Of a DNA stretch of 64,000 nt, positions 1-64,000 are shown in pieces. The notes beneath the pieces are model-generated. The model made no database searches. It was not told the DNA's origin and worked only from the letters and a program-made list of their open reading frames with translations. The position numbers and the translations under genes were made by a program. The stretch comes from Candidatus Nitrososphaera evergladensis SR1 (lineage in GTDB: Archaea > Thermoproteota > Nitrososphaeria > Nitrososphaerales > Nitrososphaeraceae): assembly GCF_000730285.1 (NCBI RefSeq), contig NZ_CP007174.1:186001-250000 (forward strand), given 5' to 3'. Every line of letters starts with the position of its first letter. Within the stretch, counting starts at the first letter, position 1.

Positions 1-1567
1 CAGCTGTGGAAAATGCCGTTCCTCCAACAAGCATGAGCAGGATCAAAGACATTTTTGCAACGGGGGAAAGTGATTGGATGTTGAGGTACTGAAAGCCGGT
101 AGTAGTCGCGCTGCTGAGTACATGAAATGCAGCACTATAGATGTCGACGACAACATCGCCACTGCTGCTCCTTCTATTGCTACTATCACTTCCTTCTGCT
201 GTTGCTGTCGCCACCCCTGCTGGGTCGATGGTGTTGTCAAGGCCTCCGGCCAATACATAGAATATGGGAATTGATGCTGCCATTACGAGGAAAAAGACTG
301 CTACTTCCAGACTTATCGTCCTTCTCTCCCGCAGTCCTGACTTGGCGGCAAAGATATAGTAATGAAACGCAAAAGGTAGAGCCGAGAGGATCATTCCCAC
401 CGCCACAAAAGTCATCCTTTCCGGGTGTAACGGGCTTATCAAGTCCGTATCAGGGAGAAACCCGCCGCCTGTAATTGAGCTAAATACAAGTGCGGTGGCG
501 TTCAGGACATCTGTTTGGCCAACAAATACCATTGCAAGGACAAGGATTATGGTGTAGGCAGTAAAGATCACGACGATGGTGATCAAGAGCTCCTTTACCC
601 TTAGCATGCCGCCTCCAAGGACACTCTTCATGGCATTCAATTTTCTTTCGGGAAAGAATATGATCATTACCAGGTACATGAAGCTCAGGCCTCCGACCCA
701 CTGAGTATACGAATGGTAAAAGTCAAGGCTCTTTGGTAGGTCTTGGGGATTGCTAATGATGGAAAGGCCGGTGGTGGTAAAGCCGGACGCACTTTCAAAG
801 AAGCTGTTCACGAACAGCGAAGAAAGAGACATCTCGTCACTCGGCCTAAATGGATCAAGGTAGATGTATGGTATCGAGCCGAACAAGCTCAGCAAAAGAA
901 AACCGCTTACAATGAATATCGATGCCTGTTTTAGGTTCATCGGACCCTTCTCGCCGATGTGCGTCAAAAAGAACCCTGCAAACGAAAGTCCGATGACTGC
1001 AAAGAGGATGCCTGTCGCACTCGTACTCTCGCCCAGGGCGGCTCCTATAAACGCTGGAACTACAAGCAGCACCCCTGAAAATTGTAGGAGAATTCCTAGG
1101 TTGCCAAGAATGGGCTTGTATTTTTCTGTAAACATACCGCTCCTGTAATGGCTAAAAGTCTTCTCAAGGACCGATGTCCTTACAGCATTTGCCAGGGCTA
1201 CCTGGGTAACTATGCCAAGTACCTCTGAACCATCGGCAACAACGGGGAGCCGCTTCACCTGGTTTATGCGCATAAGCTGCAAGGCCTGCCTTATTGTGCC
1301 TCTTGGAGAGATGGTGACAAGCGGCTTTGACATTATGGCCTTGAGAAAGACTTGGTCGGAATCCTCGCCTTTCATCACCACCTGGTCGAGGATGTCGCTG
1401 TCAGTGACAATGCCTGCGGGCCGGCCATTTTTAGATACAATAATTGTTTCTGCATTCTGGGAGTTCATCTGCCGGACGGCGCTTGCAACATTTGTATTTT
1501 CATCAAGAACTACATACAGCCGGTTCATGTACGAAGTGATCGGTCTTTCTAGTACATCATTCTGCAT
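1..1567 (-). CDS. TrkH-type potassium transporter with N-terminal CBS pair (partial)
   Basis: Reading the minus strand from the ATG at 1567 gives an uninterrupted frame of 522 codons that leaves the window at base 1, so the C-terminus is missing. Residues of roughly 1-130 form two CBS repeats, which usually bind adenine nucleotides. The rest is strongly hydrophobic with several TM segments. It ends in a stretch of the type KMSLILLMLVGG followed by TAFST, the conserved K+-loop region of TrkH/KtrB subunits. The likely role is K+ uptake across the cytoplasmic membrane, with CBS gating by nucleotide. A Ser/Asn-rich linker from repeat DNA lies near 140-200. CBS domains are normally carried by separate proteins, so the N-terminal fusion is noteworthy. 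No TrkA partner is visible here. Confidence 0.85.
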   Translation of the reverse strand, partial: MQNDVLERPITSYMNRLYVVLDENTNVASAVRQMNSQNAETIIVSKNGRPAGIVTDSDILDQVVMKGEDSDQVFLKAIMSKPLVTISPRGTIRQALQLMRINQVKRLPVVADGSEVLGIVTQVALANAVRTSVLEKTFSHYRSGMFTEKYKPILGNLGILLQFSGVLLVVPAFIGAALGESTSATGILFAVIGLSFAGFFLTHIGEKGPMNLKQASIFIVSGFLLLSLFGSIPYIYLDPFRPSDEMSLSSLFVNSFFESASGFTTTGLSIISNPQDLPKSLDFYHSYTQWVGGLSFMYLVMIIFFPERKLNAMKSVLGGGMLRVKELLITIVVIFTAYTIILVLAMVFVGQTDVLNATALVFSSITGGGFLPDTDLISPLHPERMTFVAVGMILSALPFAFHYYIFAAKSGLRERRTISLEVAVFFLVMAASIPIFYVLAGGLDNTIDPAGVATATAEGSDSSNRRSSSGDVVVDIYSAAFHVLSSATTTGFQYLNIQSLSPVAKMSLILLMLVGGTAFSTA

Positions 1568-1687
1568 AGAACCTAACTAACTTGGATTAGTTGACACTTT
1601 GCGTGACTAATAACCATTATCATATGAAAGATACAGGAAACGGAGAAAACCCACACCGTTTTACGGGTGGATGGGTGAATTCTTGTT

Positions 1688-2485
1688 TCATTTTGATTCT
1701 GGGACGGAACCACGTACGGCCCAAACTTGGCCATGCAGCGTAAATGGAGTTGTTTCATCTTGGAGCCCCAACCGTTCCCTCAAATCTTCGCGCAGCGTCA
1801 TCAGAGATCTGTCTTTCCCAATCCGCCTTACATACGCGCCAGCAGGACCTTGGCCAAGAAGAAAGGGGTCCCAATAGTCCGGAAAAGATTTGAAATTCAT
1901 CTTAACTTCCAGTGGATGTTCAGAGATATCGTAAAGTCCAGCAGACCTCCATAGTGCAGAGAGCTCACCCTCATGGCATAGCGGCATCTTCCTTTCGTCG
2001 AACCTTTCAGCATCCGTATCCAATGCCACTGCTGCGTCCCAAAATATTCGTAGCATTTCCATGCGGCCGCCATAATCCCATACCGCTGCTACAACCCGAC
2101 CTCTCGGCCTTGTGACTCTTGTCATTTGATAGACCGCCCTCCGAGCGTCTGGGATAAAGTTTAGCACAAGCAAAGACAAGCTACTATCAAACATTGCGTC
2201 TGGAAAAGGAAGATTCTGTGCGTCGCCGACTTTGAGTTGGATCCTCCTACTGCTAGAACGAATCTGGGATTTGGCATAACCAATGTAGTCGCTTGAGGCA
2301 TCGATGCCAAGTACATTGCAGTGAGGCCTAAGCCTTGCAATAGTGAAAGCCAAAGAGCCAATACCACAGCCAACGTCAAGGATTTGGCCACTTTCAGGGA
2401 GCTTTGCAAATTCTATCAAGAGTGGCGCGACTAGGCGGCTCCATCGACCCATAAATCGATCATATGCATGGGCGTTGGTGAACAT
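1688..2485 (-). CDS. Class I SAM-dependent methyltransferase (UbiE/COQ5-like)
   Basis: This is a 265-residue protein. Motif I, LDVGCGIGSLAF, lies at about residues 37-48 and is followed by the acidic residue after the second strand (LGIDAS), typical of Rossmann-fold SAM methyltransferases. The start MFTNAHAYDRFMGRWS resembles the YdxxMGRW opening of small-molecule methyltransferases of the UbiE type. The substrate cannot be deduced. It is transcribed alone and stops about 120 bp from the TrkH start on the same strand. The C-terminal third is less typical, with an APSL-like region replaced by basic residues. Confidence 0.85.
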   Translation of the reverse strand: MFTNAHAYDRFMGRWSRLVAPLLIEFAKLPESGQILDVGCGIGSLAFTIARLRPHCNVLGIDASSDYIGYAKSQIRSSSRRIQLKVGDAQNLPFPDAMFDSSLSLLVLNFIPDARRAVYQMTRVTRPRGRVVAAVWDYGGRMEMLRIFWDAAVALDTDAERFDERKMPLCHEGELSALWRSAGLYDISEHPLEVKMNFKSFPDYWDPFLLGQGPAGAYVRRIGKDRSLMTLREDLRERLGLQDETTPFTLHGQVWAVRGSVPESK

Positions 2486-2599
2486 ATTTTTCAGTTCTTA
2501 TTTTTGCCAACCAAAGTATTCAAGGCTTTCAATAAAAAGATACATCGTAGGCACTCGCATTGGTGAGAGCGAGGTTGCTGTCTGAAGTCTGTTGCTTCC

Positions 2600-2851
2600 G
2601 TTACCGTGTTTACTTCTGTGCCATATAGCCTGCGTTTTGCGTTCAAATGAACGCTCCGCAGGGGTGATGTATTTATTATTATTACTATTACTATGGACAA
2701 TGCTGTCAATAAAAGCCCGTTCTTGCCTTTGGAAGACGTTTCTTGTACTTTCTACACCTTCTGCAACAAGCATAGGGACGTTTATTTTCAAATCATCGGC
2801 ATTGGCAATTTCATTTGTCTTGGTGAAATTGCCAAGATTGAGATAGGACAG
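2600..2851 (-). pseudogene. Possible decayed sensor-domain fragment of a thaumarchaeal kinase
   Basis: The minus frame is open from 2851 without a convincing start codon. It reads a GNF motif, then a central section ending in VPMLVAEGVESTRNVF, then Asn/Ser repeats and ITPAERS. The order GNF, V..Q..F and xPAE(R) resembles the C-terminal end of a sensor domain found ahead of histidine kinase modules in Nitrososphaera. Nothing recognisable follows towards 2498. This is a pattern-based guess; it could equally be non-coding. Confidence 0.3.
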
Positions 2852-3614
2852 TCATAGATCGACAACGATTGAATGTTGTTGTAGATTCAGTCAGTCAGAC
2901 AGACAGACAGACATCAGCTCCGGTTTTTTTACCTCGATGTTCTATATGATGTTTCATCGGAAGTAAAATTATTTGATACTCGTGCCGCATTGAGATATGC
3001 GCCCAAGTCCAACAACGCGGCGCGAGTATGATGACCGCACATACTGTCTTGATATTTTCCATTCCGTTTGTTATTATCAGCATTGCAAGGGCGCTCCTGC
3101 CTATTCTTCTGTCTGTTTATTGTACAAGAATCACTAAATCATCCACACTCCCGCTGTCACTGGTCTCTCCTCCCGTCAGACGGTAAAGAAAGAGGTTATG
3201 GCACTTCTTCTCAAGAAAATTGGTGTACGATGAGCGAGGGGGCGCGGATGATGATGTTGTTGTTGTGTGCATGTGCTGATTGCTAGAGAGAGCGATAGTA
3301 AATAACTGCCGAGTAGCAAATCTTGGAAGGTCCTCCTGTTCAGTTATAATAATACTTAATCTCCCAAATTACATATACCGAGAGAGGGAGAGGGAGAGAG
3401 AAAAACTGGGCTGCATAACTACTTGGCCAGGTAGTCACTTAGGCTGCGAACGCTATGCAAGTAGTAATTCATTATAATCTAGTTGCGAAGAAAAGGCTGT
3501 ATTATGTACACAGAGGATAAAGTAAAGGCAGCTGCAAAGTGCAGCACCATACCGCAAAATAGATTAGACTTGGATTCTGATGCCGATGCATTTAGGAAAA
3601 AGAACTTTTAAGTC
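2852..3614. other. Gene-free region with simple repeats
   Basis: No credible gene was seen on either strand. The stretch contains a (CAGA)n tract near 2890-2912 and a GA-rich tract near 3380-3410. The likely promoter of the downstream histidine kinase lies in the last 100 bases, where AT-rich sequence precedes 3615. Confidence 0.5.
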
Positions 3615-5711
<2,097 letters not shown>

Positions 5712-5749
5712 AAAACGCGATGGTGATAATAATAATATGGATATAGACA

Positions 5750-6324
5750 TACGAGTACACTCCTGTTAAGGGCGCCATTGTTAATTCTTATGCCAAGGTG
5801 GGCTTTTCATGGCGACCTTATGTCCTTGGACGCTATTTTGACACATGGATGATGCTTGCTGAAAATGATGGCATTATCATAAAGGACTGGAGAGAGTTCT
5901 GGATGGGCCACAAAGGCAGTATTGAAGCTGTCTACACTGTGAATAAGGGCTTACCCGAGGACGTTATAGAGAGAATGAGATCCGCCTATGCTAAGGCGGC
6001 TGAAAAATATCTAATTACTTCAAAGAACCATGATCACTCATTCGATAAACTGAGAGAAGAGACAAACAAACGGTTCTTACAAATTAGCGGATTCAGTGAT
6101 AAACAAATTCAAGATATCGTTAAGGAACATGGTGATTTAGGGACCATATCCGATGAAAAATATCGGAGCTCATCGCCGGCAATCACAAACAAGCTTTGGG
6201 CTTGAATGGTAACTCCCAGAAGGTTGTTCCACGTTCCGAGCTCAAGAAATGGATTGGCAATGGATGGGAGTGGGTTGCACACATAGTTGAAAACGAGTCG
6301 ATTGTTAGGCTACCTGCGCGCTAG
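5750..6324 (+). pseudogene. Tyrosine recombinase (integrase) C-terminal remnant, frameshifted
   Basis: The plus frame from about 5750 reads a C-terminal integrase section: SWRPYVLGRYFDT, then a segment with FWMGHKGSIEAVYTVNKG, where MGHKG...YT is the end of the catalytic domain of archaeal phage-type integrases with the nucleophilic Tyr. The frame stops at 6205, but the +1 frame continues with VVPRSELKKWIGNGWEWVA and ends IVRLPAR at 6324. That is the usual C-terminal tail of thaumarchaeal integrases, so one frameshift near 6195-6200 separates them. The N-terminal part and the catalytic Arg box are absent, so the gene is dead. It suggests a lost mobile element. Confidence 0.75.
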
Positions 6325-6548
6325 ACGTTTTGTATCTAAATATCTTTTGTAACATTGGTAATTTTACAATCCGTTCATCACATGAGAGAACATCTGGCTC
6401 GGAGGCAATCAAAGCTCGCAATGCCGAGTTGGGCCTCAGGCTGCTCAGCCAGGGCGACTTGAGCGACGAGATGTTTACCGTCTTTTCAGCCATGATGGAA
6501 GAAAATTCTAGGTCATGATATTTAAGGGAAATTATTTTTTCAGGAAAG

Positions 6549-6737
6549 CTAGAAATCGGCCAGCGTCATCACAGCTGCGCAAGTCTTACATTTGTAGGTA
6601 GGATACCGAAAAGAGCCACGCATTAAAATCCGCCCCACAATCTGGCACCTGGGACACGCGCCCCGTACAGTTGCTGCCCACTCTCTGACCCTTCTCTTGT
6701 AAACATGTGATTTCGAGCCACATTTACGCTTTGGCAA
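6549..6737 (-). CDS. Small zinc-ribbon protein
   Basis: This 62-residue basic protein has the pairs CPRC (near residue 29) and CKTC (near residue 52), which together make a four-Cys zinc site of ribbon type. The basic N-terminus (MPKRKCGSKSH) suggests nucleic-acid binding. No specific family was recognised. It is a lone gene on the minus strand, downstream of the integrase remnant. Confidence 0.55.
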   Translation of the reverse strand: MPKRKCGSKSHVYKRRVREWAATVRGACPRCQIVGRILMRGSFRYPTYKCKTCAAVMTLADF

Positions 6738-6800
6738 TACAACTTCTTACCCTCCTAGCCTCATAATGGCATGGTTTTGAACAGTAACTGCCCCTTCCTT

Positions 6801-6858
6801 TCCGGATGTGTGCAGGGAAGGTACTTCTGATGATTCAAACGGAGGGCCCTCATCCGGA
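6801..6858. repeat. Inverted repeat TCCGGATG / CATCCGGA
   Basis: Perfect 8-bp arms at 6801-6808 and 6851-6858 enclose 42 bases. It lies upstream of the zinc-ribbon gene on the minus strand. It could be an operator or part of a structured RNA; nothing decides between them. Confidence 0.6.
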
Positions 6859-6911
6859 AATGGATTATCAGGGGAGGGTTGCATGGCCATAACAATTCAC
6901 AACCTATGCGG

Positions 6912-6960
6912 GCCCCGCCCTCTTCAATCCAGATAGGCTATCTCACATAGAGGGCGGGGC
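6912..6960. ncRNA. Long GC-rich hairpin, possible structured RNA
   Basis: Arms GCCCCGCCCTCT (6912-6923) and AGAGGGCGGGGC (6949-6960) are perfectly complementary over 12 bp. The loop itself contains a second palindrome, AGATAG G CTATCT (6931-6943). There is no poly-T after either arm, so a simple terminator is unlikely. No known RNA family was recognised. Confidence 0.4.
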
Positions 6961-7430
6961 ATACATACAGGCTCACGTCAAAGATACGCACGTTCTGTCG
7001 TCACGTAAGTTCGTACGTCTCGTTACCCGTAAACTAAGGCGGGCAAACACGGATACGGACGTTAAGTCTCTACCTAGCATACGTAAGCGACGACCCGCTC
7101 ATTGAGCTTACGAGCAAGTATTGTTATGTAAAATACAATATTTTATTTTTTCGAAAGCGGCAAATGTTAGTTGGCAGTCGCTGAAGGGCATCGAGCGTGC
7201 GTTAGCCCAGGTGGTAGAGCGTGGTCAATATGTCGGTACGTAGAAAAAGAAACAATCAAGAAACCGTATCCCCGCCGCTATGACCAAACGACGGGGATGG
7301 AAACTTAGGATTTAGGTATTCAGGTGTGCACGTTAAGGTGTGAGACACCTGATAGGAAATATTGGAGTTATGAAAATTAAAGATTTTTGACTATGCATCG
7401 GGCGAGCGATGATGGTCCGAACAAAAAATA
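6961..7430. other. Gene-free stretch with several hairpins and a tRNA D-arm-like segment
   Basis: No ORF is convincing. Visible structures are a stem of about 10 bp with one mismatch (7268-7277 with 7289-7298, sequence ATCCCCG), a perfect 7-bp stem CAGGTGT/ACACCTG (7321-7327 with 7345-7351), and AGCCCAGGTGGTAGAGCG at 7204-7221, which resembles a tRNA D arm. No T arm or acceptor stem accompanies the last one. Many CGTA/ACGT words occur at 6975-7090. The segment may hold an uncharacterised RNA. Confidence 0.35.
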
Positions 7431-7442
7431 AAAGAAAGGAAT

Positions 7443-7465
7443 GGGCAGATTTGGGCAATCTGCCC
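7443..7465 (-). terminator. Hairpin terminator of the 7498-7956 gene
   Basis: Perfect 8-bp stem GGGCAGAT / ATCTGCCC with a 7-base loop, 32 bases past the stop codon. On the minus strand it is followed by a T-rich run (TTCCTTTCTTTTATTTTTTG), the arrangement expected of an intrinsic terminator. Confidence 0.65.
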
Positions 7466-7497
7466 CTTGACTTGCCGCTGTTATTTCTTGCATCTTC

Positions 7498-7956
7498 TTA
7501 CACCAAGCTTGTAGTAGCAGTCTTTCCGAAGTATGCCTTGACATGTGGCCGGTACAGATAGTAGATCACCACACCAGCTATGATGATGTTAACTATTGCT
7601 CCAAAGTTCCCGCCTACTAGTGAGACGATGCCCATGATGACGCTTATGGCCGAGAGGATAATAGTGACTGTCCATGCCCATCCTTTTCCTTTGAATAGGC
7701 CCCATGCCACTATGAAGGAGACTATGCCAAGTACTATGAGAACAGCTCCTACTGCTGCGGCGCCTCCACCTAAGAGTCCTACAAGGGCCATTTGGCCGCC
7801 TGCGTTTGGATCGACAGTAGTCATGGTCGGGAGTGCAGAACCTACCGCTGCCAATCCTGTCCCGCCTATCAGCATGATAATGCCGCTTATGACATTCAGG
7901 ATGGCGATTATGCTAACGCCCAACGGTCTCGTTCCCGTTCCAGTTGTCGTTCTCAT
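7498..7956 (-). CDS. Small four-helix integral membrane protein
   Basis: 152 residues with four predicted TM helices: about 13-40, 56-86 (split by a Gly/Ala-rich section), 92-118 and 119-140. The RPLGVSIIAILN start and the WGLFKGKGWAWT loop between helices are typical of a small family of unknown-function membrane proteins common in archaea. There are no catalytic residues to name. It is a single gene with its own terminator. Confidence 0.75.
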   Translation of the reverse strand: MRTTTGTGTRPLGVSIIAILNVISGIIMLIGGTGLAAVGSALPTMTTVDPNAGGQMALVGLLGGGAAAVGAVLIVLGIVSFIVAWGLFKGKGWAWTVTIILSAISVIMGIVSLVGGNFGAIVNIIIAGVVIYYLYRPHVKAYFGKTATTSLV

Positions 7957-8348
7957 GACGTTATAGCGATTTTATAATATTAATGAGATTGGCTTTTTTC
8001 CAGAAGAAAATTCTCTAAATACCCAATCCAAAAGAGCCTGAATGGAGGGCGAGTGGAGCGAGCGCACGGTTGAGTACAAAGGCTTAGATTCCATATAGGA
8101 TTGTTACAAAGTTTGTATTGACTCTAGATTAATTCTAGCAATGCAGTCAGTTTTGTTGACTATTTGGCAAAACATGAGACGAAGTTAGCATGGGCAGTAA
8201 GTTGTAGACTACCGTGCAGATATGTCCAACTGATAGTCAGTTTTTCGCACTGTTTGTACGAGTTCCCTATTTACGGTATCATTTTCAGTAATCTACTTCA
8301 GCTAGAGCCTTCTAGTAGAAATACAGGCACGAGTAGCTACATGCCAAA

Positions 8349-8564
8349 ATGACAGACGTACGCATGAGGAGAACGGGAACGGCGCCAACGATGGCAGCAG
8401 CCGAAATCGAGACATATGAGACGCTATGGAAGAATTGGGACCGTATAAAACTTGCAGAGTTAGGCGTAAACACAGATTTCATTAGGAAACTGGATGATGG
8501 TCAAGCTCGTGATTTGGTGAGAGGTCTACTCTACCTTTTTGAGAAGCACAAAAGTCAGTTATGA
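8349..8564 (+). CDS. Small hypothetical protein
   Basis: 71 residues, mostly helical in composition, with a compact section LWKNWDRIKLAELGVNTDF and ending in LYLFEKHKSQL. No family recognised. Coding is suggested by amino-acid composition and a clean ATG start. Confidence 0.5.
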   Translation: MTDVRMRRTGTAPTMAAAEIETYETLWKNWDRIKLAELGVNTDFIRKLDDGQARDLVRGLLYLFEKHKSQL

Positions 8565-8684
8565 GGGCCCGAAACGGAGGGCGACTGGAATAGGCAAGAA
8601 CATTGAACCAACAACATTACATAGAGACACAATCTGATATTGTTGTCCGTGTCCGTTAAATGAGATAGCTGAGGTAATTACCAT

Positions 8685-8798
8685 ATGGAAGCCGAGCTAC
8701 TAACTTGTCATGAATGTATATGCCTTGACTGTCAGCATGAATATGCCGCTATTTGTGTTCAGCGTGATTGTGACTGTTGCAACCATGATGAGATATGA
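8685..8798 (+). CDS. Cys-rich microprotein (37 aa)
   Basis: The ATG at 8685 follows a GAGGT Shine-Dalgarno-like element (8672-8676) at good spacing. The 37-residue product carries eight Cys (CHEC, CICLDC, then C, C, CC) and several His, so it can bind one or two metal ions or a cluster. It is too short for routine gene calling. No family name can be given. Confidence 0.6.
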   Translation: MEAELLTCHECICLDCQHEYAAICVQRDCDCCNHDEI

Positions 8799-8964
8799 TG
8801 CTCGAATTTAAGCGGGGCGCATCAGGCGCCGAGCATGTATGGTATGACGGCATGATGGCACATAAGTAAAAAGCAGTACACATTGCAATAATTCCGAAGC
8901 AACAAAGTAAAGTTATGAAAGTGTAAACCGGCTCCTTTTAAGACATGAATTTACTGATAGAATT

Positions 8965-9147
8965 ATGCAAAAACCAATCGAAATAAGGCCTTTGAAACCA
9001 AAGCGCAACATGATAAGACAGTACTGCGAAGAATGCGAAGAAGAGGCAACCAAAGAGGCGGTATTTGATTTGGAAAATTTTGTCGCTGTTCGGAGATTTT
9101 GCGGCAGGTGCGTTGAAACTGCAAAGGTAGACTTTGCCGAAGCATAA
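8965..9147 (+). CDS. Small zinc-finger-like protein
   Basis: 60 residues with CEEC near residue 21 and CGRC near residue 46, a four-Cys metal site separated by an acidic linker. It lies about 70 bp upstream of the Mn catalase gene on the same strand and could be co-transcribed with it. No specific family was recognised. Confidence 0.6.
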   Translation: MQKPIEIRPLKPKRNMIRQYCEECEEEATKEAVFDLENFVAVRRFCGRCVETAKVDFAEA

Positions 9148-9219
9148 TGGAACAAATCCGGTTTAATAAGACAAGTTCATGACTCATTAATAATTCGATC
9201 CCGAATATGCCCCTAGAAA

Positions 9220-10128
9220 ATGTGGTTATCGGTCGAAAAATTAGTTAATGAAATAAAACAAGACAAACCTGATCCGGCAGCTGCAAAAGCCCTGCAGGAA
9301 GGACTTGGAGGACAGTTCGGTGAGATGCGTACACTGATGCAGTACCAGTTTCAGAACTTTAACTTTCGGGGCGATGCCAAGCCTTTTCGTGACGTAGTTA
9401 GGGCCGTAGGAACAGAAGAGATAGGTCATGTAGAACTCATTTCCACAACTATCAATATGCTGTTGGACGGTTCCTCTACTTCGTCTTCTACGAAGGCTGT
9501 CGATCCTGATTCATTGCCCCTTGCCGACGCACTCGACGGGAATGGGAATATTCATCATTTTCTAGTTGCAGCACAAAGCTCAAGGCCGGTCGACGCCGCA
9601 GGCAACCCTTGGAGTGCGCTGTACGTCTATGACAGCGGCAATCTGGTGCTAAATCTTTTCTACAACCTGATGCTTGAAGCGACAGGCCGGCTTCAAAAGT
9701 GCAGGTTATATGAAATGAGCAAGAACAAAACTTTTCGGTCCACAGTATCCTATCTTATTGTAAGAGACCTTGCCCATGAGAAAGTTTTTGCAAAGGCACT
9801 TGAAGTACTGGGCGTCAACTGGGGAAAGGTCCTGCCTGTTCCAAAGGTTGACACGGATAAGATGCCGGAAGTTAAAGCACTGGAAAAGAAAAACCTGCAC
9901 AACCAACAATGGACCTTCTCAAAGGAATCACAACTTGGTCAGATCTTCAAAGGAGAATCGCCATTTGGTGATGGAGAGATAGAAACAATGGATGGATTGC
10001 CAGATGGCTTTGATGTCCCAGTGCTTCCAGATAGAGAAGAAGAGTTTGCACCTGGCCTTGACAAAGACTTGAAAAGTAAGGCGCAGGAAATAGCGGGAAT
10101 CACCAGACAACAGAGAGCGGCACAGTGA
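9220..10128 (+). CDS. Manganese catalase
   Basis: 302 residues matching the dimanganese (non-haem) catalase family over the full length. The metal ligands can be located: Glu35 in GEMRT, Glu66 or Glu67 with His70 in TEEIGHVE, Glu in NLMLEATGRL near 150, and His in RDLAHEKVF near 185. It disproportionates hydrogen peroxide in the cytoplasm and would protect an aerobic ammonia oxidiser. The C-terminus (PDGFDVPVLPD) is also typical. A Ser/Thr-rich insert near 86-93 comes from a TCT/CTT-rich tract. No RBS is evident; a leaderless or short-leader transcript is likely. Confidence 0.93.
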   Translation: MWLSVEKLVNEIKQDKPDPAAAKALQEGLGGQFGEMRTLMQYQFQNFNFRGDAKPFRDVVRAVGTEEIGHVELISTTINMLLDGSSTSSSTKAVDPDSLPLADALDGNGNIHHFLVAAQSSRPVDAAGNPWSALYVYDSGNLVLNLFYNLMLEATGRLQKCRLYEMSKNKTFRSTVSYLIVRDLAHEKVFAKALEVLGVNWGKVLPVPKVDTDKMPEVKALEKKNLHNQQWTFSKESQLGQIFKGESPFGDGEIETMDGLPDGFDVPVLPDREEEFAPGLDKDLKSKAQEIAGITRQQRAAQ

Positions 10129-10366
10129 TAGGGCTGCTCCCATTACTTTTTTTCATCAAAAGATCCGCTTAGTTGAAACGCCGGTGCTCCCCTTGCAATG
10201 CTGCTCTTCTATTTACTTAGGACTCGTCGCTTTTTCCGCTATTCGTTGCTTCCCTGCTTGGATCAAGTGAGTGCTGAGCCGTTAAGATTTTTAAGAAATG
10301 TGCATCGAACGGGAGAGAACTAAAGTACGAATAATGCGTAGATTAACTCCGTGTCCAAACCGCACT

Positions 10367-10582
10367 TCAAAATAGTTCCTGCCTTCTCTTCTCCTTGGCA
10401 AATCCGTCTATACATATTTCGCAGCTGAGATGATGATCCCGGCTACCGTGAGCGTGGGCGGCGTCGTGAGCGTGGTGGCGCCGAGTGAGAAAGGCAGAAG
10501 GGTTATGCGTCCTCTCTATATTCGTTGGTCTCTGCGACTTCCACAACCCGAACTTTGGGATTCTGCATGACAGTCTGCGCAT
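10367..10582 (-). CDS. Doubtful His-rich CxxC ORF
   Basis: The second half of this frame reads a His-rich segment (RRHHAHDAAHAH, then RDHHLSCEIC) that could bind metal. The first half overlaps the end of the gene at 10503-10811 in another frame, and no start codon is found downstream of that overlap. It may be the remnant of a metal-binding tail. Confidence 0.25.
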   Translation of the reverse strand: MRRLSCRIPKFGLWKSQRPTNIERTHNPSAFLTRRHHAHDAAHAHGSRDHHLSCEICIDGFAKEKRRQELF

Positions 10583-10811
10583 CTTTACTACTCTCCCACA
10601 TCTTTCTTAAGGCTTCTGCCATAGCTTGCGCCCGTGTCGCATTATCAAACTCCAAATCAATCATTACATAGTTTTGATCATCCTTTGGCCGCAATATCCG
10701 ATAACGTCGCACGCCGGATTTTTCCCGCTTTAAAGGATCGGTGTCAAACATTTTCTTCCAAGCTTCAAAGTTGCCAACTGCGTGTTCAATTCGAACTATA
10801 GTTGTTGTCAT
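10503..10811 (-). CDS. Ferredoxin-fold (dimeric alpha-beta barrel-like) hypothetical protein
   Basis: 102 residues. The pattern HAVGNFEAWKKMFDTDPLKRE, then the YRILRPKDDQNYVMIDLEF strand pair and a helix rich in Ala, resembles small monooxygenase- or cyclase-like dimeric alpha-beta barrel proteins. No catalytic role can be assigned. Starts with ATG; monocistronic. Confidence 0.6.
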   Translation of the reverse strand: MTTTIVRIEHAVGNFEAWKKMFDTDPLKREKSGVRRYRILRPKDDQNYVMIDLEFDNATRAQAMAEALRKMWESSKDAQTVMQNPKVRVVEVAETNEYREDA

Positions 10812-10985
10812 ACAAAGAAGCCTACAGTGTTATTCATAGATAAACGAGACACATACAACTTCTAGAAGTATCTGGTATCAGTTGGAACGAGCCTCTCCCA
10901 GGGAAGGCGAGCATTAATGATTCCCTAGCTGGAAAATGACCAAAAGTCAAAACAAAAAAAGAAAGGCGAGAGCGTACAGTTGTTT

Positions 10986-11180
10986 TTACTTTAGAGCGTC
11001 CTTTGCCTTTTCCTTAGCCTTGTCAAAAGCCGAGCTGGCCTTGTCAGCCGCATCTGCTGCGCCTTCTTTGACTTTTGTTGCGGCGTCCTCTGTACTTTTC
11101 CTAGCATCCTCAGCCGCATCCTCCACACCCTCTCTAGCCTTCTTGGCTGCATTTTTAGCATCTTGTTCGATATCTGACAT
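10986..11180 (-). CDS. LEA/hydrophilin-like small protein
   Basis: 64 residues composed almost only of Ala, Lys, Glu, Asp and Ser in a repeating 11-residue-like pattern (for example DAAEDARKSTEDAATKVKEG). This is typical of late-embryogenesis-abundant-like amphipathic helices. It probably protects proteins or membranes during desiccation or stress. Confidence 0.65.
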   Translation of the reverse strand: MSDIEQDAKNAAKKAREGVEDAAEDARKSTEDAATKVKEGAADAADKASSAFDKAKEKAKDALK

Positions 11181-11313
11181 GTGTTATCCAGTATGTCCAA
11201 TCAATCTAAACGAGTTTCGAGATGAAAATAGAAAATAATTGTTCATAGGAAATGTATAGAATTACGTGGGGCATATGACGGACAATGAGGACGAGCATCA
11301 GAGAGTGCTTAGC

Positions 11314-11565
11314 CTAAGTAAGAAGGTCCAATGCCATCTTAAGTTCTGAGAGCTCATTCTTAACTGTCTCTTGGTCAGATTCATTCTCGGCATACTTTAA
11401 CAATCGTTCACAGGCTTCTATTTCGGCAATTATGATATCCTTCTTGTCAAGGCAGAGTGCATGCGCTTGATCTACAAATGCGTATGAAACTTTCCTACCG
11501 TTATTAGTAGAACTATTGTATGTCTTGGCAATGACTATGTTTCCTGCTTCGTTCTCAATATTCAT
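11314..11565 (-). CDS. Small hypothetical protein
   Basis: 83 residues. The N-terminal half looks beta-rich; the C-terminal half is a charged helix (IIAEIEACERLLKYAENE). The family is unknown. The composition looks coding and the ATG is clear. Confidence 0.5.
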   Translation of the reverse strand: MNIENEAGNIVIAKTYNSSTNNGRKVSYAFVDQAHALCLDKKDIIIAEIEACERLLKYAENESDQETVKNELSELKMALDLLT

Positions 11566-11787
11566 CGTGTACTAGGGAACTTTCAAGCCTTTAAGGGCTT
11601 GCGTAACATTGTTAGCAGGCCCTTCATGGTGGGGCGGGTGCAACCGCTAGCTGAAAGGCGAGTTTCCCGATTCTTTTCATTTTCAGCCTTTTCGTACCGT
11701 AACTGATGACTATATCTTACAATAACTAAGGGTATACCAATATTCTTAAATCTGCTGAGGTTTTTTACTATATTCAGGTGTATTGCT

Positions 11788-12099
11788 ATGTTTCAAACCA
11801 ATATCAGCGTCTTAGTTGATGCAATGCTGCAAAACGTCAGAGCAACATTAGGTAGAGAGGCATACGATGTAGTCATGTCTAAAATAATTGGCGATTACTT
11901 TGGCGAGTCGATGGATATACGTGAAGCAATCATGTGCAGGCCGGAATTATTTGAAACGGCTTTTCTAGAGTTGTTGGGACAAATGGGTATCATCCTTCTT
12001 TCAAAATCGTTAGCCGAGACCTGTCCCGAAAGCATTGGGATGCAGTATTCAAAAAGAGGAGATTTTGCGAGATACATCACGGCGCTATATAGTACGTAA
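11788..12099 (+). CDS. Hypothetical protein (103 aa)
   Basis: All-helical soluble protein with no motif recognised. Sections such as LGREAYDVVMSKIIGDYFG suggest a small helical bundle of the kind seen in thaumarchaeal proteins often found near signalling genes. The ATG at 11788 follows a TATA-like AT-rich region. Confidence 0.5.
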   Translation: MFQTNISVLVDAMLQNVRATLGREAYDVVMSKIIGDYFGESMDIREAIMCRPELFETAFLELLGQMGIILLSKSLAETCPESIGMQYSKRGDFARYITALYST

Positions 12100-12241
12100 G
12101 ATTGGCGATTCTGTTAAGAAGGAACGCCATATCTAGAAAGCAATATTTCGGCAAGTATCTGTTAGAGCCCATCTTTGGCCATCCTTCGTATCCGGTTCAA
12201 TCAGTGCTGAAATAAAAAAATCCCTAAAGATATTTCGTTTG

Positions 12242-12622
12242 CTATTCCATCTTTGTGATACGCTGTTGAATATTCTCTATTAGACCAATTTTCTGTTTGC
12301 CTGATTTGGTGACTAGACACAAGACCTTCTGCACGCCTGTTGGAAAAAGGAAGACTTGTCCAAACTTATAGCTGGCGCTCACATATTCAAGATCTCCCAA
12401 GTAGTCTCTCGCACTTTCTGTCATTGAGGTTACGATCTGCGCTCTGAAGGCCAATTGTTTCCATGTTTGCTCGTTAGGAACTGGCGTACCTTCTCTAACG
12501 TACCAGTCTACGGGTTCGTCTGCTTCAAGCAGCGCGGCAATTAGCACATCCTCGTCAGATTTAACTATCGATTCAAGAGAAAGTTCGTCCATGAGGGCCC
12601 CTGAATAATGATAGAAAGCCAA
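12242..12622 (-). CDS. Roadblock/LC7-like (DUF6659-type) protein
   Basis: 126 residues. Two beta-strand-like sections around DEDVLIAALLEADEPVDWYVREG, then a helix with QLAFRAQIVTSM, then LEYVSASYKFGQVFLFP and VQKVLCLVTKS, follow the layout of thaumarchaeal roadblock-like DUF6659 proteins. These are short profilin-fold scaffolds with a REG motif. The call is from pattern only. The alternative start MDELS at 12592 is also possible. Confidence 0.5.
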   Translation of the reverse strand: MAFYHYSGALMDELSLESIVKSDEDVLIAALLEADEPVDWYVREGTPVPNEQTWKQLAFRAQIVTSMTESARDYLGDLEYVSASYKFGQVFLFPTGVQKVLCLVTKSGKQKIGLIENIQQRITKME

Positions 12623-12778
12623 TTCTTAAGAGTATCCACATGGCTTGGACTCTCCGTATTTAGAAACTGAATGATCAAAAAGGCGATAGGGACGGCGTGG
12701 GCGAGCCACAGGGGAGGGCAACGACTACCGTTGGAACCTTCGATTCGAGTATGCAAGGACTTCCAAAGTTTCACTGTC

Positions 12779-13150
12779 CTAGACCATGCTCCGTAGTTTG
12801 TATAACTTGTAGGTGTCGTATACTTGCCAGATGAAAAAAGGCAGAATTAACGCTATTGTCAGCCAATCTAGGTAAGGACCCAATAGGAAGTTAACCGCCG
12901 CACTATAACCAATTCCTCCCGCCAGTATCAGAACGCCACGTTTCACGAATCCAAGATAGATCTGACCCAGTCCAGAGATTAGCACCGACAGAAGAATCGC
13001 TAGCCCGAGACTCTTTTGCTTGGGCACAAAGTCAGTTCTCTGCGTCTCTTCTGGAGTCATGGAAGGTTCTCTTGTCGCTTTTACATAAAACGTGCAGTAA
13101 GCACCGACATCCATGGGCAGTTCTTTACCACAATGTCTACAAAATACCAT
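12779..13150 (-). CDS. Zinc-ribbon plus TM2-like membrane protein
   Basis: The start at 13150 (MVFCRHCGKELP) is preferred to the upstream ATG because it places a zinc-ribbon motif at the N-terminus, as usual for the family. The second Cys pair expected of the ribbon has decayed: the section reads CTFYVK instead of CxxCG. Two or three TM segments follow, including SGLGQIYLGFVKRGVLIL, the TM2/DUF5683-like glycine motif. Membrane location; role unknown. Confidence 0.6.
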   Translation of the reverse strand: MVFCRHCGKELPMDVGAYCTFYVKATREPSMTPEETQRTDFVPKQKSLGLAILLSVLISGLGQIYLGFVKRGVLILAGGIGYSAAVNFLLGPYLDWLTIALILPFFIWQVYDTYKLYKLRSMV

Positions 13151-13256
13151 AGTCCCAAGTAGAACATTATACGCGATGCTCTTGACTTTTGTTCTTCTAT
13201 GCAAATCTTATATATTGACTTGGAATAATGGTGTCGTGCCAAATCAGCCTCCTAGG

Positions 13257-13498
13257 ATGACTCTCTCAACAAAGGATTGGTTCTTGATTCTAATTGCTAC
13301 AATCATTTCTTTACTTTCTCAGGCAATGTATGATATGGGCAAGAGTATCCTATTGCCATATGTTCATGGCATAGACAACTTTGCCAGCTTGGGAGCGGTT
13401 AGTTTAGCGGTATTCTTTTGCTGATGATTTACAGATTTACTATTCAGAGGAAGCAAGCTGATACTAGCTCACGGGAAGAGTTGGTTGATGAAAAGTAG
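13257..13498 (+). pseudogene. Small two-TM membrane protein with a frameshift
   Basis: The frame from ATG 13257 codes TKDWFLILIATIISLLSQAM and a second hydrophobic stretch ending SLAVFFC at 13424. In the -1 frame the sequence continues as LLLMIYRFTIQRKQ and a charged tail ending REELVDEK at 13498, which completes the second TM helix and a cytoplasmic tail. One base change in the TTCTTTTGC section near 13415 would restore an ~80-residue protein. It may be a real mutation or a sequencing error. Confidence 0.45.
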
Positions 13499-13627
13499 GC
13501 TCTGAGGCCGGCGGGCGATGAGGGTGTGCCAAAAGCCATATCCACATTCTCTTCTCTTAATATAGTTAATCAAAGCAGGCTCCAGGTTCCTTGTATCTTT
13601 TAATAAAACGTCTTGCTGCTTATGCTG

Positions 13628-13801
13628 ATGGCAAAGTTAGAGACATTAGCAATGATGCTTTGTGTGTCAATGCTTGCAGGTTTGGCTGTATACACATTGG
13701 CAATCCTTGAAGTGCCGGGAACGCAAGGCGTGCTGCAAAAGGCTGAAGCAATAAGAAGGAGTACACATCAGTGTCCCGGTGGTTGGTTTCCGGGTTGTTA
13801 A
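13628..13801 (+). CDS. Possible small secreted or membrane peptide
   Basis: 57 residues with one hydrophobic helix (MMLCVSMLAGLAVYTLAIL) and a short tail containing CPGGWFPGC. It could be a signal-anchored peptide. Coding is not certain. Confidence 0.3.
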   Translation: MAKLETLAMMLCVSMLAGLAVYTLAILEVPGTQGVLQKAEAIRRSTHQCPGGWFPGC

Positions 13802-14141
13802 GCGATATATAAGCAGACCAGCTGGAAGCGAGCCTGCCGAGCCCCGCCTCAGGACGGGCGAGGTTGAGGGTGAGGCGTGGGGTGGCGGATGGAGGAGGGC
13901 TGTTCCTAGTGGCGCTAGTGTCTTTTCAAGATCTCTCTCCAGTAATAAGAATGAGCTATAGAGCTACAGAATAAGTACTAAAATAGCTAGCGCCGGTAGC
14001 GACACTATCCTTAGGCAAAGATGTCGTTCTGGCATATCTTAGTAGACTATAGATTTTTCGCTAAAATACATAAAAATAAGAAAAAGAGGGAGAGAGTAGC
14101 AGCAGAGATTCTGTCGAACTGCCACTACTACTGCTATTATA

Positions 14142-14324
14142 TTATCTGCAAGCGTCGTCAGAATGTCCCGGCCCGAAGGAGTGGCAATGCTTAAAGCTGT
14201 TTCCATGCGGAGGATCAGCAAATGCCTGTTGTGGGAGGACAACGCTTGGGACTACCGCTGCTGCGACTAATCCCATGGCTGCAACGATTGCAACCACAGC
14301 GATTATGGCCTTGAGATTGCTCAT
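14142..14324 (-). CDS. Small secreted His/Cys protein
   Basis: 60 residues from the ATG at 14324 (MSNLKAIIAVVAIVAAM), which gives a standard signal peptide ending near QQAFA. The mature part is only about 23 residues with four His and two Cys (KHCHSFGPGHSDDACR). The upstream ATG at 14366 would put 14 charged residues ahead of the signal peptide and is less likely. Exported; may bind a metal such as copper. Confidence 0.6.
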   Translation of the reverse strand: MSNLKAIIAVVAIVAAMGLVAAAVVPSVVLPQQAFADPPHGNSFKHCHSFGPGHSDDACR

Positions 14325-14540
14325 GGGCGTATACCTCGGAACAAATGATTTTAAGTATTTCTCCATTTGCGAAGATGATTAGAAGATAGGCAAATATTTG
14401 GTCAAAATAAAATAAGAAATAGTGACAGATCATGAAATATAGTACTTCATTCGCTTGACCAATAGCCTAGCATACAATCAGAACTCCCTTATTGCATAAA
14501 ATATGGTAATGGCCGATGCGAGCCACAGGGCTTGTATGAA

Positions 14541-14720
14541 TTACGGCTGTGCCTCTGCATCCAGTTTGGCTAGCTCTTCTTGGCAAATCTTCATCATTTC
14601 AAGCTTTAACGCCTCTGTCAAGGCAGACAAAGGATCCTCGCCCGATGCTTCATAGGCTTTGGCGTATCTGCTAACATCGGCCAGAAGTTTTTCTTCATTG
14701 ATTTGCTCGGTCACGGCCAT
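14541..14720 (-). CDS. Small helical protein (59 aa)
   Basis: Minus-strand frame from the ATG at 14720 to a TAA at 14541. The 59-residue product is highly charged and helical (EEKLLADVSRYAKAYEASGE, ending KICQEELAKLDAEAQP). It is just under the length used by common gene callers. Family unknown. Confidence 0.5.
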   Translation of the reverse strand: MAVTEQINEEKLLADVSRYAKAYEASGEDPLSALTEALKLEMMKICQEELAKLDAEAQP

Positions 14721-14833
14721 AGCTCAATGTGGGAATTTAAAAGGGAAGCTGGAAGAGAAAGCGGGGCTTAACTCTACATATCGCACAGATGAATCATATT
14801 CAGTTGTTGATCAGTCCGACTTGTCTTCCCATG

Positions 14834-15324
14834 TCACCGGTTTACAGGTATCATCTTGAAAATCTTGTCAAGGACTTTTTCGATCTCCAGATCAGGTTTC
14901 CATTCTCCGGCGTTCCGCTCCTCTCTAATTTTTTCGACACGTTCACGAATGAGTATCTCGGTAAGTTCGGGTTTCTTGACAATATCAGCTACCTTCAATC
15001 CATACTTGCTGTTGGTGATGGCGGATATGGCATTCATTAATACCGATCCGTTTTTCATCTTCTCCTCAACTTCTTCCACGCTCAAGGTGGCTCCGTTAAC
15101 TTTTCCTGCGAGCAGCTCCGCTACCTTCTCTACTACCCTCTTCGTACCAAAATTATCATATTCAAAATCCTTGTTCCAAGCTCTAGACATTCCAGTTTTT
15201 ATGATGCCTCTCGCTTGGTGTTCGGCAAGCATTTCGAGGGACTCCTTCTCACGTCCACGATCTCGAAGACTTCAATGTCGCTCCTCTTCACGGCCTCAAA
15301 CAGAGCCTGAAGATTGGCTTCCAT
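14834..15324 (-). pseudogene. Hypothetical protein with one N-terminal frameshift
   Basis: The long part (14834-15232, 132 codons) starts at an internal Met. Upstream, an ATG at 15324 starts a frame MEANLQALFEAVKRSDIEVF and EIVDV, which runs into the long frame if one base is added near 15247-15255 (...EKESLEMLAEHQARG). Together they make an ~160-residue helical protein. The N-terminal part fits so well that the interruption is either a recent mutation or a sequencing error. Function unknown. Confidence 0.5.
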
Positions 15325-15397
15325 AAACCCTTATCGCCGTCACAATAATCATCAGGATCTAGCAACTCGATCCCTAAGTTTCTAGATAGCATAGTGA

Positions 15398-15562
15398 CTA
15401 GAGTTTGGCAAGCTCGTCTGCAAAGTAATTCTGACATATCGTACAATCTTTGTCAAGCTGCATTATCTTCCCTCTAAAGTCAGCATGGGCAGACACATGC
15501 CTAATTACAACTTCAACACCTAACTTGGCTCCTTCAATGTCCGCATTCATCATTGATGACAT
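15398..15562 (-). CDS. Small hypothetical protein (54 aa)
   Basis: Minus frame from an ATG at 15562 (MSSMMNADIEGAKLGVEVV) to a TAG at 15398, containing one CTIC pair and a His-x3-His (RHVSAHADF). A possible metal-binding microprotein; a second Met six codons in may be the actual start. Confidence 0.4.
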   Translation of the reverse strand: MSSMMNADIEGAKLGVEVVIRHVSAHADFRGKIMQLDKDCTICQNYFADELAKL

Positions 15563-15942
15563 ATTGTATCTAAGAAATACATCATTATTTTATAGAGTAT
15601 CGGTCCTGCCGTCTCTGTCGCCGGCAGATGTAACTTGGCAAAAGACGATGTTTTACCCCAAGCAAGACACCTCAAGCAAGCTAACGGATAAATCACTCAG
15701 GAATTTTAGTGATGTCATACGCTGCACAAGAGCTAGCCAGACATTGGCTCTGGTCTGATGCTTGTGGCGTATGGACAAAAGAACAGAGATGCCTGCGTTC
15801 TTTCGACTTCACAAAAGGACACGGACGCGGGTATCTCTTTCATCCGAGCTTTTAACCGTTAACTTTGGGCTGCGAGTATCACGGATTTCTCTAATTTCCT
15901 TCCAGAAATGATAAAAGAATCACCATCCGAATTGCTTGCCAA

Positions 15943-16278
15943 ATGGAAAAGAAAAACATCGAACAACAACCGGATCAAACCGTAAACATGGAAAAAGGAA
16001 AAGTTCAAGTCGCAAATATCGGCAAGCTAAAGGTAACCAAGTTTACCTTTGAACCAGGATGGACATGGGAAAAATGCGAGAAGCCATTGTTTAACACAGA
16101 CAGCTGTCAGCTGACTCACAATGGATACATAATCTCCGGAAGGTTAATGGTTAGGATGGTTGATTCTGGAAAAGAGATGGAATATGGACCAGGTGACACA
16201 TTTTACATACCTGCAGGGCATGACGGGTATGTCGTTGGAAATGAGCCTGTGGTCGGCTTGGATATTTCTCCTAGCTAA
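15943..16278 (+). CDS. Cupin-domain protein
   Basis: 111 residues with a single cupin barrel: the first motif region near CQLTHNGYIISGRLMVRM and the second near YGPGDTFYIPAGHDGYVV. The His/Glu metal ligands of typical cupins are only partly kept, with one His in THNGY and one in AGHDG. Small-molecule binding is likely, but the reaction is unknown. Confidence 0.8.
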   Translation: MEKKNIEQQPDQTVNMEKGKVQVANIGKLKVTKFTFEPGWTWEKCEKPLFNTDSCQLTHNGYIISGRLMVRMVDSGKEMEYGPGDTFYIPAGHDGYVVGNEPVVGLDISPS

Positions 16279-16320
16279 CACAAGCGGCAGATTTTGGAAG
16301 AGGTTTTAGATAGGGTTTAG

Positions 16321-16377
16321 CCTAGCCAAACAAGCTAGGTTTAGCCCCGTACGGCTATGGACTGGGCGGGATTTGAA
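16321..16377 (-). other. Hairpin and tRNA 3'-end-like segment
   Basis: CCTAGC / GCTAGG arms (16321-16326, 16334-16339) form a short stem after the cupin gene. Bases 16358-16377 on the minus strand read TTCAAATCCCGCCCAGTCCA, the order expected for a T loop, T-stem 3' strand, acceptor 3' strand and discriminator A of a tRNA. No 5' tRNA half is present, so it is at most an attachment-site remnant. Confidence 0.3.
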
Positions 16378-16506
16378 TTTGAGCTCCCCAATGGATTTTG
16401 TAAAATAGCTGCTATGCTGAAAAGAGAAAGTTGTTAGACTTTATTCCCGATTTGGAAACAATATGGAAAATCACTTAAATCAATCCAAACCTTTTCCAAG
16501 CATACA

Positions 16507-16914
16507 ATGACTGAAATGGTTTCTTATGAACAAACAAGAAGAGAGATACAAAAAACATTTGGGAGCATACCGGGCTTCATGGCAGCAGTACCGCAGGACG
16601 TTCTTGTCCAGATGTGGCCAATTATGAAGACATACATGATGGGGCAGACCAAAATCCCACCAAAATATCGGGAAATGATTAGCTTGGCAGTTGGAGCCAC
16701 ACTAAAGTGTCCATACTGTGAAATGTTCCATAGGGCATCAGCAAAAATGAGCGGTGCGACAGACGAAGAGTTGGCAGAAGTGGGCGTCTTAGTCGGACAG
16801 GTGACATTTTGGAGTTCAATCCTTCACACATTGAATTATGACATGAGCACATTCATGAAGGAGTTCAATGCGATGGGAGAGTATTTGTCAAAGCAGTCTC
16901 GACAGACTGTCTAA
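16507..16914 (+). CDS. AhpD-like carboxymuconolactone decarboxylase family protein
   Basis: 135 residues. The active-site section CPYCEMFHRASAKMSGATDEEL is the CxxC...H motif of the AhpD/CMD family of alpha-helical peroxidase-type proteins. It probably acts in peroxide defence or a redox relay in the cytoplasm, consistent with the Mn catalase 6 kb away. Single gene with a clean ATG. Confidence 0.85.
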   Translation: MTEMVSYEQTRREIQKTFGSIPGFMAAVPQDVLVQMWPIMKTYMMGQTKIPPKYREMISLAVGATLKCPYCEMFHRASAKMSGATDEELAEVGVLVGQVTFWSSILHTLNYDMSTFMKEFNAMGEYLSKQSRQTV

Positions 16915-17258
16915 ACAATGGCCTATTTTTTTGGCTGATGCTTGCTACTCCTCCTTGCTTTCTATTCTTGCTCATCTATTTGAGAAGTCTTCGCCCGCCG
17001 CACCCAAGCTTTTGCCGTCGATTTCATGACCTATTTTTGGCGGCAAAAATAAGGGATTTGTTCTTAAGTGAACTACTATCGGACAAGTCCGGCGGACTTC
17101 TCGCCACTTTTCTTTTAAAGGTGGGGCCGACATGACGTACTCTGTTGCCCTTGAAGTGGCCAAGACAATAACAAAATCATTGTATGTGCTCTCTGGCCTA
17201 AAATATGGAGCGCGGCCAATCTTCCTCTCCTTCTTCATCTTCCTCCTCTGCCTTGAGC

Positions 17259-17372
17259 TTACTTCCCAATAGATTCACGGACACACGCCAAAACTTTGGC
17301 TTTATCTCTGACCGCTTTCTCTACCATTTTGAACAGACCTAAATCTATCCACTCTTTTGGCGGTTTTGCCAA
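17259..17372 (-). CDS. Possible 37-aa ORF
   Basis: Minus frame from a TTG at 17372 reading KPPKEWIDLGLFKMVEKAVR and ending RESIGK. The composition looks protein-like but the start is weak and the size small. Confidence 0.25.
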   Translation of the reverse strand: MAKPPKEWIDLGLFKMVEKAVRDKAKVLACVRESIGK

Positions 17373-17383
17373 ACATTAACATG

Positions 17384-17520
17384 TGTAGTGTTTCGGGCCA
17401 TGGGCATAATGCCTCGCAGATGTTTACTTACGTCATTATTCTTTCTGCGCTTTTGGTGGCTCCTGCAATATTTTGTTGTAATAATGGCGAGTTGTGGCCG
17501 CTTCCAAAACAGACTCGGCA
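17384..17520 (+). pseudogene. Degenerate fragment of the YdjM-like hydrolase gene
   Basis: About 135 bases align to 27122-27243 inside the intact gene at 26963-27760. Shared strings include GGTGGCTCCTGCAATATTT and CAGACTC. The copy has substitutions and indels and no open frame. It ends one base before the vapC stop region at 17522. Confidence 0.75.
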
Positions 17521-17521
17521 C

Positions 17522-17986
17522 TTAGATCTTCAGGTCGGATATGTGCCTAAAGTTCTCGCCCTTTCCTTTCATCATTACCACCTTGGCGAGAATCCTTTCA
17601 TCGGCAGTATACAGAGTCGCATCAAGGTATTCGGCCAATGAAATGTACGACGAATCGTAGAGGGATATTCCGTATGCAAACGAATTCTGAACGCAGAGCG
17701 CAGCCAGATCGCCTAGGACAGGATACAACCACAGCTGGTACTTTTCCAAAGCCTTGGAAGCTATCTTGACCTGCTCTTCTCCAAACTCCGGGTTGTATCT
17801 TAGTGCATTTAGGACCTCGTACGGGAGTAGATGCGGAACTGCAATCTCCACTTTTCCATCTATGTAGAGCTGTCTCAATGCCAGGGCATTTTCCGTGTTC
17901 TCCTCGTCTACAAACCATTTGACGATGACAGAGGCGTCGGCAACAACAACGACTATTGGCGCTACTATTTTCTTGCTTCTCTCCAC
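17522..17986 (-). CDS. vapC: VapC-type PIN-domain toxin
   Basis: 154 residues. The acidic active-site residues are all present: Asp in VVADASVIVKW (near residue 17), Glu in LPYEVLNAL (near 58), Asp in YDSSYISLA (near 113) and Asp in LYTADERIL (near 132). The expected action is RNA cleavage (tRNA or rRNA) when released from the antitoxin. The first frame codons (MERSKKI) overlap the antitoxin gene by 22 bp, which suggests translational coupling. Confidence 0.85.
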   Translation of the reverse strand: MERSKKIVAPIVVVVADASVIVKWFVDEENTENALALRQLYIDGKVEIAVPHLLPYEVLNALRYNPEFGEEQVKIASKALEKYQLWLYPVLGDLAALCVQNSFAYGISLYDSSYISLAEYLDATLYTADERILAKVVMMKGKGENFRHISDLKI

Positions 17987-18228
17987 CTTCGTATCTCCTC
18001 AGTTGAGTTCCATGTTTTGGAGGAGGAGGTACCCTTACGTATGCTGTCTGTCAACGACGCCGCCTCGCTCAGCGCATCGAAATCCAGAGTCCTGCTGGCG
18101 CCCTTTGCTTCTTCCTCTTCAATCTTTGCAGCCAAGGCTCGTCTTATGATTTCGCTCCAGTTTACATGAGAGAATTTTTTCATCTTTTCCTTTACGCGCT
18201 TGTCGACCTTGACGCTGAAAACTTCCAC
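17965..18228 (-). CDS. vapB: VapB-type antitoxin
   Basis: 87 residues with a ribbon-helix-helix-like N-terminus (FSVKVDKRVKEKMKKF, then WSEIIRRAL) and a disordered charged tail that would wrap the PIN toxin. The start is GTG at 18228, inside the palindromic operator at 18229-18247. It neutralises the adjacent VapC and represses its own operon. Confidence 0.8.
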   Translation of the reverse strand: MEVFSVKVDKRVKEKMKKFSHVNWSEIIRRALAAKIEEEEAKGASRTLDFDALSEAASLTDSIRKGTSSSKTWNSTEEIRRWREARK

Positions 18229-18266
18229 GATATGGTATTACCATATCTGGTAATAAAAATATTACC
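18229..18266 (-). promoter_or_regulatory. vapBC operator: two inverted repeats
   Basis: GATATGGTA T TACCATATC (18229-18247) is a perfect 9-bp inverted repeat around one base. GGTAATA AAAA TATTACC (18249-18266) is a second perfect repeat with the same GGTA/TACC core. Both sit directly ahead of the GTG start, so VapB binding would block initiation. Confidence 0.75.
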
Positions 18267-18355
18267 GACGAATATACATCGAGAAGGTATTCGCTTCTTT
18301 GCTTCACTTGCGTTTGACTATACAAATAACGTAACTTCACCATGGAACAGGATCG

Positions 18356-18396
18356 TCTCTCCCTCTCCCTCTCCCTCTCCCTCTCCCTCTCTCTCC
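18356..18396. repeat. CT-rich (TCTCCC)n tract
   Basis: Six to seven tandem CTCTCC units in non-coding DNA between the vapB promoter and the receiver fragment. Confidence 0.8.
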
Positions 18397-18564
18397 CCCC
18401 GCAGAGATATCCTCGAGGCTCACAGAAGAGCGATGTAGATAGATAAAGCTTATAGAAAGGGCACAGCTATAAGATTTACCCGCCTTGGGGAAGATAAATG
18501 CAATGACAAAGAAATCGCCAAGAGGAAAGAGGAGACACGGGTAGTAACCGAGCTCCGGATAGGG

Positions 18565-18798
18565 ATGTACAAAGAAATGAGGAGGAAGAAAAAAAAGAAA
18601 GAAGGACTCGTTAACTCGAGTAATAATAATGTAGTAATATTTACAGCTTCATCGATATCTGATGAAAACATTGAATGGATGCTAAATGACAATACAAAGA
18701 TGGTTCTTAGCAAGCCCGTGTCTCAAGATGATTTGCAGTCTGTCGTAACCAAGTTTGTGGTGTCAGGTCAGCCGGGGAAGAAGATGTGGGAAGCGTAG
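18565..18798 (+). CDS. Truncated receiver-domain fragment
   Basis: 77 residues. The section VVIFTASSISDENIEWMLND, then VLSKPVSQDDLQSVV, is the second half of a response-regulator receiver domain: the Ser/Thr strand, helix, conserved Lys-Pro and last helix. The phosphoacceptor half is absent and is replaced by a Lys-rich stretch. It lies 24 bp ahead of the TackOD1 gene and may be a remnant or a small accessory protein. Confidence 0.55.
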   Translation: MYKEMRRKKKKKEGLVNSSNNNVVIFTASSISDENIEWMLNDNTKMVLSKPVSQDDLQSVVTKFVVSGQPGKKMWEA

Positions 18799-18822
18799 AG
18801 TGGGAGGCGAAAGACAAAGCAT

Positions 18823-20583
18823 ATGACCCTTTCATCCGAGTACAAAAAACAGGTTCTTGCTGTAGTTGATGGCTCAGTAGGTCTTGCAGGTGGATTGCTA
18901 AATGAGCGCCATGTGCTTGAAAAACTTGGACAACAGATAACCCGAATTATTTCTGCATCAAGAATAGAAGGAGACGAAGAAGTTGCTTCCTTTGCAATGC
19001 ATGTCAATAATGTGGTAGTAGCACTTGCATCGGGAAGACTGGTGCCGGATGAAAATATCCGATCTCTTCTCAGAGAATCTTTCCTAGAGATACGGAGAAG
19101 TACACAAGACAATGACGACAACAACAACAATAATAATACTAGTAGTAATCGCACGCAGATAGATCCTGCCATCATTAACAAGCTAAAGTCTGTTCTGACT
19201 GCTGCTGCAAATACCTCAGAGAAGGATTTTATTTTTTTGAGTAGCATAGATGTCCTCTATATCGATGCGGACGACTTTGTGTACAAAAGTCTGGCAAAAC
19301 GTGCAACCGATTCAATGGCAACGATAATGAAGATGACGTCGATAAAACTTGTGTCAAATGCATCTGAAGCAAGACAATTGTTGTTTTCGTCCCAAGAAAA
19401 ATTTGACGTTATTCTGTGCGAGACTGATCTTCCGGATGAGAGTGGGCTTGAGCTAATCAAAGAGTTTTCTTCGCGCTATCCAGTAGTAGCCATATCCGCA
19501 TCAGATGATCCCCGCAGTATCCAGCTTGCTATGAAAGCAGGTGCAACTGACTATATAGTTAAAAACGAGACGGGCATTAGGATGCTGCCTAGGTCTCTTC
19601 ACACTGCGGTAGTTGAACGGCAAAAAAGAGGCCAAAAGACACAGAAAGACGAAATACTCAAGGATCCTCGGGCTGCAAAAGTGCTTAACTACTTGATGGT
19701 AAGCGAGGATTCTGTCATAGAACAGACGGTAGAACCATCAAGCTACTACAAAATGCAAGTACTTGAACCTGAAAGGGATTTTTCCGATACATTTGCCACG
19801 CTTGAGCGAGCTGGCTATGTTACCAAGAGCAGCAAGCGCCTTGCACTTTGCTGTCCGCGCTGCCGCTCTGCTAACCTAGTTTCATACTTTGTTTGTGCCA
19901 ATTGTAACAAAAGCGACTTTATCAAAGGCGATGTGATTGAGCACAACAGGTGTGGATACAACGACATGGAGTTTGCGTTTCAAAAGAATGACAGTAAGGA
20001 GCATCTCTTTTGCCCAAAATGCAACAAGGAGTTAAAACTAATAGGCGTCGATTACTTGAGGACGGAAGCTGCGTACAAGTGCAAAGAGTGTAGCAACATT
20101 TTTCCAGCGCCTGAACAGAGATTCGTTTGTCATGACTGTGATAATTCCTTTAGACTCTCAGAAGGAGGCTGGAAGTCAATGTACATGTATAGGCTAAATT
20201 CCGCCAAGGTTCAAGAGCTAAATCAAAAGACACTTCCTCTTCAGTCCGTCGAGGAATATCTCTCATCGAAGGGCTTTAGGATTTCACTTGAAGATTATGT
20301 GGATTCAAAACTTCAGAAATTTGGACAGTTTGATCTCGTGGCTTACAAAGAAAATACAATTTTTGTAATGATAATTCTTGGCGACGACATAGAGCTGAAT
20401 CATTCAAGGATAATTGAGCTCGATACTATGAGCCGAGCGGTCGGTTCACGTGTGACAGCGTATGCGATAACGTTTACGGATCTGCGCCAAGTAACGAGGG
20501 ATCTGCTGTCAAAGTTTGGAATAATTGTCATACAGCTAAAGCGCCCGGACCAACTGCTGAGCAAAATCCAAGAGTATGTTTGA
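18823..20583 (+). CDS. TackOD1 response-regulator-like protein with nuclease-fold C-terminus
   Basis: 586 residues. 1-100 is helical; a DDNNNNNNTSS linker from AAC/AAT repeats follows; 148-270 is a receiver domain; 300-450 is a Cys-rich module with pairs CPRC, CANC, CPKC, CKEC and CHDC, matching the thaumarchaeal output domain TackOD1; the last ~130 residues (from VEEYLSSKGFRI, with FDLVAYKENTIFVMIIL) look like a restriction-endonuclease-like fold. The expected phosphoacceptor Asp in the receiver is Glu200 (VILCETDLP), while the Lys (YIVKNE) remains. Its stop overlaps the next gene by 8 bp, so it is coupled to the glycosyltransferase, which it probably controls. Confidence 0.8.
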   Translation: MTLSSEYKKQVLAVVDGSVGLAGGLLNERHVLEKLGQQITRIISASRIEGDEEVASFAMHVNNVVVALASGRLVPDENIRSLLRESFLEIRRSTQDNDDNNNNNNTSSNRTQIDPAIINKLKSVLTAAANTSEKDFIFLSSIDVLYIDADDFVYKSLAKRATDSMATIMKMTSIKLVSNASEARQLLFSSQEKFDVILCETDLPDESGLELIKEFSSRYPVVAISASDDPRSIQLAMKAGATDYIVKNETGIRMLPRSLHTAVVERQKRGQKTQKDEILKDPRAAKVLNYLMVSEDSVIEQTVEPSSYYKMQVLEPERDFSDTFATLERAGYVTKSSKRLALCCPRCRSANLVSYFVCANCNKSDFIKGDVIEHNRCGYNDMEFAFQKNDSKEHLFCPKCNKELKLIGVDYLRTEAAYKCKECSNIFPAPEQRFVCHDCDNSFRLSEGGWKSMYMYRLNSAKVQELNQKTLPLQSVEEYLSSKGFRISLEDYVDSKLQKFGQFDLVAYKENTIFVMIILGDDIELNHSRIIELDTMSRAVGSRVTAYAITFTDLRQVTRDLLSKFGIIVIQLKRPDQLLSKIQEYV

Positions 20584-21997
20584 TGATTTGTTATCAACAT
20601 CATTGTCATCATCATTATTGTTATTTGCTCTTTCCCCTGGTGTGGAGACTTTTATTTACAACTTTGCCAACGGATTTGTAGCATGGATTTCTACGCTTAC
20701 AATTTGGGATTTTATAACACTTACATGGTTTGCTTTTATCATCGACATTTCACGAAACGTGGGAAAAGCGATAATTCTAGCTAGCGACCATTTCTTGAGA
20801 AAGTGGAAAAAGGAGTATCATTATTATTCTTCTTCTTCGCTATCTGCTCCATTCAGTACGACGACTACTACTACCACCACTGATAGTGACAGTCGCAGTA
20901 GTAGTAGTGGTGGTGGTAGTGCTGTTGTTGGCAGATTTGAACCAAATATATCCATAATAGTTCCTGCTCATAACGAAGGTGCTGCAATAAAACATACGAT
21001 ACAATCTCTGCTTGAAAACTCTTATCCGAACAAAGAGATTATTGTTGTAGATGATCACTCGACAGATAACACATACCAGGAAGCATTGCCTTTTATGCAA
21101 AAAGGCCAGATAAAGTTGGTCCAAAGAAAGTCAGGAAAAGGCTCTAAATCTTCTGCAATCAATTACGGAGTAGTTTTTGCAACAGGAGACTACATCATGA
21201 TAATGGATGGTGATACGCTTGTGGAGAGGACTGCCATCCAAGAAGTTGTCAACCAACTCGGCGTACGTGGGGTCTCTGCAGTCTCTGGAAATGTAAGAAT
21301 TTTTGCTGGCGACGGGGGAAAGAGAAACCTGCTGACACGCCTACAGTCGTACGAGTACCTAGTCGCCTTTGAGGTTGGACGGCGCTACAATGCGCTCATG
21401 AACATGCTGATAATAATTCCTGGAGCGTTTGGCGTTTTTCCAAGGTCGCTTGGAAAAGAAATAGGAATGTACGACACGGACACTATTGGGGAGGATTTTG
21501 ACCTCACCATCAAACTACTAAAAACGGGAGGAAAGGTTTCCTTTGCGTCTAATGCCATAGCGTGGACTTATTGTCCAAACAACTGGAAAGGCTGGCTTAG
21601 GCAAAGAATTCGATGGGCTCACGGTCAGCTTGCCGTGCTTATGAAGCACAAGGATACAACTGGCGTGTACAACACCTACCGCCGGCAACTAGTTGTGGCA
21701 TTTTATGACATGATAATGATGGATATTGTTTTGGTGTTTGTAAGGATGGCTGGGTTTGCATGGGTAATCGCTGCATACGGTGATAGACTCGCTTATGTGA
21801 TGCTGATGATGTTGCTACTTTACCTGGGTAACGAACTGGTAGCTATCCTGACAGCAGCCCTCTTTTCCCCTCGCAAAGAGGACCTCAAGTATGTTTATCT
21901 GGTGCCAATCATGGTGTTCTTTTACCGCCCGTTTTACTCTTGCGTTAGGCTTTACGCCTACTTGAAAAGATTGCTAAAGAAAGATGCGACCTGGTGA
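20576..21997 (+). CDS. Membrane family 2 glycosyltransferase (cellulose/hyaluronan synthase-like)
   Basis: 473 residues. There are two N-terminal hydrophobic segments (to about 60), a repeat-coded Ser/Thr/Gly linker (82-115), then the GT2 catalytic core: VVDDHSTDN near 158, DGDT near 212, IGEDFDLT near 305 and QRIRW near 342. C-terminal TM helices follow (380-460). These are the D, DxD, ED and Q(R/Q)xRW motifs of processive polysaccharide synthases. It probably makes or exports an exopolysaccharide across the membrane. There is no PilZ domain, so c-di-GMP control is not evident; the overlapping TackOD1 regulator is the likely controller. Confidence 0.88.
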   Translation: MFDDLLSTSLSSSLLLFALSPGVETFIYNFANGFVAWISTLTIWDFITLTWFAFIIDISRNVGKAIILASDHFLRKWKKEYHYYSSSSLSAPFSTTTTTTTTDSDSRSSSSGGGSAVVGRFEPNISIIVPAHNEGAAIKHTIQSLLENSYPNKEIIVVDDHSTDNTYQEALPFMQKGQIKLVQRKSGKGSKSSAINYGVVFATGDYIMIMDGDTLVERTAIQEVVNQLGVRGVSAVSGNVRIFAGDGGKRNLLTRLQSYEYLVAFEVGRRYNALMNMLIIIPGAFGVFPRSLGKEIGMYDTDTIGEDFDLTIKLLKTGGKVSFASNAIAWTYCPNNWKGWLRQRIRWAHGQLAVLMKHKDTTGVYNTYRRQLVVAFYDMIMMDIVLVFVRMAGFAWVIAAYGDRLAYVMLMMLLLYLGNELVAILTAALFSPRKEDLKYVYLVPIMVFFYRPFYSCVRLYAYLKRLLKKDATW

Positions 21998-22155
21998 GCC
22001 CTTCCTTCAAAACCATACACAAGATGAACGTTTGCGCAGAATCCAAAGGAAGGGCTCTAATTAGGCACCGAGTCGTGTAGAAGCTACTGCAGACAGTAGT
22101 ACACTGCTATATGTGCAGATAGAATGTTTAAGCAATTTTTCAGTCATGCTGATAT

Positions 22156-22701
22156 TCAAAACGCCATTTGGCAACCAGAAAATCCTCTCTTCTCTTTAGG
22201 CCGGCGGACAAGCGGACCGCTTTGCCGAATTGGATACGCTTCCTGCCAGAGTGCTGACCATCCTTCTCCTCCGCCGCGGCTCCTGACCGCCATTTGTACT
22301 ATGGCAAGTTCTGCAAATATTGGCCTTCCATCGTATTCTACTATAGGCTTGCCGGCCATGTCGTCTTTGATGGGCTTGCCCTTCCAACGATTGAATATGA
22401 TGCTGATTGCTGGCACGCTAACTTCTAGACCCAGAATGACTTGTTCATGATCAGGCTCTAGACCCTTTGGAAATAATGGATAAAGTGCACCTGCAAGGAT
22501 GGCAGTGCTATCCGTAGTACTGTTATTATTGGCAATAATGGGGGCCACCGCCTGTTGTTGTGATAATGATAATGATGACGACGGTGATGCTTTGCAAATC
22601 GTAGATCCAACCTCGATGAAGGGGGATTCTAGAAGATACTCTATGATGTTATTATATGCACGTCAAATCAGGCTCACCTTTGCTGACAGCCGGGCTTCCA
22701 T
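22156..22701 (-). pseudogene. Hypothetical protein interrupted by an in-frame TGA
   Basis: From an ATG at 22701 the frame reads MEARLSAKVSLI, a TGA at 22665-22663, then continues without a break: RAYNNIIEYLLESPFIEVG and on to the 130-residue frame that ends at 22156. A CGA to TGA change would explain it. The product has sections GKPIVEYDGRPIFAELAIV and EGWSALWQEAYP, typical of a thaumarchaeal protein of unknown function. The frameshift-free reading after the stop supports a young nonsense mutation or readthrough. Confidence 0.5.
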
Positions 22702-22740
22702 GAGCAAATTTGTTTTCTAATTAGACACGAGGGGAAAATT

Positions 22741-22857
22741 GTAGGCTTGTCCTTTGAGGGTCGTTTTCTACAGAATACGACCTTCTAGCCCTGCAGGACG
22801 CATGTGTATCTCCCCCTCCACAAACATTGCGACCAAAAAGAAGTTGTGCTCTCTCTC
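22741..22857. repeat. Degenerate copy of 30114-30230
   Basis: GTAGGCTTGTCC, CTGCAGGA and TTGCGACCA, and GTGCTCTCT occur in the same order and spacing as in 30114-30230. Indels are present and there is no ORF. It lies directly ahead of a vapBC pair. Confidence 0.7.
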
Positions 22858-22922
22858 TCTGCATGCCTGCCTATTTAATACATAATAGTTGAGTATTACT
22901 TTAGTAACAGTATTACTGGCAA

Positions 22923-23207
22923 ATGGTAGAAGAGGGCGAAAGCATAGTCACTGTCACAAAAAAGGGCCAAGCAACGATTCCAAAGGCCCTTAGAAAGAAG
23001 CATCGGATTGGAAAGAAGGTGCTTGTTATTGACACCGAGGAAGGAGTCCTCATAAAGCCCGTGCAGGATCCTTACATGGAAAAGGGTTCGCTCAAGGCGC
23101 TCTTTGAAGACAGGACATCAAGAGAGCTTGTTGAAGAAGCACAGCTGGAGGAAATCAAGAAGGACAGAAGGAGTCTGCTAAAAGAAGGCGGCAAAGATAG
23201 GCAGTGA
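22923..23207 (+). CDS. vapB: VapB antitoxin, AbrB/SpoVT fold
   Basis: 94 residues. VTVTKKGQATIPKALRKKHRIG is the swapped-hairpin AbrB DNA-binding core. The acidic/basic C-terminal tail (from about 60) would block the toxin. It overlaps the toxin gene by 4 bp (GTGA-type overlap). The upstream AT-rich sequence TAATACATAATAGTTGAGTA probably carries the promoter. Confidence 0.85.
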   Translation: MVEEGESIVTVTKKGQATIPKALRKKHRIGKKVLVIDTEEGVLIKPVQDPYMEKGSLKALFEDRTSRELVEEAQLEEIKKDRRSLLKEGGKDRQ

Positions 23208-23626
23208 GCGTTGTACTTGATACTCAGGCCATGTTGATCCTCTACTTGGAGGAAAAGGGAGCTGAGCGCGTAGCAGAACTCCTTACACAGGTTCTTGAGG
23301 GAAAGATAAAGGGGTACATGAGTGTCGTCAATCTTGCCGAGCTGTACTACATTCTTGCCCGAAAGAGCAGCAAGATTGCCGAAGAGAAGGAGAGAAACCT
23401 CCGTAGTTTTGGCATCAGGATAGTTCCGGTGAAAGGTGATCCTGAGGATGCAGCTATGTGGAAAGAAGCGGCTCTTCTCAAAGCCAGTCCTTCTCTCTCT
23501 CTCTCTCTCTCACTTGCATATGCCTTTGCGGCCGCGACAGCCAAAGTTCTATCGTCGACATTGGTTACTGGTTCAGATCCTGAGTTTGAAAGAATAAAGG
23601 GAATTAGGACAGAACGAGTAGGGTAA
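23204..23626 (+). CDS. vapC: VapC PIN toxin, probably inactivated
   Basis: 140 residues. The Asp in VLDTQAML and Glu in NLAELYYIL are present. The third acidic residue, normally SLADA, reads SLAYAFAAA: GAT has become TAT, removing a metal ligand. Immediately before it a (TC)n tract has inserted SLSLSLSL. The start is GTG, overlapping the antitoxin. By family knowledge, loss of this Asp abolishes PIN nuclease activity, so the pair is likely a domesticated or decaying module. Confidence 0.8.
   Translation: MSVVLDTQAMLILYLEEKGAERVAELLTQVLEGKIKGYMSVVNLAELYYILARKSSKIAEEKERNLRSFGIRIVPVKGDPEDAAMWKEAALLKASPSLSLSLSLAYAFAAATAKVLSSTLVTGSDPEFERIKGIRTERVG
23491..23511 (+). repeat. (TC)n dinucleotide repeat in vapC
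   Basis: Ten TC units inside the coding region. Two-base units can shift the frame, so the tract could act as a phase switch as well as adding Ser-Leu residues. Confidence 0.9.
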
Positions 23627-23739
23627 AGGAGAAGATGCAGCACAGCGATAGCAAGAGCGTCATCATCATCACTGAATGAATTTGCCTTGCGCCATCTGGA
23701 AAGCTTCTTGCAAGAATCAATATCCTGGTCATTTTTGGC

Positions 23740-24190
23740 TCATTCACATTCAAACTGTTGTGCTGTGCCTCTCGCTCTGCAAAACTGTTGGAAACTTGCG
23801 TTGAATTTTTGCCATATGGTCTCTGTATGTTTCAGAAATATTTTGAATTCCTTCTGTGACTTTTTGCTGGATCGACAGAACCATGGTTCTAGAAGTTTCT
23901 GGATCGTAGTTATGATGCCACCATCATACCTTTGCTCTATGCTCTCTATTCGCTTTTTCTGTTCTTGGATTCTTGTGTTGTTTTTGGCTATCGTCTCCTC
24001 TTGCTCGTAGATCGTTAGCTGCAAGTTCTGTGACTTACCATACTCTTTTATAACTTCCTCAGGGCTTCAAACGGATCTCCTTACAGGTCTGCAGTGTCGT
24101 AGATCTCTTGTATTGTCTCTACGCTGAATCCCTTTCTCCAAAGCCTGTCGCAGGTCCGTGCTACTGCTCGTTTTTTCTCTTTGCTAATCT
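23740..24190 (-). pseudogene. Decayed helical/coiled-coil protein
   Basis: Three minus-strand pieces join into one plausible product: a segment ending GFSVETIQEIYDTADL, then GDPFEALRKL, then EYGKSQNLQLTIYEQEE with NNTRIQEQKKRIESIEQR. Each piece is in a different frame, so at least two frameshifts and one stop break it. The coiled coil and preceding HTH-like section resemble a thaumarchaeal DNA-binding coiled-coil family. Confidence 0.4.
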
Positions 24191-24375
24191 CCACACCTTT
24201 CTCAGATGCGCTAACGGTGGCGCGCTCACTCCTTACCAAGGAGCAGCGAGCGCGAGCAAGAGCACATGGTCTATCTTTTGCCAAGGGGTATGACGAAGGT
24301 AATTGTGCACTAAGCTTTAGCCATCCTCCAGTTGTCACAGTGAACATTTTGATTGGAAAGTCGTACTGATTGCAA

Positions 24376-24846
24376 TCAGTACTTTCCAAAGTCCCAAGTC
24401 GAAAAGTAACTTGGACTGATTTCCAACAATATTGACTTGCCACTTTTTACAGTCTCAAGGATGGATCTTGCAGTCGGATGATCCACGCTGCCAAGATACT
24501 TTATCATTATCTTTTCAACGATTGGCAGGTTGTCTTTTGGATTTTCAGATATCTTTGTTTTTCCCTTTCCTTTTACGCCCTTTACCGGCATTGCTTCATC
24601 ATCGATGCAGAAATAGACTGTATCTCTTTTTCTCACGTTAGCTATTTTCCTGGAATCGACATTTGTGTTGATATAGATCTTTTCACTACGAGGTTCGTAG
24701 ATAAACCACACTGGATGTACGTTTGGGTCTCCAAGTTCATCTACGGTTCCTAGCCTGCAATTTTGTTTGCTTGTGGAAAGAAAGTTACGCAGTTCCTGCT
24801 CATCCATCGGTGCCCCCATGCCAGGGGTAGCATGGATTATTTTCAT
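24376..24846 (-). CDS. Pyridoxamine 5'-phosphate oxidase-like flavin-binding protein
   Basis: 156 residues. The order NCRLGTVDELGDPNVHPVWFIY, KIYINTNVDSRKIANVR and the late VDHPTARSILE is typical of the split-barrel FMN/F420-binding family. It probably performs a small redox reaction with F420 or FMN; the substrate is unknown. A second Met at position 11 could also be the start. Confidence 0.75.
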   Translation of the reverse strand: MKIIHATPGMGAPMDEQELRNFLSTSKQNCRLGTVDELGDPNVHPVWFIYEPRSEKIYINTNVDSRKIANVRKRDTVYFCIDDEAMPVKGVKGKGKTKISENPKDNLPIVEKIMIKYLGSVDHPTARSILETVKSGKSILLEISPSYFSTWDFGKY

Positions 24847-24885
24847 TGCAACGCATCACCTACAAACATATGTGACTATGATAGG

Positions 24886-25968
24886 TCACGGCTTTGCCTC
24901 AAATACGAGATTGAATGGTGTCTGCGCAGCCCTGCGGAACTTTGAGAATCCTACTCCCGTCACTATATCCCGAATCCTAGCCTCGCCCGCCTGAGCTCCT
25001 AACGCAGGTCCATTCTCGCTTAACGAAGATGGAACGCAGACCACTGTCGAAACAGAATAAGATAGCCTTCCCAGCGGGTTTAGGTTATCCTCTATCTTGT
25101 CGTTGGCAAATGGCTCTACTATCATCCAAGAACCATTTTTCTTTTTCAGAGTTTGCAGAACATGCTTGGCAGCTCCGGCAGGGTCGCCCATATCGTGGAA
25201 GCAATCAAAGAATGTGACCAAGTCATAATCGTCACCCGAATAGTCTGTCGAGCCTGCAACTTCAAATGTAATATTTTTCAAGCTCTCCTTTTCCGCTTCT
25301 TTTCTAGCCCATTCAATTGACGGCTTGTGAAAGTCAAAGCCTATGACTTTCGAGTTTGGGTACGCTTTGGCCATTAGTATGGTGGAGGAACCGTGACCGC
25401 ATCCTACGTCAGCAACTTTTGCGCCGCCACCTCCATTTTTGAGCTTTGCTTCAACGCCATCTAGCGCTGGAATCCAGCTTGAAGTAAGATTTGCAACATA
25501 GTTTGGTTTGAAGAACCTCTCTGTTGCTTGAAACAGATAGTGATGATGGTCTCCCCATCCAAGTCCTTTGCCGGTTTTGAATGCCTCGATGATCTTTTCC
25601 TCATCTTTGAATAGTCCTGTTATCATCTGATAGGCTCCTGCAATGTACGCGGGACTATTCTCATCTATCAGGGCGATTGCATGTTCTTGCGGTAGCTCAT
25701 ATGTCCCAGAATCGGCGTTGTATGTAACAATTCCACCAGCAGCTTGAGCGGCAAGCCACTCTCTCATTATTCTTGGATGAGTATTCGTCCTCCCTGCCAA
25801 CTCTTCTGGCGTCAATGGTCCTGCTCCAGCCATGGCCTTGAATAGGCCCAGCCTATCCCCTGCAAAGGTGAGCAAAACGCCCAGAGCCGCGCCCCATTCA
25901 GTTGCGGATTTTTCGACGAACTTGTTCAGCTTGGTCTTGTCAACTGCTACTGACATTTTTGCGTTCAA
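24886..25968 (-). CDS. SAM methyltransferase with N-terminal winged helix
   Basis: 360 residues. The N-terminal section (15-110) is a winged-helix-like dimerisation domain (LFKAMAGAGPLTPEELAGRT, then RIMREWLAAQAAGGIV). The C-terminal half contains VADVGCGHGSSTILMAKAYP, the SAM-binding motif I, and VIGFDFHKPSIEWARK. This is the Rv2258c/O-methyltransferase-like architecture. The substrate is unknown. Transcribed alone; AT-rich promoter sequence after 25968. Confidence 0.85.
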   Translation of the reverse strand: MNAKMSVAVDKTKLNKFVEKSATEWGAALGVLLTFAGDRLGLFKAMAGAGPLTPEELAGRTNTHPRIMREWLAAQAAGGIVTYNADSGTYELPQEHAIALIDENSPAYIAGAYQMITGLFKDEEKIIEAFKTGKGLGWGDHHHYLFQATERFFKPNYVANLTSSWIPALDGVEAKLKNGGGGAKVADVGCGHGSSTILMAKAYPNSKVIGFDFHKPSIEWARKEAEKESLKNITFEVAGSTDYSGDDYDLVTFFDCFHDMGDPAGAAKHVLQTLKKKNGSWMIVEPFANDKIEDNLNPLGRLSYSVSTVVCVPSSLSENGPALGAQAGEARIRDIVTGVGFSKFRRAAQTPFNLVFEAKP

Positions 25969-26962
25969 ACCTCCCGAAATTCATAAAACAAAAATGAATT
26001 TTTTTGTATTTAAGCAATTTTCCAGATCGTATCCAGGTTGGATGCCAAGAATCCTTTCCATGGACTCGTTTAGTTTTTGTGAGGTTCGTCAATCCCGTTA
26101 AATCACAAATCTTGGGGCTCTTGTCTATACCCGCAAATGTTATGGGTAGATACGGCGACTCGCTCCAGAAATGGCGATTTTGATTTGTGCTTGCAGAGAG
26201 CATATGCATCAGCTCAAGCACAATACGGCGCATCATGACTTTTGCCTGCTTTTATCGTGCCTATCAATGCGTGTTGTCCTTTTGCTTCTCATGCCTGCCT
26301 GATTCTGCCTATCGCGGGCATGTTTTATTATCCAGGTGCCCGCAATCTGCCGGCACAATTCTGGAGCACTAATGCGTGGGACATTGACGTGCACTGGAAA
26401 AAGTCAAGTCGACAACTATAGAAGTGCTACTTCCAAGTCTGTGATAATGGGAGGAAGAGTGAGGCGGCATAGGTGACACAACTATTTGGCTTTGAGATAA
26501 TGCCTACGTGTTCCTTTTTCTCTCCTTCCTCGGCCATCCGCCCCTCTCCTTCTCCCTCTCCCTCTCTGCACCGTGCTCTCTGGGTTATAATAGCCGCATG
26601 CAAGACAACTTCAAGCCGACCTCTATTTGCCGGGATCGGCCATAGCTGTCGCGCATGTACCCAGATCCTTCGATCTGTACGCATGTACGCATGTACGCAT
26701 GTACGCATGTACGCAAGTATGTATGGAGGTGTAGCCATGAAATTGTGTGTCTACAAAGGTAGGCTTTCATGGCTACGCCCCGCAATTCAGCTTCACAACG
26801 GGAGAAAGAAGAATAGCCGTAAAAGGAGTCCAAATGATGGATATCTGGATGATCTTGCGGTTTGGGCTTTCCGTTGGGAGATCGTGTGCGTGTGTGCTCG
26901 CATGTACCTGATCGTTTATGGCTATAAATGGTCAAATGCTAGTGTGTATCCGGTAGCAACAG
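25969..26962. other. Gene-free region with tandem and inverted repeats
   Basis: No reliable gene was seen. It contains a CT-rich tract (26537-26565), five tandem copies of GTACGCAT (26677-26716, the last imperfect) and a 15-bp inverted repeat, GGTGTAGCCATGAAA (26728-26742) with TTTCATGGCTACGCC (26765-26779), which differ by one G-U type pair. Confidence 0.7.
26677..26716. repeat. Tandem octamer (GTACGCAT) x5
   Basis: Four exact copies and one with a terminal A, immediately ahead of the inverted repeat at 26728-26779. The unit contains the palindrome GTAC. Confidence 0.9.
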
Positions 26963-27760
26963 TTGTTTCTAGTGGGTCATGCAATGGTTGCCTTTCTCAT
27001 TGCATATGCAGTATCTAGAATGCTCGTTACTTCTGAAGATAAAAGGAGAAGATTAGCCGGGACAACAAAAATCGCCTTGGCACTTGTTATGCTTCTTGGA
27101 ATCTTGCCGGATACTGATATTGTGTTTCAAGCTTTCGGGATAATACCTCACAAGACGTTCACCCATAGCGTCATTCTTTCCGCGTTTCTGGTGGCTCCTG
27201 CAATATTTGTAGTGGCAAGGTGGCCCCTAAAGCAGACTCTGGCAGCCTCGCTGGCATATGCACTTGCGTATGCACAGCACTTGTTTGACGACATAATTGT
27301 TGGAACCCTCAACGTAGCATATCCATTTGGCACCATTCCTGTTGGTATCGGCATCGCTTATGGGTCAGTTTATCATCTGGCGCTAGAAATCGTGCTCGTG
27401 GCCGCAGTGGCTGCCATCGTCATGAAAGGGTCATTTGGCAAAACACGAAAACAATCGGAGAGTTTTGGCCAACGGTCAAACAATTATTATTCTCTCTATA
27501 GGCTGCACTTGTTTGGCTTTGGCAAAGTCGACAAGGTCTGCTATGCCCTGTTGATGCTGTCTTTATTGGTGTCGTTTGCGTACTTGCTGCAAGAAATGAA
27601 ATCAATTCCGCGCCTGTTCATCGAATCGGACCTTGAAGTTGCCCTCTTTGTTATCCTGCACCTTTCTGCGCTGGCGCTCGTATCATTTATGATACTGGTA
27701 TCTAGAGAAAATGCAAAGCCGGAGCCCTCTTCAAGAGAAGAGACGGTCAGAGATGTGTAA
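26963..27760 (+). CDS. YdjM/LexA-regulated-like membrane-bound metal-dependent hydrolase (DUF457)
   Basis: 265 residues with about six TM segments. The motif set GHAMVAFL near 5, LPDTDIVFQ near 50 and PHKTFTHSVILS near 62 is typical of the YdjM/DUF457 family of predicted membrane metal-dependent hydrolases; the His and Asp residues would bind metal. The start is TTG in the given frame; GTG at 26972 (MGHAM) is equally possible and closer to the family start. A degraded copy of part of this gene lies at 17384-17520. Confidence 0.75.
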   Translation: MFLVGHAMVAFLIAYAVSRMLVTSEDKRRRLAGTTKIALALVMLLGILPDTDIVFQAFGIIPHKTFTHSVILSAFLVAPAIFVVARWPLKQTLAASLAYALAYAQHLFDDIIVGTLNVAYPFGTIPVGIGIAYGSVYHLALEIVLVAAVAAIVMKGSFGKTRKQSESFGQRSNNYYSLYRLHLFGFGKVDKVCYALLMLSLLVSFAYLLQEMKSIPRLFIESDLEVALFVILHLSALALVSFMILVSRENAKPEPSSREETVRDV

Positions 27761-27818
27761 TTTATTAGATGTACTACATATATTGATGAATATGTGTATG
27801 CGATAATTGTAGAGCAAG

Positions 27819-27980
27819 ATGCCTGGGATCAGATGCCAGTTTTGTGGTATACCACTCGACAATGAGAAGCAGTTCATAGGTCATTACATAATAGGCCATG
27901 AATTAACTCTGGAATCGGCACGGTCGATATGGAATTCTGAATCTGGGCTAATAGTAATGAATGAAAAGGAGCGGGTGTGA
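27819..27980 (+). CDS. Small zinc-finger-like protein (53 aa)
   Basis: ATG at 27819; the product starts MPGIRCQFCGIPL and continues with HYIIGHE, giving a CxxC plus two His metal site like a C2H2 finger. It is shorter than usual gene-calling cut-offs. Its neighbour at 27992 is also a zinc microprotein. Confidence 0.5.
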   Translation: MPGIRCQFCGIPLDNEKQFIGHYIIGHELTLESARSIWNSESGLIVMNEKERV

Positions 27981-27991
27981 GAGAATAAAAG

Positions 27992-28150
27992 TTGTTGTAT
28001 TGCTTGCGGTGCCACAAACGCGTTGAAGTAGTGTATAACGAGCTTTGCGAAAAATGCTACGATGATAGTGTTGTTATTACTGCCCGCAGAGGGTCATCAT
28101 CATCATCATCCGGAGATTCAAGAACTCGAAGCAGGCATAGGCATATGTAG
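27992..28150 (+). CDS. Small four-Cys zinc protein (52 aa)
   Basis: The frame from a TTG at 27992 encodes YCLRCHKRVEVVYNELCEKCYD, a four-Cys ribbon with two CxxC pairs, followed by a Ser run coded by (TCA)n and a basic tail (RTRSRHRHM). It starts 11 bp after the previous microprotein, so the two may be one transcript. The start codon is uncertain. Confidence 0.45.
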   Translation: MLYCLRCHKRVEVVYNELCEKCYDDSVVITARRGSSSSSSGDSRTRSRHRHM

Positions 28151-28342
28151 ACAAGCCTTGCCAGGGCGACAGCAGCAGAAGAAGAAGAAGAAGACTAGTC
28201 AAAATAAGGGTCAGTTTTTGGATTGACATCATCAGAAGTGGTAGTGGTGGTGGTAGTAGTCGTTGCCCTCTTGACTTGATTTGCCAAGTGTAGACAAGAT
28301 GCTGATGTGTTTCTTTCATGCAAAAACTCTCTCTATCTCTTG

Positions 28343-28726
28343 TTACCAGTCTTCTACCTTCAATCCAGAGATGCGTTCAAAGTGTTTCTTGTTTCTAGTA
28401 ATCAAGACCTGCTTGTTTGCAAGGACAATGCTGGCTATCAAAAGATCAGATTCGCCTATAGGGTTGGACTTGTCGTTGAGAGCCCCGGCAGCCTTTGCAG
28501 AGTCCCTATCGAGAGCAAGCAAAAAGAAGGCGTCCAGCAGCTTGTCGACCCTGGCAAGTTCTGTATTGGAATCCTTTGATTTGTATGCCCCCTTGTACAG
28601 CTCGAAGGCGTTTATTATTGTGGTGTGCAGGGGCTCCTGTGTGGATTCCAGCTCTTCTAATTTGCATTTAGCTGCAGGGTCCTTTCTAATATAAGCAACC
28701 AAAAAGTCAGTGTCAAAGCAGACCAT
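28343..28726 (-). CDS. vapC: VapC PIN toxin
   Basis: From the Met at 28726 (MVCFDTDFLVAY) the product has 127 residues; the 12 upstream codons are basic and probably not translated. Acidic residues are intact: Asp in CFDTDF, Glu in NAFELYKG and Asp in IGESDLLIA. It is about two-thirds similar by eye to the toxin at 29535. The likely action is RNase activity held by the adjacent antitoxin. Confidence 0.85.
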   Translation of the reverse strand: MVCFDTDFLVAYIRKDPAAKCKLEELESTQEPLHTTIINAFELYKGAYKSKDSNTELARVDKLLDAFFLLALDRDSAKAAGALNDKSNPIGESDLLIASIVLANKQVLITRNKKHFERISGLKVEDW

Positions 28727-28764
28727 TTTCTTCTTCCTTCCTTCTCTCTTTTTCTCCGCCACTG

Positions 28765-28998
28765 CTAAAGCTCTACGTCACGGGTCTTGAAGTTCTTTCT
28801 AAACTCCTTGCTTGCTTGTTCAATGTTGTCTGCCAGCTCTGGCGAATGCATCTCGTCCATCATCTCAAGCAGCCTTTTAGCGCTGCCCTTGTTCCCAGTC
28901 AGCCTAAGAATGACATCTGTGAACGACTCTCCTTCCTTCTTGGAGGCTTTTAGCGCCATGTATGCTTCCTCTGTGATGGATAGCGTCCTTGTAGGCAT
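28765..28998 (-). CDS. vapB: VapB antitoxin (DUF217-type)
   Basis: 77 residues. TRTLSITEEAYMALKASKKEGESFTDVI is the DNA-binding N-terminus of the VAPB_antitox (DUF217) family. The end KEFRKNFKTRDVEL is shared almost exactly with the antitoxin at 29301. Short gap of 38 bp to the toxin start. Confidence 0.88.
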   Translation of the reverse strand: MPTRTLSITEEAYMALKASKKEGESFTDVILRLTGNKGSAKRLLEMMDEMHSPELADNIEQASKEFRKNFKTRDVEL

Positions 28999-29011
28999 GC
29001 CAAGAACATAT

Positions 29012-29029
29012 AATACACATATGTGTATT
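29012..29029. promoter_or_regulatory. 18-bp palindromic operator of the 28343-28998 vapBC
   Basis: AATACACATATGTGTATT is a perfect palindrome 14 bases ahead of the antitoxin start on the minus strand. Confidence 0.75.
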
Positions 29030-29243
29030 TAACCCTTTGAAACCCTCCCAAAAATGGGGAAAATAGCCAGGGCCCTTTCTCGGTTCAAGATGTCTTTGGT
29101 CTGCCTAGACACGACTGTCTCATAGACCTGGATAGGAACGACGAAAAAGCATGCGTCTTTTTGATAGGACAACCATCTAGGCGTGCATACGCAGCTGCAT
29201 TCCGCTTATACAAGCTTGTTCTTGTCGTCAGGAGGGAAACCTT

Positions 29244-29269
29244 ATATGTATACAGATATGTATACATAT
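29244..29269. promoter_or_regulatory. Tandem operator of the 29301-29933 vapBC
   Basis: ATATGTATAC occurs at 29244-29253 and again at 29256-29265; the second is part of a 14-bp palindrome ATATGTATACATAT (29256-29269). The twelve-base spacing suits two dimers on one face of the DNA. Confidence 0.7.
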
Positions 29270-29300
29270 TTGGTGACGAAACCTGGCCTCAAAGACAATA

Positions 29301-29528
29301 ATGATCTCTGAAAAAGCATACGAAGTACTGAAAAGAAGGAAGAGGAAGAACGAGTCCTTCACAGACGTAATACTCCGGCTCAGCTCGGAGAAAGGAAGCG
29401 TTGCAAATTTACTTGACTTGGTGCGGGAAGAGGATTTTGAGCCAATCAGCCCTGAAACAGCAAGGCATATGAAAGAGGCCAGCAGCGAGTTCAGGAAAAA
29501 CTTTCAGCTGCGCGATGCAAAGCTCTGA
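29301..29528 (+). CDS. vapB: VapB antitoxin (DUF217-type), start uncertain
   Basis: 75 residues from the ATG. The paralogue at 28998 has a beta strand (TRTLSITEEAY) before the equivalent of MISEKAYEVL. Here the matching residues ASKTIMISEKAY lie in frame upstream, opened by a CTG at 29283. The strand is needed for DNA binding by family knowledge, so CTG is either the real start or a mutated ATG. The C-terminus KEASSEFRKNFQLRDAKL is conserved. It lies 6 bp ahead of the toxin. Confidence 0.85.
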   Translation: MISEKAYEVLKRRKRKNESFTDVILRLSSEKGSVANLLDLVREEDFEPISPETARHMKEASSEFRKNFQLRDAKL

Positions 29529-29534
29529 TCCAGA

Positions 29535-29933
29535 ATGGTCTGCTTTGACACCGACTTTTTGATAGCATTCCTACAGAAAGATCCGGACGCAATAAAAAAG
29601 CTTGAGGACATCCAAGTAGGAGACGGGGATACTGCGGCCATTACAACGACAGTAAATGCAGCAGAACTGTGGAAGGGCGCATACCGGTCTAAAGACGGGC
29701 AAAAGGAAGCTGCCAAAGTAAAACGGCTGCTGGATTTGCTGGAGTTGATTACGCTTGACCGCGAGTCTGCAAGAATGGTGGGCGAGCTTGATGCTACGAC
29801 AATAAAGTCAAAGCCAATTGGCGAAACAGACCTTCTCATTGCGAGCATCGCTCTTTCAAACAAGCAGCCCCTTGTCACAAAGAACAGGAAGCACTTTGAG
29901 CGCGTGCCCGGGCTGCAGGTAGAAGGCTGGTAG
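29535..29933 (+). CDS. vapC: VapC PIN toxin
   Basis: 132 residues with Asp in CFDTDFLIA, Glu in NAAELWKG and Asp in IGETDLLIA, so the active site is intact. It is paralogous to the toxin at 28343-28726. The two pairs are divergent and face each other across 29012-29269, suggesting inverted duplication. Confidence 0.88.
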   Translation: MVCFDTDFLIAFLQKDPDAIKKLEDIQVGDGDTAAITTTVNAAELWKGAYRSKDGQKEAAKVKRLLDLLELITLDRESARMVGELDATTIKSKPIGETDLLIASIALSNKQPLVTKNRKHFERVPGLQVEGW

Positions 29934-30059
29934 TGCGCACGTACTTTTATTAAAAGATACTGCAAAGTTATTGGGTCATGAGTGTTGTCTCGTTATTATT
30001 ACCTATGACCCGAAGGGTTAACGGAAAGCCGCGCAAGCTCTTTCTGGAATTAGCTGCTC

Positions 30060-30350
30060 TTGCAGCCTGTAATGCCGCTCATACATCTACGCTGTCTTGA
30101 GGAGAAAAAAGTTGTAGGCTTGTCCGATGAGGATTGTGCTCTACAGAGAGAGAACGACCCTCTTGCCCTGCAGGATGCGTGTGCATTTATGCTCTATAGA
30201 CCTTGCGACCACGAAATTGTGCTCTCTGACACAGCGCACGCGCTGGCCGTCGTGGGCGGTGCTAGAAACATTGTCTTAGGAGATGATCACCTGATCAGCT
30301 TGGGCAGTTTCAGAGAAATAAAGATCCTGACTGTTGCCAGTATATTTTGA
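30060..30350 (+). CDS. Doubtful ORF with a decayed copy at 22.7 kb
   Basis: The frame reads CLEEKKVVGLSDEDCALQ, then a section with CDHEIVLSDTAHALAVVGG. No family recognised. A degraded copy at 22741-22857 shares its DNA, so either strand could carry the real signal. Could be a small protein or a non-coding element that travels with vapBC loci. Confidence 0.3.
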   Translation: MQPVMPLIHLRCLEEKKVVGLSDEDCALQRENDPLALQDACAFMLYRPCDHEIVLSDTAHALAVVGGARNIVLGDDHLISLGSFREIKILTVASIF

Positions 30351-30603
30351 AGATATTGAATGAACAAAAATAACGTGAAGCTGACAGTGGACGTATTTTA
30401 GGTATAATTGTGGTTGATATCGACAAGACTTGTTTGCCAAATTAACATGAGGGCAAAATTGGAGCAAAACAAGTGTTGGGAAGCGCCTTGCAGTTTCTTA
30501 GCATGACTACTACCACTACCACACATCTGTATGATGAAGATGTCTTTGAAAAAGTAAGAAAGAAAGTGACGACGAAAACAGAAGGACAGGAGAGAACGGT
30601 GCC

Positions 30604-31182
30604 TTAGGAAGAGGTCGTTGTTGTCGATGACGATGTTGCTGCTGGTGCTTCTACTACCGCAGACTTGGCTTCCTTATCCAGCGGCACTGTCTTGACCCTT
30701 GCCCGTCTTGTCGTTCCTATCGCCGCTGCTGCCGTTGTCGTCATCGTCTTCTTTTTGAGGTACAGGGTTCTCTTGCCCTTTGTCTTTGCTCTAACTCCTT
30801 GCTGGCTTTCAATTATGCTTCTTATCGCCGGAAGCTGGCCTGCAGAGTATGATACGCCCTTTAGGAGGTTTGTAAGAGTTCTGGGAGTTGCTGATATCTC
30901 TCTGTTAAGGTGTGCAAGGATCTCTTGTCTCTTGGCGTCACTCAGGGAAATGATCTTGCTGGATGATGATGATGGTTTGGTTGATGTCGCCCTGGATCTC
31001 TTGCCGGCAATTCTAATCTTTTTCTTTCTTGCAGCCTTTACGTTCCTTGCACTTCTTCCTCCCTTACTGGCGTCTGTCAGCATTTTTCCAAGCTTTCTGT
31101 AAAGCTCCCTTGTCTCCTTCAAGGAGAGGCTTAGCCTCTGGCCATCGCGCAGTTCAATAGAAATTGCTTTGCCTATCTTCAC
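30604..31182 (-). CDS. Basic hypothetical protein, paralogue of 34353-34778
   Basis: 192 residues. The N-terminal section IGKAISIELRDGQRLSLSLKE and LYRKLGKML, and the central section LSDAKRQEILAHLN with TPRTLTNLLKG, are nearly identical to the protein at 34353. The central section looks like a helix-turn-helix. The Lys/Arg-rich linker and a Ser/Thr-rich tail (SSSTTTTSS) come from repeats. Both genes have a TTATATAAGTT promoter-like box just upstream. Likely a DNA-binding protein; role unknown. Confidence 0.6.
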   Translation of the reverse strand: MKIGKAISIELRDGQRLSLSLKETRELYRKLGKMLTDASKGGRSARNVKAARKKKIRIAGKRSRATSTKPSSSSSKIISLSDAKRQEILAHLNREISATPRTLTNLLKGVSYSAGQLPAIRSIIESQQGVRAKTKGKRTLYLKKKTMTTTAAAAIGTTRRARVKTVPLDKEAKSAVVEAPAATSSSTTTTSS

Positions 31183-31518
31183 TTCTATGCACTACAAGAT
31201 TGCCTATTTATATAAGTTTCATAAGATTCGAACGTAAATAACGCAATAATTCGCTGATCATAGGTGATATCTACGCTTGTTGATGACCTTATTGCGCCCA
31301 TGAATAGTTAGTTGTAATTTTGTTAAAATGGCTTTTCTTGCGGTTATACCTGCAAAAGAGACCTACCAAAGTTACAGAAATCCCGGACAGAGAAGGAGAA
31401 GAAGCGAAAAAGGATGTGCTGAATGATATAGTATTCGTAGTAGGCAGTCATTAGGACGCCGTTACTTTCTATCGGGGCAGGATCATAGTATCTCATTCTC
31501 TTTCTCCCCAGTTGTGTT

Positions 31519-32268
31519 TTAGATTTTGATCATTTCTCTTGCAGCTGCTGAGCTCTGCAGCAAGCTCTTTTTCTGATCCTCCTCCTTCTTTTCCTTCTTT
31601 TGCCGCCGCAGCGCTTGAGTGCTTTGTTCCTGCCTTTTCCTATATTTTACAAGTCCACCAGTCGTTATTACGACTGATGAGAGGATGATGACAAAGACAA
31701 TTTGCGGATAAGCACCTGCATTTGGCAGTCCAAGCGTCAGAGGGAGCGTTGCAAGTACGGCCGCAGCGAGACCGCGTGGCATCATAAAGATGGTGACAAG
31801 CCTGTCAAAGTCAGGAAACTTTGAACCTGTTACACTTACTTATCTTTGTCACATATTTTTCTTGCTACAAGTAGCGTTATTGCAACGCCTATTCCTGCCA
31901 GAACGTAGTATTCTATATTGCCAAAGCTTGCCAAGAGGCCTACAAACACAAAGAAGAAAGACCTAACAAGGAAGGTGAGGCGCTCGTGGAATGGGTCAGT
32001 TAGCGAAGGCGACGACAACGACGACGATGATGTTGTTATTGTTGTTCTAGCAGTAACAGTATTAGTCGTTACCATCATGTTGCCGCCGGATGGTGCGGTT
32101 TGGGCTGGCTCGGCTGCTGCTACTGCTGCCGAGGAAGCGGCAACCTCTTTGCATATTCTTTATTATTATCGTCATCGTAATTTCCATTGATCCTCTTTAG
32201 TAACCTCGGCTTTTCTAAAAAGAATTGCCGGTTCCCGAGAATTAACCCAAAGACCAGCGCAGTAAGGG
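31519..32268 (-). pseudogene. Na+/H+ antiporter (NhaP-like), C-terminal pieces with frameshifts
   Basis: Three minus-frame pieces line up in order: ALVFGLILGNRQFFLEKPRL (near 32262-32200), then HERLTFLVRSFFFVFVGLLA (32000-31900), then PDFDRLVTIFMMPRGLAAAV (31815-31750), ending in a Lys/Gln-rich tail at 31519. These match the last helices of CPA1/NhaP antiporters, including the PRGLAAAVL helix. At least two frameshifts (near 32160 and 31840) and the missing N-terminal two-thirds make it non-functional. Confidence 0.75.
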
Positions 32269-32317
32269 CGCAGAGCGTGTGTCAGAACTTCTTGCCCAGA
32301 TCCTTGAGAGAAAAATG
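32261..32317 (+). pseudogene. vapC N-terminal-side fragment
   Basis: Bases AGTAAGGGCGCAGAGCGTGT and on translate to GAERVSELLAQILERKM, aligning with GAERVAELLTQVLEGKI near residues 19-34 of the toxin at 23204-23626. The rest of the gene reappears only at 33178, after the intervening vapBC locus. Confidence 0.65.
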
Positions 32318-32370
32318 ATGCTGGATGTTCCACTATTGACAGAGCTTGACAAGTTCTGTCAGATTGCGGC

Positions 32371-32817
32371 TTAACGCGGTGTATCCTGCAACTGCTTGGG
32401 TGTTCTGACCTTGATTAGCTTGTTGTCTACCTGCCTGATCTCCGGATCTAACGAAACCACGTATTCACAATTTATCGATATGGCAGCTGCAACCATGAAT
32501 GCATCGCCAAGAGACATCCTATAATCTGCCTTCACCCTTCCAGCAAGTTCTGCAATCTGCTTTGTAATGGGAACCATCCTGTCTTCGCCAATCAGACTCT
32601 CTATGCTTGTTTTGGCAACTATGGTTTCCTCCTCGCCCAGTCGACTATATATCGAGATAATCTCTGCAATCGTCAACACGCTAATGAAACCTTCGATTTT
32701 TTTGCTTCTAATTTTCTCCAGGAGCTCGACTGAACTGTCGAACCCTTTTTCTTTGTTCAGTACGTTCACAAAAACACCTGTGTCTATCAATATCTTTGCC
32801 GTCGTCGTCATCGTCAC
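32371..32817 (-). CDS. vapC: VapC PIN toxin
   Basis: 148 residues with Asp in LIDTGVFV, Glu in TIAEIISI and Asp in MSLGDAFMVAAA, so the nuclease centre is intact. It sits between two fragments of another, plus-strand vapC. A 19-bp gap separates it from its antitoxin. Probable RNase toxin. Confidence 0.85.
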   Translation of the reverse strand: MTMTTTAKILIDTGVFVNVLNKEKGFDSSVELLEKIRSKKIEGFISVLTIAEIISIYSRLGEEETIVAKTSIESLIGEDRMVPITKQIAELAGRVKADYRMSLGDAFMVAAAISINCEYVVSLDPEIRQVDNKLIKVRTPKQLQDTPR

Positions 32818-32836
32818 CTGCTACATCATCATCTCA

Positions 32837-33115
32837 TTATCCTTCTCTAACTGCCTGATCTTTTTTTGCTTCCTTCTTTATTCTTGCCTCTGATTGCTTC
32901 CTAATCTCTCGCACCATCTCAGTTGATGGCCTGTTAGCTTTTCCTTCAAACAACCCTATCATCGCCTTTAGCGGATCTTCTTCTCTTTTCATGACTAGTA
33001 TGCCTCTTCTGCTTTCCTTCACCACCACCTCGTCGCCTTTGCGTATTCCAAATTTGTCCCTGAGTGGTTTTGGGATCACCACCTGTCCCTTTGGAGATAC
33101 CTTCACCTTTTGCAT
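32837..33115 (-). CDS. vapB: VapB antitoxin, AbrB/SpoVT fold
   Basis: 92 residues. The N-terminus KVKVSPKGQVVIPKPLRDKFGIRKGDEV is a standard AbrB domain, and the C-terminal tail with NRPSTEMVREIRKQ is the toxin-binding part. A TATA-like AT-rich sequence lies beyond 33115. Confidence 0.88.
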   Translation of the reverse strand: MQKVKVSPKGQVVIPKPLRDKFGIRKGDEVVVKESRRGILVMKREEDPLKAMIGLFEGKANRPSTEMVREIRKQSEARIKKEAKKDQAVREG

Positions 33116-33177
33116 ATGTGTAAGGTTATACTTTGTAGCCTTTATGTTTTACGGGTGGTCGCAAAAGTTAAACTAGT

Positions 33178-33243
33178 TTCAATACCGGTTCAAATCCCGA
33201 ATTTGAAAAAGTGAAGGGAATTCTGGTAGAAAGAGTTGGATAA
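33178..33243 (+). pseudogene. vapC C-terminal fragment
   Basis: Translates as TGSNPEFEKVKGILVERVG ending at a TAA, close to TGSDPEFERIKGIRTERVG at the end of the toxin at 23204-23626. Similarity continues beyond the stop (GCGTCATC-rich DNA), so it is a copy of that locus. Confidence 0.75.
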
Positions 33244-33906
33244 AGCCGTGGCGTCATCGTCATCATGATCACCGCCACCAACAACAATAGCGCTTACAAG
33301 AACTGCGGGGTAGAGGATGTGTCAGCCGCCTTCCTTCAAATCCTGGTCTAGTTTTCTCCCGAATATGCGTGTGTGTGACTCCTCTCAGGCAAGTTGCTGA
33401 GCGCAAAAGTGGTTACAAGCAAAGAAGATTATTATGGATGATTACTATATAGTGATAACTCTTGATCATATCTTGCGTCCATCTGCGACCTTGACAAGGC
33501 AGAAAAGCAGAGGAGACATTGTTTTGAGCGGGTTTCGCAATTGAAATAGTGAAAGAGTGTTAGTAGCTCCCAAATAGACGCACCTCTTTCAATTGTTCTA
33601 TCCCGTTTCATGCTTGTGCTGTGTAGAGTACAAGCAATTTGCCTTGCAGGGTGTGTATGCATGTGTGTGTATGTGTCTGCACACCTGCGTGCTTTTCGAT
33701 AATTCTCTCCTTGCCGCGCTCACGTTCAAGTCCCTTCTGTACTATAGAAGTATAAGTTCCGAACGAACTCTATGACAATCCGCGCCCACTATTTTGCGAG
33801 CATTTCGGAGCCAGAGAGCCTTTGAGTTCGTCCTAATAGATGGTGTTAGAACGATGATGATTATTATTCTCTCAAACAATCATTCATTTGGGCCAGCAGA
33901 ACCTGC
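33244..33906. other. Gene-free region
   Basis: No credible gene. A (TG)n-rich tract at 33650-33680 is the only notable element. Confidence 0.5.
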
Positions 33907-34010
33907 CCTCTTGTAGTCATCCTCCAGTCTTATTATGTCTGTCTCTTTAAAATCGCCTGTTGCTGTCTCTAGTATTGTGGCATCAGTTATGCCCCCTCCC
34001 CCGCTTGCTA
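33907..34010 (-). pseudogene. Degenerate fragment of the PMI-type cupin gene
   Basis: Minus-strand copy of the 3' end of the gene at 34850-35188: CTCTTGTAGTCATCCTC, then TCTCTAGTAT with GGCATC, are shared in order. It corresponds to the last ~35 residues and has no start. Confidence 0.7.
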
Positions 34011-34352
34011 GGCAAGGCAGGCGAAAGGCAGTGAAGTTTGGCAAATCGACGAATTACTTTTGGAGGGGCATAGATTCCCATGGGATTTTGAAGAGGCATC
34101 AAAAGAGGTGCCTCTGCGCTTTCAAAACTATGCATAGCTAAATGAGGGTAGCTGACGACAAAAGATGTTTCTGGTAAGCCACCCAATGGTCGCTTTTTTT
34201 GAGTGTGTCTACTATCTGTGGAAGGCTTGGCAATGGAATATGAGTTTATGCACCTCTGCACGCATGTCTATTGGCTATGACAAATGAGAAGAAGAAGAAA
34301 AATGAAGTATTCGCAAACAGCTTTAGGCTGCGCCTACTGATGACGCTCCTCT

Positions 34353-34778
34353 TTATGTTCCCTTCGCTGCCTTTGTGGCTATCGCCTTGATTCTCTTTCT
34401 GAGATACAGGATTCTCTTTCCTTTGGCCTTTGCTTTGATGCTCTGCTGACTCTCAACCATGTTTCGTATAAGAGGTAGCTGACTGGGAGAATATTTTGCG
34501 CCTTTCAGGAGGTTCGTAAGGGTCCTAGGGGTATCTGATATCTGCTTGTTGAGGTGCGCCAGTATCTCTTGTCTCTTGGCGTCACTCAAAGTGACCGTTG
34601 TATTAGATGACCTGGCAAAGGTGGTTCTGGATTTTCTGCCACTTTTGTTTTTTCCGGCCTCTCTGTCGTATGTTAACATTTTTCCAAGTTTGAGGTAAAG
34701 CTCACCTGCCTCTTTCAAAGAAAGACTTAATCTCTGACCATCATCCAGTTCGATAGAAATTGCTTTGCCTATCTTCAC
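34353..34778 (-). CDS. Basic hypothetical protein, paralogue of 30604-31182
   Basis: 141 residues. IGKAISIELDDGQRLSLSLKE, LYLKLGKMLT, LSDAKRQEILAHLNKQ and TPRTLTNLLKGAKYSP are shared with the larger paralogue; this copy lacks most of its repeat-coded linker and the Ser/Thr tail. Probable small DNA-binding protein. The likely promoter lies at 34797-34815 (TATATAAG). Confidence 0.65.
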   Translation of the reverse strand: MKIGKAISIELDDGQRLSLSLKEAGELYLKLGKMLTYDREAGKNKSGRKSRTTFARSSNTTVTLSDAKRQEILAHLNKQISDTPRTLTNLLKGAKYSPSQLPLIRNMVESQQSIKAKAKGKRILYLRKRIKAIATKAAKGT

Positions 34779-34849
34779 TTTGTATAGGAGTGCCTTACTT
34801 TCTTATATAAGTTCAACTAGTTTTAAGGAATTATCTGCAACTTGAAAAG

Positions 34850-35188
34850 TCAGGCTCTCTTGTAGTCATCCTCTATTCTTACAATGTCAGTCTCGTCAAA
34901 GTCTCCCTTGGAGATCTCTAGTATGATGGCATCTGTCCCTGCTCCCTCTAGCCTGTGAACTGTGCCCTTTGGTATAGTAATGGTGTCACCTGTCTGCAAC
35001 AGTTTTTTTTCTTCACCTATCTGTACTTTCACCGGGCCCTTGACCACCTTCCAGAATTCAGAGCGGTTGTTGTGGTACTGAAGGCTGAGGCGCTTGTCGC
35101 CATCAACATATACCAGCTTGACAGTGCAAGGTTCGTTAAGTGTAAAACGTTCAAAGTGGCCCCACGGGCGCGTTTCAGTAGAGATCAC
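34850..35188 (-). CDS. Cupin, mannose-6-phosphate isomerase type II-like
   Basis: 112 residues starting at GTG. RPWGHFERFTL, YHNNRSEFWKVVKGPVKV and IPKGTVHRLEG form the conserved cupin barrel of the PMI type II C-terminal domain family, with metal-binding His in YHNNR and VHRLE. It could be the isomerase or a binding domain for phosphomannose; the nucleotidyl part is missing. A partial copy lies at 33907-34010. Confidence 0.85.
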   Translation of the reverse strand: MISTETRPWGHFERFTLNEPCTVKLVYVDGDKRLSLQYHNNRSEFWKVVKGPVKVQIGEEKKLLQTGDTITIPKGTVHRLEGAGTDAIILEISKGDFDETDIVRIEDDYKRA

Positions 35189-35430
35189 AGAAGAATTGTT
35201 CTATGCAAGCCATTATTAAGAATATGGCTCATTTGATGGGGAATGACGACAACCCGTACGGATGAAAACTTGAGCCAATTTCTATACATCTCTGGAAGAG
35301 AGGGATCTTTTTCCCTATTTATTTAGATCCTCAACTTCATTGCTGGATTCTGAATCTGGCTGGCGAGTCCCATCATTAACTATCGTTGGTGTAGTAGTAT
35401 CAGAAGTTATTGGACCGTCAGTATCTGTCT

Positions 35431-37179
35431 CTAAAGTAGCTCCCCTTGCTCTGACTTCATATCTTTGTTCGGAACCCTGTTTGCTTCCTTTGTCGTGGAC
35501 GTTGTTGTGACCTCTCTGTCACCGGGAAGGGATTTTGTAGCATTTGCTTCTTTTGTTTGGTTCTGAATGATAGCAGCAAAATACTGTTCTCCGTTGGAAG
35601 GTATCTCATAGTATCCGTAGGTTGATTTGTTGTGGGCAAGAAAGTCGCGCAGTTCGTTTTCGTCCAAGGAAGCTATGCCATCCTTTGCAGCTCTAGAGAG
35701 ATAATGTCCGGGATCTTTTCCGTCATGCTGTATTGCATATTTTGCAAGACTTGGGTTGCGCGGCTCGATCTTGGTCACAGCTAGTGCAATTTTGCCTTCG
35801 GGCATGCATATTCTTGCTGCTTCAAAGAGCAGTTGTACTCCGTCAGCTTCTGACTTCCTTACCCGTTCTAGCCTTGCCTCTTCTGACTCGAACATTGCCT
35901 TTCCAGGACATTGGTAATGAAACAGCTTCTCAAGTTCAGGGTTTCTGGGGATAAAGATCGGTATGACATATGGATTACAGCATTCGTTGCATACTACAAG
36001 ATCTATTCCTCCGAATTTTGGAGAGGTGGTTGCTTCTGCTGCTGTTTTTGTTGTCTCGTTGCTTGTCTTGCTGGAACCGCCTCCTGAAGACGGGTCATCT
36101 GTTGCCTCTTGCTGCTTTTCTTTAAGAGTCGCCGTCGTCGCCTTTTTGTGCTCCTCCCATTTGTTCTCAGGAGTGCCGTTTGAGGCAGAAGCGATGGCGG
36201 CAGTAGCGTTGGTGGTAGTGGTGTTGTTGCCGGCACCTGTGGCAGCATCTCCTGTGGTCGGAGGTTCTTCTCTGGCTTTGCCTTGAATTGACAGGCGGTA
36301 GTAGTGGTTTATTTCAGAGTCTTTTGCAACTTCTTTATAGATTCCAATTGTCGAATGTGCATCTTTCAGGAAGGATTTTAGCTCTTCATCGTTGATTGGC
36401 ATTGTGCAGGCTTCCCGAGCCAGTAAATCAAGATCCGCTGATTCTGGCTTGTATGTAATTACGGAAGCTGATGAGTGCGGTGTATAATCATCTTCAAGTT
36501 TCTCTACTTCAAGTACAATTTCCTTGTCCTTGAGCCACATCTTTACTTCTTCAAATAGCTTGTTTACCATTTTTTCCTGAACCAGCAGCTTCTCATCTTC
36601 CCTCGCGATTTTGGAAGGAAACTCTCGTTCTCCTTTACAGCCGTGTGATGACTCTATGGGCAGCTGGAACTCTTCAGGTCTTGGGCTATGTGGGATATGC
36701 GTCAGAACAATGGTAAAGCATTTGTCACATATTGTGCCCTCTATTCCCACGGTCTTTACCGGGGAATAATGGATGGGAAAAGCTGCCGGTTGGATAGGTA
36801 TAGACGCACTAAAGCCTTCGATCCCTCGAAGTCTTTGAATCCTGTTTAGAGTCTTTTGAAATTCTTCTATCGGTTTTATGTGCTTCTCGAATTGTGAGTT
36901 CATATGTTCTGCCAGACTAAATGGCTTCTTCGCAGCGGATGCCCTTTCTCCATCTAAAGTTGCTGGGACCATGCGAGTATCGTGTGCAGCAAGGGGTGGA
37001 GATCCCAAGAGTGTAATCCGATAGCTTGGTTCGATAACCAGTGTTGCATAAGCAGGCAACACCACAGCGGCTCCTGCATGAATGCTCTTGTTATGTCTTT
37101 CCACGTTTCGTATGCGCTCTGACCAGTAACCGCATATGCCGCACTGCCATACCCGCATGCCGCGCTTTGGTCTAGCCAA
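35431..37179 (-). CDS. C2H2 zinc-finger protein with duplicated Cys/helical module
   Basis: 582 residues. N-terminal C2H2 finger (CGICGYWSERIRNVERHNKS then IH). Two copies of a module follow: copy 1 about 150-305 (ICDKC, then SSHGC, EVKMWLKDKEIVLEV, LKSFLKDAHSTIGIYKEV, YYRLSIQ), copy 2 about 410-560 (VCNEC, HYQC, AARICMPEGKIALAVTKIEP, LRDFLAHNKSTYGYYEIP, YFAAIIQ). A Thr/Ala/Ser-rich linker (315-400) from repeats separates them. After SEQGE near the end, an alternative frame continues as an acidic tail (TLETDTDGPITSD to EDLNK, ending at 35315). Role unknown; nucleic-acid binding is plausible. Confidence 0.65.
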   Translation of the reverse strand: MARPKRGMRVWQCGICGYWSERIRNVERHNKSIHAGAAVVLPAYATLVIEPSYRITLLGSPPLAAHDTRMVPATLDGERASAAKKPFSLAEHMNSQFEKHIKPIEEFQKTLNRIQRLRGIEGFSASIPIQPAAFPIHYSPVKTVGIEGTICDKCFTIVLTHIPHSPRPEEFQLPIESSHGCKGEREFPSKIAREDEKLLVQEKMVNKLFEEVKMWLKDKEIVLEVEKLEDDYTPHSSASVITYKPESADLDLLAREACTMPINDEELKSFLKDAHSTIGIYKEVAKDSEINHYYRLSIQGKAREEPPTTGDAATGAGNNTTTTNATAAIASASNGTPENKWEEHKKATTATLKEKQQEATDDPSSGGGSSKTSNETTKTAAEATTSPKFGGIDLVVCNECCNPYVIPIFIPRNPELEKLFHYQCPGKAMFESEEARLERVRKSEADGVQLLFEAARICMPEGKIALAVTKIEPRNPSLAKYAIQHDGKDPGHYLSRAAKDGIASLDENELRDFLAHNKSTYGYYEIPSNGEQYFAAIIQNQTKEANATKSLPGDREVTTTSTTKEANRVPNKDMKSEQGELL

Positions 37180-37206
37180 GTCTTTTGACCTCGGACTCGT
37201 GCCTCG

Positions 37207-37236
37207 CTCGTGAGTCGCTCAACTAGCGCTCACGAG
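37207..37236. promoter_or_regulatory. Inverted repeat CTCGTGAG / CTCACGAG
   Basis: Perfect 8-bp arms separated by 14 bases, 27 bp ahead of the C2H2 protein's start. It could be an operator; there is no poly-T for a terminator. Confidence 0.5.
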
Positions 37237-37662
37237 TTCTGTGTGGATCTAGTATAAGAATGTTATATATCTATATTGATAGAAAGAGCATCTTGTACCT
37301 CTCTTGTCTCAGCCATACACATGCTAAGCTCTCCCGTCCTTCTCATTTTTGTCTTGGTCCGAGGACGGCATCTTGATATCTCGTTGTTTTCTGGTACCTT
37401 TGTGTCATCATCTGTCTGTCTTCCCATACGGTTAGAGGTGCTTGTTGTAGTTTTGCGGCAAGCCGTTTGCCGCACACTAATATACCGGTTTGACTGCGCA
37501 AAACGCGTTATTGCCGCAGCGTGAAAATGAACCCGTGAACAAGCCTTGACATTTATCATGGTCTAGATAATGAAATGCATGTGTTACAGAGTTCTTCGTT
37601 GTTACTCTTTCATACTGATGCTCGATAAGGCTTAAAGATATGTTAGAATGCTATAATTTTGC
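37237..37662. other. Gene-free region
   Basis: Nothing convincing was seen on either strand. The last 60 bases are AT-rich and probably contain the promoter of the GT-C gene. Confidence 0.5.
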
Positions 37663-39519
37663 TTGGCTCAGGGCATTACTAGTGAAAATATAGTAAAAGC
37701 CTTTGGCCGTGGCTTTCCCATGTCGTCAATTATTGCTTCTGCTTCTCTGGTTGTTCTTTGTCTTTTCTATGTTTATTCTGCTGCTACTTTTGCCCACTTG
37801 ACTGTATATCCCCTCATAGATCGCGTTACATACTATACTGTCTTTGGTGTTTACATTACAAATGAATACGTTGATCACGTGGTTCTGGGGTCGCTTTTGA
37901 TTGTATGGTTAGTAGTTTCATTACGGAAATTAAAGAAGATCTACTACTATATTGCAATAGGGATACATGCTGCATTCCTTGTTGCGGGAGCAGCGGCCAA
38001 TTATGCTGTGTTACTTAGTGGCATTGCCCTTGCTTCTCTTCCTGTAATAACCGCTCTTTTGCTTTATAATAGATATTCTCTGCGAAAGATCTTGAAAAAT
38101 CAACAACAGGGCTTAACTCTGAATTATTTTGGCATACTTGGAATAATACTCGGTATCATTGGGCTTGCCTTTGCAACTGCTTCGGTTGTTTCTTCAAATG
38201 CGGTGCAGTCCACGCAGCCTGTGCGTAATTATGCCTATGATGTATTTGTGGTGCTTTCTAGCTTCTCTCCTGTCTTTATCCTGTTACTGATAGCATGCAT
38301 TCCTGTAAAATTAGTTACAGATTCCATATTAAGAGCTTTGAAAATAAGGCTAACACCTCTGATTATCGCTGAAAATCACAAAATGCGCAAAATGCATCGG
38401 ATAACCTATCTCTTGCTAATAGCACTGTCGTCAATCGTCTTTGCAGTTATTCCTCATCTTCCAACCATAAATCCTGACAATCAGAAAATAGGAGTAGATA
38501 CTGGATATTATATCAACTGGGTCACACATTTGAACGAATCAAAGGACCCACAGGAATTCTTGTATAACGCATTTGTCAGTCAGAGTGAAGGAGATAGGCC
38601 TTTTACTTTGATTCTTTTCTCAGTTTTTCAGAAGATTTCTAACGCTGACTTGTTTCTTGTGGTAGAATACTCTTCGATAATTCTTGGACCGCTACTGGCC
38701 ATTTCTGTATATTTTCTTGCCCGAGAACTTGCAGCAAACGATCTCGCATCGCTACTAGCCGCGTTTATGACGGCCATTTCATATCCTACCCTTGTAGGGA
38801 TTTATGCTGGCTTCTATGCAAATTGGCTAGCACTTGTTTTTGGATATGCTTCCTTTATCTTCCTTCTTCGGTTTATTAAGACCATTGAGAGGAAAAATTT
38901 GCTTTTATTTGCTCTCATGATCCTGCTTACTCTCTTAAGCCATGTGTATACGTGGACTATAGTAACTATTGTAACTGGGGCCTATATTGCAGCAATATTT
39001 GTATTCAAGAATAAGTATACTATCTTAAACAAGAGCATTGTTCTTATTGTAATAGTCATTCTTTCTGTTATTGCTATTGACATAGTTCGAGTTAATATTA
39101 CCGGCTCAACTGGCGGAATTGAGAAGGACCTTGAGTTGGCTTATCGCGCCATAGGCGTAGAGCAATTTGCCCTACGCTGGAGCAATCTAAACTATACTGC
39201 AAATAGTTTTGTAGGAGGTCAACTTGGTAATTTTATCATATATGCATTTGCCCTATATTGGCTATTCAAAGTAAGAATCGAAAGCCAGACAATATTACTC
39301 TTAATTTTTCTATCAATCGGATTGATCCCGGTTCTATTTGGCAACTATGTTATTCAAACTAGAGTATTGTATGACATACCTTTCCAAATTCCTGCAGCAA
39401 TAGCATTGTCTAACATCAATAAGAAAGTGAATGTCATAAGCACATTGCTTTTTGTAATAATACTATTTAACATCAGTATTATTGCTGTTTCTAATTTTTA
39501 TCTAGTTCTTCCGCATTAA
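37663..39519 (+). CDS. GT-C-like polytopic membrane protein
   Basis: Up to 618 residues with about 12-14 TM helices. The section IGVDTGYYINWVTHL near 275-290, placed after a TM helix, resembles the acidic first-loop motif of GT-C glycosyltransferases. Other features (LARELA...SLLAAF, FANWLAL) fit this fold. It would transfer sugar from a lipid carrier on the outer face. The ATG at 37720 (MSSIIASASLVVL) may be the true start; upstream only a TTG is available. No operon partner. More AT-rich than neighbouring genes. Confidence 0.7.
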   Translation: MAQGITSENIVKAFGRGFPMSSIIASASLVVLCLFYVYSAATFAHLTVYPLIDRVTYYTVFGVYITNEYVDHVVLGSLLIVWLVVSLRKLKKIYYYIAIGIHAAFLVAGAAANYAVLLSGIALASLPVITALLLYNRYSLRKILKNQQQGLTLNYFGILGIILGIIGLAFATASVVSSNAVQSTQPVRNYAYDVFVVLSSFSPVFILLLIACIPVKLVTDSILRALKIRLTPLIIAENHKMRKMHRITYLLLIALSSIVFAVIPHLPTINPDNQKIGVDTGYYINWVTHLNESKDPQEFLYNAFVSQSEGDRPFTLILFSVFQKISNADLFLVVEYSSIILGPLLAISVYFLARELAANDLASLLAAFMTAISYPTLVGIYAGFYANWLALVFGYASFIFLLRFIKTIERKNLLLFALMILLTLLSHVYTWTIVTIVTGAYIAAIFVFKNKYTILNKSIVLIVIVILSVIAIDIVRVNITGSTGGIEKDLELAYRAIGVEQFALRWSNLNYTANSFVGGQLGNFIIYAFALYWLFKVRIESQTILLLIFLSIGLIPVLFGNYVIQTRVLYDIPFQIPAAIALSNINKKVNVISTLLFVIILFNISIIAVSNFYLVLPH

Positions 39520-39560
39520 CGGCTTTGTGTAATAAGTCGCTCTTGTTAAAAAAGTCCATA

Positions 39561-39575
39561 ATCTGTTTAAAAAGT
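39561..39575. repeat. Left copy of the 15-bp direct repeat flanking the defence island
   Basis: ATCTGTTTAAAAAGT is identical to 48391-48405, with a shorter third copy (CTGTTTAAAAAGT) at 48413-48425. The core TTTAAA could also be a TATA box for the gene at 39651. Confidence 0.7.
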
Positions 39576-39650
39576 CATTTTGAGAACAGTGCGACTAAAT
39601 ATATAGAAATCTTCTATTCTTAAATAACTGGTAGCATTTTACTTTGCTGT

Positions 39651-40211
39651 TTGCCCGAGTACTACTTCGACATCGAGACTGTTCCCTTAGAGTCATTCCG
39701 TGGCGAGGAAAAGGCGGGCACTGTCCCTTCTAAGGCCAAGATAGTAACAATCCAGTATCAGCAACTTCACAGCGTCACGGGCAAGCCGGTCGGCGACCTG
39801 CAGATACTGAAGGAGTGGGAAATTGGAGAACAAGAGATGGTGGAGCAGTTCAAGAAAATCTATCTTGACAAGGGTGTTTGGAACTTCATTCCAGTAGGCA
39901 ACAATCTGGCTTTCGAGTCTCAGTTTATGAAGAGCAAGCTAAAGCAATATTGCAATTTAGAGGGTCTTAGGCTCGGCCACAGACCAATGATCGACCTCAA
40001 GCATGTCTTGGTTATAGCGAATGGCGGCAGGTTCGACGGCTACTCGCGCTTCCTGGGAAAATCAGGGCTGGCAAAGAATATGGAATCGTGGTACTTTGAT
40101 GGCAATTATGACAACATACTAAATTATGTGAAGAAGGAAGCAGAGGATTTTGTGAAGGGTTATTGCATATTGAAGAAGGAACTACCGAGGGTAATAACCG
40201 TCCAATCCTAG
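39651..40211 (+). CDS. DEDD-type 3'-5' exonuclease-like protein
   Basis: 186 residues starting at TTG. YYFDIETVPLE holds the first DxE pair of the RNase H-like DEDD fold, and VGNNLAFESQFMKSKL the second acidic motif. The third motif is less clear (VKKEAEDFVKGYCIL). Related predicted exonucleases act on DNA. Here it opens the defence island, upstream of the methyltransferase gene by about 200 bp. Confidence 0.65.
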   Translation: MPEYYFDIETVPLESFRGEEKAGTVPSKAKIVTIQYQQLHSVTGKPVGDLQILKEWEIGEQEMVEQFKKIYLDKGVWNFIPVGNNLAFESQFMKSKLKQYCNLEGLRLGHRPMIDLKHVLVIANGGRFDGYSRFLGKSGLAKNMESWYFDGNYDNILNYVKKEAEDFVKGYCILKKELPRVITVQS

Positions 40212-40420
40212 ATGTGTTACAGTGTAACTGAGTAAAGCAGAAAAATCATAGTAATCATTTTGCAAGAAGGTTTTCAAATGATCGTTAGTCCGAGGCACAT
40301 TCATGAATCGACCATCGTCGGATTTCGTCTTTTTTCAGCGATTTTTCGCGAAAACCATTTATTCAAAACCAAAAAGTCGAAATACTGGCGGCACATAGGG
40401 ATAGGGGTGGGGCGCAAGAC

Positions 40421-42391
40421 ATGGACAGATTTGTAGACGGCAATTCAGTGAGTTACGTCCCTCCTGGGAAACTACAATCATATCTTACTCAAGAGTTGAT
40501 AAAGGAGACTCCTGAAGAGCATGTCAGGCAAAGAGTCATACGAAGCTTGGTCGAGGAGTATGGCTACGACCTGTCGCAGATAAGGGTTAACTTTAAACTG
40601 GCGGTAGGTGGAAAGCGCCTTCCCGTCGATATAGCAGTTTTTCACGACGGAAAACCACCACTACAAGAAAACATCTACATCATAGTTGAAACAAAACGGC
40701 CAGAGATCAAGAGTACTGATAAAGAGAGTGGCATAGACCAACTGGGAAGTTATGTTTCCAGTGCAATGAATTGCGAATTTGCCCTGTGGACAAACGGTCT
40801 TGAAAAGCTATGCTTTCAGAAGATAGAATCAAAGACAAAGGGACAGAAGTATGAGCCCAAGCCTGTCATTGACATACCCATTCATGGGAAGACAATCGAA
40901 GAGTATGAAAAACCTGATTTTACCCAGCTTCGTCCAGCTACAGAGCTAAAGTCTGTTTTCAAACGTATTAATGATTACATATATGGCCGACAAGGAATGA
41001 GAGAAGACCAAGCATTTCACGAACTGCTCAAGCTAATATTCTGCAAAGTCTATGATGAGAGGTCGGACGAAATCCACTTCTATGTAACGAACAAAGAAAT
41101 TGGCTCAGACATGGGGGCGATGAGTGTAAAAAAACGCATAGACGAATTATTCGACTCGGTTAGAAAACAGTATCAATACATATTCAAAAATGACCCAAAG
41201 ATTCTACTAAATCCGAGAGTCCTTGCTTATGTTGTAGGTCAATTACAGAATTATTATCTGCTCCGAACCGACGCTGATGTAAAAGGCGATGCATACGAAG
41301 AACTTGTCGGTAAGAATTTGCGCGGCAGTCTTGGAGAATATTTCACTCCAAGGAACATTTGCCGATTGGCAGTAAGAATACTCCTTGCGATGCATACGAA
41401 GCAACAGATTCAAGATGCAAAGATAATAGACCCTGCCTGCGGGACAGGTGGATTCCTGATATCTGTCATAGACACAATGAGGCAGTATTATTATGATAGA
41501 GAGATTGCCAAGGACCCTTCGCATGAGAGGGCAATGCAAATCGTAGATGATGAAATTAGAATGTATTGTGCTAGGTGTCTATATGGAATTGACTTTAATG
41601 AAGTTCTGGTTCAAGCAGCGCAGATGAATGAGGTCATCCATGGTAATGGCTCTAGCAATCTTTTCTCGGTGGACTCCCTGAAAGCTCCTGGTGAATGGCC
41701 AATTGATGTTGCGGAAAAAGTCAAGCTTGGCTCCTTTGATATGTTAATGACAAATCCACCATTCGGAGAGAATATTATCATTGATGACCGACATCTCCTA
41801 TCGCAGTATGATCTGGCACACGTCTGGAAAGAAAATGATGATGGAATACTCGAAAGGACTGATGACATTAAATCACGAATGCCTCCACAACTCTTGTTCA
41901 TCGAAAGATCTGTTCAACTGTTAAAACCGAATGGCAAACTGGCAATCGTTCTGCCCGACTCTGTCCTCAGTAATCCAGGGCTAAAGTACGTTCGCCATTG
42001 GATTCTTACGCATACCAAAGTTATAGCCAGCATTGACCTGGCAAAAGAAGCGTTTGAACCTTCAACCGGGACGAAAACCAGCCTTCTGATACTTGAACGA
42101 AAGAACGAGACAGAGATGGCCCTAGAGAAGAAAGGTGGGAAGCTTCCTGACTATGACGTATTCATGGCCATAGCTGGCAAAGTGGGAAAAAACAGTAGAG
42201 GCGACAGCATCTTCAAGAGGACTCCCGAGGGCGAAATGATAGAAATTGAGAAGGAGACATACATAGTAAAAATTGTTGACAGGAGCAAAGTAAGAGAAAA
42301 GCTAGTCACGAAGGAACCCATCTTGGATGATGATTTACCACATATTGGCGATGAATTTGTGGAATGGTGGAATAGGAAAGGCAGGAAATAA
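40421..42391 (+). CDS. hsdM: HsdM-like DNA methyltransferase with N-terminal HsdR-type nuclease domain
   Basis: 656 residues. Residues 30-130 carry the HSDR_N / PD-(D/E)XK layout: Asp70 (PVDIAV), Glu90-x-Lys92 (VETKRP) and Gln107 with Tyr111 (QLGSY). Then the N-6 adenine methylase core follows: DPACGTGGF at 337-345 (SAM binding) and NPPF at 445-448 (catalysis). It ends 1 bp before hsdS. With the nuclease in the same chain, the complex resembles Type IIB/IIG or BcgI-like restriction-modification, so a separate HsdR may not be needed. Confidence 0.88.
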   Translation: MDRFVDGNSVSYVPPGKLQSYLTQELIKETPEEHVRQRVIRSLVEEYGYDLSQIRVNFKLAVGGKRLPVDIAVFHDGKPPLQENIYIIVETKRPEIKSTDKESGIDQLGSYVSSAMNCEFALWTNGLEKLCFQKIESKTKGQKYEPKPVIDIPIHGKTIEEYEKPDFTQLRPATELKSVFKRINDYIYGRQGMREDQAFHELLKLIFCKVYDERSDEIHFYVTNKEIGSDMGAMSVKKRIDELFDSVRKQYQYIFKNDPKILLNPRVLAYVVGQLQNYYLLRTDADVKGDAYEELVGKNLRGSLGEYFTPRNICRLAVRILLAMHTKQQIQDAKIIDPACGTGGFLISVIDTMRQYYYDREIAKDPSHERAMQIVDDEIRMYCARCLYGIDFNEVLVQAAQMNEVIHGNGSSNLFSVDSLKAPGEWPIDVAEKVKLGSFDMLMTNPPFGENIIIDDRHLLSQYDLAHVWKENDDGILERTDDIKSRMPPQLLFIERSVQLLKPNGKLAIVLPDSVLSNPGLKYVRHWILTHTKVIASIDLAKEAFEPSTGTKTSLLILERKNETEMALEKKGGKLPDYDVFMAIAGKVGKNSRGDSIFKRTPEGEMIEIEKETYIVKIVDRSKVREKLVTKEPILDDDLPHIGDEFVEWWNRKGRK

Positions 42392-42392
42392 G

Positions 42393-43991
42393 ATGGCGCT
42401 AGTTTCAAGAGAAGAGCATCAAAATGCGGCGACACTTCGAAGTCTCTCCTTAAAGTCTAGCTGGATTTTCTCTGGCGATTTGAGGCTTGATGCTGATTAC
42501 TACGCTAAAGAAAAAGATCTGGCATTGCGGATACTAAATGACAAACGCTTTTCAACACGTCCCCTCAAAACACTGGTTCAAAGAAAAATGTTTAGTGGTT
42601 ACCGCTTCAAGAGAATTTATGCAGGTGACAAGGAAAAGGGGATCCCTTATCTCAGTGCAACTGAGACCTTGATGTTCAGGCCGAAAAGTGAAAGGTATCT
42701 TTCAAAATCAAAGACGGAGAATTTGGACGATCTCCTCGTAAAAGAAGGTTGGATTCTGATGACATGCTCTGGAGTTATCGGACGGCTTACCATCGTTGAC
42801 AAAAATCTTTCCCAGTTTGTACTCACGCACGATCTTATTCGAATTATACCCAACGAAGAAGAAATTCCTTCAGGTTATCTCTATGCATTTCTCTCAACAT
42901 GGATTGCACAGTCTGTTGTAACCCGGGATCAGTATGGCCTGGCAATAAATCATGTTGAGCCTCACCAGATTGAGGATTTGGCAGTTCCCATCTTGGATAA
43001 GAAAATAATGGGATTATTCGATCATCAAATAAAATATGCTTATTCGTTACGCCAGCAAGCAAATAAGAAGCTAGACGAGGCTGAAGCACTCTTTTACGAT
43101 TCTGCAGGTCTCACCCGGGAAATTGATAACCCACTAAAGAACAGAAAATCGTTTTCACTCAAATCATCCTCGCTGGACACGAGATTAGATGCCTCATTTC
43201 ACAACCCTGTGCTAATAGAGACTTTGCGGATGCTGAGAAAATCCTCGACAAAACTTGTAAAGACAAAAGACTTGGGTAAAGTTATCGTCGCTCCACGTTT
43301 CAAGCGAATCTACGTTGAAAAGGAATACGGCATCCCATTCTTACAGGGAAGCGACTTGCCCATGAACAGGCCATTCAATCTCAAGTACCTATCAAGAAAA
43401 ATGACTGCCAGTCTTAATAATTGGATAATTAAGCCGGGTTGGACACTGGTGACATGTTCGGGAACAATCGGAAGAATTGGGCTGACGACCCCGATTACGG
43501 ATGGGTGGGCTGCTTCACAGCATATTCTCAGAATTATTCCGCATAAGGACAAGCCCTCCGAATTAGAGTATCCTGTAGATGCAGCCTACATCGCTACATT
43601 CCTATCAACACCATATGGATACAATCAGGTTGTTGCAAAGACCTATGGGGGTGTAGTAGATGAAATTGGCGAGAAAGACATTGGCCAGGTTCTGATAGCA
43701 GTAATCCATGACCAGTCAGTACATAATGCGATTTCTCAGCTTACGAGGGAGGCATATGCATTCAAAGATTTGGCTGCTCTAGTGGAACACGAAACGGTAA
43801 GCCTGCTGGAAAACTTACTCGAAGGATCCATCAAGTTTAGTAGCGTTGACAACTTGAGAAAAGCACTCGAAGAGACCATAGAACTAAAAGCAAAAGTGGA
43901 TTCGGTAAACAAAATCTATGAAGGAATCAACGAGGTGGATGAAGGATATGTGGTATCATTTGATGATATCAAGTCAAAATATGGGTTATGA
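42393..43991 (+). CDS. hsdS: HsdS specificity subunit with antitoxin-like tail
   Basis: 532 residues from the ATG at 42393. It contains two homologous halves, each a target-recognition domain ending in a conserved core (EGWILMTCSGVIGR near 112-125, PGWTLVTCSGTIGRIG near 350-365), followed by helical spacers. The last ~35 residues (KAKVDSVNKIYEGINEVDEG then VVSFDDIKSKYGL) differ from a normal HsdS end and resemble the C-terminal part of a RelB/Phd-like antitoxin. A RelE-like toxin gene starts 6 bp later. The TRDs would read a bipartite DNA sequence for the methylase-nuclease. Confidence 0.85.
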   Translation: MALVSREEHQNAATLRSLSLKSSWIFSGDLRLDADYYAKEKDLALRILNDKRFSTRPLKTLVQRKMFSGYRFKRIYAGDKEKGIPYLSATETLMFRPKSERYLSKSKTENLDDLLVKEGWILMTCSGVIGRLTIVDKNLSQFVLTHDLIRIIPNEEEIPSGYLYAFLSTWIAQSVVTRDQYGLAINHVEPHQIEDLAVPILDKKIMGLFDHQIKYAYSLRQQANKKLDEAEALFYDSAGLTREIDNPLKNRKSFSLKSSSLDTRLDASFHNPVLIETLRMLRKSSTKLVKTKDLGKVIVAPRFKRIYVEKEYGIPFLQGSDLPMNRPFNLKYLSRKMTASLNNWIIKPGWTLVTCSGTIGRIGLTTPITDGWAASQHILRIIPHKDKPSELEYPVDAAYIATFLSTPYGYNQVVAKTYGGVVDEIGEKDIGQVLIAVIHDQSVHNAISQLTREAYAFKDLAALVEHETVSLLENLLEGSIKFSSVDNLRKALEETIELKAKVDSVNKIYEGINEVDEGYVVSFDDIKSKYGL

Positions 43992-43997
43992 TACTGG

Positions 43998-44312
43998 ATG
44001 CGCGAAGTCTTCTTTGGGCGTCGAAAGGTCGAAAAAGAATTTTCTAAACTTGATTCTTATACACAAAAGAGGGTAGCAAAGGCAATAGAAGAAATCAGGG
44101 AAAACCCCCAGGTTGGAATTCTTTTAACTGGAGATCTCGCGGGATATTTCAAATATAAATTCGGAAAATTTAGAGCCGTCTATTCTTATGATGAAGAGAA
44201 AATTATGATCGTTGCATTGGATACGCGTGATGACGTATATGATGAGATAAAGCGATACATTAGGGAAGTAGGAAAAATACAAGTGAGTGCGAAAAAAGCC
44301 GTAGACGATTAG
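43998..44312 (+). CDS. RelE/ParE-family toxin
   Basis: 104 residues. VEKEFSKLDSYTQKRVAKAIEEI, then GDLAGYFKYKFGKFRAVYSYDEE and IMIVALDTRDDVYDEI fit the RelE/ParE fold (mRNA-interferase or gyrase toxin). No separate antitoxin ORF lies next to it; the nearest antitoxin-like sequence is the HsdS tail. Last gene of the restriction operon. Confidence 0.8.
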   Translation: MREVFFGRRKVEKEFSKLDSYTQKRVAKAIEEIRENPQVGILLTGDLAGYFKYKFGKFRAVYSYDEEKIMIVALDTRDDVYDEIKRYIREVGKIQVSAKKAVDD

Positions 44313-44379
44313 TTTATCTTACTGGACGATCATTTCTGTTGATATATTTCTCATATAGTAATCCATAATGAATCAGTCG

Positions 44380-44541
44380 TCATTTCTTGCTTACTTTAGC
44401 TTTGATCTTTCCATCTTCAGAGAATATTTCCCATTCGAGCTCATCCTCATGTTTTACCTTGAGAGCATCCGCGACTCCTTCTGGTATTACAGTTTTGACG
44501 CTAGGCGAACCCTTGCGAACGTAATGTACCTTGCTTTTCAA
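44380..44541 (-). CDS. AbrB/MazE-like antitoxin (53 aa)
   Basis: Minus frame from a TTG at 44541 to a TGA at 44380. SKVHYVRKGSPSVKTVIPEG and LKVKHEDELEWEIFS match a swapped-hairpin AbrB domain. It is convergent with the RelE toxin gene and is the only free antitoxin-like gene here, but AbrB domains usually pair with MazF or PIN toxins rather than RelE. Confidence 0.6.
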   Translation of the reverse strand: MKSKVHYVRKGSPSVKTVIPEGVADALKVKHEDELEWEIFSEDGKIKAKVSKK

Positions 44542-44578
44542 TGCTCAAACTACAATACCTACCAGGTCTATTTATCTT

Positions 44579-44633
44579 ATTGGTATATACATAGCCCAAC
44601 AATTATATATAATAGACCAATGTATATACCAAT
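44579..44633. repeat. 14-bp perfect inverted repeat
   Basis: ATTGGTATATACAT (44579-44592) and ATGTATATACCAAT (44620-44633), spacer 27 bases, directly ahead of the transposase gene. It may be a regulatory site of the transposase or the AbrB gene rather than an IS end, because no matching terminal repeat was found after 45705. Confidence 0.7.
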
Positions 44634-44667
44634 ATGCAGCCAAGAGGAGTGCTTTATCATGGCCTAA

Positions 44668-45705
44668 ATGACCAAGCGGAGCAAGCACAAGCGGCGAAAG
44701 GTCACAACCTACTTGGAAGACCGGAGACAGCTTAGGATGACGCAATTTCCTTCTGACAAGCGCCAAACGTATGCTCAAAACTGGAAGGCTTATGATGATG
44801 CACAATGTGGTGAGCAAGATACCTTCTTGAAGCTACTGTCAGATTTGTGTAGAAATGTTGATCAACCTGCCTATGACTTCGGAAGGCCCAGGCTGCCTCT
44901 TTCGGATATGGTTTTTGCTTCTGCGCTGAAAGTGTATTCAACTTTCTCCTTGCGTCGCTTCATGAGCCAGATGCAAAAAGCAGTCGCAGAGGGTCATGTT
45001 GACACTTTCTGTTCTTATTCTTCTGTTTCAAACTATATGCGTAAGAAAGAGCTAACACCGATACTTTACGAACTTATCAAGCTATCAAGCCTTCCACTGG
45101 CTTCCGTAGAAACTACCTTTGGAGTGGATAGTTCTGGCTTTGGTACTTCCTCTCGTTTTGCTAGATATTTCGACTTCAAGCATGGGAAAGACAAGAAGTA
45201 CAAAAAGTGGGTGAAGGCACACATTTGTTGTGGCCTAAAGACAAACGTAATAACTGCAGTCCAGCTTACGGATGGTGACCGTCCTGACCACCCGTACTTT
45301 CAACCATTGTTGGAAAAGACAGCGCAGTCATTTAACCTGAAGGAAGCTGTTGCAGACAAAGCATATCTCAGCAGAACGAATCTCCAGTTTGTAGAAGACC
45401 TCGGTGGAAAACCATTCATTCCCTTCAAGGTGAATAGCCGAGGCTTGGCTATAGGAGCACCTGCCTGGAATAGGATGTACCACTATTTCAACCTCCATAG
45501 AGATGATTTTATGAAGCATTATCACAAGCGGTCGAATGTCGAAACAGCATTTCATATGATAAAGACAAAGTTCAGAGAATATGTAAGAAGTAAGGATGAA
45601 ACGGCGCAATTCAATGAAGTTTTGTTAAAGATTCTATGTCATAATATTTGCGTGGTGATTCAGGAAATACACGAGTTGGGAATACGGGCAGATTTTTCAG
45701 TCTGA
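44668..45705 (+). mobile_element. IS5-like DDE transposase
   Basis: 345 residues. The DDE residues fall in FGVDSSGFG (Asp), VADKAYLSR (Asp) and NVETAFHMIKTKF (Glu), with the Y..R..E-type spacing of the IS5/IS1182 DDE family. The N-terminus has a basic region. No intact terminal inverted repeats or target duplications could be identified, so the ends are not defined. It lies between the restriction operon and the PIN gene and may have displaced material there. Confidence 0.85.
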
Positions 45706-45734
45706 AACCTGGAGAATAATCAAAACTTTTAGAA

Positions 45735-46241
45735 TTAGTATGTATGCGGAATCGTTCCGCCGTTGATTATGTCTAATCCAAATGTCTTCCTGATCTCCTG
45801 TTCAAAGGCAATAAAATCGTGATCAAAAGTCAATAACTCCGTCTTGATATATGTGGCAAATTTGGCGGAAGTAGAAAGAATCCGTAAATCATTTCCGCGC
45901 GGCGGGCCATCTGCAGGACTATTTTTTTTCTTTATTGATACCCACACCTGAATTTGGAGGGTATTTCCTCCCGACCAAATGTTTGCGTACATGTTTTCGA
46001 CGTTTGGCATCAAGGAAACATCATCAGGAAGTATGCCATAGTTTTTGTGAAGTCTACTAAAATTCTCAAGGGATTTATGGACTAGCAGTCTGATTTGAAG
46101 TGGAGTTAATTTTAAATCTCCTCCCTTCTCGGCAAGAATATCCCAAATTTTCTTATGTGTTTCGGATTCGACTGTCTTAATTATCGCAACTTTACTTATC
46201 TCTGAGTCGAGATAATACTTCATTGATTTGTAATTCTGCAA
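45735..46241 (-). CDS. PIN-like protein with no canonical start for its N-terminus
   Basis: The 168-residue ORF begins MQNYKSMKYYLDSE at a TTG. The same frame is open further upstream and codes VVPDTNACLSYSINHK, the first PIN strand with the catalytic Asp (46301-46299). No ATG, GTG or TTG precedes it; only ATA/GTA codons are available near the stop of the upstream gene. The C-terminus LLTFDHDFIAFE has the PIN-like Asp pair. Thus the real protein probably starts near 46313 by coupled or non-standard initiation. Possible toxin of the neighbouring gene. Confidence 0.55.
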   Translation of the reverse strand: MQNYKSMKYYLDSEISKVAIIKTVESETHKKIWDILAEKGGDLKLTPLQIRLLVHKSLENFSRLHKNYGILPDDVSLMPNVENMYANIWSGGNTLQIQVWVSIKKKNSPADGPPRGNDLRILSTSAKFATYIKTELLTFDHDFIAFEQEIRKTFGLDIINGGTIPHTY

Positions 46242-46309
46242 TTGAATAGGTATGCCGTGGATTTTATGGTTTATTGAATAGCTGAGGCAGGCATTAGTGT
46301 CTGGAACTA

Positions 46310-47170
46310 CTATGCTGTCAGATTTAAATTGGAAAGGGACTGCGCTAGCCGTTTCGCTTCTTCCTCCGTGAACGCCTCGTCAAGAGTACGTTCGAAAGGA
46401 TTATTATAGATTTTTCTTTTATCACAATATCCTAGAAGATAAGACTCTAACTCTGCAATCTCCAAGAATCTTGGACGTAGCAATTCCGAATTTGCAGGCG
46501 GCCTTACATCCTTTGATGTATCGGCAATCTTGTGAATGAGTTCTCTGGAAAGGTAGAGTGCCACTCCTCTCTTGGCTGTATCTGATACGCTTTCGAGTGC
46601 CTTCAAGATATTGCCGATTATTTCTAACGTAGAGAGAACAAACGCGGATTGCCGATTATTATACGTCCTACTGCATTCAATTAAGGGAGGTAAGATGTTC
46701 TCCAGTTCTTTTTTTACCTCGGCGGCCAACTTTAGTGAATCCTTAGGGTCAATGCCAAACTTGGAGTAGACTTCATCGAGAAGTTCGCATCTGGTTCTTG
46801 CCAATCGTGATTCAATAATATTTTCTACTTTCTCTAATGTACGGGGCAGAAGTTCTTTTTTCATTTTTTCGATCTCCTTCTTACCATTGCTGGTCAAATA
46901 GAAAGAAAAGTAATGTTGACCATAATTCATCATTGATTCATTTTCGACTATAGTTACTAAGCCTGAGTAGGCAGATAAATCAAGCTCCAATAGGTCTGAG
47001 AATGGCCCATAATGATATTTTCTGAAGTCATATTCGTCTATGTGTGCCAAGACTTGAGTAAGAAATGTTAGCTTTTGGAATTTGGTTTTGCCGTGGATTA
47101 CACCATCAGATTTATCGAGTATGAGCAAAGGAAGCCAGAGTCTTTCAGGGATTTCAGTATTCACAGGCAA
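46310..47170 (-). CDS. YwgA-like hypothetical protein
   Basis: 286 residues. The section HGKTKFQKLTFLTQVL and FRKYHYGPFSDLLELDLSAY, a short motif K-L-x-FL followed by YGPFS, resembles YwgA/Panacea-related wing-like domains found in defence and TA contexts. The second half is helical (LREL). Its stop overlaps the open frame of the PIN-like protein. Function unknown. Confidence 0.5.
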   Translation of the reverse strand: MPVNTEIPERLWLPLLILDKSDGVIHGKTKFQKLTFLTQVLAHIDEYDFRKYHYGPFSDLLELDLSAYSGLVTIVENESMMNYGQHYFSFYLTSNGKKEIEKMKKELLPRTLEKVENIIESRLARTRCELLDEVYSKFGIDPKDSLKLAAEVKKELENILPPLIECSRTYNNRQSAFVLSTLEIIGNILKALESVSDTAKRGVALYLSRELIHKIADTSKDVRPPANSELLRPRFLEIAELESYLLGYCDKRKIYNNPFERTLDEAFTEEEAKRLAQSLSNLNLTA

Positions 47171-47484
47171 AACCTCCTATTACAGGATACGTACTACTGT
47201 TAAGTATATCTACACATGAGCTAGTTATCTGACTCTTATTGCATTGACAAACCATTTGCGACGCCCTTTGAACAGAAATTGGTGCCGTCCTTTCGTCGCA
47301 GTTTGAACCAAAACAGCATAGTCATACGGTAGTTGTTATTCTATAGACTATAAAACTTTTCTATATAAGGGTGCTCAAAATCCGCCATTGTTTGAAAAGT
47401 CCCACTAGAATCTCGGATAGCAAGAGACGAAGCAATCTCGCTGCGGGTTAAGACATCAATATTTAAGCGCTGCGGGTCTCGAAC
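47171..47484. other. Gene-free region
   Basis: No ORF seen. AT-rich sequence with likely divergent or upstream promoters of the YwgA-like gene. Confidence 0.4.
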
Positions 47485-48360
47485 TCATTTTGCTTTAGTT
47501 TGCACTGTTGTAGATTGATGCCAAACTTCATCGAAGTACTTCAGCAGCTTTCTCATAACATTTGCATCTGAAATTATTGCGCCGGTATTGTACTGCTTCA
47601 TGAGACCATCTTGGGTTAGGTCGGCTGACGAAATAAGAGCCTCTTCATTATCCCTTATTATTATTCTAGAATGAACGAAGTTGTTGATTCTATGGTTATC
47701 CTTTAGATTATCCTTGATGAAGCCAAAAGCCTGCCTTTTATCACTTGTAAATTCATCTCTGGCTCTTGTAATGATTTGAATGTTGGCGCTCTTGCTTTTT
47801 TCAAGGATATCCTTAACGAATGACATGTCCGCGTATGGCGAGATAATCTTCAATGTATGATTGCAATTACAAATCATCCGTTTTGCCTCATCCTCCAGCG
47901 ACCTGTCATGCGGCGGAATTGTTGTCACGAGGTCTAGTTGTCCTGTTTGTTCTTCCCACTCTTCGTCTATGCGAATCGCAACTCTCTTTGAGCTGAAAGT
48001 GGAATATCGGTTATCCAATAGGAAATGAAGTGATCCGCCTGAATGCACTTGCAAAGTAACCTGTCCTGAAGGTACCTGTCCTGAATAATGGGAATATTGT
48101 ACAGGGCAGAGATAAGCGTTGTTATTTCTTAGACAGTTTAGAGCCCAGGTGACAAACTGATCTCTACTTAGCACATACAACCGTATATCGTCAACAGTGT
48201 TGCTCTGATTAATGTGCAGGACGGTGAAAGATACAGAGATTTTATGATTAGTCTTGCCCAAGTGATCCAAATCATATGAAAGGACAGATATTCCATTTAG
48301 GCTAGTAGGAATATCTAACATTCCATCATAAAGGATTCTGAACTGTTTTCTTGAACCCAT
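47485..48360 (-). CDS. Phospholipase D-like protein
   Basis: 291 residues. The C-terminal half has ICNCNHTLKIISPYADMSFVKDIL, then NNFVHSRIIIRDNEEALISSADLT and a YNTGAII ending, the PLD-like core with conserved Ser-Ala-Asp-Leu-Thr. The HKD Lys is replaced by Arg (HSRI). Only one HKD motif is visible, so it would act as a dimer, or be inactive. PLDc nucleases are common in phage defence. Confidence 0.7.
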   Translation of the reverse strand: MGSRKQFRILYDGMLDIPTSLNGISVLSYDLDHLGKTNHKISVSFTVLHINQSNTVDDIRLYVLSRDQFVTWALNCLRNNNAYLCPVQYSHYSGQVPSGQVTLQVHSGGSLHFLLDNRYSTFSSKRVAIRIDEEWEEQTGQLDLVTTIPPHDRSLEDEAKRMICNCNHTLKIISPYADMSFVKDILEKSKSANIQIITRARDEFTSDKRQAFGFIKDNLKDNHRINNFVHSRIIIRDNEEALISSADLTQDGLMKQYNTGAIISDANVMRKLLKYFDEVWHQSTTVQTKAK

Positions 48361-48390
48361 GTTCCGTCAGGCAATTTCATTCTGGAGAAT

Positions 48391-48425
48391 ATCTGTTTAA
48401 AAAGTAAGCTGGCTGTTTAAAAAGT
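48391..48425. repeat. Right copies of the island direct repeat
   Basis: ATCTGTTTAAAAAGT at 48391-48405 is identical to 39561-39575; a 13-bp copy follows at 48413-48425. It is 60-90 bp ahead of a truncated integrase. Candidate attachment site. Confidence 0.7.
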
Positions 48426-48484
48426 ATCGACAGTTACCGACTTTTTACACAAAGCCTCTCCATACTGGAGCTAGGGCTTTTGCT

Positions 48485-49096
48485 ATGGCATCCATGAGCC
48501 GTGATAGAATAATCTTTTCTCCATTGTTCAGAGTGGAACAGTTCGAGTCGAAGATAAAGCGTGGTGATTGGTATCTTACAAGAGAAGGCAAATGGTGGGT
48601 AAAATACCCCACAGAAGAGTGCAGAGCCATCATTGAAACTGCCTACGACAGACTACCAAAACAAAGGAAATTCCTGTTCTTTGAAGATGCCAAGAGCGAC
48701 AAAGCGAAATACTTACAAGCTAGTTATTTTATGCACAAGATGGCTGTTCGATTCAAAAGGATATTTTCAGACCTTGATAAAAGCAGCTGGCTCAACGAAA
48801 AGACTAGAATCTATGCACTTGGCGATGGTTTGTACTTTGGCGGACACTCCTTACATCTGTTCAGGCATACAATGGCTCAATATTATCTCGCAGCGACAAA
48901 TTGGTCGCTTGCTTATGTGGCTAGCCTAGATGGGTGGGAAAATACCGAGATATTGAACAAGTGCTATGGCGGCATTCCAGAATATATCAAGGCACAGATA
49001 GCAAATTCAATCCATGTTAGGTTTGATACATTAAATCTTAACAGTACTTCAATGACTACAACAGGCTATTCGATGTTTTGTCCTAGCATTCGATAG
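48485..49096 (+). CDS. Truncated tyrosine recombinase
   Basis: 203 residues. GGHSLHLFRHTMAQYYL is the His-x-x-Arg box and ILNKCYGGIPEYI contains the candidate nucleophilic Tyr, both in the order found in phage-type integrases. The N-terminal SAM-like domain and the first Arg box were not found, so only the C-terminal catalytic half is present. It is placed directly after the direct repeat, as expected for an island integrase. Confidence 0.65.
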   Translation: MASMSRDRIIFSPLFRVEQFESKIKRGDWYLTREGKWWVKYPTEECRAIIETAYDRLPKQRKFLFFEDAKSDKAKYLQASYFMHKMAVRFKRIFSDLDKSSWLNEKTRIYALGDGLYFGGHSLHLFRHTMAQYYLAATNWSLAYVASLDGWENTEILNKCYGGIPEYIKAQIANSIHVRFDTLNLNSTSMTTTGYSMFCPSIR

Positions 49097-49118
49097 AACT
49101 TTCCATATGTGAATACTA

Positions 49119-49910
49119 TCAGCTCAACAAGTCTTTCAATGAGATTTTTAGCTCTGCCAGAATTGTCTCCAGCTCAGGCAGCGGCTCCGGGCTCAGTCTG
49201 GTAAGCCATGTGTCAAGGTAAGGTTCCAGTTTCTTTGCAATGTCAGCCGGAAACATCTGCTCTACGCCTGTAAAGGTAACTCCTTTTGACTTGCATTTCT
49301 GAAGGAAAAGCTCTTTCAACTCTTGCTTGTCGAACTTGCGAATCTTTAGCAGCCTCCATACATCATAGTAATCTCTGATCTTTCCCCGTTCGATGATTGC
49401 CCTCATCTTTTCTGCAAGTAGATTATCAAGCGCATAGACTTTGACTGCAAATTTTGGATAATCGTACGTGTGTGGAACTGATTTTCTTACGACCTTGCCA
49501 ATAAACGGTTCTCTGGAGATTTCTATTTTGATGTTGTTCTTGCTCAGCGGTCCTGTGTACTTGATTTTGCCCCGGAAAAATTCTGGATTAGCAAGAGGGT
49601 CTCCCTTCATCTCGATGTTTATGCCACTTGCCTTCTGCACGATTCCGGGTACCTCGTACATTACGCCTGTGCCCAGAACCAGCATCTCACTCTCATCGAC
49701 AGCAGTAAAGTCCAAGTCTTCTGAAAGACGCCATCTGCCGGGAAAGTATATCTTGGACAGTGCAGTGCCGCCCTTGAACGCCAGAGAGCCTGAAGCAGCA
49801 CTTGATGCTATTCCAAAGAGTATCCATCCAAGAACATAATCTTTTTCCACCACATCGACAGGCAGATTTCTTTCTCTGGCCACGGCTCTGAGTTCGCGAT
49901 CTGTTATCAT
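49119..49910 (-). CDS. AbiEii nucleotidyltransferase toxin (type IV)
   Basis: 263 residues. FKGGTALSKIYF and RLSEDLDFTAVDESE are the GG and DxD nucleotidyltransferase motifs of AbiEii/AbiGii toxins, with EKMRAIIERGKIRDYYDVWRL matching the third conserved section. Such toxins add nucleotides to RNA and act in phage abortive infection. The gene lies 4 bp after the AbiEi gene in the same operon. Confidence 0.9.
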   Translation of the reverse strand: MITDRELRAVARERNLPVDVVEKDYVLGWILFGIASSAASGSLAFKGGTALSKIYFPGRWRLSEDLDFTAVDESEMLVLGTGVMYEVPGIVQKASGINIEMKGDPLANPEFFRGKIKYTGPLSKNNIKIEISREPFIGKVVRKSVPHTYDYPKFAVKVYALDNLLAEKMRAIIERGKIRDYYDVWRLLKIRKFDKQELKELFLQKCKSKGVTFTGVEQMFPADIAKKLEPYLDTWLTRLSPEPLPELETILAELKISLKDLLS

Positions 49911-49914
49911 TCTT

Positions 49915-50730
49915 CTAGTGCTCCATCCATTCTTTTAGCTCTTTATCGGATCTGTTTATTATCAATCCGTATTTCTTGGAGTACCCGAGGACTTTCTTTG
50001 GACCCAGAGGGTCAAGCCACATGAACCCCTTGAATCTGTTAGAGGCTATCCTGTCAGCTATTTCACTTTCGATGTTAAGCAATTCAAGCGCATAGCCAAG
50101 CCTTCTAGTCACTACACTAATTCCTAGCTTTTTACCATACTCTATAAGTCTATCAAAGTTCAGCTCATTCCTTGCTTCCCATATGCCTTTTACTGCTTCA
50201 TCAAGCCCGCCGCAATACTTGGGATACATCAAGCAGTCCAGCACCGTCTTTTCCCTAGATGATATCTTGAACTTGGTACCGGCTATTTCGCCTTCTTCAA
50301 AGCCAAAGAACCTTTTTTTTGCAAGCTTGATGAATTTGAAGACATTCGGTCCATATTCCAAGTCTCTTCTCCTCTTGGTCGTGGCAACGAACACTACGCG
50401 CGGTACCTGTTCTGTCATTCCCCAGTAGTTGAGAGCAGAGTAAAAGCCAACATAGTATTCGTTCAAAATGTTAGGCAGTATCAAAAATGGTACCTCTGAC
50501 CACAGTCCTTCGTATCCTGCCTTGGCAGGGATGAGAAGGTACTTGCCTCTCTCTATTTCCTCTATCCTCTTCTTTTTCTTGAGTCGGTAGATGACGTTCC
50601 ATACCGAGGCGTCAGAGGTTCGAAGTATTTCTTTGGCATCCTTCATTGAGAAGATGCTCTTGTTTTCCTTCTCGAGAGTAAAGAGCAGCCTGAGCTCATT
50701 TGCCCCCAAGTTTAAGTTCTGTGTGCTCAT
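49915..50730 (-). CDS. AbiEi-type antitoxin/regulator
   Basis: 271 residues from the Met at 50730 (MSTQNLNL), which fits the family better than the upstream MLYKS. The N-terminal winged helix (NELRLLFTLEKENKSIFSMKDAKEIL, then VIYRLKKKKRIEEIERGKYLL) is the AbiEi DNA-binding domain, and the rest follows the AbiEi/DUF6088 layout. It would repress its operon and neutralise AbiEii. Confidence 0.88.
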   Translation of the reverse strand: MSTQNLNLGANELRLLFTLEKENKSIFSMKDAKEILRTSDASVWNVIYRLKKKKRIEEIERGKYLLIPAKAGYEGLWSEVPFLILPNILNEYYVGFYSALNYWGMTEQVPRVVFVATTKRRRDLEYGPNVFKFIKLAKKRFFGFEEGEIAGTKFKISSREKTVLDCLMYPKYCGGLDEAVKGIWEARNELNFDRLIEYGKKLGISVVTRRLGYALELLNIESEIADRIASNRFKGFMWLDPLGPKKVLGYSKKYGLIINRSDKELKEWMEH

Positions 50731-50913
50731 ACTCTTGTATAACAAGAGTCTAGTTACACAAGTATTAATAGATGACGTTGATATATGAAAAATTAGGATT
50801 TCCTAAACTCCCTTTCCTAGGTTAGATTGTTGTGTGAATAATTGTCTGAAACAAGCTTGACTTCTAATAGACAACACTAACTCGTAATCTGTCTCCTTGC
50901 AATGCCTAGCGAA

Positions 50914-53900
50914 TCAAATGACGTAGTGATGCTTCGAATGACTTCCGGATGTCACCTTTAGTGAATTTGCTTTGATATCACTAACTATCTGGAAAATGTT
51001 CTGTTCGGTGTCTGAGGCCTGATCGCTCTCTGTAGTAGTTATTAGGTTGTCTCCGATTCCTACTTTCTCGTATATGCCCAGTTTTTGAATCCACCTATTT
51101 CTATAACTTCTGTTATCCATGTGACCGAGATGCTCTAGATAGTATGCTATTCCGTCAATTTCGAATTTGAAGTCCGGTAGAACTCGATATTCCTGTAAGA
51201 AGTCTCTCGGTTCATATTCTAGCCTTTCACAAAAGTTATCCAAAGTCCTTCCGATAATCTGCTCTATCTTATTCCTGACCTCGATCGTCATACCATTCTT
51301 AAGAGTCAGCAAATAAGGTCTGTAAGGTGATGACTTGTGACCAAATAGCAGTGTCCTTCTCTGTTCGACAGATGAATTTTCGTAAGCCTTAGCAAATATT
51401 AGCGCAAGTTCATCTTTTAGACTGTTATGGATCATTAAATGGAGTTTTGTCCTGATTCGAGTAAATGCTGTGTAGAGCAGCTCGCGCATGATAAAAGGGC
51501 TCATCTCAGGGATTACCAAGATGACGTGCTCATAGTCACTCCCTTGTGCCTTATGCACAGTTATGGCATATCCGAAGTTTATTGTTCTTTCTATTCCAAT
51601 GTAATCGTCGCGCACTTCCCGTTTTATGTTCTCAATGTCATAGCTCCATTCAAAGTCGCGCTGGAAATCATCTAGGTCTTCAAAGCTAACAGAGCCATCA
51701 GGCATTATGTAGCCCACCGAACCATTCGCCAAGGCTAATACACGTTTGTATCTGCCATCCTTCTTTACGTAAACATATTTGTTCTCTTCGCAGATAAGCT
51801 TCGTTCTTGGTGAAAATTCTTGTGCCCCTTCCTTTACCACATTGGTATTGATGAACATCGAACCGAAGCTGCCGACTCGTCTCGGAGTAATTATCTGTAT
51901 CCTATCGAGTACAGGCTTAGATGAATCTTCATAAATGTCTCCAAACATATCTGACAACGCTCCTGCTTTTGGTTTGCCTATTGAGTTGAGTACCTTCCTT
52001 ACAGACTCTTTCAATTCATGATCACTACTGAAATAATGTATCTCTAAGGTCGAGTCGTTCTTTGCTAAGGCATCCGCTATCTCGTGGGGATGCGGTGACT
52101 TGTTTCCGCCGAAGATCTCCGCTAGAAAACCGATGCGGGCGGTAGTGTCAAATCTCAGATTAGATTCAAGACGAATGTAGTTGCTCTCCATTCCGGTCCT
52201 TTTCAATTGGAATATCGTGTCTACAAATGGTCTGCCTGCACCAATAGGAGGAAGCTGCTTTTCATCTCCTACCACAATGAGATGCTTAAGATTATCAGCA
52301 TTGATCATTGCAAACAGTGCCGAGAGTAGAACTTCGTCTATCATTGAAGCTTCATCAATGATAACAACTTGCGGCGAGAATCTGAATCCTTTTGACATCT
52401 CCATAAAATCGTCTAGCACTTCAAGCTTGCCGGAAAGTATTTTCGAGATCAGATCAACCATCATGGATGCCTGTTGACCGATATTCGAATTCGGTCGATA
52501 TTCATTATATCTATTGTAAGAGCTGTATTTGTTCTGAGTTTGATAGTTTCTTATTGCGTCAAAAATGGCGGAGTAAAGAAACCTGTGAATGGTTAATATC
52601 TTTATTCGATTGTCATCGGTAAGGCCGTGAGGCTTAAGGCGATCCCTTATCACGATGTTCGCCTTTCCAGTTGGCGTAAAGACGAATATCGGTGTATTAC
52701 CTAATTCCCTGAACCTTTGTATGAGATTAACAACAGCCGTTGTTTTGCCACTCCCTGCCTTACCAGAGAGAATGAATAAGCCGTTTTCGAGCGCATTACG
52801 GTAGAGCACTTGTCGTTCATTAGAATTTAACTTGTCACCAGCTCCTTGTTTTTCGAGCCTGACGATGTTATCTATCCAAGATTGGTCCGAACTACTCAGC
52901 GTATGTTTCTTGGTCATCATTTTTTTGAAGAATTGTTCTAGGGCATCTTCGACTGTCCTTAACTGTTTTAGCTGATATAGAACAGGACCTCCCTGAAAAC
53001 TTTCATCCTTTATTACGAACTTTTCTTTAAAAATTGGTTGCTTTTCATATTCTATTAGCTTATCTACGTCGATATTAAGCTCATCAGCGATGTAGAACAA
53101 CGGATAGTTCTTTATCGACCCTATGATCTCTTCCCTTGTCAGACATGAGCTGCCTTCTCTTGCTACATCATAAAGTATCTTGGTGATCACTGCTCTGATT
53201 CTTTCTGGGGATTGTGCAGAATATGGTGTTTCCCAGTCAGCATAATCTAGGTCGGGAATTAAAGCCATGTCAATCTGGTAGAGGTTTATGCCGTAGTCGG
53301 CCTCATCTATGTTCCAGCTATCTTCTCCATCGAAATGATACTTCTCCAACAGAAGATAAGGATTCTTCTTAATGGTCTGGAAGCCGATCTTGTTTATTAT
53401 TTCCTTGACATTGCTGAACTGAATTGTAGAGAAGTCGAAGATGGATAAGAATCTTAATAATTCTTTGTTTACCTCTATCTCCCGTAGTGCTTTTGCTATA
53501 GCCGGCTCTTCAGCTGTAAGGCGTGTCGTTGAGCTAAAGAATTTATCAAGACTCCCAGTTTTCTTTAGAATAAACGATCTGACTGCCGAAATTGTATCCT
53601 TGAGCTTCTCGGGCGCGAAGTCGGTCTTCAATATGGAATGCAGAGAATTCTCAAATCCGGGGTACTTACTCCTCTCTTTCCATGCAATATTCAATAGTCT
53701 GTCTACAACGAATTCTATCTTTTCCATCTCTGAATAAGGCACTATCTCACCATGTTCCTTCATCTTTCTCAGAGACCTCTTGAAGAGGTAAAGAAGGAAT
53801 ATGGCTTTGTCATGATTGACGTGCATCGACACATACTTGAAGTGAGGAATGACATTGCCCTCGTTGATGGGGATTACTATCTCTTCAAGTTTCTTCCATC

Positions 53901-54648
53901 TTTCACTCCTTTGCGTGCCTTGGGCATCTTCAGTCCATCGAAGATATTCGTGATAGGGCATGATAAAGGTCGTTTCAGGTTTTAGGTTTATTTGGAATTG
54001 CCAAGAGGATGTTGGAAAATTCTGCATCCTGTCGCCACTCCTCAGTTCTTGAAGCAGTGATTGTGGAATGCTGTATTCTATCGGCTTCTCTAAACCTTCT
54101 ACAAGACCGGCTCCGAGCAAGACATATCTGTAATCATCGCCTGTCAGTGGATTGCTATAATTGGCATAAAAGAACGCTATCGACTTTTCTTTAGATATCT
54201 CTCCTGTGTAGACATCAACTCTTTTCTTAAGCTCTGATGTGGGAACATACAGTTGTTCGCTACGGTCTTCGCCAAAGCCAAGTTTAAAGCACCAAGTGAA
54301 GACTGAATTATGGCGAAGTGTGCTCTTTAATGGAGGGGCTTGCTTGCTGAACTTTTCGCTCATACGTTTCAGATCTTGGAACGGATGTGGATCAGTTATC
54401 GGGTAGTCTTTTTCTCCAAGGGCATTTATGGACCAGTAACATGGAGGAATGTAATTTGCAGATTTCAGAGCATCTGAGACCGGGCGCTCCTTTAGCCTGC
54501 CCTCGAGGTCCAAGTTAATCCTCTTCTGAATCCTAGGAGAGATCAGGGAATAGTTGTCTCTACAGTAGAAGTTGCCGGTCGGGTCTACGCATATTCTGCC
54601 ATTCCACTTGTTATCATGCCAAGCGAACCTTACTGTAACGTGTTTCAT
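50914..54648 (-). CDS. Large helicase-nuclease (RecD2-like superfamily 1 helicase with C-terminal PD-(D/E)XK)
   Basis: 1244 residues. The first ~600 are unrecognised and may be a sensor or DNA-binding region. Helicase motifs: GKAGSGKTT near 628, IIDEAS near 761, GDEKQLPPIGAG near 795, ITVHKAQGSDY near 1031 and YTAFTRIR near 1057. The C-terminus has PDFKFEIDGIAYYLEHLGHM (1156-1175) and RWIQKLGIYEKVGIGDNLITT, the nuclease domain common behind such helicases (Asp, Glu-x-x-G). It would unwind and cut DNA, probably foreign DNA or replication intermediates. Divergent from the membrane protein at 54766. Confidence 0.85.
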   Translation of the reverse strand: MKHVTVRFAWHDNKWNGRICVDPTGNFYCRDNYSLISPRIQKRINLDLEGRLKERPVSDALKSANYIPPCYWSINALGEKDYPITDPHPFQDLKRMSEKFSKQAPPLKSTLRHNSVFTWCFKLGFGEDRSEQLYVPTSELKKRVDVYTGEISKEKSIAFFYANYSNPLTGDDYRYVLLGAGLVEGLEKPIEYSIPQSLLQELRSGDRMQNFPTSSWQFQINLKPETTFIMPYHEYLRWTEDAQGTQRSERWKKLEEIVIPINEGNVIPHFKYVSMHVNHDKAIFLLYLFKRSLRKMKEHGEIVPYSEMEKIEFVVDRLLNIAWKERSKYPGFENSLHSILKTDFAPEKLKDTISAVRSFILKKTGSLDKFFSSTTRLTAEEPAIAKALREIEVNKELLRFLSIFDFSTIQFSNVKEIINKIGFQTIKKNPYLLLEKYHFDGEDSWNIDEADYGINLYQIDMALIPDLDYADWETPYSAQSPERIRAVITKILYDVAREGSSCLTREEIIGSIKNYPLFYIADELNIDVDKLIEYEKQPIFKEKFVIKDESFQGGPVLYQLKQLRTVEDALEQFFKKMMTKKHTLSSSDQSWIDNIVRLEKQGAGDKLNSNERQVLYRNALENGLFILSGKAGSGKTTAVVNLIQRFRELGNTPIFVFTPTGKANIVIRDRLKPHGLTDDNRIKILTIHRFLYSAIFDAIRNYQTQNKYSSYNRYNEYRPNSNIGQQASMMVDLISKILSGKLEVLDDFMEMSKGFRFSPQVVIIDEASMIDEVLLSALFAMINADNLKHLIVVGDEKQLPPIGAGRPFVDTIFQLKRTGMESNYIRLESNLRFDTTARIGFLAEIFGGNKSPHPHEIADALAKNDSTLEIHYFSSDHELKESVRKVLNSIGKPKAGALSDMFGDIYEDSSKPVLDRIQIITPRRVGSFGSMFINTNVVKEGAQEFSPRTKLICEENKYVYVKKDGRYKRVLALANGSVGYIMPDGSVSFEDLDDFQRDFEWSYDIENIKREVRDDYIGIERTINFGYAITVHKAQGSDYEHVILVIPEMSPFIMRELLYTAFTRIRTKLHLMIHNSLKDELALIFAKAYENSSVEQRRTLLFGHKSSPYRPYLLTLKNGMTIEVRNKIEQIIGRTLDNFCERLEYEPRDFLQEYRVLPDFKFEIDGIAYYLEHLGHMDNRSYRNRWIQKLGIYEKVGIGDNLITTTESDQASDTEQNIFQIVSDIKANSLKVTSGSHSKHHYVI

Positions 54649-54765
54649 ATCCGAAAACGAGAAACTAACTTTATGCTTCCTAATTAACCTCTTGTTAGGC
54701 TAAACATTTCTTCAACTCCACTGTCTTTTAATACTTAAACGAAATTTCATTGAATGGTCGTCTGA

Positions 54766-55833
54766 GTGAGATACAAACCTAGTGAGTCTGACGCAAAATC
54801 ACTTGCATTAGTTGGTGCGGGTATTCTCGCCAGTTTTACTCTAGCGGTATTCGACATACACACTTCCCTCAAGAGTATAGGAGCTACAGTCGAAATTGCT
54901 CTTGCGATATCAATTGCTTATGTAGTTATCATGGTTGCGGTAATGATAGCTGCCATTCTTTACGGACCGGGCATCCTTACCGACTGGAAACAAAAAAGGG
55001 TTCGAAGAAAGCGATTGCAGGGAACTCTAATGATAGGCATTCTATCAGACATTCCATGGAACGATTACACTCGCCCATATTTTGCATCTGGTTTCAGACC
55101 TGAGGATTGGGAAAAAATAATCTACAGCGTTGCCAATGATATTCATCTAAAATTTGAAATCCAACAGATTTCAGTTGATAAGGATTTTGAGCCGTTTATT
55201 GCTATTCTGAATCCTTATGGTGGAGCATATCCGGAGGCGGATCTAGGAGAAAGCGCAACTTTGAAGAAGATAAAAAACTATGTTGCAAATGGCGGCTTAT
55301 TCGTTAATATTTCAGATGTACCAACGTATTATGTATACGGGCTGACGCTCAAAAAGATTACAGATAATACCCCAGCTCTTTACGATACGATTTCTAGCGG
55401 CAAAAAAGTTAACATTGTTGAGTATAGACCTTTTAGTAATACACCCTTGATAAAGGGACTAGCCCTTAGAATTGTTACATTTGATAGTGGAACACAATGC
55501 AATGTAGAACTAGCTTCCGATAATGGTTTCTCACAATTTACAAAGTGTTCGATGACGTACAGAAGGGCACTGGTAATTGATTCGAACGTTGAAAGCTGTA
55601 TTGAACCACTATCAGTTGTTGTTTATGATAATTCATTACGAATACAGCATGGTAGCCAAAATTACGATATCTCCCCTATCTTCTATGTCAATTTTGAAGA
55701 AGGGCACTTTCTTGTCTCACTTGCATATCTAGATGATGGGTTTCACACTAGTGACGACAGTATCGCTCTTGCAGACACACTTGCTAAATCTATGTTAGAT
55801 ACAGTAGTTGCAACCGCAAAAGGACTTCCATAA
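54766..55833 (+). CDS. Membrane-anchored GATase/DUF4350-like protein
   Basis: 355 residues starting at GTG. Two TM helices (about 15-35 and 43-70) are followed by a basic loop (KQKRVRRKRLQG) and a large domain: IAILNPYGGAYPEADLGES, GGLFVNISDVPTYYVYG and further strands, like class I glutamine-amidotransferase-like folds. The catalytic Cys of true amidotransferases is not evident. It is divergent from the helicase with a 117-bp shared promoter region, so it may be a membrane-linked partner of it. Role inferred only. Confidence 0.55.
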   Translation: MRYKPSESDAKSLALVGAGILASFTLAVFDIHTSLKSIGATVEIALAISIAYVVIMVAVMIAAILYGPGILTDWKQKRVRRKRLQGTLMIGILSDIPWNDYTRPYFASGFRPEDWEKIIYSVANDIHLKFEIQQISVDKDFEPFIAILNPYGGAYPEADLGESATLKKIKNYVANGGLFVNISDVPTYYVYGLTLKKITDNTPALYDTISSGKKVNIVEYRPFSNTPLIKGLALRIVTFDSGTQCNVELASDNGFSQFTKCSMTYRRALVIDSNVESCIEPLSVVVYDNSLRIQHGSQNYDISPIFYVNFEEGHFLVSLAYLDDGFHTSDDSIALADTLAKSMLDTVVATAKGLP

Positions 55834-56205
55834 TTAGTTGCATATAGAATTACTCCCGGTCTTACTTCCTCTTGTTATGCAACAAAATCGAAAAGTAATT
55901 AATTATGTGAGAAAATCGCTCCCTTTGAGCATCCAATGCAACAAGAGCGTTGCATAAATCGTTGCACAGACAAGAAGATCCGACCCAAATTTATTCGAAA
56001 AAAAATTTCTTCACCTGATCGTTCTATCACTGAAAGAGTGCCGCCCAGATCTACAAATTCTTGAGGCGGCGAAGTCTTTGATGATTCCTTATATATGTAG
56101 TGTGCAAGAGTGCAGTCATACCTGTATCTGAGACAGCTCTGCGTTAATTGGCCTTTCAACATCTTTTATCCAAAGCAAAGTACGACAACCTTCAAAGGCT
56201 TTGTA
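55834..56205. other. Gene-free or doubtful stretch
   Basis: A minus ORF at 55899-56162 (87 codons) is Cys-rich at its end (RSCCIGCSKG) but has no recognisable homology and a doubtful start; no other gene was seen. Confidence 0.3.
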
Positions 56206-56695
56206 TCATTCATTCTTTAGCTTCGATTCACCAATCTCAACAGCCACTATGCTCTTGCCCATCTTGTATTCAATGAACCTCAAACAAGTGTTAGTCCAGC
56301 CACCGAAACGATTCTTGATGGCACACTGTAACTTATGTTAGGATTTGTCGCTTCCCATTCTATTCTTGAAGGTCTGTGACCTAGTGTTTGTTTTCCATAT
56401 CCATTCCATCTCTTCATAGAGTCGCTTGTCAGTGTATATATCCTGTTAGGCGGTTCAGTTCTAGGTGAAGGGTTAAAGTTCTTTTCTTGCAGCCGTTTTC
56501 AAAGTGTGTCAAGACATTTTTGCTCCAACTGCCGAATTCCTTTATTACGGTTGTAGAATGTATTGCAGAATATCTTGCGAAATCACGTTTGCCAAACTCG
56601 ATGTAGTTAAACTGCCTTGCAACCTTTTCTAGTTCATCTAGCATTCGTTGCCTTGGTATCTTGTCAATCCTGTTCCTATGGAACGTAAATTCCAC
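56206..56695 (-). pseudogene. Decayed homing-endonuclease-associated repeat protein
   Basis: From 56695 the frame reads RQRMLDELEKVARQFNYIEF, then a section ending KEFGSWSKNVLTHFENGCKK, the alpha-helical HNH-associated DNA-binding repeat. It stops at 56429, but other frames continue with GHRPSRIEWEATNPNISYS and KNRFGGWTNTCLRFIEYKM, a second repeat with the same GW end, finishing at 56206. At least two frameshifts separate the repeats. A nuclease domain was not seen. Confidence 0.55.
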
Positions 56696-56917
56696 AGGTG
56701 AACGCGGTCACTTTTCTGAATAAAGTTTTATAGAAAAATATCTGAGCCTATGTTCCCTGGCAAACATATTGCATACTTTTAGTCTGAATGCCTGTCATTG
56801 TACCTCAACTCGAAAGAATGGTTTTCATGGATAAAGACGAAAGCTTGAGCCTAGTTCATTGAGTGAGTATTGTTTCGTGTGACTTTTAAAGCTCATATCA
56901 ACCCGAACCTTGATACT

Positions 56918-56969
56918 TTAGTTGATCAACCTGTATTAGTTGATAAACTTCATTAAGTTTATAAACTAA
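56918..56969 (+). promoter_or_regulatory. Three operator-like repeats upstream of the ATPase
   Basis: TTAGTTGATCAAC (56918-56930), TTAGTTGATAAACTT (56936-56950) and TTAAGTTTATAAACTAA (56953-56969) share a TTAGTT...AAC core, and two are near palindromes. The spacing of about 18 bases and the closeness to the ATG at 56982 suggest autoregulation by the winged-helix ATPase. Confidence 0.6.
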
Positions 56970-56981
56970 AAACATAAGATC

Positions 56982-58265
56982 ATGGTTGAAATAACAATGG
57001 GAAATGTGTGGGAAGACCTTGGATTTACAGGCAATCCCTATGATCCCCGAGCACTATCAATAAGCGACGAAGACAGAAAACTACTAATCGACAGAACTAA
57101 CGAGCTACAGATGTTAACGACTCTAGTCAATTCCGGGAAGGGCATCACAATAGTAGAAGGAGGCATTGGAGTTGGAAAAACTAGCTTGGTTAATGCCATG
57201 CAATACGACTTGTTGCATCAGAAAAAGAACACAATTCTACCAGCATTCCAAAAGATTGAACTCACAGATGGCAACATGGAACCGAAGAATTTCATCCTCT
57301 CCACCTTTTCCAACATGATATTCAGCCTTGAGAAATTAACGAATACAGACTTGGCAAAACAAACAGGGATATTGAAGGAAGGAAAGCTGCTCGTTGCCCA
57401 GACAATCCAGTCTGGCTTTGCAGGAAATCTCCAAGCCTTTGGTTTTGGTGGTGGAATGTCACGTAGCCCATCTACCACTCATCCAGCAGCCGTAACATTG
57501 CCTGCCATATTGAATACGATGGACAAATGGGTAGAATACGTATCAAAGAATACCGAATATGATGGGCCAGTAGTTATCCCTGTAAATAATATGGATATCT
57601 TGGATGACAAGGAAATCGTATCATTTCTTAACTCAATGCGAGACACTCTGATTGATAGACCACATATCGTGTGGATATTGATAGGCAGAAAAGGTCTGTT
57701 CTCCTTGCTTGAAAGTGAAGCTAGAAGGGTTAGCGAGATAATAACAGGTCAACCCGTAGTACTCCAGCCGCTAACATTGCAAGATGTATACAACGCGATA
57801 AAGATACGCGTCAAACTGCTAAGCCTAAACAAGAAAAGTAGAGATGGCGGCATAGTTTCTGATGAGATAGTAAAGATTCTCTATGATGCCTCACAAGGAG
57901 AGATACGATATGTTTTCAAAAGAATAACGGATATCATACTCAAGTTCAGAGGGCAGTTCCCTTCAGTCTCTCAAATCCCATTAGATGTGGCAAAATCAAT
58001 GATCATTGATTTTGCCAAGTCCAGGATAGATGCACTGAATCTATCTTCAAAGGAATTGGCTGTGCTCAAAAGCATTGTCAAAAAGGGATCAATGCGAACA
58101 AAGGAATACCAGAGTGTAGGATTGCAAACTCCTCAAGCTTTGAATAAATATCTTGCAAGCTTTTACAAACAGAATCTGGTTGTAAAGGAGTATGGAGAGG
58201 GCAGAGCTGTCTACTATAGGCCCACAGCAGATACAATTTTTGCACTCCAAGATGCCGCTAAATAG
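56982..58265 (+). CDS. AAA-type ATPase with C-terminal winged helix
   Basis: 427 residues. Walker A GGIGVGKTSLVN near 66-77; the Walker B-like strand VVIPVNNMDILDD near 198-210; sensor region ILIGRKGLFSLLE. The C-terminal ~80 residues form a winged helix (VLKSIVKKGSMRTKEYQSVG, then LASFYKQNLVVKEY). This is similar to archaeal Orc/Cdc6-like or STAND-type regulators from mobile elements. It probably binds DNA and ATP, possibly for replication control or segregation of an integrated element. Confidence 0.75.
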   Translation: MVEITMGNVWEDLGFTGNPYDPRALSISDEDRKLLIDRTNELQMLTTLVNSGKGITIVEGGIGVGKTSLVNAMQYDLLHQKKNTILPAFQKIELTDGNMEPKNFILSTFSNMIFSLEKLTNTDLAKQTGILKEGKLLVAQTIQSGFAGNLQAFGFGGGMSRSPSTTHPAAVTLPAILNTMDKWVEYVSKNTEYDGPVVIPVNNMDILDDKEIVSFLNSMRDTLIDRPHIVWILIGRKGLFSLLESEARRVSEIITGQPVVLQPLTLQDVYNAIKIRVKLLSLNKKSRDGGIVSDEIVKILYDASQGEIRYVFKRITDIILKFRGQFPSVSQIPLDVAKSMIIDFAKSRIDALNLSSKELAVLKSIVKKGSMRTKEYQSVGLQTPQALNKYLASFYKQNLVVKEYGEGRAVYYRPTADTIFALQDAAK

Positions 58266-59106
58266 ATGCAATGTTTGTTGCCTGCTTCTGTTGGAATCAT
58301 TGCTCTTACTATGAATCTCATTGCGCTTCAATAATTTTCCGGATGTACTTAAAAGCCTGCTCTTTCATTCTGCTCCGTGTCTTTTCGTTTTTCTTTAGCT
58401 TTTACCATTATTGGCGTATGACGCGCACTATGCTATTGGCATCACTGTTGCTTGTATGCCGCCGCGTGTCCTGCTGACCGAAACTCTCTAAAATCCTAAC
58501 TTCCTCTGTACCGGTGCTTTCCGAACATCTGGAAAGCAAAAAACGCATTTCCCACGTTCGTACAAGATAGGCATGACTGAAAGGAAGTCGGGTTTGCTTG
58601 GTTGGGACTACCAATACTCGGACCTGACTTTGCAGATAGTTGATTGCAGACAAAGGTCTGCACATAATCTGCGTCAGTCCAATCACCTCCCGGCTCCCTT
58701 TTTCTGTTACAAAATCTCCCTCTCCTCTACAAAGACTTTAACAAGTAGACGATAAACCCGCGCCCCATCCTCTCACTCACAGGATAAAAAAGCGCAACAG
58801 ATTCGTACGTTCATTTGGCATGGGGCGCGGGGTTGTGGTATGTCAAATGAGTCCAGCATTCATTACGGGTCAATGGTAAATGATGTCTGAGTAGGCAAAC
58901 CGTAGAGCCTCGCCCTGTTTGATTGGGCTTGAAGATCTCTTTCCATAAATGTCGCCTTTGGGAGAGGCGTTTAGGGTCGGTCAGATTGTTGTACTAGCTC
59001 TTGGTTTCTGACAAAGTTGAAAAATGTGCAAGATGAAGCAGAGACTATAGTGCCTTTCCGGATCTAAAACGTACATTTATCTTCCTCGTAGTTTTTACAT
59101 CTCCAA
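58266..59106. other. Gene-free region with hairpins
   Basis: No convincing gene. A stem TGCAGAC AAAG GTCTGCA lies at 58645-58662. A 12-bp GC-rich inverted repeat is at 58757-58831. Box C-like AATGATG followed by CTGA occurs near 58878-58890, too weak to call. Confidence 0.5.
58757..58831. ncRNA. Large stem-loop of possible structured RNA
   Basis: CCCGCGCCCCAT (58757-58768) and ATGGGGCGCGGG (58820-58831) are perfectly complementary over 12 bp, enclosing 51 bases. Like the hairpin at 6912, it has no poly-T and stands outside genes. Unknown RNA or small mobile element. Confidence 0.35.
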
Positions 59107-59169
59107 ATGGCAAAATCAAAAGCATCCAAAACAAAAGCCAAGAAAGGCGCAAAGAAGTCCAAGAAGTAA
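59107..59169 (+). CDS. Polycationic 20-aa peptide
   Basis: The frame MAKSKASKTKAKKGAKKSKK ends at TAA 59169. Ten of twenty residues are Lys. The ATG follows TATCTTCC and the CGTACATTTATC promoter-like stretch with a short leader. It resembles histone-H1- or ribosomal-type basic tails, so it might bind nucleic acid. Below normal gene-calling size. Confidence 0.45.
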   Translation: MAKSKASKTKAKKGAKKSKK

Positions 59170-59645
59170 ATGGACCGTTAAAGCAGACCTTATTTTTTCT
59201 TCCTAGAAGGCGCAAGGGTTTTGCTACATGTGGAAGAACATATATATCCTTTTTAGCTCCGGTGCAAAGTCGGCTGTGGCTGATTTTGATAATCCGCGTC
59301 TTGCCAAGCTAGGCAATCCGTCGTATCACTACCAGCACTGTACATATCCATATCTATGTTTATTACAAAGATGCAAACTACCCGTTTAGGACTTTGCCGT
59401 CCTCATCTATACACAGGAATAATAATAAAATTCCTTTTCACCTAGTCCGCTAGAAACCAAAGAAGTTAGGAACACGAATAAAAATCCCGCATGAAGGATC
59501 GCTTGGTACTACTAGTACTGGCCATGGAATCTGCAAGAGCGTGGGCCAGATCTGTTCACCTTATCTTGCCGCTTTCTTGAACTGTGTTTATTATCACCGT
59601 CGTGATACGGGGAAGGTCTCTATAAAAAAGAAAGAGGCCCCTATC
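59170..59645. other. Gene-free region
   Basis: No ORF seen. AT-rich sequence. Confidence 0.5.
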
Positions 59646-60146
59646 TTATGCATACTTCCATGCAAGCCCTACTTCACTTCCAATTATCGCTATTCCAAAT
59701 CCTTGACTACCTAGCTTGTTTCCTGCACTTTGGTCGAAAAATATTCCAAGGCATAGCAACTGGGTCCCTTTGAATGTGGGATCTATGGTTGACAGCTTTT
59801 GCAAGTCTGAAAGCACGCCGGCTACAAATGTCGTTGCATTTTCCTTCGACTGGCATTTCAGCTCTACAATTATTTTGCCTGAAGTAGCGGGGACAGTTGA
59901 ATTGTTGATTAGGAAATCAGCGGCCTGACCCTTGTTCACGTACACCGGCTGCTCGCGCAGTATATCGAACAGGGGGTTTTTGCTTATGAAATATGCCGCA
60001 ATCTCTGCCTGGGTCCACAACTCCCAGCCGCCCTTCAACGGCCACATGAGCTTTATCCTGCCGATGTTGGTATTAATCCAATCCTGGACGCCTGAAAGAA
60101 ATCCACTGTCTGTCAACACATTGGTTGCTGGTGCTGGTGCTGCCAC
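59646..60146 (-). CDS. PD-(D/E)XK-like nuclease-fold protein
   Basis: 166 residues. Asp77 (AADFLI) and Glu95-x-Lys97 (IIVELKCQS) sit in the strand order of the PD-(D/E)XK fold, after a helix with Glu (GGWELWTQAEIAAYF). The N-terminus APAPATNVLTDSG may be a flexible tail. It is divergent from the 492-residue gene, sharing about 240 bp of promoter DNA. Nuclease activity is predicted only. Confidence 0.55.
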   Translation of the reverse strand: MAAPAPATNVLTDSGFLSGVQDWINTNIGRIKLMWPLKGGWELWTQAEIAAYFISKNPLFDILREQPVYVNKGQAADFLINNSTVPATSGKIIVELKCQSKENATTFVAGVLSDLQKLSTIDPTFKGTQLLCLGIFFDQSAGNKLGSQGFGIAIIGSEVGLAWKYA

Positions 60147-60387
60147 GTGTCGTCCTTCTTGCTGAATTATTAATGCATATTCGTTAGTCTCCCTTTACTG
60201 TCGCTTTTTTCGATGTCGAAATATTTTCTCTAACATTCTTATCATCTGTTTTGAAGGTCCTGTGAAACAGGCACGTTTGGAAATTTGCCGCCGTACGAGC
60301 GCATCATAGCGTGGTGTGTGCGTGTGTATGTGTATGTGCATGTACCATACCGTCAGTATTATGTACGACCGCCATAAGTTGCCTTTT

Positions 60388-61866
60388 ATGGCGACAACTT
60401 CAACGCTAAAGAATCCGTCTGGTAATCTGGCACCAATAAAGGCAGTATTTTACAAGGAACTGCAAAAACAAGCGCAATCGACCGTGCAAGGTCTGTTAAA
60501 GACTGGCACGTGGTATCCTATTGACGCAAGCGGCCTTGGCAATTTCCCATGGTACTGGAACAACACGGGCATCTTTAACACGAACACTTGGAACTGGTTC
60601 AACAACATATTCTCGTACAACAAGGACACCGGATACTTGGAGACTCACGACTCTTCTCTGTTGGGAGGCCTTTTCAACACCTACCTTCAAATAAGCTACG
60701 CTCTCTCTTCAAAGGACAATGCTGCGTACAACGATGCTGCCAACAAAGCGGCGGCAATCATCAACACCGTCGTGGGAGACTATACCACGATGTTTGGTGC
60801 CATCCCGCCAGAAAAGTCTGGCACCGCGGCGGCCAAAATGGACTATGTGACCCAGCAAATCCTCTCGTGGGCTCCAACTCCGATAACTCTGGCCCAGCTT
60901 CGCACATCACTCAACCCGCTGTCTCTTCTGGGCAACGCGCCGTTTGGCTCGTCCAAGATAATCACCGACTTTATGAGCTACCTGAACCAGACTGCGCCAG
61001 TCCAGAGCATCCAGAATGCAATAGCCACTCAGAACGCCGAGATCCAGAGGTGCGCGGCAAACCTCCAGCCTGCGCCTTCCACAGCGCAGCCGGGGTGGAT
61101 GAACACACAGGACTCTAACGGCAACGCGTCAATCCAGCCATACCTGAACATCGCCCAGTCGACTGCAAACATCCAGAACGCGCTGTGCCCGACGTCCGGC
61201 GGCGCCTCATTCTCAGTAGGCATGACTGTCAACAAGATCGACCAGAACACGGTCAAGGTCTCTGCGTCCGGCGGGGCGGCAGGAGAAGGCTGGATAGACC
61301 TGTTCACGTTTGGCGGCGGGGCAAGTGCAAGCTATGACATGTTCTCCTTTGACCAGACCCTGAAAACCTGCAACATCAACCTCACCTTCAAGGGCGTAAC
61401 TACTGTCACGCCGATGCTCTCCGGAAGCGCCTATCAGGCTTCTAGCGGGACCGGCTGGTGGAACCCTGACGTCATCAAGCAGGCGGTGCAGAACCAGTCA
61501 AAGGGCGATGTCAGCGGCCTAAAGTTCACCACTCCGCCTGTCTATGACTACAAGACCAACGGCACCTTTGGAGTCTTGGGCAACATAATCATCAGCCAGC
61601 TGCCAACCTTCTCCCTGACGTACACCACGAGCAACACAAAGATATTCCAGCAGACATTCCAAGAGCAGTCTTCGTGGAATATCGGCTTCCTTGGAATCCC
61701 AATAGCCGGCGGCAAGCAGTCGTACTACTCATCACAGTACAGTGCAGATACGACCAAGGGTACAGTCACCGTGACTATGAGTCCTCCAGCCAATGATACG
61801 CCTGTCAGCCTGCTTGACCAGCTGGCATATGTGATTGGCGCAGAAGTCATCTGGCCCGGAAACTAG
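60388..61866 (+). CDS. Unknown protein, twin of 62123-63880 (first copy)
   Basis: 492 residues from the ATG at 60388 (MATTSTLKNP); the upstream frame is a TG-repeat artefact. Conserved marks shared with the second copy: YPIDASGLGNFPWYW (near 43-57), FSFD (near 325), WW..D.IK.AV (near 360), a PP..D...GTFGVLG block near 395 and DQLAYVIGAEVIWPG at the end. The middle is Gly/Ser-rich and beta-looking (FGGGASASYD). No signal peptide, TM helix or known family. The C-rich codon use is unlike that of the neighbours. Confidence 0.65.
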   Translation: MATTSTLKNPSGNLAPIKAVFYKELQKQAQSTVQGLLKTGTWYPIDASGLGNFPWYWNNTGIFNTNTWNWFNNIFSYNKDTGYLETHDSSLLGGLFNTYLQISYALSSKDNAAYNDAANKAAAIINTVVGDYTTMFGAIPPEKSGTAAAKMDYVTQQILSWAPTPITLAQLRTSLNPLSLLGNAPFGSSKIITDFMSYLNQTAPVQSIQNAIATQNAEIQRCAANLQPAPSTAQPGWMNTQDSNGNASIQPYLNIAQSTANIQNALCPTSGGASFSVGMTVNKIDQNTVKVSASGGAAGEGWIDLFTFGGGASASYDMFSFDQTLKTCNINLTFKGVTTVTPMLSGSAYQASSGTGWWNPDVIKQAVQNQSKGDVSGLKFTTPPVYDYKTNGTFGVLGNIIISQLPTFSLTYTTSNTKIFQQTFQEQSSWNIGFLGIPIAGGKQSYYSSQYSADTTKGTVTVTMSPPANDTPVSLLDQLAYVIGAEVIWPGN

Positions 61867-62122
61867 GTAGCTTCAAGTACATACGTCAGGGCACCTCCAG
61901 TCGTCGTCCATCCGTCTCTCTTTCTTCCTCTCCCCCCCCACTGCCTTGCGCATATACACGTGTCTCTTGGCACCTGGTAATAGGAGGAGGATGAGGATGA
62001 TGATGACGACTAGGAGGAGCCCCTCTTCCCCCCACCTCTCTGTCTCCCCACCTTTTTCTTGACTTCATCCTAACACAATAATTGCGACGAGAAAGAAAAG
62101 AATAATCTCACACACGTGAGGC
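61867..62122. other. Gene-free spacer with purine/pyrimidine runs
   Basis: C-runs at 61932-61939 and GGA/GAT repeats at 61982-62012. Probably non-coding. Confidence 0.5.
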
Positions 62123-63880
62123 ATGTTGGACAACAATAACAACAACAATAACAATAATCATAAAGCGCAGAAACATTCGCCGGATCTAGAAATACTAAAG
62201 CAGCAGTATCTTTTGGCCTTGCAACCACCTTCCATGTCTAAGATCCAAAAGGATCTACAGGCTAGCGCTGTTGAAATTGATGGTAGCCGCCGATACCTGG
62301 CCGCGACAGGAGGTGGTGCCATGGCTTCGCAAATTCTACCCGAGCCTGCCCACTATATCCCAATTGACTCGACCGGAGTGGGCTGCTTTCCCTGGTACTG
62401 GCAGCTTCCAGACGGATTCAACAAACTGACATATGATTATCTTGATAATGTAGTGCGCACGACAGAGCAGGGACTTTTGGCCCTGAGCCCCTCATTTTCG
62501 ACAAGATATCTTGACCTTCTCAATACTATCGACTATGTGTGGTCCACGAAAGAAGTAAAAGAGCTTGAAGGTCTGATAGGAGAAATCCATTCTCTTGAAC
62601 AAGAAATCGTTTCCAAGTACGAAGATGACGGTGACAATAATAGTAATAATAGCGGCGGCGGATTTGGAGAAATAATCTACGAGGCTGAACTTGAAGAGGC
62701 CGCCAAGGAAATGCGCTTGCCCGTCATGACCAAAATCGCTTATGTTTTGAACTATAAACTGGGCTATGTCTGGAGTGGAAGAAGGTCTCAAAAGTTGGCG
62801 CCAATGAACTCAAAGGATCTCTACGAAACGACCGATCTATCGCCTCTGTTCCTGCAGGCGCCTCCAAGGGCCTTGGACATTTTTTCTAAACCTCTTGCAA
62901 ACCTCTTTCAATTGTACAGAAAATGGGCTTCTACCTTAGGTTGCCTGTGCGAGAAATCCTCTCTTGTTCAGCTTGCCCTGCAAAATAACTGCAGACCAAA
63001 GCTGGGGAATGGGGGCATCGTGATAGTTCATCCTGATGGAAACAAATCCATCTCGGTTGGATACAGGGTACTCCAGCCTGTGAACCAGGTCGCCAAATCT
63101 CTAAATGATCCGGCCAACACCTTGGAAATGCAGATTTCAGTCGAAGAGCTGAACGCGGAAGGAGGGGAAGTAAAGGTGAGCGTGAACAAAAAGCCGCCGC
63201 TAATAGTCCCTGGGCCTATAATGCAGCTGGAATTCCGTGAACACAATCGCATATATCACACGTTTTCATTTGACGGCACCTGCTCTCAGGCCATCATAAA
63301 AAAGACATTCTTTGGCCCGACTGTCATAGACGTTCAACCCTTCGTTTTCAAGCCAGAATCACAAAGCGGCTGGCTCTATCTTGAGCCTATTAGAAAGGCT
63401 GTGGAAAATCTGAAAGCCGGTGACGATGACGATAATGATAATGATAATGACAAAGAAGGATATAGGTTTGTTCTTCCACCCGCTTGCGATTTTAACCCGG
63501 GCGGTGATTTTGGACTCATTGGTTCGCTGTTCGTCTGTCGGGAAATCACAATCGAAATCATGTACCCCCAGGGAGATCTCAAATCACTTAGTTCCAGTTT
63601 CCCAACCGACGCCGCAGCTGCCCTAAACGTCAACCTGTTTGGGGATATCCGCATCGGATCAAGGGGAAGACGTCCTCTTGTCGCTAGGCTGTCAAAGGAC
63701 GAACAGACAGGCGCGCCAACCATAATCCTCGCCTTGGCGCCTGAAACCGTCCCTGTGCCTCTAGCCGAGCAGCTGGCCTACGTGATCGGTGGGCGGGTCT
63801 TTTATCCCGGGGCTTTTTCTGCAGCACGCTGCCGGAAAAGCATGCAGGATCAGATGTCACCATCGTCGTCATCACAATAG
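62123..63880 (+). CDS. Unknown protein, twin of 60388-61866 (second copy)
   Basis: 585 residues starting MLDNNNNNNNNN. The shared signature IPIDSTGVGCFPWYWQ lies near 91-106, FSFDG near 393, WLYLEPIRKAV near 422, FVLPPACDFNPGGDFGLIG near 460 and EQLAYVIGGRVFYPG near the end. A repeat-coded Asp/Asn insert (DDDDNDNDND) near 435 and another near 175 are absent from the first copy. Tandem duplication followed by divergence is evident; family unknown. Confidence 0.65.
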   Translation: MLDNNNNNNNNNHKAQKHSPDLEILKQQYLLALQPPSMSKIQKDLQASAVEIDGSRRYLAATGGGAMASQILPEPAHYIPIDSTGVGCFPWYWQLPDGFNKLTYDYLDNVVRTTEQGLLALSPSFSTRYLDLLNTIDYVWSTKEVKELEGLIGEIHSLEQEIVSKYEDDGDNNSNNSGGGFGEIIYEAELEEAAKEMRLPVMTKIAYVLNYKLGYVWSGRRSQKLAPMNSKDLYETTDLSPLFLQAPPRALDIFSKPLANLFQLYRKWASTLGCLCEKSSLVQLALQNNCRPKLGNGGIVIVHPDGNKSISVGYRVLQPVNQVAKSLNDPANTLEMQISVEELNAEGGEVKVSVNKKPPLIVPGPIMQLEFREHNRIYHTFSFDGTCSQAIIKKTFFGPTVIDVQPFVFKPESQSGWLYLEPIRKAVENLKAGDDDDNDNDNDKEGYRFVLPPACDFNPGGDFGLIGSLFVCREITIEIMYPQGDLKSLSSSFPTDAAAALNVNLFGDIRIGSRGRRPLVARLSKDEQTGAPTIILALAPETVPVPLAEQLAYVIGGRVFYPGAFSAARCRKSMQDQMSPSSSSQ

Positions 63881-64000
63881 AAAATAGAATCTCGTGTCTG
63901 CTATGTGTTACTGCAAAAGGAATGCTGGTGGCAGTACAGCATCACAATTCTTTTTTTGAGACTCTATCTCTGGTTGGAAAAATACTGTTATAAAAATGCC
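63881..64000. other. Gene-free end of the window
   Basis: No gene start is visible; AT-rich sequence with a possible promoter. Confidence 0.4.

What the first reader, a model, noticed from the sequence alone, without database searches (positions are those of the whole stretch)
43800..44312. HsdS with an antitoxin-like tail followed directly by a RelE toxin
The last ~35 residues of HsdS (VDEG then VVSFDDIKSKYGL) look like the C-terminal end of a RelB/Phd antitoxin, and a RelE/ParE toxin starts 6 bp later with no antitoxin gene of its own. If correct, the specificity subunit neutralises the toxin. Loss of the restriction system would then free the toxin, giving a built-in guard. I know of no described Type I-like system with this fusion.
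Basis: partly seen in the sequence, partly recalled or inferred. Interest (0 to 1): 0.78.

Follow-up and report, generated by a model that had tools for sequence, protein, structure and literature searches.

The report
Restriction subunit with antitoxin tail
In this microbe the DNA-recognition protein of a restriction system ends in what looks like an antitoxin, and the gene right behind it looks like the matching toxin, so the cell may be poisoned if its restriction system is lost or disabled.

Summary
Observation confirmed. The specificity subunit (42393-43991) ends in about 52 residues that 16 of 16 related specificity proteins lack. They resemble the C-terminal part of RelB antitoxins: the tail alone has antitoxin RelB1 as best PDB hit (E=0.075; 14 of 40 identical; 0 of 20,000 shuffles as good), and against 3,772 ORF C-termini its 22 best non-self hits lie just upstream of RelE-like genes. 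A RelE-like toxin starts 6 nt after the HsdS stop; no other of 211 frames on the 8.9-kb mobile element matches the antitoxin profile. An unrelated family of large methylases (probable restriction enzymes) repeats the design: 10 of 13 loci have an antitoxin-like tail, 9 of those 10 have RelE 3-9 nt downstream, 0 of 3 tail-less loci do. One, L203, is an intact IS1595-type transposon with transposase, methylase and RelE and no other antitoxin-like frame. Most likely the restriction protein is the antitoxin. Binding, toxicity and release are inferred, not shown. Folding was inconclusive for the window pair, mildly favourable for L203. New variant of guarded restriction and of RelBE.

The parts
40421..42391 (+). 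Methyltransferase with N-terminal HSDR_N_2 nuclease-type domain (MAD2-like), partner of the S subunit
   Evidence: N6_Mtase PF02384 E=1.3e-31, HSDR_N_2 PF13588 E=2e-24; NF047738 MAD2 596.9 bits, below the 720 cut-off
42393..43991 (+). Specificity subunit HsdS (MAD5-like), 532 aa, with C-terminal extension
   Evidence: Methylase_S PF01420 E=1.3e-9; NF047740 MAD5 384.5 bits, below the 400 cut-off; alignment A1
43824..43988 (+). RelB-like tail of HsdS (residues 478-532), absent from related S proteins
43998..44312 (+). RelE-like toxin, 104 aa, 6 nt after the HsdS stop and in the same frame
   Evidence: PF15781 E=1.2e-11; RelE chains at E=0.003-0.008; RelE fold
39521..39539 (+). Left terminal inverted repeat of the element
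   Evidence: 4 matches in the genome at up to 2 mismatches, the four element ends
48438..48456 (-). Right terminal inverted repeat of the element
39519..48456 (.). 8,938-bp stretch, 100% identical to a second copy at genome 956493-965430 (minus strand); the element proper probably begins at 39521
   Evidence: GTTGACGAC directly repeated at both ends of the second copy
44380..44541 (-). 53-aa ORF on the opposite strand with weak PrlF/AbrB-type antitoxin similarity (rival candidate)
   Evidence: PrlF E=0.011, doc_partner E=0.029, both far below cut-off
44668..45705 (+). IS5-like DDE transposase inside the element
   Evidence: PF01609 E=4.4e-22; NF033579 E=6e-33, below its cut-off

Best explanation
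The specificity subunit of this R-M pair doubles as the antitoxin. Its C-terminal tail of about 50 residues is the C-terminal, toxin-binding part of a RelB antitoxin attached to HsdS, which takes the place of RelB's own N-terminal half. It holds the RelE-like toxin whose gene starts 6 nt after its own. While the R-M complex is present the toxin is sequestered; if the element is lost, or HsdS is degraded, inhibited or titrated away (for example by a viral anti-restriction protein), the toxin is freed and cuts translated mRNA, causing growth arrest. Shown by computation: tail similarity, RelE identity, adjacency, no other antitoxin of this type on the element, recurrence in a second family. Inferred: binding, neutralisation, toxicity, and the trigger for release.
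For: (1) Tail alone against 177,635 PDB sequences: best hit antitoxin RelB1, 9g12_C (E=0.075); against the RelB1 stretch printed, 14 of 40 ungapped identities and 0 of 20,000 tail shuffles as good. A profile of the tail plus 11 antitoxins finds 9g12_C (5.5e-6) and 3g5o_A (9.7e-4), antitoxins solved with RelE partners. (2) Tail against 3,772 ORF C-termini: the 22 best non-self hits lie just upstream of RelE-like genes. (3) Profile of 22 antitoxins against HsdS: E=2.5e-5 for that one protein, matching only residues 463-527; the real tail ranks 1 of 20,001 against its shuffles. (4) 16 of 16 distinct related S proteins lack the tail. (5) Only HsdS matches among 211 frames of the element. (6) Second family, 13 loci: a leave-one-out tail profile finds the tail in 10 (domain E 7e-14 to 3e-28) and not at all in 3; RelE follows in 9 of the 10 and 0 of the 3 (Fisher p=0.014). 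That tail profile has one strong match in 10,585 other ORF C-termini, the stand-alone gene directly before a RelE in L189 (6.9e-8; next 0.25). (7) L203 is an intact transposon with transposase, methylase and RelE, and only the methylase matches either antitoxin profile among 90 frames. (8) L203 tail plus toxin folded as one chain: pLDDT 86, pTM 0.80, tail ordered.
Against: The fold of window tail plus toxin left most of tail residues 39-58 near or below pLDDT 50; the forced 3-residue linker and lack of tail rows make this weak either way. The PDB hit of the tail alone is not significant (E=0.075), with an unrelated rat RAP chain at 0.078. One of 20,000 shuffles scored 15.1 bits against 15.3 for the real tail, and with a mixed profile of 49 upstream genes the tail ranked only 21 of 20,001. 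In a later set of 14 loci the best 6 of 411 C-termini were again genes upstream of RelE, but with E-values of 0.099 to 3.3, and one of the six (L229) repeats a locus already seen (L054). TA genes also lie beside R-M genes without any fusion: relative L047 has an annotated RelE/ParE toxin with its own ParD antitoxin near its tail-less S gene, on the opposite strand, which my toxin profile missed. Family 1 has one example, in two identical copies. Rows in both families are related by descent (L197 and L204 are nearly identical in the tail), so the p-value is optimistic. Nothing was tested at the bench.
Confidence: 0.74

Rival explanations
1. The tail is an ordinary HsdS C-terminal helix and the toxin is an unrelated neighbour in a defence island.
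For: HsdS proteins end in coiled-coil helices (general knowledge); the first part of the tail was modelled as one long helix. A relative, L047, has an ordinary ParDE-type pair beside a tail-less S gene.
Against: No such tail in 16 of 16 related S proteins; similarity to RelB-type antitoxins in particular; same pairing in a second family. The toxin of L047 has its own antitoxin, the window toxin has none of this type on the element.
Confidence: 0.08
2. The fusion neutralises the toxin but has no guard role: it is only an addiction module that keeps the mobile element in the cell (or a relic with a dead toxin).
For: The module lies in a stretch with terminal inverted repeats present in two identical copies; L203 is cargo of an IS1595-type transposon. 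That RelBE modules stabilise mobile DNA is general knowledge.
Against: Addiction and guard are not exclusive. The toxin frame is open and keeps the five residues invariant in the alignment (P37, L43, R59, Y62, Y81). Recurrence in two families suggests selection for the link itself.
Confidence: 0.15
3. The toxin's antitoxin is the 53-aa PrlF/AbrB-like ORF on the opposite strand (44380-44541) or a gene elsewhere in the genome.
For: Weak PrlF and doc_partner matches.
Against: Opposite strand, TTG start, no match to the antitoxin profile. A search of the genome with the toxin at E up to 1 found only the two copies in the two elements, so no sister locus lends an antitoxin; the genome was not searched for lone antitoxins.
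Confidence: 0.03

Closest known systems
RelBE toxin-antitoxin systems (e.g. PDB 9g12, 3g5o)
   Same: RelE-fold toxin; antitoxin C-terminal part similar to the HsdS tail; antitoxin encoded directly upstream of the toxin
   Different: No stand-alone antitoxin: the N-terminal part of RelB is replaced by a specificity subunit of about 480 residues
PrrC-EcoPrrI (anticodon nuclease linked to a Type IC R-M system)
   Same: RNA-cutting toxin held silent by an R-M system encoded with it and activated when restriction is inhibited (review passages, PMC12707154)
   Different: The toxin is a HEPN-type nuclease (PMC3710099, passages), not RelE; no transplanted antitoxin piece is mentioned in the passages I saw
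Immunity-suicide coupling hypothesis of Makarova et al. 2012 (PMC3506569)
   Different: A hypothesis; the passages I saw do not show an R-M protein with an antitoxin piece. The loci here show that piece directly
MADS defence system proteins MAD2 and MAD5
   Same: The methylase and S subunit are relatives of MAD2 and MAD5
   Different: Both score below the curated cut-offs. Of 8 annotated plasmid relatives, 3 have a protein kinase gene right after S; none has RelE directly after S in the same direction

Membership tests
Type II RelBE toxin-antitoxin | RelE-fold toxin | tested here: met
Type II RelBE toxin-antitoxin | Antitoxin C-terminal region of RelB type encoded directly upstream of the toxin | tested here: met
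   adjacency
Type II RelBE toxin-antitoxin | Small separate antitoxin protein | tested here: not met
   only the HsdS ORF matches the antitoxin profile in the element
Type II RelBE toxin-antitoxin | Toxin is poisonous and neutralised by the partner | not testable with these tools
   needs expression assays
Type I R-M (HsdR, HsdM, HsdS) | M and S subunits side by side | tested here: met
Type I R-M (HsdR, HsdM, HsdS) | Separate HsdR translocase-nuclease beside M and S | tested here: not met
   no HsdR-type match among the element proteins scanned; a nuclease-type domain is fused to M. The rest of the genome was not searched for HsdR
MADS | MAD2 and MAD5 above curated cut-offs | tested here: not met
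   596.9 of 720 and 384.5 of 400 bits
MADS | Remaining mad genes in the locus | tested here: inconclusive
   no other mad model in the PADLOC rows shown for the element proteins scanned (not every ORF scanned, lists capped at 25)
PrrC-type R-M guard | Toxin beside an R-M locus without an antitoxin gene of its own | tested here: met
   for antitoxins of this profile
PrrC-type R-M guard | HEPN anticodon nuclease as toxin | tested here: not met
   toxin is RelE-like
PrrC-type R-M guard | Toxin activated when restriction is inhibited | not testable with these tools
   needs infection or anti-restriction assays

The most novel reading that the evidence does not exclude
There is a recurrent, transposon-borne class of restriction systems in which the DNA-recognition polypeptide is itself the antitoxin of an adjacent RelE toxin. 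Having arisen at least twice in unrelated families, it senses the presence and integrity of the restriction enzyme and releases the toxin when the enzyme is lost or blocked by an anti-restriction protein: the molecular form of the immunity-suicide coupling proposed in 2012.
Probability: 0.5. Interest if true: 0.86.

Novelty: new variant of a known kind. Interest (0 to 1): 0.76.

Why it matters
It was proposed in 2012 that defence loci lack antitoxins because their own subunits restrain the linked toxins (PMC3506569, abstract and passages). These loci give that idea a concrete, removable part: a RelB-like piece of about 50 residues on the recognition protein. Deleting the tail should unleash the toxin, so the idea becomes a simple co-expression experiment. 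If the tail responds to anti-restriction proteins, it is a compact tripwire against viruses that disarm restriction; in any case it would make the R-M cargo of a mobile element hard to lose.

Tried and rejected
Family searches of the tail (Pfam, NCBIfam, PADLOC) gave nothing significant. A profile from 49 mixed upstream genes (several antitoxin classes, a few toxin fragments) was too mixed: the tail ranked 21 of 20,001. The fold of window tail plus toxin as one read-through chain did not place the tail. VIA-align on the L203 model covered only the toxin part, so it says nothing on tail docking. Searches for this S protein or toxin with a tail elsewhere gave none: S in viral contigs, plasmids, phages, 398 genomes of the phylum, 70 of the family, 345 of the phylum of L003; toxin in viral contigs, plasmids (39, upstream genes not inspected) and 400 genomes of the order. 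The L187 methylase had no plasmid or phage match at E<1e-40; a looser plasmid search with L203 gave 699 records, none covering 80% of the query (109, neighbours not inspected); the L203 toxin had none at E<1e-8. Literature searches (open-licence PMC; listings) showed no paper that I could recognise as describing an R-M protein with an antitoxin tail plus RelE; of PMC2701414, PMC12707154, PMC3506569, PMC12839542, PMC12255303 and PMC3710099 I saw passages only. Rejected: the tail as a generic HsdS helix; the opposite-strand PrlF-like ORF as antitoxin.

Full report
What is there. The window lies in an unnamed 2.95-Mb single-contig genome; that it is an archaeon close to Nitrososphaera is my own reading of its genes and size, not a tool result. 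At 40421-42391 is an adenine methylase with an N-terminal HSDR_N_2 domain; one nucleotide after its stop begins a specificity subunit (42393-43991); 6 nt after that stop begins a 104-aa RelE/ParE-family protein (43998-44312). Methylase and S are relatives of MAD2 and MAD5 of the MADS system but score below the curated cut-offs.

The tail. Aligned with nine related S proteins, the window protein has the common core up to ...VSLLENLLEGSIKF and then about 52 residues with no counterpart. I widened this to 16 distinct relatives (18 loci matching at E<1e-40; L206 repeats L003 and L212 repeats L208; some, such as L045, L112 and L211, match only half of the S model): 0 to 14 residues follow the last core match. 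None had a match to my RelE profile in the stretch fetched, but the profile is not exhaustive: L047 has an annotated RelE/ParE toxin with its own ParD antitoxin on the opposite strand about 170 nt beyond its S gene. Eight further, more distant HsdS matches from the same family as the window's genome were listed; one stretch (L101) held a weak RelE match (E=0.002), not followed up.

Identity of the tail. I searched 398 genomes of the phylum with the toxin, not the tail; 91 had a match at E<=0.01. From 69 loci (29, 40) I read the gene upstream of the toxin. Many of these small genes end in a pattern like ET[LI]E[IV]L...I.EG..D[VI]..G.V.[ST][FY].E; the HsdS tail reads ALEETIELKAKVDSVNKIYEGINEVDEGYVVSFDDIKSKYGL. 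Searching the 55-aa tail against 3,772 ORF C-termini from all loci then held, the 22 best non-self hits lie just upstream of RelE-like genes (for two of them, second loci in L015 and L017, the RelE was recognised by eye); hit 23 is unrelated (E=1.9). In a later set of 14 loci the best 6 of 411 are again such genes, with weak E-values (0.099 to 3.3) and one of them, L229, a repeat of L054. A profile of 22 antitoxins matches HsdS only at 463-527, E=2.5e-5; the real tail outranks 20,000 shuffles, narrowly (15.3 against 15.1 bits for the best shuffle), while a mixed profile of 49 upstream genes ranks it 21st. Against all PDB sequences the tail alone has RelB1 (9g12_C) as best hit at E=0.075, with an unrelated chain at 0.078; the profile of tail plus 11 antitoxins finds 9g12_C at 5.5e-6 and 3g5o_A at 9.7e-4, then unrelated chains from 0.059. 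With the RelB1 stretch so found the tail has 14 of 40 ungapped identities and 0 of 20,000 shuffles score as high; for eight other antitoxins the count was 0 to 392 of 20,000.

The toxin. Its family profile finds RelE structures and the predicted fold matches RelE of Thermus, Mycobacterium, E. coli and Methanococcus. P37, L43, R59, Y62 and Y81 are invariant in the 12 sequences aligned. That RelE proteins cut mRNA on the ribosome is general knowledge; activity of this one was not tested.

No other antitoxin of this type. Of 211 frames in the element only the HsdS ORF matches the antitoxin profile below E=0.01. The genome holds only two copies of the toxin at E up to 1, one in each copy of the element. 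A 53-aa PrlF/AbrB-like ORF on the other strand is a weak candidate.

The element. Window 39519-48456 occurs a second time, 100% identical, at 956493-965430 on the other strand. Both copies end in the inverted repeat GGCTTTGTGTAAWAAGTCG, whose only four matches in the genome (up to 2 mismatches) are these ends. The second copy is flanked by a direct repeat GTTGACGAC; the window copy is not. An IS5-like transposase lies inside.

A second family with the same design. To collect RelE homologues for folding I scanned viral contigs for DNA encoding the G[DK]YR motif (90 loci, RelE found by profile in 20). In three of the 20 the gene 3-9 nt upstream is an 807-831 aa protein with an N6_Mtase domain (E 3e-35 to 5e-37). 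I read its N-terminus as a restriction-type nuclease and its C-terminus as a specificity domain by eye; Pfam confirms only the methylase, and PADLOC lists Type I methylase and Type IIG models over that part. A search with this family gave 13 loci (including those three). A leave-one-out tail profile finds the tail in 10 of 13 and gives no hit in L200, L201 and L205. RelE starts 3-9 nt after the stop in 9 of the 10 (L198 truncated); L199 has the tail, and after it only a short stretch that by eye resembles the start of RelE; the three tail-less loci have no RelE after the gene. The tail profile has one strong match in 10,585 other ORF C-termini: the stand-alone gene directly before a RelE in L189, E=6.9e-8, next 0.25. 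An IS1595-type transposase lies directly upstream in five loci, a fragment in L197, a more distant one beside tail-less L200, and none was found in six (Pfam check for L203 and L204 only). In L203 inverted repeats bracket transposase, methylase and RelE (3982-7948) and an 8-bp AGTTGATC lies on both sides; among 90 frames only the methylase matches either antitoxin profile. L196 has inverted repeats identical over 24 bases around the same three genes (3985-7909), without a target repeat. A transposon that carries RelE should bring its own antidote, and here the methylase protein is the only candidate found; I regard this as the strongest argument for function.

Structure. Window tail and toxin are in frame, so I folded them as one chain under a code reading TGA as tryptophan: toxin well predicted, end of the tail not. 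For L203 the same approach with rows that hold both parts gave pLDDT 86 and pTM 0.80 with the tail ordered. No interface score or coordinates were available; I count this as mildly favourable.

Mechanism and novelty. Best reading: HsdS is the antitoxin, the toxin gene follows it so closely that their translation is probably coupled, and loss or inhibition of HsdS frees the toxin. Binding, toxicity and release are inferred. Functional relatives are PrrC-EcoPrrI and PARIS (PMC12707154, passages) and the coupling hypothesis (PMC3506569, abstract and passages). In searches of open-licence papers (listings) I recognised no description of this architecture; subscription papers and preprints were not searched.

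Noticed in passing
39519-48456: Mobile-looking stretch with inverted repeats in two 100% identical copies; it also carries a DrmC-like PLD protein (47485-48360), a protein with weak DarG/PDC-M19A similarity (46310-47170) and an IS5-like transposase.
   Followed up: partly
L203:3982-7948 and L196:3985-7909: IS1595-type transposons whose cargo is a large methylase (probable R-M enzyme) plus RelE; L203 has an 8-bp target repeat.
   Followed up: partly
43989-43998; L185, L194, L196, L197, L203, L204: The toxin frame continues the frame of the gene before it, after one stop codon, in the window and in 6 of 9 family-2 loci (1 in 3 expected); stops are TGA, TAG or TAA. Shared descent or a possible read-through fusion.
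   Followed up: no
L053, L219, L222: Proteins of about 234 aa with an antitoxin-like end directly upstream of RelE homologues.
   Followed up: no
L021, L024, L055, L057, L061, L063, L078, L079, L087: RelE homologues preceded by ORFs of 168-248 aa instead of a small antitoxin gene.
   Followed up: no
49119-50745: AbiEii/AbiEi-type pair on the minus strand just outside the element.
   Followed up: no
48485-49096: ORF beside the right end of the element that by eye resembles a tyrosine recombinase C-terminus; no Pfam match.
   Followed up: no
L199:4706-4800: Family-2 protein with the tail but only a short RelE-like remnant (by eye) after it, as expected if toxins are lost before antitoxins.
   Followed up: partly

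Follow-up and report, generated by a model that had tools for sequence, protein, structure and literature searches.

The 1244-aa gene examined here most likely encodes a stand-alone helicase-nuclease of the PDC-S68 family that acts against mobile elements and is carried as cargo of a low-GC accessory island, and the membrane protein gene beside it would be an independent gene of mobile elements. We put the probability of this reading at roughly 0.7. The window (the whole stretch of 64,000 nucleotides that was analysed) covers positions 186001-250000 of the 2.95-Mb single-contig genome of Candidatus Nitrososphaera evergladensis SR1. A genome search showed that the helicase gene is present there as a single copy.

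Results

Locus and neighboring genes

The features of the locus are listed in Table 1. The 1244-aa and 355-aa ORFs lie where the first-pass annotation had placed them, diverging across 117 bp, and both genes belong to one common low-GC stretch. The same annotation had noted AbiE and restriction genes close to the helicase, and both were recovered by Pfam and PADLOC searches. In addition, its descriptions of a two-TM membrane protein, a RecD-type helicase, a C-terminal nuclease, and an N-terminus of about 600 residues without a known family all agreed with the results given below. Downstream of the membrane gene, a 427-aa AAA/STAND-like ATPase is encoded at 56982-58265; its family matches are weak.

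Table 1. Features of the locus in window coordinates, and genes found at other loci of the helicase
Feature	Position or locus	Strand	Evidence or remark
PDC-S68 family helicase-nuclease	50914..54648	-	ATG start, 1244 aa; PADLOC full-length match
Conserved N-terminal region, residues 1-265, possible EVE/PUA-like barrel at ~150-225	53854..54648	-	Alignments, AF2 model
Helical RecD2-like HHH region, then winged-helix-like segment, residues 276-605	52834..53823	-	Fold and profile matches
SF1B RecD2-like helicase core, residues about 616-1075	51424..52803	-	Pfam, NCBIfam, invariant columns
PD-(D/E)xK-type nuclease, residues 1085-1244	50917..51396	-	Invariant motifs, weak PDB profile matches
Divergent intergenic region, 117 bp	54649..54765	.	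AT-rich TATA-like stretches on both sides, read from the sequence only
Two-TM membrane protein, alpha/beta-type domain, ILNPYGGxYPExD motif	54766..55833	+	GTG start, 355 aa; TM prediction
AbiEii/AbiEi toxin-antitoxin pair, adjoining the helicase	49119..50745	-	PADLOC AbiEii 2e-72, AbiEi 5.4e-81
Restriction-modification gene set, near the helicase	40421..43991		Pfam and PADLOC searches
HsdM-HsdS-HsdR, then helicase	L048		Operon-like
Helicase-HsdR	L049, L046		Operon-like
BREX type 3: BrxF, BrxC, intact PglXI, helicase, split PglXI, GajA, GajB	L038:1537-18706 (G487)		
HsdMSR and AbiE-like genes near helicase	L021		
Type IIG restriction-modification near helicase	L020		
GmrSD near helicase	L037		
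Type ISP restriction-modification near helicase	L025		
HsdR/HsdS near helicase	L024		
Methyltransferase with SNF2 near helicase	L026		
NACHT near helicase	L028		
DrmD-like gene near helicase	L045		
HSDR_N/RAMA near helicase	L047		

Family and domains of the helicase-nuclease

Residues 2-1243 of the protein matched positions 71-1271 of the 1273 in PADLOC model PDLC05064 (PDC-S68). The E-value of this full-length match was 3.6e-281, and thus chance is excluded. Judged by this match, the protein is a member of PDC-S68, a family already catalogued in PADLOC, and the "undescribed" system of the first-pass annotation does not hold for the helicase. The PDC label denotes putative candidate systems identified by guilt-by-embedding, most of which have no experiments behind them (PMC12988326). 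Our literature search found no paper that mentions PDC-S68 by name, no published experimental test of it, and no literature on MJ1519.

The motor was recognized by Pfam (AAA_19, AAA_30, and UvrD_C_2) and by NCBIfam as RecD2 (1e-47), with a TIGR01448 (RecD2) score of 162.8 bits against an equivalog cut-off of 500. We aligned 13 diverse sequences from archaea, Bacteroidota, and Proteobacteria, which were 23-53% identical to the window protein. Walker A (629-636), DEAS (765-768), QLPPIG (798-803), and motif VI (VHKxQGS, 1031-1037) were invariant in this alignment, and so were E1129, E1146, D1159 (within PDF 1158-1160), and the EH pair E1172 and H1173 of the nuclease. K1189 was also kept in the 13 sequences, and in a second set, with viral contigs included, it was almost invariant. 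E1129, D1159, E1172, H1173, and K1189 follow the residue order of a PD-(D/E)xK active site. Furthermore, conservation of the catalytic motifs extends to homologues from archaea, bacteria, plasmids, and viral contigs. PDB profile matches of the nuclease were weak, with T7 endonuclease I at the top (E = 0.15) and the nuclease Bax1 at E = 0.25; both are PD-(D/E)xK enzymes.

N-terminal region

Residues 1-600 matched no Pfam family, save a sub-threshold HHH_RecD2 match at residues 477-502. The AF2 model of the N-terminal 605 residues reached a pLDDT of 84.8 and a pTM of 0.88, and in the BFVD fold search it matched a RecD2-like HHH protein (E = 0.009). The winged-helix matches of residues 276-605 in the PDB fold search were non-significant.

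The alignments of residues 1-265 showed an opening WHD..W.G.xC..P..N..C block and a PPC motif, with C20, C29, and C70 nearly invariant. The top PDB fold match of this part was PH1033, an EVE protein (E = 0.41, non-significant), and a viral EVE protein was among the BFVD fold matches, again non-significant. Using hhalign, we compared the N-terminal profile with EVE proteins of the same phylum; 100 column shuffles, the reversed profile, and other parts of the helicase served as controls. The EVE score was 25.0. The best of the 100 shuffles reached 20.3, the reversed profile 12.2, and the other helicase parts 12-15. The probability was 7-33% over 28-32 columns, above the 100 shuffles and the other domains. 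The alignment paired the strand motif KSLVFFYAN...LiGvGrV with the EVE core GDxxxFY...VGI..V. Meanwhile, Pfam gave no EVE match in this part of the protein, and searching PDB sequences with an N-terminal profile returned nothing. An EVE/PUA-like fold that reads modified bases may be present in the first ~265 residues; this is a lead and not a finding, since EVE was examined because the fold search pointed there.

The membrane protein

Two transmembrane segments were predicted at residues 13-31 and 44-62. No family was found in Pfam or NCBIfam, including GATase, which the first-pass annotation had proposed, and PADLOC gave a single weak CARF match (E = 0.0084). The structural model had a pLDDT of 41.7 and was too poor for use, showing no more than a rough alpha/beta order. 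A search of 397 genomes of the phylum returned relatives in G011 and G155, and a plasmid search returned one in Saccharolobus shibatae pB12E5; one of these relatives is a 657-aa archaeal protein. Its three distant relatives show this ORF to be a genuine gene. The relative in G011 is a pseudogene with an in-frame TGA, split across reading frames and lying beside a tyrosine recombinase. No relatives were found in the viral contigs searched.

The membrane protein was absent from all of the 10 other genomes with the helicase, and the helicase was absent from all three genomes or records with a membrane-protein relative (G011, G155, and pB12E5). The empty search is informative because the same query retrieved G011 and G155, although it could have overlooked relatives that are very diverged. 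In G158, G363, and G230, other membrane ORFs adjoin the helicase; we considered these as partners and rejected them, as BLAST showed no similarity to the membrane protein of the window and Pfam gave no match. Given the mutual absence, the membrane gene appears to travel with mobile elements independently of the helicase and to be a neighbor rather than a part of the system.

Distribution and genomic contexts of the helicase

The helicase is patchily distributed, being found in 5 of 398 genomes of the phylum and in 1 of 101 relatives. A homologue is also encoded by M. jannaschii. Some homologues are present on small plasmids, and many are on plasmids or viral contigs.

We read the flanking genes of 18 loci besides the window. 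Defence genes (restriction-modification, BREX, Gabija, GmrSD, or similar) were found in the flanks of 13 of them (Table 1), a count without a clean control, since archaeal defence islands gather unrelated genes and restriction-modification is common on the plasmids and viral contigs that host the homologues. No clear defence neighbor was found at the other five loci (G230, G322, G483, G672, and a Vibrio plasmid). In G363, restriction-modification genes, helicase, and AbiE occur together as in the window, with AbiE there assigned by ORF resemblance only. In the BREX locus of G487, the second PglXI copy is split over two ORFs. A rough estimate of enrichment, for one methyltransferase family in nine genomes, gave two close cases where about 0.2 were expected; the enrichment is only modest. 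No partner was common to all loci read, as is the case for a single-gene candidate. In G672, an apparently identical PDC-S68 gene lies on two contigs (L039 and L040) near a phage terminase, which could be a duplication or an assembly artefact.

A duplicated transposon-like unit in the island

The 8.9-kb segment at window positions 39519-48456 is repeated at genome positions 956493-965430 on the other strand with 100% identity. Its ends are marked by a 19-bp terminal inverted repeat, GGCTTTGTGTAAWAAGTCG, which occurs exactly four times in the genome in two variants one base apart. The second copy is flanked by a 9-bp target-site-like direct repeat, GTTGACGAC, when the repeat start is taken at GGCTTT; no such direct repeat was found at the borders of the window copy. 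The unit carries genes for a DDE transposase, a methyltransferase, a specificity protein, and ParE-like, DarG-related, and PLD proteins. The whole resembles a DDE transposon that moved recently, with restriction-modification and toxin-antitoxin-like cargo. The helicase, AbiE, and membrane genes all lie outside it.

Several genes here deserve a brief record. A 286-aa protein (46310-47170) is weakly related to a DarG region and to PDC-M19A, and it adjoins a 168-aa protein of no known family (45735-46241); the two are a possible toxin-antitoxin-like pair. A PLD-family nuclease (47485-48360), within the duplicated unit, is related to NgoFVII and DrmC. In addition, a ParE-like toxin (43998-44312) directly follows an HsdS-like gene, and its antitoxin was not identified.

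Discussion

The first-pass annotation had proposed a defence pair of a helicase-nuclease and a membrane-linked sensor. One half of this proposal stands: the helicase-nuclease is probably a defence gene, as its context and its place in the catalogue suggest, and the defence reading is retained because genes of restriction-modification, BREX, Gabija, GmrSD, or similar systems lie close to it at 13 of the 18 other loci. The pairing and the novelty do not stand. Helicases without the membrane partner were indeed found, but mostly in defence contexts and not in the non-defence contexts that the annotation had named as counting against the pair.

Beyond the observed domain order, catalytic motifs, family membership, defence-rich contexts, and lack of co-occurrence, we infer a recognition target, a polarity, a nuclease action, and a defence function for the PDC-S68 protein. 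Loading would most likely depend on the N-terminal region together with the HHH/winged-helix part, which would engage some feature of the invader's DNA: a modified base, a DNA end, or a replication fork. The motor would then translocate 5' to 3' on ATP, a polarity expected from the SF1B family, and the C-terminal PD-(D/E)xK nuclease would cut the invading DNA. Adjoining restriction-modification or BREX genes probably act alongside the helicase and not as its subunits. A bolder form of this scheme, in which PDC-S68 is a one-protein modification-dependent restriction machine whose N-terminal EVE/PUA-like reader detects modified bases of the invader's DNA and licenses the SF1B motor and the PD-(D/E)xK nuclease, is tentative, and we would sooner bet against it. 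This combination is absent from the passages of the EVE survey available to us (PMC7641849).

A two-component system, in which infection is sensed by the membrane protein and the helicase-nuclease is released or recruited by it, could be suggested by the divergent arrangement of the two genes across a short gap in a common low-GC stretch. It is highly improbable: the membrane protein is missing from all 10 other genomes with the helicase, its three relatives are found where the helicase is not, and the membrane ORFs close to the helicase in G158, G363, and G230 do not resemble the membrane protein of the window. As a conserved pair, it is already refuted.

Two other explanations concern the helicase itself. 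The protein might be a RecD2/Dna2-like helicase-nuclease of DNA repair or replication that merely accumulates in accessory islands, and the closeness of its motor to RecD2, the five loci without defence neighbors, and the homologue in M. jannaschii agree with this. However, such a housekeeping gene would hardly show so patchy a spread, copies on small plasmids, and operon contexts with restriction-modification or BREX genes, and we consider this unlikely. The operon-like layouts with HsdMSR (L048), HsdR (L049 and L046), and BREX type 3 (L038) could instead point to an accessory subunit that degrades DNA cut by the adjoining restriction systems. Against this, the partners vary (type I, IIG, ISP, BREX, GmrSD, and DISARM-like) and several loci have none, and thus there is no fixed restriction partner; we regard such a subunit as quite unlikely. 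The stand-alone anti-mobile-element helicase-nuclease is the reading we prefer. With it, a false partner is removed, the archaeal range of the candidate defence family PDC-S68 gains a further lineage, and the family receives a testable mechanism (N-terminal reader, SF1B motor, and nuclease) with named residues.

Comparison with known systems

The window protein shares its motor motifs and an HHH-like N-terminal section with the RecD2/RecD SF1B helicases. However, it falls far below the RecD2 equivalog cut-off (163 vs 500 bits) and carries two additional parts, one an N-terminal region and the other a C-terminal nuclease. With EVE-domain modification-dependent restriction enzymes (such as VcaM4I and EVE-McrB), it may share a PUA-superfamily reader joined to a nuclease, but its effector is an SF1B helicase with PD-(D/E)xK instead of HNH or McrBC, and the EVE similarity is non-significant. 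Hna and Druantia DruE, the latter belonging to a multi-gene system, are likewise large defence proteins that unite a motor with a nuclease. The motors of Hna and DruE are SF2 and that of the window protein is SF1B. The closest likeness is to PDC-S68 of PADLOC (PDLC05064-05066): the match spans the full length (residues 2-1243), the domain content is the same, no difference was found, and this family thus has a further archaeal member in the window protein.
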